In this document: positions 1 to 21,821 of the stretch, in pieces
How positions within the stretch are numbered: the first letter of the stretch is position 1
Layout of the letters: the number at the start of each line of letters is the position of its first letter
Source: a bacterium
Lineage (GTDB): Bacteria; CAIJMQ01; JAADFP01
Reading direction: 5' to 3'
DNA length: 21,821 nucleotides
NCBI GenBank assembly: GCA_027021085.1
Contig: JALUVB010000298.1
Location: 1-21,821 of the forward strand
Position numbers and translations under genes: made by a program
The notes under the pieces: model-generated
Database searches by the model: none
Seen by the model: the letters and a program-made list of their open reading frames with translations, nothing else
What the model was told of the DNA's origin: nothing

Positions 1-25
1 GTTATTGAGTAAGAAGGGAAAATAC

Positions 26-931
26 ATGAACATGAGGATGGGTATATTACTTTTAGGCATATTCTTTTTAGCGGGTAGTATTAACGGTGAAGTCTTTAAC
101 GGCAGTTTTGAAAAAACCACCATAAAGAATCCAAATTCTGAGGAGATGCAGAGTCTTATAAAAAAGCAGTGGAAGTTAAAGGAACCAATTGTATGGCCAG
201 TGGGCTGGAGTGAGGTGACCGCAGCTCCGGGACATCCCGTGGCAGTAAAGTTTGAAGTCATCAAGGGTGATGCGCATAGTGGGAGTAATTATATTGAGCT
301 CTCCGGGAAAGTAGGTAGCCGGGGCATTATATGGGTGGATTACAGCCCTCTTAAACCCGGTGGAATATATAAGGCAAGTTTTTTTGCCCGGGGCAGAGGA
401 AATGCAGCGCTGGTGATAAACTTGTACAGTAAAGAGGGTAAATACCTGGGAGCTGTGGGGGTGGTTAGCGCAAGAAATCTGGGAAGAGAGTGGAGAAAGT
501 ATTCAGGAATATTCAAAAATGACAGGAATGCTTATCTGGGCAAGATATCACTTACGAGCATAGGAAAATGTTATTTTGATGATATAGACTTAGTCCCTGT
601 TGATTTCTGGGAAGCTGAAATCGTAATGGAACTCAACAAAATAGCTAAGAAGGGCATGTTGCTTGCACCGGGTAGCACTGTGGATGAGGAAAAATACAAA
701 GAGAACATAGAAGCTATCAAGAGGATGTTGCCGGAAATAAAGAAATTTATAAATGCAAACCCCATACCCGGAAACATCAAACTGTTGAAAAAAATAGAGG
801 ATACCATGCCCGTGATTACCCGGGGGGAGAGTGCTACAATAAGTGTGGAGATGTATAATAAAACATTAGCCATAAGAAGGATATGCGAGAGATTGTTAAA
901 AGAAGTCTCTTTTAAAGACATAAGTGAATAA
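26..931 (+). CDS. Exported protein with CBM4/9-like carbohydrate-binding domain
   Basis: This is a 301-aa protein. The ATG at 26 is preferred over an in-frame TTG at 5 because a purine-rich AAGAAGGGAA sits just upstream and a signal peptide then starts at residue 1 (hydrophobic residues 6-18, likely cleavage near residues 20-22). Residues 23-192 look like a jelly-roll carbohydrate-binding module of the CBM_4_9/CBM22 type: FNGSFE near the start, a GWSE segment (60-63), AHSGSNYIELSG (83-94), and a closing strand YFDDIDLVPV (183-192). Residues 195-301 are charged and helix-rich and match no domain I recognise. No catalytic domain is visible, so it may bind glycan outside the cell or serve as an accessory protein to the glycosidases downstream. 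The next gene starts 55 bp later on the same strand. The binding specificity is unknown. Confidence 0.75.
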   Translation: MNMRMGILLLGIFFLAGSINGEVFNGSFEKTTIKNPNSEEMQSLIKKQWKLKEPIVWPVGWSEVTAAPGHPVAVKFEVIKGDAHSGSNYIELSGKVGSRGIIWVDYSPLKPGGIYKASFFARGRGNAALVINLYSKEGKYLGAVGVVSARNLGREWRKYSGIFKNDRNAYLGKISLTSIGKCYFDDIDLVPVDFWEAEIVMELNKIAKKGMLLAPGSTVDEEKYKENIEAIKRMLPEIKKFINANPIPGNIKLLKKIEDTMPVITRGESATISVEMYNKTLAIRRICERLLKEVSFKDISE

Positions 932-986
932 GTGAGAGCATCAGTAAAAAACACTAAAGAAATTATAGCTATAGAGAGGGAAAAGG

Positions 987-3566
987 TTGATAAACTCCAC
1001 GCATCCAGAGTTGGACATCGTTGAGCTTTCCATTCCAGGAGCTATTGCCGGAAAAATTTCCCGGGCAAAATGGATATGGGGAGAACCACCCCGCAAAATC
1101 AATGAATTCCGGCTTTTCCGGCGGGAATTTGCGCTTGAGACTATACCTGAAAAGGCAGAGCTCTGGTGTTTTGCTGAGTTTCGCTATAAATTATATGTTA
1201 ACGGAAGCTTTGTGCAGACAGGGCCTACACCCTGCCAGCCTGAGCACCGTTTAATTGACAGACATGAAGTGAGCAGGTTTTTGCGTCGTGGCATGAATTG
1301 CATAGCTTTTGAGACGCACTGCCCGGGAGTAATGAATGGGCAGTGGACATTAACCAACCCGGGATTGCTATGTTCTCTCTGGATTGATGATAAGAATATA
1401 CTTGCCACTGATGCTTCCTGGCAGACTATTTCGGCTCAGGCCTGGCAACATCCAACGCAAATCTCCGGTTATAGCGGGGATTTTCAGGAATGGCTGGTAT
1501 TGCACAAATTGCCCCGCGGCTGGAAGGAGGCAAGTTTTGATGCTTCTGACTGGGAGAATGCAGTAGAGCTGCCTTTCTTTGCGCATGGTGAACCTGAGAA
1601 GCTGCAGGAAAACTATGTGGGTTACCCGACCCTGAAGAAATATCCCCCGGCTAATTTTGTCTTTGCCGGTGTGGCTGATGGCATTATTACTGAGGAGATG
1701 AGAAAAGCGGCAGCTTCGCATTATACTGCTGCCCGAAACCGGTGGCGCAGGTTAATGGGGCAATGGAATTTACGCGACAATAACGAGCCGCTTGACGATG
1801 AACCATTGCCTGTCCCGATTGCAATGCGAGCTAAGATGGAAACCCATGAAGCTGCCCCGCGGGGAATGGTGCGGCTTCCCGAAAATAAAAATATTCTGCC
1901 TTTGACTATTACTGTACCTGAAAAAGGGCATCCTTCCCTGGTTTTTGATTTGGAGACAGTCCGCTCCGGGATGCTGGAGATTGAGATTGAGAGTACCAGT
2001 GGCGGCACCGTTGACATAGCCAGGGGAGATAGACTCAAAGATGGGGTTGTGTCTGGTCCCATGCCGAATGTGGACCGGGTGGAAGTACCGCCGGGCCGAA
2101 TACAATGGCAGGGTTTTTTTGAAAGGGGAACGCGTTATCTGCAGATTATTTTGCGTGATTTCACCGGGCAGGTGACTATTCATAAGACGGGCATTTGTGA
2201 GACATTGACCCCCATACCGGCAGACCAGCCGGCTGTGTTTGATTCGGGAGATGGACTATTGAATAAAATCTGGAAGGCGTCTCTGGAAACAACCCGGCTT
2301 TATATGAACGGCTGTGGTGCGGGAGACCCGGTTCGTGAGCGGCATCACTGGCTCCATGATGATGCCATGGCATTACGCATGGCATTTTACTGCTTTGGAG
2401 ATTGGCGAACCTGGCGCCGGGGTCTGGAATTAACCGCCCAGTCTCAGATGGCGGACGGTTCTCTTCCCACCATGTCACCGGGATATAATAATGATTTCAA
2501 TATGGTTACAAGCAGTTGTTACTGGGCAGTGGAAATTGTTGAGTATTTCAACCATACGGGGGACTTTTGGTTTGCCCGGCAAATGCTACCGCGTATTGAC
2601 CGGCACATTCAATTTCAACTTCGTTCCGCCGACAAGGATGGTTTGCTTTACGAAACACCTGGACGCCGTTTCCTTTCCTGGGCGGACGGTGAACCACGCA
2701 AACCTTATAAGCCGGGAGAAACCTTTAAGAAGAAGGGGAGAAAACCCTGGGGGGATTTTTCCCTCCCTCCTACCCGTGGCTATAACGCCATTATTAACGC
2801 TTATTGGATATGGAACCTGCGTGAGGCGGCGGGCCTGGCAGAAAGGCTTGGACAAACAAAGAGTGCGCAGAGGTACCGGGAGATACTGAATAGAGCCGCT
2901 CTTGCCTTTGAAAAGCGTTTCTGGGTGCCTGAGGCAGGTTTATACCGGGATAATGTTGCCTTTGAGCGTGATGGTAAAGCCAGCGAACCTACATATTGTG
3001 AATCAACATTATTCCTTTTGATGCGCGCCGGACTGGTAAGTCGGGATAGGGGATTAAAATGTCTTGAGAAAATCATGCATCCCTCTTTTATCTGTTGCCG
3101 GAGCTCTGGCGGACTTGATTTTTCCGCTCTCCCGGTATTTTTAATCGAAGCAGGCAAAACCGGGCAGGCGCTGGAATACTACAGGGACCGCTGGGGAGAA
3201 CCTGTTAAAGCGGGATTAACCACCTGCGGAGAAGAATTTTTCTCCTCGGGAAGCTACTGCCATATTCATGGGGCAACACCCGCGCGTGACTTCCTTGAGT
3301 ATCTGGCTGGCATCAGGATAAGGGCTCCCTTCTGGAGCGAGGTCCTGCTGGTCCCCCCCGCGGATGATTTATCCCTGCCGGAGCTTCATGCAGAAGTCCC
3401 GGCTCCCCATGGCCGCATAGTGGTTGATATTGTTAAAGCTAAGGCAGATAGGAAAGTTTACCGCTACAAACTGCCAGAGGGTTCTCGGGGTTTTCTGAAA
3501 ACGGGAGAGGGAATTGTCGAATTGAAAGAGCAGTGCGGAGAGGTAGTATTATCAGAAGTGAGATGA
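987..3566 (+). CDS. GH78-family (alpha-L-rhamnosidase-like) glycoside hydrolase, paralog 1
   Basis: This 859-aa protein probably hydrolyses terminal alpha-L-rhamnosides in the cytoplasm; no signal peptide is seen. The start is TTG at 987, six bases after GAGAGGG, and no in-frame ATG lies close by. The N-terminal part has the accessory beta-sandwich pattern of bacterial rhamnosidases (AKWIW near residue 28, then RREF and LYVNG). The (alpha/alpha)6 barrel carries DPVRERHHWLHDD (447-459), which corresponds to the family's CPQRExxxW signature; E451 is the candidate general acid. TTCGEEF (745-751) corresponds to the TTxWE segment that holds the catalytic base, here E749. The first Asp of the usual DCPQRE motif and the Trp of TTxWE are not conserved, so the substrate may not be plain rhamnose. 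It is a distant paralog of the next gene, 129 bp downstream. GH78-like fold is fairly sure; specificity is inferred. Confidence 0.8.
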   Translation: MINSTHPELDIVELSIPGAIAGKISRAKWIWGEPPRKINEFRLFRREFALETIPEKAELWCFAEFRYKLYVNGSFVQTGPTPCQPEHRLIDRHEVSRFLRRGMNCIAFETHCPGVMNGQWTLTNPGLLCSLWIDDKNILATDASWQTISAQAWQHPTQISGYSGDFQEWLVLHKLPRGWKEASFDASDWENAVELPFFAHGEPEKLQENYVGYPTLKKYPPANFVFAGVADGIITEEMRKAAASHYTAARNRWRRLMGQWNLRDNNEPLDDEPLPVPIAMRAKMETHEAAPRGMVRLPENKNILPLTITVPEKGHPSLVFDLETVRSGMLEIEIESTSGGTVDIARGDRLKDGVVSGPMPNVDRVEVPPGRIQWQGFFERGTRYLQIILRDFTGQVTIHKTGICETLTPIPADQPAVFDSGDGLLNKIWKASLETTRLYMNGCGAGDPVRERHHWLHDDAMALRMAFYCFGDWRTWRRGLELTAQSQMADGSLPTMSPGYNNDFNMVTSSCYWAVEIVEYFNHTGDFWFARQMLPRIDRHIQFQLRSADKDGLLYETPGRRFLSWADGEPRKPYKPGETFKKKGRKPWGDFSLPPTRGYNAIINAYWIWNLREAAGLAERLGQTKSAQRYREILNRAALAFEKRFWVPEAGLYRDNVAFERDGKASEPTYCESTLFLLMRAGLVSRDRGLKCLEKIMHPSFICCRSSGGLDFSALPVFLIEAGKTGQALEYYRDRWGEPVKAGLTTCGEEFFSSGSYCHIHGATPARDFLEYLAGIRIRAPFWSEVLLVPPADDLSLPELHAEVPAPHGRIVVDIVKAKADRKVYRYKLPEGSRGFLKTGEGIVELKEQCGEVVLSEVR

Positions 3567-3695
3567 TTCCTTTACCGAGAGTAAAGCCCCCGTGGCCATT
3601 GCCGCTACAAGGACCCGGCAACAGCCGACTACCGAGGATTAATGCTGACATTTAAGAAGAATGGAAAGTTAGGCCATTAGGGACCGGAGGGAAAA

Positions 3696-6239
3696 ATGAC
3701 AAAAACATGGTCTCCTCGCCTGGCTAAGTGGGTATGGCTGCCCGGAGAGGAAAAACCTGCTAATGCTTATGTACAATTCAGGAAAGCTTTTGATATAAAA
3801 AAGATACCAGGGAGTGCCCGGGTGCATGTTTCTGCGGACTGCAGGTATCTTCTCTTCATAAACGGAACAGTAATTGGGCGTGGACCCATTGTCACCCATC
3901 CTGCATACAAACAGGTTGATGTCTATGAGGTGGGTTGCTACTTACGTGAGGGGGAGAATGTAGTGGGAGCGTTGGTCCTGCAACGGCACAACAAAACTTC
4001 CCGTCTTTATCCTGTGCGGGGTGGATTTATACTGCAATGCAATAGTAAACAGCTTGTTTTCGGGACAGATGAATCCTGGAAAGCGCGCTGGGCGGAGGAG
4101 TATAAACCGGATACTCCGTATATGACTCACCAGTATGGACAGCAGGAGTGGGTGGACGGACGCAAAGTCCCGCTTGGCTGGGAAAGTACCGGCTACGATG
4201 ATAGTGAATGGGTGAATGCCGTGGTAATTAAAGGCGCGCAAAAGTTCTGGCCTGCGGAATTTGAGGTGCGGACTGTTCCCCACATGTTGAGAAAAATTGT
4301 TTATCCGGTGAAAGTAGTGGCCTACTTTGGGCTGAGTAGTGGTTCAATAAAGCGAAGGAATCCGGGGGGAGAAGATTACGAGCCGGCAAAGGAGATTATG
4401 GTGGCCTATCCTATGAGCAGCATTCGAGCATGGGACATAGAGAACATTGTGCATCCTGAAAATGGGTCTGCCATACTTGAAGAGACAATAGGGGACGGAG
4501 TGGGTATAGTAGTGGACCTGGGTGAAGAGATGCTGGGCTATCCATTCATAGAGATTGAATGTTCTGCCGGGGCGACTGTTAATATCGGACATGGTGAGAT
4601 ATTAAGCCGTAACCGTATTCAGACTGTGCTTATGCCTGAATCGGGAGCGGAACAGCGTTACGCAGACCGTTATATAACCAGGGAGGGGCGACAACGTTTT
4701 GAAGTGTATGATACCAAAGGTTGCCGGTATCTGGAGATACACTTCAACAAACTGAAAGATTCCCGCAAAAAGGCAAGGGTTATTATCCATAAGGTAGGAT
4801 TGGTAAAGAGTGAACCGCCCTTTGAAATGGTAAGCAATTTCACCTGCAGTGATGAATTGTTAAACCGTGTCTGGGACATATGCCGGCGTACGGCGATGGT
4901 TAAATGCCAGGATTGGCATATTTGCGATGCCCAACGTGAACAGAATCAATGGCCGGAGTTTTTCCAGGACATGGTCTATTGGCAGTGTTTTGGCAGGGTG
5001 GAAATGGTCCGGCAGATGATTCATACGTTTTGCCGGCTTCAGCTTCCCAGCGGATTTATCCTGAGCAACTTCCCTCCGGTTGTGGATAAGGATATTAACA
5101 ACATAACGGAGAAAGACCTTTACATTTTCAGCACCTTGTTTTTCCCCCTGATTATTTGCTTTGATTGGCTTTATGGAGGGGAGGATGAACGACAGCCCTT
5201 CTGGCTGGAGTGCTGCCGCAGGATTTTTACCGGATTATTTAAGTATATTGGTCCGGCTGGAACACTGGCTAATCTTCCCGGTAACCAATGGCTGGAATGG
5301 AGTGGAATGGACGTGCGCGGATATGGTAGGGGAGCGGAAAATTCCTGGGAGATAACAGCCTGGAATGGAATTATGATATTGGGGCTGGAAAAGATGGCGG
5401 AAATGGCGGAAGCATACGGGAAAGCCGATTGGGCGGATTGCTGGAGAGAGCATGCTGCTGCTATAAGAAAGGCTGCGACTGATAGGTTCTGGGAGGAGGA
5501 ACGCCAGGCATATATTGACGGTATTTACGATGGCAGGAAAAGTTCTGTTGTGAGCCAGTCGACTAATGCTGTGGCAGTGCTGGCGCGGATGGGAGACGAG
5601 GAAAGGCTACGGAGAGCTATTGCTGCTGCTGAGAATCTGCAACTGTGTGATGTTCCCAGTGCCATTAATATGATGGCGCTCTACCATGAAGCGCTGCAGA
5701 GTTTATGCCTGGATGCACCGGTGCTTGACCGTATTCGAGATGTATGGGGATATATGCTGGAACATGGTGCCACCACCACCTGGGAGGCCAGGGAAGCGCT
5801 TGAGCGCAATATGGGGCTGTGTTTCGGGTTTGGGTCCCATCCTCTCAACTACATAACCCGCACGGTATTAGGGGTTACCCCTCTTTCCCCGGGTTATGGA
5901 AGGTTTTCCGTGTGGGTGGTTCCTTCTGGTCTTACCCATGCCAGGGGAGAAATTGTCACTCCCCGTGGTTTCATCAAGCTTTCCTGGGAAATTAATCCGG
6001 AAAGGTTTACGCTTAAAATACTTGTTCCGGAGGGTTGCGAGGCAGTTATGGCCCCACCGCGCCTTGCGGGGGGGAAGAAAACGGGCAATATTATTCTGGA
6101 TGGAGAGCAGGTTAACCTTGCCTTACGCGGGGTGGCAGTCTGTTCTTTCTTAAGGAGAGAGATGCCATCATGTTTGGTAAAGAGTGGAGAGCATGAGTTA
6201 GTTTGTTTTTTACAGGAGGGGGATAAAAATGGAGATTGA
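3696..6239 (+). CDS. GH78-family (alpha-L-rhamnosidase-like) glycoside hydrolase, paralog 2
   Basis: This is an 847-aa cytoplasmic protein. The ATG lies five bases after GGAGG. The layout matches the preceding gene: an N-terminal sandwich starting AKWVW, a second beta domain (roughly residues 230-390), an (alpha/alpha)6 barrel, and a C-terminal beta domain ending in charged residues. The catalytic signature is closer to canonical GH78: CDAQREQNQW (410-419) with E415 as candidate general acid, and ATTTWE (692-697) with E697 as candidate base. After these comes the typical run FGFGSHPLNYI...GVTPLSPGYGRF. The last codons overlap the ATG of the UroD-like gene by 11 bp, and that gene's Shine-Dalgarno lies inside this one, so the two are probably translationally coupled. 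Two diverged GH78-like enzymes in tandem suggest a substrate with more than one rhamnose-like linkage. Confidence 0.83.
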   Translation: MTKTWSPRLAKWVWLPGEEKPANAYVQFRKAFDIKKIPGSARVHVSADCRYLLFINGTVIGRGPIVTHPAYKQVDVYEVGCYLREGENVVGALVLQRHNKTSRLYPVRGGFILQCNSKQLVFGTDESWKARWAEEYKPDTPYMTHQYGQQEWVDGRKVPLGWESTGYDDSEWVNAVVIKGAQKFWPAEFEVRTVPHMLRKIVYPVKVVAYFGLSSGSIKRRNPGGEDYEPAKEIMVAYPMSSIRAWDIENIVHPENGSAILEETIGDGVGIVVDLGEEMLGYPFIEIECSAGATVNIGHGEILSRNRIQTVLMPESGAEQRYADRYITREGRQRFEVYDTKGCRYLEIHFNKLKDSRKKARVIIHKVGLVKSEPPFEMVSNFTCSDELLNRVWDICRRTAMVKCQDWHICDAQREQNQWPEFFQDMVYWQCFGRVEMVRQMIHTFCRLQLPSGFILSNFPPVVDKDINNITEKDLYIFSTLFFPLIICFDWLYGGEDERQPFWLECCRRIFTGLFKYIGPAGTLANLPGNQWLEWSGMDVRGYGRGAENSWEITAWNGIMILGLEKMAEMAEAYGKADWADCWREHAAAIRKAATDRFWEEERQAYIDGIYDGRKSSVVSQSTNAVAVLARMGDEERLRRAIAAAENLQLCDVPSAINMMALYHEALQSLCLDAPVLDRIRDVWGYMLEHGATTTWEAREALERNMGLCFGFGSHPLNYITRTVLGVTPLSPGYGRFSVWVVPSGLTHARGEIVTPRGFIKLSWEINPERFTLKILVPEGCEAVMAPPRLAGGKKTGNIILDGEQVNLALRGVAVCSFLRREMPSCLVKSGEHELVCFLQEGDKNGD

Positions 6240-7314
6240 ACCTTATATGGGAAAGCCGGATAAAAGGCGTCTGATAGCGTGCATGCGGGGTAAGAAGACA
6301 GACCGTGTGCCGAACTTTGAAATCCTAATTGAAGACCAGCATGTGGAAAAGTTTCTTGGCCGGAAAGCGGGTAATACTCTCGGTGTGGGTGGTGACCCGG
6401 CTAAAGGTAGCCAGGCAGCAGAAGGAATCCGTCCCATGTATGCAAAAGATTATGTCGAGCTGTGCGAGATTATTGGGCAGGATGCAATAGCCATGGAAGC
6501 TTTCTGGACACCGATAAAGACCATAAAGCCTGACGGCAGCATTGGGTTGCTTAATGACAGAAGCTTCAAAAATAAATCTGATATGGAGCGAATCATCTGG
6601 CCTGGCGAGGAGGATATAGAAGAGCGACTACAGTATGTGCGTGAATATGTGGAGGTAACGAAAGGCACTGACATTGGCGTTATATTAGCTGGTGCCTGTA
6701 TATTTCAGACACTTTACGAATTCGTAATTGGAATGCATGACTGCATGGTTATGTTGCTTGAGGAACGAGAACTCTTTGAGGAATTAATGTCCCGTTCCGC
6801 GGATTACTTCGCGGAGTTACTTAAACGGGCTATCCAGGAAGGAGTGGATATAGTTTTCCTGGCAGATGATTTTGCTTTTAACAAAGGGATGTTTGTGCGT
6901 CCGCAGCTTTTCGAAGAGTTATGGCGCCCACATTTTGACCGGATTATGGCACCGGCCCGCGATGCCAATGTCCCCATTATGTTTCATTCAGATGGAAAGA
7001 TTGACGATGCCGTGGAAATGCTGCTGGACATGGGGGTGGATGTCATAACCCCCATGGACCCGTCCGGCATTGATTACCGTGATTATAAAAAACGCTATGG
7101 ACACCGGGTTACTTTGCATGGGAATATAGACATTACCTGGCCGCTTGCTACCGGTACGCCTGCAGATGTGGAGAAGGATGTCAAAGAACACATGGATGTG
7201 CTGAAACCTGGCGGACGGTGGATTGCCGGCTCCAGTCACAGTATAGTAAACTATATACCGCACGAGAATTTCGTGACCATGATTAATGCCATTCACAAGT
7301 ACGGAGTTTATTAG
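6229..7314 (+). CDS. Uroporphyrinogen decarboxylase (URO-D)-like family protein
   Basis: This 361-aa protein belongs to the URO-D/methylcobamide:CoM methyltransferase superfamily. Family features are the RVPNFE start, VDIVFLADDFAFNKGMF, FHSDGKID (H253-S-D255-G), TLHGNIDI, and the C-terminal GSSHSIVNYIPHEN (H337). True HemE acts on a tetrapyrrole, and MtaA/MtbA-type proteins bind zinc through an HxC...C set. Here the HxC Cys is Asp255 and no Cys follows it, so this is neither a standard MtbA nor clearly HemE. Such proteins often sit in sugar-catabolic loci; a role in C1 or O-methyl-sugar metabolism is only a guess. It overlaps the upstream rhamnosidase gene by 11 bp (SD AGGAGGGGG near 6212-6220), which ties it tightly to glycan breakdown. 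The family call is firm, the reaction is unknown. Confidence 0.8.
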   Translation: MEIEPYMGKPDKRRLIACMRGKKTDRVPNFEILIEDQHVEKFLGRKAGNTLGVGGDPAKGSQAAEGIRPMYAKDYVELCEIIGQDAIAMEAFWTPIKTIKPDGSIGLLNDRSFKNKSDMERIIWPGEEDIEERLQYVREYVEVTKGTDIGVILAGACIFQTLYEFVIGMHDCMVMLLEERELFEELMSRSADYFAELLKRAIQEGVDIVFLADDFAFNKGMFVRPQLFEELWRPHFDRIMAPARDANVPIMFHSDGKIDDAVEMLLDMGVDVITPMDPSGIDYRDYKKRYGHRVTLHGNIDITWPLATGTPADVEKDVKEHMDVLKPGGRWIAGSSHSIVNYIPHENFVTMINAIHKYGVY

Positions 7315-7375
7315 GCTGTAAATTATAGACTTTAATGCCCTGTCCCGGGAAGATTGTAAACAGGGAGGATTACTT

Positions 7376-7483
7376 TTGAGCTGGCGGAGGCAGGTGGGAG
7401 CAGGAAGGGGTGGGGTTTCACCCTGCCGGGCTCCACTTGGATTAAGAGGGGGCCAGGCTATTTTCGAGGAGATAAATGGATAA
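7376..7483 (+). CDS. Possible 35-codon leader ORF overlapping the PHP-hydrolase start
   Basis: The 161-bp spacer after the UroD-like gene holds a TTG-initiated frame of 35 codons (starting LSWRRQVGAG with TTG read as Met). GGGAGGA lies five bases upstream. Its TAA (7481-7483) falls just inside the next gene, whose ATG is at 7476 in another frame, a layout compatible with translational coupling. The peptide is Arg/Gly-rich and resembles nothing I know. It may be chance in a GC-rich spacer; no coding evidence beyond SD, start and overlap is available. Confidence 0.2.
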   Translation: MSWRRQVGAGRGGVSPCRAPLGLRGGQAIFEEING

Positions 7484-9455
7484 AAATATGTGTAAAATTG
7501 GCAGGAAAGGGACTGATAATGTCAGGAGTTTGAGAAAAATGGGGACATGGACCATTAGTATTTCAGGCGGAAAAGGGAAGAATCTACGGGCAGGGGAATA
7601 TGCTACCTTTGTACTAAGATACGAGAACAAGGTTGCCTTGCGAGGAGGCGCATACCTGAGAGTTGCCTGCTATGCTAATGGCATAGGATTACTGCAAAAC
7701 AGACATCCTCGAGAGGATAATTTCCTTTCAGTTCGCTGTCCCGGGCATTGTGAGCTTGAAGTTTCCGTAGAAGAAAGGTCATACAGGTCAATCACCCATC
7801 TTAAAACGGCAAAAAATTCGGATTTGTATATCATCCAACTGCAGATAAAAAACGGGATTCTCAGGGAAAAAGATGTCATAGAGATTGTTATGGGAGACAG
7901 GAGCTTTGGTTCAAAAGGACTGCTTCTTCCCAAGATTAGTGATATTCCCCTCCAGTTTTTCTATCATATAGACCCTGCAGGAGAGTTTCAATTTACCCCT
8001 GTTAACAAAGAGGCCCCGCAATATTTAGAGCTTTTGAATGCAGCACAGGATGCCTTTCCTCAGTGGGGAAAAATATACCCTGCCGTTAACATTCAGCCCC
8101 GGGAGCCGGAAAGGCTGGATCTCAGAGTTCCTTCAATTGTTTCAGGGGGAGAAACAGTTAAGGCAAAGATTGTTGCTTATGACAGGTATTACAATGTGGT
8201 GCGGGGCTATGAAGAGACCGTTGAGTGTGTAGGTGTGGGTGATATATTGCCCCGGAAGCGTCGCATCATGGTAAAAACCGGGGAAAAGGGGTACTGCGAT
8301 TGCAGGTTAAAAGTAAGCGAAAAGAGTTCGCAGGGAATACTCTTCTGCCGGGCGCACAATATCGGGATATTCAGGAGCAACCCTGTAATTATTGTCAAAA
8401 GGAGTAGCGGGAAGGAAGATTCAGGCGAGGATAATACCAGGGTATTCTGGGGAGACCTGCATGGACATTCTTCCCTTTCTGACGGCATAGCGAGAGATGA
8501 AAATGATTTCTTTTATTATGCAAGAAATATCCGGGGGCTTGACTTTGCCGCGCTGGCAGACCATTCGTTCGGCCTGGCGGTAAAAGGACATTGGGAAAGA
8601 CTCCGGAAAGCTATAAGGAAACACACTCGCGAGGGGGAATTTTTGGCTATTTTAGGCTGGGAAGGAATGTTTAAAGGGTTTGGTCACAGGAATATATACT
8701 TCAGGGATGATGAGGGAATGATTTTTATGGTTGACTATCAACCTGGCAGCGGCGGGAGTTTTGAAGGAGAAGATGTAAAGGCCTATAAAAAAATATGGAG
8801 TCAGGATATAGAAAAAGTGAAGGATATGGAAAAACTCTTTAGATTATTGAAAGGCAAGGAATTTATCTGGACGGCTCACCATTTTGGCAATCTTCACCCG
8901 GCTGAAAGAGAATTGTTAAGCTTGTATGAAGTCTGTTCCGAATGGGGTATATCGGATAATCATCCGAGAAAAAATAATTCTTCCACACCTATTCAGGCAG
9001 TATTTAAATTGGGCTTGAATCCGGGGCTTACGGGAGGAAGCGATGACCACACGGCCCGGGCGGGTTTCCTTGGCCATAACATTCGGAAAGGCCCTATACG
9101 GTATCCCTCGGGCCTGACCGCCGTTGTATGTGAAAGGTTGACGCGGGAAGAGATATTTCGGAGCTTACGGCAAAAAAAATGCTATGCTACAACCGGTGCC
9201 AGGATAATTATTAAAACGAAATCATCTATGGGGAAATATTTTTCTGTCTCCATGAAAATATGGGGAAGTGATGTGATTGACAGGATACAGGTTTTTAAGA
9301 AAGGAGAAATGGTGCATGAAAAAATGGGAGCTTCTGAACACGAAACACTTGCATGGGAGGACAGAGAGTATAAACGAGGTGATAATTACTACGTAAGAAT
9401 TATCCAGATGGATAACCAGATAGCCTGGATAAACCCGATGCATTTTGCTGAATAG
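7476..9455 (+). CDS. CehA/McbA-type (DUF3604-like) metallohydrolase with PHP domain
   Basis: This 659-aa protein has an N-terminal beta-rich region (about 20-310) and a PHP-superfamily metal-dependent hydrolase domain (about 320-560). The PHP metal ligands are visible in order: DLHGHS (H329, H331), SDG (D336), ADHS (D362, H363), GWEG (E396), AHHFGN (H468, H469) and GGSDDH (D523, D524, H525). A beta-strand region follows (about 575-659). Known CehA/McbA members hydrolyse carbamate or other esters, but most family members are uncharacterised and many lie in polysaccharide loci. Here it sits between a UroD-like gene and a fucosidase, which favours a glycan- or ester-directed role. No signal peptide is seen. 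The ATG is four bases after GAGGAG; an in-frame ATG at 7488 is possible but spaced less well. The PHP call is strong, the substrate unknown. Confidence 0.82.
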   Translation: MDKNMCKIGRKGTDNVRSLRKMGTWTISISGGKGKNLRAGEYATFVLRYENKVALRGGAYLRVACYANGIGLLQNRHPREDNFLSVRCPGHCELEVSVEERSYRSITHLKTAKNSDLYIIQLQIKNGILREKDVIEIVMGDRSFGSKGLLLPKISDIPLQFFYHIDPAGEFQFTPVNKEAPQYLELLNAAQDAFPQWGKIYPAVNIQPREPERLDLRVPSIVSGGETVKAKIVAYDRYYNVVRGYEETVECVGVGDILPRKRRIMVKTGEKGYCDCRLKVSEKSSQGILFCRAHNIGIFRSNPVIIVKRSSGKEDSGEDNTRVFWGDLHGHSSLSDGIARDENDFFYYARNIRGLDFAALADHSFGLAVKGHWERLRKAIRKHTREGEFLAILGWEGMFKGFGHRNIYFRDDEGMIFMVDYQPGSGGSFEGEDVKAYKKIWSQDIEKVKDMEKLFRLLKGKEFIWTAHHFGNLHPAERELLSLYEVCSEWGISDNHPRKNNSSTPIQAVFKLGLNPGLTGGSDDHTARAGFLGHNIRKGPIRYPSGLTAVVCERLTREEIFRSLRQKKCYATTGARIIIKTKSSMGKYFSVSMKIWGSDVIDRIQVFKKGEMVHEKMGASEHETLAWEDREYKRGDNYYVRIIQMDNQIAWINPMHFAE

Positions 9456-9487
9456 GGCAATCTGTATCTTCAGAGAAGGAGAAGCGG

Positions 9488-10660
9488 ATGGAAGAAAAAT
9501 TAAAATGGTTCAAAGAAGCAAGGTTCGGGATGTTTATCCACTGGGGTGTGTATTCACTAATAGGCCGGGGAGAATGGGTAAAGTATCAAGAGAAGATGCC
9601 GGATGAAGAATATGCTGAATATGCAGCAAAATTTAAAGCGCAGAATTACCATCCGGAAGGATGGGTAAAACTGGCGAAAGAAGCGGGCATGAAATACATG
9701 GTCCTTACCAGCAAGCACCATGATGGATACTGTCTTTTTGAGACAAAAACCACGGATTTCAACAGCGTAAAGGTTGGGCCCCGCAGGGACCTGGTGGCGG
9801 AATATGTTAAGGCTTGCCGAAAGCATGGGATGAAAATAGGATTTTACTATTCATTGCCGGACTGGAGCAAACCCGCCTTTTTCAAGGGACCGGATAAAGC
9901 TCCCAATGAATGGAGAGAATTTATCAGGTATATCCATGCCCAGGTCAAAGAATTGTGCACTCAATATGGCAGAATAGACATCTTGTGGTATGACTATATA
10001 GTCCTGCGGGAGAAAAAGGCTGCTTATTCTGCTGAGGATTGGCAATCTGAAAAACTCAATGCCATGGTGAGGAAATATCAGCCGGAGATTCTCATAAATG
10101 ACCGTTCGGGATTACCGGAAGATTTTGATACACCGGAGCAGCGGATTACCCCTTCCAGGCCCGGGCGTATGTGGGAGGCTTGCATGACCATGAATAAACA
10201 CTGGGGGTATTTTCCCCGGGATAACATGTGGAAATCTCCCAGGGAGCTAATACATCAGCTTACCGGGTGTGTAAGCGGGGGGGGTAATTTCCTGTTAAAT
10301 GTGGGGCCAAAGCCTGACGGGACCATCCCCGGAGAAGCGGTGAGGCGGCTGCGGAGGATAGGAGAATGGTTGAAGATAAACGGGGAGGCAGTATACGGTG
10401 CTGACCGGGGTCCGTTTAGTTCCGGGACTGCGGGAGTGGTTACAGCAAAGGGGAAGAAGATTTATTTAATCGTGCACTGGTGGCCGGGGAGAGAACTTTG
10501 CCTGCCGGAGGTGAAAACGAAAATAAAGTCTGCCTATATTTTGTCTACCGGCCAGGAGGTTATCCCGGAGCCGCGGGGTGAACGGTTGATTTTGAAGGAA
10601 CTCCCGGCAAAGGCACCGGATTATTTAAGCACGGTGATTGTCTTATCTCAGGAATACTGA
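9488..10660 (+). CDS. GH29 alpha-L-fucosidase
   Basis: This 390-aa enzyme is predicted to release L-fucose from alpha-fucosides with retention of configuration. It begins directly with the catalytic barrel (KWFKEARFGMFIHWGVYS), with no signal peptide, which suggests cytoplasmic action. Family landmarks are HWGVYS, TSKHHDGYCLF, DFNSV, KIGFYYSLPDW, and GRIDILWYD, where D169 is the expected nucleophile; TPEQRI, the invariant-looking SW(G)-type region MNKHWGY, and GGNFLLNVGPKPDG follow. A short C-terminal beta domain (about 300-390) closes the protein. The ATG follows GAAGGAGAAG. It lies 32 bp after the PHP gene and 26 bp before the Gfo/Idh gene, consistent with one operon. The length is on the short side for bacterial GH29 but the domain appears complete. 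Confidence 0.92.
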   Translation: MEEKLKWFKEARFGMFIHWGVYSLIGRGEWVKYQEKMPDEEYAEYAAKFKAQNYHPEGWVKLAKEAGMKYMVLTSKHHDGYCLFETKTTDFNSVKVGPRRDLVAEYVKACRKHGMKIGFYYSLPDWSKPAFFKGPDKAPNEWREFIRYIHAQVKELCTQYGRIDILWYDYIVLREKKAAYSAEDWQSEKLNAMVRKYQPEILINDRSGLPEDFDTPEQRITPSRPGRMWEACMTMNKHWGYFPRDNMWKSPRELIHQLTGCVSGGGNFLLNVGPKPDGTIPGEAVRRLRRIGEWLKINGEAVYGADRGPFSSGTAGVVTAKGKKIYLIVHWWPGRELCLPEVKTKIKSAYILSTGQEVIPEPRGERLILKELPAKAPDYLSTVIVLSQEY

Positions 10661-10686
10661 GATAAACGTGTTAGGAGAGAAAAATT

Positions 10687-11811
10687 ATGAATAATGAGAA
10701 AAGAGTAAGATTGGCTCTGATAGGTTGCGGAAATAACGGGGTAGGCCATGCTGAGATAATTGGGAAAATAGATTTTGTGGATCTGGTGGCAGCTGCTGAC
10801 CCGGTTCCAGAAGCTCTTGAAGCTATCAGGAAAGATATTCCTTCTATTCGCTGTTACGATGACTATGAAAGCATGTTTGCGGCGAATGACCTGGATGCAG
10901 TTATCATTGCTACTCCTCATTGCTACCATTATGAACAGACAATGGCTGCTTTCCGGAATAATTGCCATGTATTATTAGAAAAACCCATGGCTATCCGGGA
11001 GGAACACTGCCGGGAAATGGTGGAGACCGCAAAAGAGAAAAAATCGATTTTCCAGGTTGGTTTTGAGTGTCGGTGGTCAGCATTGTACAAAAGAGTAAAA
11101 GAAATTGTTGATTCCGGCGAAATCGGTGATTTGCTTTCCGTCTCCTTCGTTCATTACCGAAGCAAGTGGGTTAGGGACTGGTATTGCCGGAAGGAGTTGG
11201 CCGGCTGTATGACTATTATTGAGACCTGTCACTATATTGACCTGATGCGTTTTTTCTCCGGGCGGGAAGTGGAATGGGTATTCGCCTCTGCGCCAAAAGC
11301 AAACCTCAGAACGGACTATAATTATCCTGACACCTCTTTTGCCCAGCTTTATTTTAATAACGGATTAATTGCCAATATCATTGATTCCCATGCCCGTTCA
11401 AGTGAAATATTTTCAAAAGGTAGTCTTGCTCCTGATGAATCATACGCGATAGGAGAGGGAGAATATATGGACCCTGTGTACGGGCACCAGTTCGAGTATT
11501 CACTAATTGGTACGCAAGGTGCACTCTGGGTGCGTGTGCTGTCAAAGCAGATTTCAGTATTGGAGAAAGTTAAGTCTTTGTCTCGTCCTAATGTCCCGAA
11601 AATAGTGTTGAAAAGGGTGGAGGACTATAATAAACTGCCGCTGAATTTCCTGGTGCACGAAACATCTGAGCAGGACTTGAAGTTTATTGAGAGTGTGAAG
11701 ACGAATTCACCGCCGGTTTTTGATCCGGAAGATGCTTTAAAATCACACCTTGTGGCATTTGCCATTGAGAAGAGCGAACAAATGCATGAGAAAGTATTCA
11801 TAAAGTATTAA
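10687..11811 (+). CDS. Gfo/Idh/MocA-family NAD(P)-dependent oxidoreductase
   Basis: This 374-aa protein is a predicted sugar or polyol dehydrogenase. Residues 8-22 form the Rossmann nucleotide-binding turn (ALIGCGNNGVGHAEI). LLEKPMA holds the family EKP motif (K99, P100), and ETCHYIDLMRFFSG holds the catalytic His region (H182, D185). The C-terminal domain (about 130-350) has the usual alpha/beta fold of the family. The ATG at 10687 is preceded by TAGGAGAGA. It is the last gene before the IS200 remnant and is probably in the same operon as the fucosidase. It could oxidise a released fucose, rhamnose or galactose derivative, but the family does not allow a substrate to be named from sequence alone. 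Confidence 0.88.
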   Translation: MNNEKRVRLALIGCGNNGVGHAEIIGKIDFVDLVAAADPVPEALEAIRKDIPSIRCYDDYESMFAANDLDAVIIATPHCYHYEQTMAAFRNNCHVLLEKPMAIREEHCREMVETAKEKKSIFQVGFECRWSALYKRVKEIVDSGEIGDLLSVSFVHYRSKWVRDWYCRKELAGCMTIIETCHYIDLMRFFSGREVEWVFASAPKANLRTDYNYPDTSFAQLYFNNGLIANIIDSHARSSEIFSKGSLAPDESYAIGEGEYMDPVYGHQFEYSLIGTQGALWVRVLSKQISVLEKVKSLSRPNVPKIVLKRVEDYNKLPLNFLVHETSEQDLKFIESVKTNSPPVFDPEDALKSHLVAFAIEKSEQMHEKVFIKY

Positions 11812-11899
11812 TCGTCGTTAATTATAAATTATAAGAGAATCATGTGGGGGGAGAGGAGTACGGAGAAACATACGGGAAAAAACCCGATTTGCCGGGTAA

Positions 11900-12217
11900 A
11901 CTGGCGGGAATATATCCCGGATTATCAACCCGCTGCACGAAATTATAAGGATAGGGATAGATAATGATCATGTTCATGTGCAGATGATAATACCACCCAA
12001 GTATTCCGTGAGCAAGGTTATAGAGACGATAAAGAAGAATACGAGCCGGGCATTGAGGGAGAAGTTTAGATTTTTGAAGAAAGTGTATTGGGATAACAAA
12101 GGGATATGGGGGACAGGATTTTTTGTATCTACAGTTGGGATTGATGAGGAGATAATAAGGAGATACGTTGAGATGCAAGGCAAGGAAGACACAGGAGAAG
12201 CTGAGCTTGAACTATGA
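11900..12217 (+). pseudogene. tnpA: 5'-truncated IS200/IS605 Y1 transposase (tnpA)
   Basis: The frame is open only from 11900, just after an in-frame TAA at 11897, and carries the C-terminal two thirds of a TnpA. Visible motifs are the HUH motif (DHVHV; His codons at 11969 and 11975), IPPKYSVSKVIETIKK, YWDNKGIWGTGFFVSTVG, and the helix EEIIRRYVEMQGKED, whose Tyr is the expected nucleophile of single-strand transposition. The N-terminal strand and its start codon are missing and no stretch upstream supplies them in another frame that I can recognise. Full-length TnpA is usually about 130-155 aa; the residue count here is 105 including non-family sequence at the front. It is probably inactive. 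It separates the Gfo/Idh gene from the DUF4838-like gene. Confidence 0.85.
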
Positions 12218-12219
12218 AA

Positions 12220-12247
12220 GCACCACGCCTGTAAAGGCGTGGGTAGC
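12220..12247 (+). repeat. IS200/IS605 right-end hairpin
   Basis: Three bases after the tnpA stop lies an imperfect palindrome. Its arms CCACGCC (12223-12229) and GGCGTGG (12236-12242) enclose the loop TGTAAA, and outer GC pairs at 12220-12221 and 12246-12247 extend it past a small internal bulge. A subterminal hairpin just after tnpA is the right-end transposase recognition structure in this IS family. No matching left-end hairpin was found near 11812-11900, in keeping with loss of the left end. Confidence 0.7.
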
Positions 12248-12267
12248 TATAAAGTAGAGGGAATATT

Positions 12268-13665
12268 ATGGCTGAATCAACATTTCTTATACGCGGATTC
12301 AATCCCTGCGAGAGCCTGCTCCGGCATACACCGGAGCAATTACGGCGTTTTATCCGCAGAATGAGAGACTTGCAAATGAACACTATTATCATTCACTATG
12401 ACTATGGATGGAAACGGTACAGGGATCTCATCCTGGAGGAAACCGAAAAAGCCGGGATTGAAATCACACTGATGACTTTCGGGCCCAGGACATTTTGGGG
12501 CTATACTGACTGGAAGCTGGAGTGGTTTGCCCGGAAGGAGGATGGAACAGCTTTTACCCGAGAGCTGGAGTGCGAGACTCACCCGTGTCGGTTTCAGCGG
12601 GAAGGATTGGAAGCCTTTGTTTACGGTGCAAAAGAGTGGTTGAAAAGCCTTCCCTCTTGGATTACACGCGTTCATATGCGGGCAGCAGATGGACTTAATT
12701 ATTGCCGGTGTGAGCAATGCCGGTGCCTTCCTGAGCAGGAAAAATGGCAGCCTTTTATTGAAGCCTTCGTAAATGCTGTGCTGGAAATCCGGCCGGATTT
12801 GAAATTTGAGACAGATGTTTACGTCAAACGCTACAATATTCCTGAAAACCCCTCGGCGCACCGAAAGATGCATCGCATCATGTATGATACCTTCTGGCGG
12901 CAGTATCATGTTCCTATTGGCATGGAATCCTGGAACAAAGAGGTTATGCAGTATCTGGCTACAGAAAAGAACCCGGATGCAGATTCGCCGAATGTATATC
13001 ATGCCAACCGCCTGAAAGAGTGGTGCGTGCGGATGCCGGGGAAGGTATATGTTCACGAGAATGCTATGCAGCAGAGTTTACAGGGAGTATTTCAACATAA
13101 CACCGGTGTGATGCTGAAGGACCTGGAATTGTACCGATGGCTGGGTGTCCGGGGAGTCTGCTACGAAGCCTACGAACCTGGTTATGCAAGTTTTGCAAAG
13201 CATTTTGAGATTCTTGCAAAAGCCATGGTGGATATAGAAAATGCAAAAGATTATCAGGAGACCGAATTGGAAAAAGAATTGAGGAGCAACTGGCAAATGG
13301 GGCGGTTTTGTGATGACCCAGGCTTTCCCCTGGAAAAATTTATTGATGATCCGCTGGAAAGAACCCACATTGAGCACTTCCGGCGCTGTTTTGTGGAGCC
13401 CTCTCTCCAGGCCTATCGTGACTACGTAAATTTTGCTTTTGAGCACGAAGAGCGCTTTGATGCCATATTTATCGGCTTCTTTAACGCAAAATGGGGTATG
13501 TATAAGGGGAAGCTTGATTTTTCTGAAGTCTCCGAGGAAGCACGCTACATGCTCAGCCACCGGAAATTGTGGGATTTTATGGAAAAGATTCCGGCGGATA
13601 AGGATCCGATTCGGGAATGCAAAAGACTCATTTTAAATTTGGCAGAGAAAGGAAAGGATCGATAA
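12268..13665 (+). CDS. DUF4838-like TIM-barrel protein, putative glycosidase
   Basis: This is a 465-aa protein with no signal peptide. The N-terminal two thirds read as a barrel: alternating strands such as MNTIIIHYDYG, IEITLMTFGP, ITRVHMRAADG and LKFETDVYVK. A Cys cluster YCRCEQCRC (C146, C148, C151, C153) follows the DG turn, and this DG...CxCxxC pattern is what I recall of DUF4838 proteins, which are related to alpha-glucuronidase-type glycosidases. The C-terminal part (about 330-465) is helical. Acidic catalytic residues cannot be assigned with confidence. The ATG follows AGAGGGA and lies right after the IS200 hairpin, so its original promoter or operon link may have been altered by that insertion. 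The DUF assignment is moderate; a metal-binding role for the Cys cluster is an inference. Confidence 0.55.
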   Translation: MAESTFLIRGFNPCESLLRHTPEQLRRFIRRMRDLQMNTIIIHYDYGWKRYRDLILEETEKAGIEITLMTFGPRTFWGYTDWKLEWFARKEDGTAFTRELECETHPCRFQREGLEAFVYGAKEWLKSLPSWITRVHMRAADGLNYCRCEQCRCLPEQEKWQPFIEAFVNAVLEIRPDLKFETDVYVKRYNIPENPSAHRKMHRIMYDTFWRQYHVPIGMESWNKEVMQYLATEKNPDADSPNVYHANRLKEWCVRMPGKVYVHENAMQQSLQGVFQHNTGVMLKDLELYRWLGVRGVCYEAYEPGYASFAKHFEILAKAMVDIENAKDYQETELEKELRSNWQMGRFCDDPGFPLEKFIDDPLERTHIEHFRRCFVEPSLQAYRDYVNFAFEHEERFDAIFIGFFNAKWGMYKGKLDFSEVSEEARYMLSHRKLWDFMEKIPADKDPIRECKRLILNLAEKGKDR

Positions 13666-13803
13666 TAAAAATAATTTTTTTCAGCGTAAAGAATGAACGG
13701 GGATAAGAATGACGAGAATTTATATTGACTTTAACCGGGAAATGGATAATATCCACCCCGGCTTACCCCTGGAGAAAATTTAATATAAGGAGTTATACAC
13801 AAT

Positions 13804-13908
13804 ATGCACAACATTAACAACAAGAAAAAGCTTGACCAAAAAAGAAGAATTACTACTACTGGTAGAATTACTACTACTGGTAATTTTATTGGAACAGGAC
13901 ATTTCTAA
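13804..13908 (+). CDS. Doubtful 34-aa ORF containing duplicated RITTTG
   Basis: The frame runs from ATG 13804 to TAA 13906-13908 and begins MHNINNKKKLDQKRR. It continues into two copies of RITTTG encoded by the perfect 18-bp tandem repeat, and ends NFIGTGHF. An AAGGAG lies about eleven bases upstream, which is longer than ideal. The basic Lys/Arg-rich start could be the front of a lost transposase gene whose remainder was deleted. Nothing else supports expression. Confidence 0.2.
   Translation: MHNINNKKKLDQKRRITTTGRITTTGNFIGTGHF
13846..13881 (+). repeat. Perfect 18-bp tandem repeat (2 copies)
   Basis: The unit AGAATTACTACTACTGGT occurs at 13846-13863 and again at 13864-13881 with no mismatch. 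Its length is a multiple of three and it stays in frame within the small ORF around it. A third partial resemblance (AATTTTATTGG) follows. Confidence 0.9.
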
Positions 13909-13945
13909 ATTGGTAGAAAGCGGACATTTCTACTTTGGCTTGACA
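13897..13945 (+). repeat. 25-bp direct repeat, possible IS end
   Basis: GGACATTTCTA occurs at 13897-13907 and 13922-13932, and TTGG follows each copy two bases later, giving a period of 25 bp. On the opposite strand the segment reads TGTCAAGCC...GAAATGTCC...GAAATGTCC. This resembles transposase-binding direct repeats next to a TG-starting IS terminus. The outer end would be at 13945. No second end or transposase was found, so this is at most a solo end. The repeat is seen; its IS origin is inferred. Confidence 0.5.
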
Positions 13946-14042
13946 ATATCTGGATTTACTACCAGGGAAAAGGTAAAATGTGGAGTTAATATGTTATAAG
14001 CTGAAGAGAAAAGACAGGGTGAAGAAATAAGGAGAGACGAAG

Positions 14043-16157
14043 ATGGATTCTGTAAAGGTAAGAAATTGTGTAATAGAATTTGAAGGTAAGAAAATTCCCC
14101 TTATCAGCGGCGAGTTTCACTACTGGAGGAATTTCCCGGACCAATGGCAGCCTATTTTAGACAGGATAAAAGAGATGGGGCTAAAGGTTATTTCCACCTA
14201 TATTCCCTGGAATTTTCATGAACTGGAGCGGGGGGTATATGATTTTACCGGGAAAACCCACCCACGCCGTAACTTGCAGGGGTTTGTTGAGCTTTTAAAA
14301 GAAAACGGGTTTTACCTGATTGTGCGTCCGGGGCCCTATATTTATTCTGAGTGGCCTAATGGCGGTCCTCCGGATTATGCAGTGAAGTATCATCGTCTGG
14401 ACCCGAATTTCCTGGATTGTTCAAGAGATTATATAAAAAATGTTTGTAAAGTACTGTTGCCTTTCCAGGTAAGCCGGGGGGGGAATATCATCATGCTCCA
14501 GGCGGATAACGAACCTTATCCTCCGGTGGAAAGCTTTGGGGATGAGATGGGGTGTTTCAGGGATAGGGGGATATTTAAAGAGTGGTTGAAAGAGAAATAT
14601 GAGCACGATATAAGCAGGTTGAACGAATTATGGAGAAGCAATTATAAATCCTTTGATGAGGCTTGTTTTTATTTTCACGAGGTATGTGTGGATGTGACTC
14701 GTCCCATGGCGGACCGGCTCTTGCCGCATGAAAAGTATTACTGGAGATATGCAGATTCCCATGAGTTTATAGGCTGGTATGCCAGGAAGATTGTGGAAGC
14801 TGTTGCCCGATGGTTTAAAGAAGCCGGCGTGGAAGTGCCAATATACGGTAACGGCTGGTCTCCCTATTACCAGGATTTTTACTCCCTCTCAGAAGTGGTG
14901 GACCTGGTAGGCAATGATATTTATCCCCTGGAATATATTAAGGGAAACAAAATAACAGAAGATGAATGGCTTTACCATGTTGACCATGTAAAGATGGCCA
15001 GGGGTGAGCTGGGGTATTGCTGGTCAGCGGAGTTTCAGAGCGGGATTTATCCTATCAGGTTTACCGGTTACCTTTCTCCCGAACATTTCAAGTATGTAGC
15101 CTTTTCACTCATGGCTAATGGGTTAACGGGATGGAACTGGTATATGCTGGTCAACCGCGACAACTGGTATAACTGCCCTGTAAACGAGTGGGGTAGGGAT
15201 AATGAGTACTTTGATGCACACAAGGAGATTGTCAGGGTAGCGCAGGAAGTGAAGCCCTGGCAACTGGAGGAATTAACGGATATTTCGCTTCTGGTTTATA
15301 AGCCGCACAGGGTGATTTCTCCTGGCAACTGGAAGAGCGTTTTTTATGCGTTGAATGAGGCAGATATTGGCTTCCTTGAGTACAACCCGCAGACGGGAGA
15401 ACTCCCCGGCACCAGGTGTTTGATTTATGCTGGCTCCGACTGGCTGCCACTTAGTATACAGGAGCAGTTGCTGGATTATGTGGAAAATGGAGGCATACTC
15501 GTACTATTTAATGAGTTTCCGGAAAGAGACGAGTATGGCAGGGAGGTAAATGTCCTGGGCTTGCAGTTACCAGAGGGAGCGCGGCCGGTTATACTGCCGG
15601 TGGATATTTGTTTTGATAAGCACAGGATAAAAATTGATAAAGCAGGCCATATAGAAAAGAAGGTGAATTTCTTCTATTACAGGACAGTGATGGGCGAGCC
15701 TATTATTTCTGCTGTCTCCCGGGAGGCAAAAGAGATACTGGTGGATATTGGCGCGGTAGAGGAGAAATCGTTCATTATTGGTTACAGGAAAAAGGTAGGC
15801 AAGGGGGCAATAATTCACATAGGGAGCAACCCTTCTGCTTCACTTGTCAAGTTAGCCTTGTATATAGGCGGGATAAACTGGCACGTGAAAGCTTCTACGC
15901 CGGGGGTCCTTACCAGCATATACCGGGATAGGGAGAACGGCTCGCTTATTCTTTATGTGAATAACCGGGATGAGGTGACAAAAGGAGTGGAAATTGCCCT
16001 GCAGTCTGAGGCTCTGGGGCTGGATGCTGCAAAGAGCGCAAAGTGGGAAGAGATAACCAGTAGTGGGGAATATGAAGTTTCAGGAGAGGATATAAAGCGT
16101 TTGCAACTTACTATAAGCGGAAATACTGTCAGAATAATCAGGTATCCAGGCAAGTAA
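14043..16157 (+). CDS. GH35-like (clan GH-A) beta-galactosidase
   Basis: This 704-aa protein has no signal peptide. Residues 1-400 form a beta-galactosidase barrel: SGEFHYWR, STYIPWNFHE, FDFTG-like YDFTG, LIVRPGPYIYSEWPNGG, IIMLQADNEPYPP (E157 is the candidate acid/base after N156), and CWSAEFQSG (E330 is the candidate nucleophile). Those segments match GH35 best. Residues 410-495 resemble the GATase-like domain seen in GH42 and some GH35 proteins (DISLLVYKPHR, RCLIYAGSDW, LLDYVENGGILVLFNEFP), and the remainder is beta-rich. It would remove beta-galactose or a related sugar from oligosaccharides in the cytoplasm. GGAGAG precedes the ATG. It is the last gene of the + strand block and converges on copA. 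Confidence 0.83.
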   Translation: MDSVKVRNCVIEFEGKKIPLISGEFHYWRNFPDQWQPILDRIKEMGLKVISTYIPWNFHELERGVYDFTGKTHPRRNLQGFVELLKENGFYLIVRPGPYIYSEWPNGGPPDYAVKYHRLDPNFLDCSRDYIKNVCKVLLPFQVSRGGNIIMLQADNEPYPPVESFGDEMGCFRDRGIFKEWLKEKYEHDISRLNELWRSNYKSFDEACFYFHEVCVDVTRPMADRLLPHEKYYWRYADSHEFIGWYARKIVEAVARWFKEAGVEVPIYGNGWSPYYQDFYSLSEVVDLVGNDIYPLEYIKGNKITEDEWLYHVDHVKMARGELGYCWSAEFQSGIYPIRFTGYLSPEHFKYVAFSLMANGLTGWNWYMLVNRDNWYNCPVNEWGRDNEYFDAHKEIVRVAQEVKPWQLEELTDISLLVYKPHRVISPGNWKSVFYALNEADIGFLEYNPQTGELPGTRCLIYAGSDWLPLSIQEQLLDYVENGGILVLFNEFPERDEYGREVNVLGLQLPEGARPVILPVDICFDKHRIKIDKAGHIEKKVNFFYYRTVMGEPIISAVSREAKEILVDIGAVEEKSFIIGYRKKVGKGAIIHIGSNPSASLVKLALYIGGINWHVKASTPGVLTSIYRDRENGSLILYVNNRDEVTKGVEIALQSEALGLDAAKSAKWEEITSSGEYEVSGEDIKRLQLTISGNTVRIIRYPGK

Positions 16158-16171
16158 GGTTTGAGACTTAC

Positions 16172-16190
16172 TTACACCTCGGGGGTATAA
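16172..16190. promoter_or_regulatory. Weak copper-operator-like palindrome, orphan
   Basis: TTACACCTCGGGGGTATAA sits 15 bp after the GH35 stop. Shifted by one base (16171-16189) it matches 15 of 19 positions of the operator upstream of the CcdA-like gene. It is not followed by a clear -10 hexamer or a gene on the + strand. It may be a chance match in a GC-rich spacer or a decayed copy. Confidence 0.2.
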
Positions 16191-16199
16191 ATTAGGTAA

Positions 16200-16261
16200 T
16201 AGCAAGCAGAAGATGTGGGATGGTTGCCGAATAACGCTCCCCGTTTCGCGCTACTCCCCCG
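16200..16261 (+). repeat. Direct repeat, copy A (left of copper genes)
   Basis: TAGCAAGCAGA (16200-16210), a nine-base variable part, and a 42-bp core (16220-16261, beginning ATGGTTGCCGAATAACGC) recur in the same orientation at 21148-21208. The core matches at 38 of 42 positions. Confidence 0.85.
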
Positions 16262-16292
16262 ATTACCAATTCCTGAAAGCTTACAGCGGATA

Positions 16293-18743
16293 TTAAAACC
16301 TAATCCTTGCCCTGCGCAGGGAATTGGCATTAGCCACCACGGTCACAGAGCTGGTAGCCATGGCTATCTCTGCCAGCACCGGGTGCATCCAGCCTACCAC
16401 GGCAGTAGGAATCATTACCGTATTGTAGAAAAATGCCCAGAAGAGATTCTGCTTTATCTTTCGGAAAGTTGCCCTGCTCAGTCTAATGGCACTTACCACG
16501 CCAGCCAGGTTTCCGCTAACCAGGGTTACGTCCGAAGCTTCTATGGCAATGTCAGTTCCAGTGCCAATGGCAATACCTACATTTGCCTGGGTAAGGGCCG
16601 GGGCATCGTTCATTCCGTCCCCCACCATGGCTACTATGTCAAACTCTTTCTGCAGTTTCTGTATTTCCTCCATTTTCCCATCCGGTAATACCTCTGCCAG
16701 CACATAATCTATCCCCACTTTGCTGGCAATAGCTTCTGCAGTACGTTTGTTGTCACCGGTTATCATTGCTGTTTTGATACCCATCCTGTGTAATTCTTCA
16801 ATAGTGCTGAGAGAATCTTCCTTCAGGGTATCGGCTACTGCCACTATTCCTGACAGGGTGTTATCCTGAGCTATCAGCATGGCGGTTTTTGCTTCTTTCT
16901 CTAAGCGTTGCAGTGCGGATTCCAGGGGTGCGGGATCCAGCCCGTACTCCTGCATGAGAAGCCTGGAGCCTGCCAGGATCCTTTTCCCGTTTACCGAGGC
17001 TATTACTCCCTTACCCCGAATAGCCTGGAACTCCTCTATCTTGTCTATATTTATCCCTTCTTTCTCTGCTCTTTGCAGGATTGCTTTTCCCAGCGGATGT
17101 TCACTGCCCTGTTCCACCGTGGCAGCAAGCCGGAGCACTTCTTTCTCCTGGAATCCATCAGTGGCGATAATATCGGTAACCTCCGGTTTCCCCTTGGTGA
17201 TGGTGCCGGTTTTGTCAAATACTACTATTTTCACGTCTTTCAGTGTCTGGATTGCTTCTCCCGAGCGAATAAGGATGCCGTGTTCTGCTCCCATGCCGCT
17301 TCCTACCATGAGAGCGGTGGGAGTGGCCAATCCCAGAGCACAGGGACAGGCAATTACCAGTACTGCTACGGTGGAGACAATGGCCAGGGTAATGATGGTC
17401 AAGTTGGCGTTTACCCAGGGGAGAAATGCTCCAATCTGTACCAGGGAACGCATTGCCTGGGGAAAGAAAATCCAGGAGAGGAAAGTAACCACCGCTATCC
17501 CCAGTACTACGGGGACAAACACGCCGGTTACCTTATCCGCAAATTCCTGGATGGGCACCTTGGAACCCTGGCATTCTTCCACCATTTTAATTACCTGGGA
17601 AAGAAATGTGTCCTTTCCTACCCGGGTAGCTTTGATTTTCAGGAGCCCTTCCTGGTTGACCGTGGCCCCGATGGCTTCATCTCCCGGTCTTTTATTTACC
17701 GGCATGGATTCTCCTGTGGCCATAGATTCATCCACCGCGCTTTCGCCTTCCACAATAACACCGTCAGTGGGTATCTTTTCTCCGGGTCTTACTATCATTA
17801 CATCGTTGACCTGAACTTTTTCAATAGGAACTTCCACTTCTTTCCCTTCTATCAGGATGCGGGCAGTTTTTGCTCCCAGTTCCAGCAGCTTGCGAATTGC
17901 CTGGGAAGCATGTCCTTTTGCTTTCTCTTCCACGTAGCGTCCGGTAAGGTGAAAAGCCATAATCATGGCGGAGACGCCTGCATAGTTGGCAACCGGGAAG
18001 AAGAAAGAGGGAGGACCGGTGAGGAAAGATACTCCTGTGCCCAGGGCGATAAGCGTGTCCATGTTAGCGTGACCGTGGCGGACTGCGACCAGGGCACTCC
18101 TGTAAGTATGCCGTCCTAACCAGAAAAGCACCGGGACAGAAAGAAGAATTAGCCCTGCATTGTATATGGTTGCGTTGGGCCATACGATTCCAAACAGCAT
18201 CTCTGCGAACATCCAGATAATGATGGGTATGGTAAATCCCCAGGCAGCCCACATGCGGAAGCGGGCGATGCGCATTTTCCTTTCTTCTTCCTCTTCTTCC
18301 TTTTCCTTATCTACTCCCGCGCTTTCCCCGACAAGTTCGTATCCTACATTAGCCACTGCCTGCTGTAAGTTGCCTATGCTGGTCACTCCCGGGATATAAG
18401 TTATGGAAGCTTTCTCCGTAGCTAGGTTTACACTGGCGGAAAGCACTCCTTCTACCTTTTTAAGAGCTGTTTCCACCTTGTTTGCACAACTGGCACAGGT
18501 CATCCCTTTCACAGGAAGAGAGAGGGGTTCTGAAGGGACTTCATACCCTGTTGTTTTTACGGCAGAAATTAAAGCATCCAGGCTCACTTTATCCGCATCT
18601 AATTCCACCGTAGCCCTTTCCGTGGCCAGGTTAACATTAGCATTTTCTACCCCTTCCACCTTTTTAAGGGCTGCTTCCACCTTGTTTGCACAACTGGCAC
18701 AGGTCATCCCCTGTACGGGTAAAATCAATCTTTTACTTGCCAT
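16293..18743 (-). CDS. copA: Cu+-exporting P1B-type ATPase CopA with two HMA domains
   Basis: This 816-aa protein exports Cu+ from the cytoplasm using ATP. It has two N-terminal metal-binding domains (GMTCASC with C15/C18 and C83/C86), then a charged linker, eight expected membrane segments, and the P-type core. Core motifs are TGES (343-346) in the actuator domain, CPC (C466, C468) in the transport helix, DKTGT with phosphorylated D510, SEHPLG (H549) in the nucleotide domain, and GDGMND (D709). The last helices contain FYN and MATSS, the copper-specific YN and MxxSS signatures of P1B-1 pumps. The ATG follows GGAGGT by eight bases. The promoter with a copper-type operator lies at 18769-18797, so it is transcribed separately from the redox operon upstream. 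The length is normal for the family. The two HMA domains are nearly identical in part at the DNA level. Confidence 0.97.
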
Positions 18744-18768
18744 GATAGATTACCTCCATTTTCCTGTT

Positions 18769-18797
18769 ATTATACCATACCCCCCTGGGGTACTGCA
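18769..18797 (-). promoter_or_regulatory. copA promoter with CsoR-type operator
   Basis: Reading the minus strand, TATAAT (18774-18769) is an ideal -10, and a weak -35 TGCAGT (18797-18792) lies 17 bases away. The spacer contains TACCCC-AGG-GGGGTA (18792-18778) within a 19-bp site at 18794-18776 that matches the site at 20765-20783 in 16 of 19 positions. CsoR-family copper repressors bind GC-rich palindromes of this kind between -35 and -10, so copper-induced derepression is the likely control. Confidence 0.7.
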
Positions 18798-18911
18798 GGA
18801 ATAATAAGGCAATTTCCCTCTATTTTGTTTGTACTTTAATCCTTGTCCTAAAACCAACTTTTCCCAGCTATAAATTGGAGTGAGGGCAGGCGGGCAAGGC
18901 ATTAACTCACC

Positions 18912-18974
18912 CTCCACTGCTTACTGTTTACTATCCATTCCCCCTACTACTATCTACCTGCTACTCGCTACTTT
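18912..18974 (-). repeat. Period-7 degenerate repeat array
   Basis: The 242-bp gap between copA and the thioredoxin-like gene contains heptads. Read on the minus strand they are AGTAGCG, AGTAGCA, GGTAGAT, AGTAGTA, and after a break AGTAAAC, AGTAAGC, AGTGGAG. The same heptads occur on the + strand in the 20900-21094 spacer. The remainder of the gap (18798-18911) shows nothing I can name, and no terminator. Confidence 0.7.
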
Positions 18975-18985
18975 CTTCCCACAAC

Positions 18986-19240
18986 TTACTTTAAACTGTT
19001 TATCTTCTCAATAAATTTTTCCTTATTCAGGGCGCCGGTGGAGAACAATTCTCCGTTGATGACAATACCCGGAGAAGCCATAATCATGTATTTGGAAATC
19101 ATCTCCTGTCCTTCTGGTGTTGCCATGTCCACTTCCTGTACCTGCATTTCCGGGTATTGAGGTTTTAGCTCCTCCAGAATCTGCTTTGCCCTGGCGCATT
19201 CTCCGCAGGTGGGAGTACTTAAAATTTGTACCTGTATCAT
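18986..19240 (-). CDS. Small thioredoxin/glutaredoxin-like CxxC protein
   Basis: This is an 84-aa cytoplasmic thioredoxin-fold protein. The ATG at 19240 is chosen over an in-frame TTG at 19261 because a full AAAGGAGG lies between them, seven bases or so before the ATG. The active site is PTCGECARA (C12, C15 from this start), and a cis-Pro region (MASPGIVIN) follows at the expected place, then a GxLxxEKFIEKI helix. The length and pattern match thioredoxin_3-type redox proteins often coded with membrane permeases or CcdA. It is the third gene of the operon, 17 bp after the HMA gene. It could pass electrons to or from the CcdA-like protein, or keep the metal-binding Cys pairs of the HMA protein reduced. 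That partnership is inferred from gene order. Confidence 0.85.
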   Translation of the reverse strand: MIQVQILSTPTCGECARAKQILEELKPQYPEMQVQEVDMATPEGQEMISKYMIMASPGIVINGELFSTGALNKEKFIEKINSLK

Positions 19241-19257
19241 ACTAACCTCCTTTTTTC

Positions 19258-19476
19258 TCAATCCGAAGCACGCAGGGTGTATCCCAGCGGACTTATGCTT
19301 TCGGATAATTTTGACAGGTTCGTTTTCTCGTTATCATATTCGATGATAGCCTCTTTATTGTCAAAACTTACCGATACGGATTTTACTCCTTCCTGGTTTT
19401 TGAAAATCATCTCAATGCTGATAGCACAGCTGCCGCAGTGCATCCCGTCAACCGGAACCTTTTTAGTTTCTATCAT
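19258..19476 (-). CDS. Single HMA-domain metallochaperone, CopZ-like
   Basis: This 72-aa protein is one heavy-metal-associated domain with the motif GMHCGSC (C14, C17), the expected beta-alpha-beta-beta-alpha-beta pattern (VKSVSVSF, AIIEYD, LSKLSESISPLGY), and a short tail. The ATG at 19476 is preferred: GGAGGG lies eight bases upstream, while a GTG at 19482 would be only two bases from it. His in place of the usual Thr before the first Cys differs from the CopA domains here (GMTCASC) and may alter metal affinity. It begins two bases after the stop of the CcdA-like gene, so translation is probably coupled. It likely carries Cu+ to CopA or to the redox pair; binding of another soft metal is possible. 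Confidence 0.88.
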   Translation of the reverse strand: MIETKKVPVDGMHCGSCAISIEMIFKNQEGVKSVSVSFDNKEAIIEYDNEKTNLSKLSESISPLGYTLRASD

Positions 19477-19478
19477 AA

Positions 19479-20723
19479 TCACATCCCTCCTCTGAAGTTA
19501 AATAAAGCTAATCCCCAGATTATAAATATTATCAAGAGAATTACAAATGTGCGGCGGCTCATCTCTTCTCTTTTTCGCAGGAAATACCAGAGCAGAATAA
19601 ATATGGGAACCAGTAGGTTCAGCCAGCCGGCATACTGTATAAAGGGAACCTTGGCTTCAACTTGCTGGGTGGGTATCTCTGCCTCGGCAAGACGTGTTCC
19701 CCCCATGTTGGCAAAGAACCTGTTCATTCCCACGTGCACAATGGACCCCTCGTACCACAGGTGGCCAAAGGCCCCGTTCAGGATAATAAAGGAGGCTATC
19801 AAAATCAGTGCCCAGCCCGTGATATTATCCACTAACTTTTTCTTCCTGATTAATGCCCCGGTAGCATTGACTCCCACTATTCCCAGGACAGAGAAGAAGA
19901 GAAGCGGTAAAACTCTCCCCAATCCATTCACCCCCATGTAAAAAGCACCGGTGGCCAAGCTTCCGCTGCCAGCAGCGGCAATAAGAATGAGGTAAGTAAT
20001 GGGATTGGGGCAGCCTACTCCCGCGTTTCCCAGGAACAAACCCAGGAAAAAAGTTTTTAAATAATCGGACTGCCGCTGGATAAATGCCGGGGTCCTTGAC
20101 AGGGAAGGCATTTTAAAGGTAACCAATGCCAATTCCGAAAGCCCAAAGACCAGGGCTGCTACTCCTGCCACCAGGTAGAGTATCCGGGTAGTTTTGTCCA
20201 GTCCCAGGTATTTTCCCACCAGGGCAATCCCTGCTCCGTAAACACTCAGCGTGATGGTTAACCCTAAGCCAAAAAGCAGGGCCATAATTAGTCCCTTTTT
20301 GTATCCCCTGCCCATGGAAAGAGGCACGATAACAAAGACCAGTGGTAGGGTACAGGGCAGGAATATGTTTGATACTCCTCCGGCGAAGGATAAGGTGGCA
20401 GTTAAAGCGGCAGTAGTGGATTTGGAGACGTAGAAAAGGGCTAAAATGATAAAGGAAAGTAGGAGAAAAGCAAAGCTGACAAAGTATGTTTTAAGCTTTT
20501 GTGCCCGTATTGGGTCCAGCTCTTCACGAGGGATGGCAGGACGGTTTGCCGGGGTTGCTTCTTCCCCACGGAATTCGTAAATAAACCCCAGCAGGAAAAG
20601 AAAAATGGCTACAATGGTATTGATTGGATGAATGCCGTGACCTACCACCCAGGTGGTAAAGATAAAGTACAGCAAGGCGCCGCCCATGAAAATGATTCCT
20701 ATCGTTTTATTTCTGCTCATCAT
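19479..20723 (-). CDS. CcdA/DsbD-like transmembrane thiol electron transporter, extended
   Basis: This is a 414-aa integral membrane protein. The central part (about 80-320) carries the CcdA signature: FLPCTLPL (C124) in its first core helix and GVGCPNPI (C238) in the fourth. These are the paired redox-active Cys that move reducing power across the membrane. Two extra helices precede it (about 8-26 and 31-50), a loop of roughly 45 residues follows (about 322-362), and two more helices close it (about 364-383 and 391-408). A typical CcdA is about 220-250 aa, so this is a long variant without the DsbD soluble thioredoxin domains. ATG-ATG at 20723 follows AAGGGAGAAGG. It is first in the operon with the HMA and thioredoxin-like genes, under a copper-type operator. 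The family is clear; a role in copper-stress thiol balance is inferred. Confidence 0.85.
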   Translation of the reverse strand: MMSRNKTIGIIFMGGALLYFIFTTWVVGHGIHPINTIVAIFLFLLGFIYEFRGEEATPANRPAIPREELDPIRAQKLKTYFVSFAFLLLSFIILALFYVSKSTTAALTATLSFAGGVSNIFLPCTLPLVFVIVPLSMGRGYKKGLIMALLFGLGLTITLSVYGAGIALVGKYLGLDKTTRILYLVAGVAALVFGLSELALVTFKMPSLSRTPAFIQRQSDYLKTFFLGLFLGNAGVGCPNPITYLILIAAAGSGSLATGAFYMGVNGLGRVLPLLFFSVLGIVGVNATGALIRKKKLVDNITGWALILIASFIILNGAFGHLWYEGSIVHVGMNRFFANMGGTRLAEAEIPTQQVEAKVPFIQYAGWLNLLVPIFILLWYFLRKREEMSRRTFVILLIIFIIWGLALFNFRGGM

Positions 20724-20757
20724 CCTTCTCCCTTTTTATTTTTTGAGACACGTGTTA

Positions 20758-20787
20758 AATATAACATACCCCCCAGGGGTATGTCAA
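20758..20787 (-). promoter_or_regulatory. Redox operon promoter with CsoR-type operator
   Basis: On the minus strand a perfect -35 TTGACA (20787-20782) and a -10 TTATAT (20764-20759) are 17 bases apart. The spacer is almost wholly occupied by CATACCCC-TGG-GGGGTATG (20783-20765), with 8-bp perfect arms. This is the best of the three sites in the window and has the composition and position of CsoR operators. A repressor bound there would block RNA polymerase until Cu+ releases it. Confidence 0.78.
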
Positions 20788-20899
20788 GCAAAACAGAATA
20801 ATTAGAGGGTGTTTAACCAGCCAAAAAGCAGTAAAAGTGCATTGCTGAGAGAGCAGGGAAAAACGGATGGATTTTGCAAAGAGCGGGGGAATAGGGAGC

Positions 20900-21094
20900 A
20901 GTAAGTAGTAAAAGAATAGTGAGTAGATAGTAGCGGGTAGTGGGGGAGGCATTTTAGACCTTAGACCATAGACTTTAGACGTTAGACTGGGAGATAGTGA
21001 CCAGTAAACAGTAAGCAGTGAACAGTAGCTCAGTTGCTCGCCTGTCATGCCTGCGGAAACAGGCATCGAAGAAAGTAGTGAGTAGTTAGTAGCG
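20900..21094 (+). repeat. Cluster of period-7 degenerate arrays
   Basis: Four short arrays with a 7-bp period lie close together. At 20900-20943 there are AGTAAGT and GTAGNNN units. At 20954-20988 there are five TTAGACN units (TTAGACC, TTAGACC, ATAGACT, TTAGACG, TTAGACT). At 20996-21030 there are five AGTRANC-type units (AGTGACC, AGTAAAC, AGTAAGC, AGTGAAC, AGTAGCT). At 21074-21094 there are three AGTAGNN units. They carry stops in many frames and appear non-coding. Confidence 0.8.
21047..21066. repeat. Small extragenic palindrome
   Basis: ATGCCTG (21047-21053) and CAGGCAT (21060-21066) pair across the loop CGGAAA. It lacks a T-run and is embedded among heptad arrays, so it looks more like an interspersed palindrome than a terminator. 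Confidence 0.5.
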
Positions 21095-21147
21095 AGGGGG
21101 AATAGATTCCTGCTTGTGCAAGAGTGACGGAAAGTGAGAATAGCAGG

Positions 21148-21208
21148 TAGCAAGCAGAGGGAGGGAATGGTTGCCGAATAACGCTTCCCGGTTCGCGCCA
21201 CTCCACCG
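21148..21208 (+). repeat. Direct repeat, copy B (right of copper genes)
   Basis: This is the second copy of the 16200-16261 repeat. TAGCAAGCAGA (21148-21158) is identical, followed by an eight-base variable part and a core at 21167-21208 matching copy A at 38 of 42 positions. It ends 16 bp before the operator of the YHS gene. Confidence 0.85.
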
Positions 21209-21221
21209 CTCACTCTCCCCT

Positions 21222-21250
21222 TAGCATACAGTAGGGGGGTATGGTATAAT
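21222..21250 (+). promoter_or_regulatory. YHS-gene promoter with half-degenerate operator
   Basis: TATAAT (21245-21250) is a consensus -10; the hexamer 17 bases upstream (TAGCAT) is poor. CATACAGTAGGGGGGTATG (21225-21243) has the 19-bp length and outer arms of the site at 20765-20783, with 15 of 19 positions matching. The right half through the -10 (AGGGGGGTATGGTATAATA) is identical to the copA promoter over 19 bases. The inner left half has lost its CCCC. Confidence 0.62.
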
Positions 21251-21270
21251 AGGAAAAAGGGGGTGAGAAA

Positions 21271-21525
21271 ATGAAGAAGTATATCATAGCAGTTGGTGCT
21301 GTGCTTTTACTGGCAATCGGGTTGGTGTGGTTAATTATGCAAAAAGAGCCCTCCTCAATTTCCGGAAGCAGAGAAGTGGCCATGGCAAAAGACCCGGTAT
21401 GCGGCATGGAAGTGAGCAAAAAGGATTCTCCGTCCGCTGTACATATGGGGAAAACTTTTTATTTCAAATCAGAGGCTTGTAAGGCGAGGTTTAATGAAAA
21501 TCCCATGAAGTATATGAATAATTGA
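21271..21525 (+). CDS. Membrane-anchored YHS-domain protein
   Basis: This is an 84-aa protein. Residues 4-23 are one hydrophobic helix after MKK, an N-terminal anchor or uncleaved signal, followed by a Ser-rich linker (27-35). Residues 39-84 form a YHS domain: KDPVCGMEV (C44), then TFYFKSEACKARF (C70) and NPMKYM. YHS domains accompany copper and other metal ATPases and are thought to bind metal through their Cys pair. The domain would face the outside of the cytoplasmic membrane. GGGGGTGAG lies four bases before the ATG. Its promoter is shared in design with copA, so it is probably copper-induced, perhaps capturing metal outside the membrane. It is followed 27 bp later by an oxidoreductase gene. 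Confidence 0.85.
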   Translation: MKKYIIAVGAVLLLAIGLVWLIMQKEPSSISGSREVAMAKDPVCGMEVSKKDSPSAVHMGKTFYFKSEACKARFNENPMKYMNN

Positions 21526-21552
21526 GGTGTGTTTTCCTGAAGGGATAGGGAT

Positions 21553-21821
21553 ATGAAGGAGTATCAGGTTATTATTGCCGGGGCAAGTTTTGCCGGACTT
21601 TCCGTTGCTTCGCAGTTAAGCGGAGAAGTGTTGCTTATTGACTCGGCAGATATAGGTAAAAGACAAATTTCTGCCTGTGGAGCACCTCTTGACGTAATAG
21701 AAGAAGCAGGATGCAAAGACTCTGTTCTCCAGGTCTCCCATCTGTTTTCCCTGCATGTCAACGGAAAAGAAGTAGACTTTTATTTTAAAAATCCTTACTG
21801 TACCTTTGATTACTTCCGGTT
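21553..21821 (+). CDS. FAD-dependent oxidoreductase, geranylgeranyl reductase-like (partial)
   Basis: The frame is open to the window edge, so only the first 89 complete residues are seen. It starts MKEYQVIIAGASFAGLSVASQL, cut here at the Rossmann GxSxxG turn that binds the FAD adenine part, followed by VLLIDSADIG, whose acidic residue would contact ribose. A QISACGAPLDVIEEAG segment fits the geranylgeranyl-reductase/FixC-like group, where a Cys-Gly pair follows the first strand pair. An AAGGGATAGGG lies just before the ATG. It probably forms a unit with the YHS gene. Its substrate cannot be told from this fragment, and it may have no part in copper handling. Confidence 0.7.
   Translation, partial: MKEYQVIIAGASFAGLSVASQLSGEVLLIDSADIGKRQISACGAPLDVIEEAGCKDSVLQVSHLFSLHVNGKEVDFYFKNPYCTFDYFR

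Follow-up and report, generated by a model that had tools for sequence, protein, structure and literature searches.

The ccdA-L/HMA/trx operon, encoding a CcdA/DsbD-like membrane thiol carrier, an HMA metal-binding mini-protein, and a small thioredoxin-like protein, may well constitute a thiol relay of the CcdA type that is induced by copper, has a thioredoxin to itself, and includes a metal-binding module that can be exchanged. By its sequence, the carrier, which the preliminary description called an extended CcdA, is assigned to a distinct subfamily of CcdA/DsbD proteins, named CcdA-L here. Comparison of gene neighborhoods supports the view that ccdA-L, a gene for an HMA or YHS protein, and trx form one conserved unit that has every component of a thiol relay across the membrane. 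The operon lies in a 21,821-nt stretch of DNA (contig JALUVB010000298.1, assembly GCA_027021085.1; genome size 1.93 Mb), referred to below as the window.

Gene content of the operon and the metal island

The genes follow each other on the minus strand between positions 20723 and 18986 in the order ccdA-L (19479..20723, 414 aa), the HMA gene (19258..19482, 74 aa, with the motif GMHCGSC), and trx (18986..19240, 84 aa from an ATG start, with the motif TPTCGEC). The beginning of the HMA gene and the end of ccdA-L overlap by 4 bp. For trx, a TTG further upstream (19261) is an alternative start that would add seven residues. The adjoining copA gene (16293..18743, minus strand) encodes a P1B Cu-type ATPase of 816 aa with two HMA domains and belongs to the same regulon. 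The overlapping and abutting genes and the position of copA bear out the preliminary description of three closely packed modules with paired cysteines beside copA.

The two cysteines of CcdA-L are C124, in LPCTLP of TM1, and C238, in NAGVGCPNP of TM4. In Pfam, the protein matches DsbD_2 (PF13386) with 30.5 bits against a cut-off of 24.9 and DsbD_TM (PF02683) with 27.0 bits, marginally below the cut-off of 27.1, and no further domain is found; its score with full-length DsbD, containing the alpha, beta, and gamma domains (NCBIfam PRK00293), is 21.9 versus 330 bits. The HMA protein and the thioredoxin are recognized as HMA (PF00403, 62.8 bits) and Thioredoxin_3 (42.3 bits), and neither starts with a signal peptide or transmembrane segment as read from the sequence. 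The highest NCBIfam scores of the HMA protein are those with the MerTP/MerP and CopZ models, all under their cut-offs (at best 51.1 versus 91 for CopZ). No scsA, scsC, or scsD genes were seen in the window, and a comparison with plasmids produced no match.

Upstream of the operon, a gene on the plus strand (21271..21525) encodes an 84-aa YHS protein with an N-terminal transmembrane anchor and the motif DPVCGM; it is predicted to be extracytoplasmic and could be a partner of the relay. Next comes a FAD-dependent oxidoreductase-like gene (21553..21821, plus strand), of which the contig end leaves only the 5' part. A matching 3' part is found on another contig, C253, together with merA and tlpA genes.

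Low-complexity intergenic DNA of agtagtgagtag-like and ttagacc-like repeats flanks the operon on both sides (18880-18990 and 20890-21110). Both ends of the copper block (16220-16260 and 21165-21210) carry intergenic stretches that resemble each other (ggttgccgaataacgct..ccc..ttcgcgc.actcc), which may represent a dispersed repeat on either side of the island. The block adjoins a run of carbohydrate-related genes at 987-16157, which as read from the sequence include rhamnosidase-, fucosidase-, and beta-galactosidase-like members.

A copper-type operator and its regulon

The operon is preceded by a promoter, TTGACA-18-TATATT (20758..20787, minus strand), matching 11 of the 12 consensus positions. 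Between its -35 and -10 elements lies a CsoR-type operator, ATACCCCCCAGGGGTAT (20766..20782), a perfect 17-bp palindrome with a 3-base spacer. CsoR sites of S. aureus (ATACCtataGGGGGTAC) have the same form (PMC10233261, PMC5947656). The earlier proposal that the genes start from one operator is thus confirmed, the exact palindrome being situated inside a single promoter and being of the copper (CsoR) type. A variant with one mismatch, ATACCCCCCTGGGGTAC, precedes copA (18777..18793), where the shared promoter core AGGGGGGTATGGTATAAT lies at 18769-18786. A degenerate operator with a -10 element (ATACAGTAGGGGGGTATGGTATAAT; 21226..21250, plus strand) is located before the gene of the anchored YHS protein, and the sister genome has a perfect palindrome at this place. 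Altogether, five palindromes with at most three mismatches occur in the window against 1.2 expected, a number reached in none of 100 shuffles.

In the whole 1.93-Mb genome, the operator within one mismatch is found only before the ccdA-L operon and copA, and in the sister genome G001 at three places, that is, before copA, ccdA-L, and the YHS gene. It is absent from the closest copy of the cassette, which is 82% identical (genome G212). The core AGGGGGGTATGGTATAAT, allowing for two mismatches, occurs at five places genome-wide, and the reversed control pattern at none. These places are copA; the gene of the membrane-anchored YHS protein (21271); a gene for an exported Met-rich protein, followed at some distance by a YHS reading frame (G000:C105); a unit of a YHS mini-protein and a UreH-like transporter (C247); and merA (C253). 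The Met-rich protein (MMMQDMKKMPMMQDMQGMMMQMM) is encoded directly behind the shared copper-type promoter (L178, 875-1135), and the core copy of the YHS-UreH unit (L182, 578-1468) has one mismatch; a transporter similar to this UreH-like protein adjoins an archaeal cassette (L077, 4780-5550).

The five-place promoter set and the ccdA-L operon form a tight metal regulon. The single match to PF02583 in the genome is a RicR/CsoR-like protein of the C-H-C type (KYC...KHIEHC), encoded at 3341-3625 of contig C106 next to a YHS-flavoprotein; it has the x-C-H-C ligand set, and its best NCBIfam score, 74 bits with RicR, is below the cut-off of 175. We infer that CsoR is the actual regulator of the operon. 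The metal of the regulon is taken to be copper because of the operator type, the CsoR ligands, and the presence of copA and the Met-rich protein.

The flavoprotein encoded beside csoR (L132, 344-1408; L173, 2211-3275; G000:C106) is similar to thioredoxin reductases and begins with a YHS domain; it might conceivably be a YHS-coupled metal reductase. It was rejected as a thioredoxin reductase, since the CxxC is missing (GVSYSSVQD) and the score is under the TRX_reduct cut-off.

CcdA-L, a distinct subfamily of thiol carriers

A contig scan across genomes revealed 173 relatives of CcdA-L, of which 80 were kept for alignment. Their hosts include Nitrospirota, Azambacteria, Sungbacteria, Pseudomonas, Thiobacillus, Woesearchaeota, Aenigmarchaeota, Patescibacteria, and many Nitrosopumilus-type archaea. 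Both C124 and C238 are invariant in all 80 aligned proteins, as are the LPCTLP motif and the NAGxGCPNP core. A third motif, GHxWYExxxxHxxxN, is nearly invariant in the subfamily (H321, 96%; W323, 100%; E325, 96%; H330, 100%; N334, 95%) and is absent from all 36 ordinary CcdA homologs; in the window protein it reads GHLWYEGSIVHVGMN. The loop with this motif, which follows core helix 6, has a K+R count of 0.5 versus a D+E count of 2.1, the K+R counts of the predicted inner loops being 2.5-4.1, and by the positive-inside rule the motif is predicted to sit outside the membrane.

The CcdA-L protein of the window contains extra transmembrane helices both before and after the core, and in the phylogenetic tree the subfamily is separated from the outgroup with full support. 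The AlphaFold model has a pLDDT of 83. Fold and sequence searches of the PDB revealed no CcdA or DsbD chain among the matches listed by Foldseek or VIA, which are unrelated transporters with low scores (Z-score of at best 8.2).

Conservation of the cassette

A small CxxC thioredoxin is encoded within 1.5 kb of ccdA-L at 71 of the 76 loci with downstream sequence, compared with 4 of 36 loci of ordinary CcdA, and an HMA protein or a 45-residue YHS mini-protein at 59 of 76, compared with none of 36 (Fisher's p about 2e-16, with kinship among the loci ignored). Thus the three-gene order, which the preliminary description had proposed to look for in other genomes, proved to be a conserved unit. Both partners are present at 58 loci; the HMA or YHS gene is missing from 17 and the thioredoxin from five. 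When the loci are grouped at 60% identity, the thioredoxin is found in 11 of 11 clusters and the metal-binding partner in six of 11. Further, a strong CcdA-L match was found in 46 genomes from a sample of 150 Nitrososphaeria, which overlaps in part with the genomes of the first CcdA-L set, and the genes of CcdA-L, YHS, and thioredoxin adjoin each other at all 24 loci inspected there.

The middle slot of the cassette is occupied by HMA in the bacterial branch of the window and its proteobacterial neighbors, and by YHS elsewhere, including ammonia-oxidizing and DPANN archaea. These labels cluster on the tree, with two changes for HMA and eight for YHS. On one archaeal contig (L090), the YHS protein and the thioredoxin are encoded by one 138-aa frame, which may reflect either a genuine fusion or a mistake in the assembly. 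A cassette 82% identical to that of the window occurs in a metagenome-assembled genome labeled Nitrospirota (L045/L050), the isolate name (M_) of which suggests the same sample as that of the sister genome, labeled Caldisericota; the likeness reflects either a recent transfer or a binning error.

Proposed mechanism

In known CcdA/DsbD systems, cytoplasmic thioredoxin reduces the cysteine pair in the membrane, which then reduces an extracytoplasmic partner. By analogy, the dedicated cytoplasmic thioredoxin would reduce with its C-x-x-C the intramembrane pair C124/C238, and CcdA-L would pass the electrons from the cytoplasm to the outside of the membrane. CsoR would repress the operon, and copper would relieve this repression. 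The external His/Trp/Glu/His motif may act on a metal or on a thiol partner that binds metal, candidate acceptors being the cupric ion, the membrane-anchored YHS protein, and the TlpA-like thioredoxin of the same island. The HMA mini-protein, replaced by YHS in the archaeal relatives, would bind metal in the cytoplasm, being either kept reduced by the relay or signaling the metal load to it. The relay could thus keep metal-binding thiols reduced, or drive the reduction of Cu(II) to Cu(I) across the membrane, as originally suggested. In this scheme, copper is the presumed physiological metal, and the role given to the HMA/YHS protein is a proposal.

A stronger version, which we regard as possible though rather doubtful, is that CcdA-L works as a metal reductase across the membrane or as a redox-gated copper carrier. 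Electrons of the cytoplasmic thioredoxin would then arrive at the external His/Glu site, where copper would be reduced or moved, HMA and YHS would be interchangeable cytoplasmic partners, and the mechanism would be common to copper-stressed bacteria and ammonia-oxidizing archaea.

Links to copper, mercury, and cytochrome c

Copper, CsoR-family, and cytochrome c genes near ccdA-L were counted by motif searches, which miss divergent genes. Outside the ammonia-oxidizer branch, 15 of 36 loci have a P-type ATPase with CP[CHS]AL within 10 kb, and a related kind of P-type ATPase accounts for four more loci or genes. CsoR-family genes are present in seven cases by motif and in more by eye; those beside the cassette in other bacteria are mostly of the C-H-H type, versus C-H-C in known copper sensors. 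At locus L124, distant from the window on the tree, TACCCCGTGGGGGTA is located 37 bp before ccdA-L, csoR lies upstream, and a further near-palindrome precedes copA. At the 44 loci of the ammonia-oxidizer branch, where YHS occupies the slot, the motif search detected no copper genes beside the cassette. The preliminary idea of a copper-defense unit therefore does not cover the whole family; in the window, the unit may serve defense, repair, or supply.

The same neighborhoods bear on an alternative function of CcdA-L as a redox-gated permease for copper(I) or another soft metal, which would pass through C124/C238 and the external His/Glu site, and be taken up or delivered inside by HMA or YHS, while the thioredoxin would reset the cysteines. 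The exchangeable cytoplasmic module in the middle slot, the external motif specific for the subfamily, and the Cu-type ATPases and CsoR proteins at many loci are in line with this function. Further, in two Patescibacteria loci (L068, 9956-12172; L120, 9986-11998) CcdA-L is fused to a His-rich C-terminal extension of about 370 aa with HIHP and IHTHP motifs, which Pfam does not recognize, and genes of a cupredoxin and an HMA-bearing ATPase-like protein are located downstream. Binding or import of Cu+ by DsbD has also been considered by Reyes et al. (PMC7785015). However, the conserved core is that of a thiol carrier, with the PCTLP and GCPNP cysteines, and an export function, if intended, would duplicate CopA. 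We consider a permease unlikely.

Lower still is the probability that the real substrate is mercury or another soft metal and the unit is part of a mercury-handling island. The MerA-family protein in the same island of the sister genome scores 511.7, over the equivalog cut-off of 454.45, and its counterpart in the window's own genome carries the promoter core AGGGGGGTATGGTATAAT; the HMA protein has its highest, though sub-cut-off, scores with MerTP/MerP as well as CopZ; and a MerP-like protein is encoded beside the cassette in L129 and L046. Against this, no merT or merB was noticed at the window cassette, only one of the 80 CcdA-L loci has a merA-like gene whose product ends in a CC tail, and the operators are of the CsoR type, with copA and the Met-rich exported protein in the regulon.

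An ordinary housekeeping pathway of the CcdA type, for the maturation of cytochrome c or for reducing envelope thiols in general, with a chance position near copA, agrees with the CcdA/DsbD homology and with the TlpA/ResA-like proteins near some members but is as improbable as the mercury reading, given that the motif search found CcsA/CcmC-like (WWD) or multiheme c-type genes at none of the 80 loci, that the operator within one mismatch is exclusive to copA and the ccdA-L operon in the genome, and that the HMA/YHS slot is not seen at ordinary CcdA loci; a role of CcdA-L in cytochrome c maturation is thus disfavored by its genomic context. The preliminary description took a link mostly to cytochrome c or mercury genes, away from copper loci, as evidence against its idea; no such preponderance was seen.

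Comparison with known systems

If the thiol relay proposed here is correct, CcdA-L represents a subfamily of thiol carriers dedicated to the handling of metals, each served by a thioredoxin of its own and by a metal-binding partner of interchangeable type, that spans bacteria, Patescibacteria, DPANN, and ammonia-oxidizing archaea. For the ammonia oxidizers, it provides a compact, testable gene set bearing on their copper handling. It also cautions that DsbD/CcdA-like genes should not all be annotated as genes of cytochrome c biogenesis. Among the titles, abstracts, and passages searched, a literature that left most subscription journals outside, no description of a CcdA-like/HMA-or-YHS/thioredoxin cassette was found.

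Another DsbD-family gene tied to copper in an ammonia-oxidizing archaeon is DsbD_a of N. viennensis (NVIE_014160), upregulated under copper limitation (Reyes et al., PMC7785015). It was considered as a candidate CcdA-L and rejected: in genome G518, taken as N. viennensis by the gene order DsbD-sialidase-tRNA ligase-regulator-PurP, this locus encodes an ordinary TlpA-CcdA fusion, and the genome has only a weak match to the CcdA-L profile. Judging from these comparisons, the archaeal DsbD reported to respond to copper seems to be a different protein.

Like the CcdA and DsbD-beta carriers (PF13386, PF02683), the known members of which are fed by cytoplasmic thioredoxin, CcdA-L is predicted to have two membrane-embedded cysteines in a six-helix core. 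It differs from them by the external GHxWYExxxxH motif, the extra helices, the dedicated small thioredoxin, the HMA/YHS partner gene, and the copper-type operator. The Scs system (ScsABCD, suppressor of copper sensitivity) likewise ties a DsbD-family carrier to copper tolerance (PMC5524982, PMC8900818), but its partners include periplasmic thioredoxin-fold proteins such as ScsC, whereas the thioredoxin and the HMA protein of the cassette have no signal peptides. Finally, the window resembles the CopA-CopZ-CsoR efflux operons in that a CsoR-type operator, an HMA mini-protein, and a Cu-ATPase belong to one regulon; in contrast to them, its HMA protein is below the CopZ cut-offs and, as predicted from the gene layout, shares its transcript with the genes of a thiol carrier and a thioredoxin rather than with copA.
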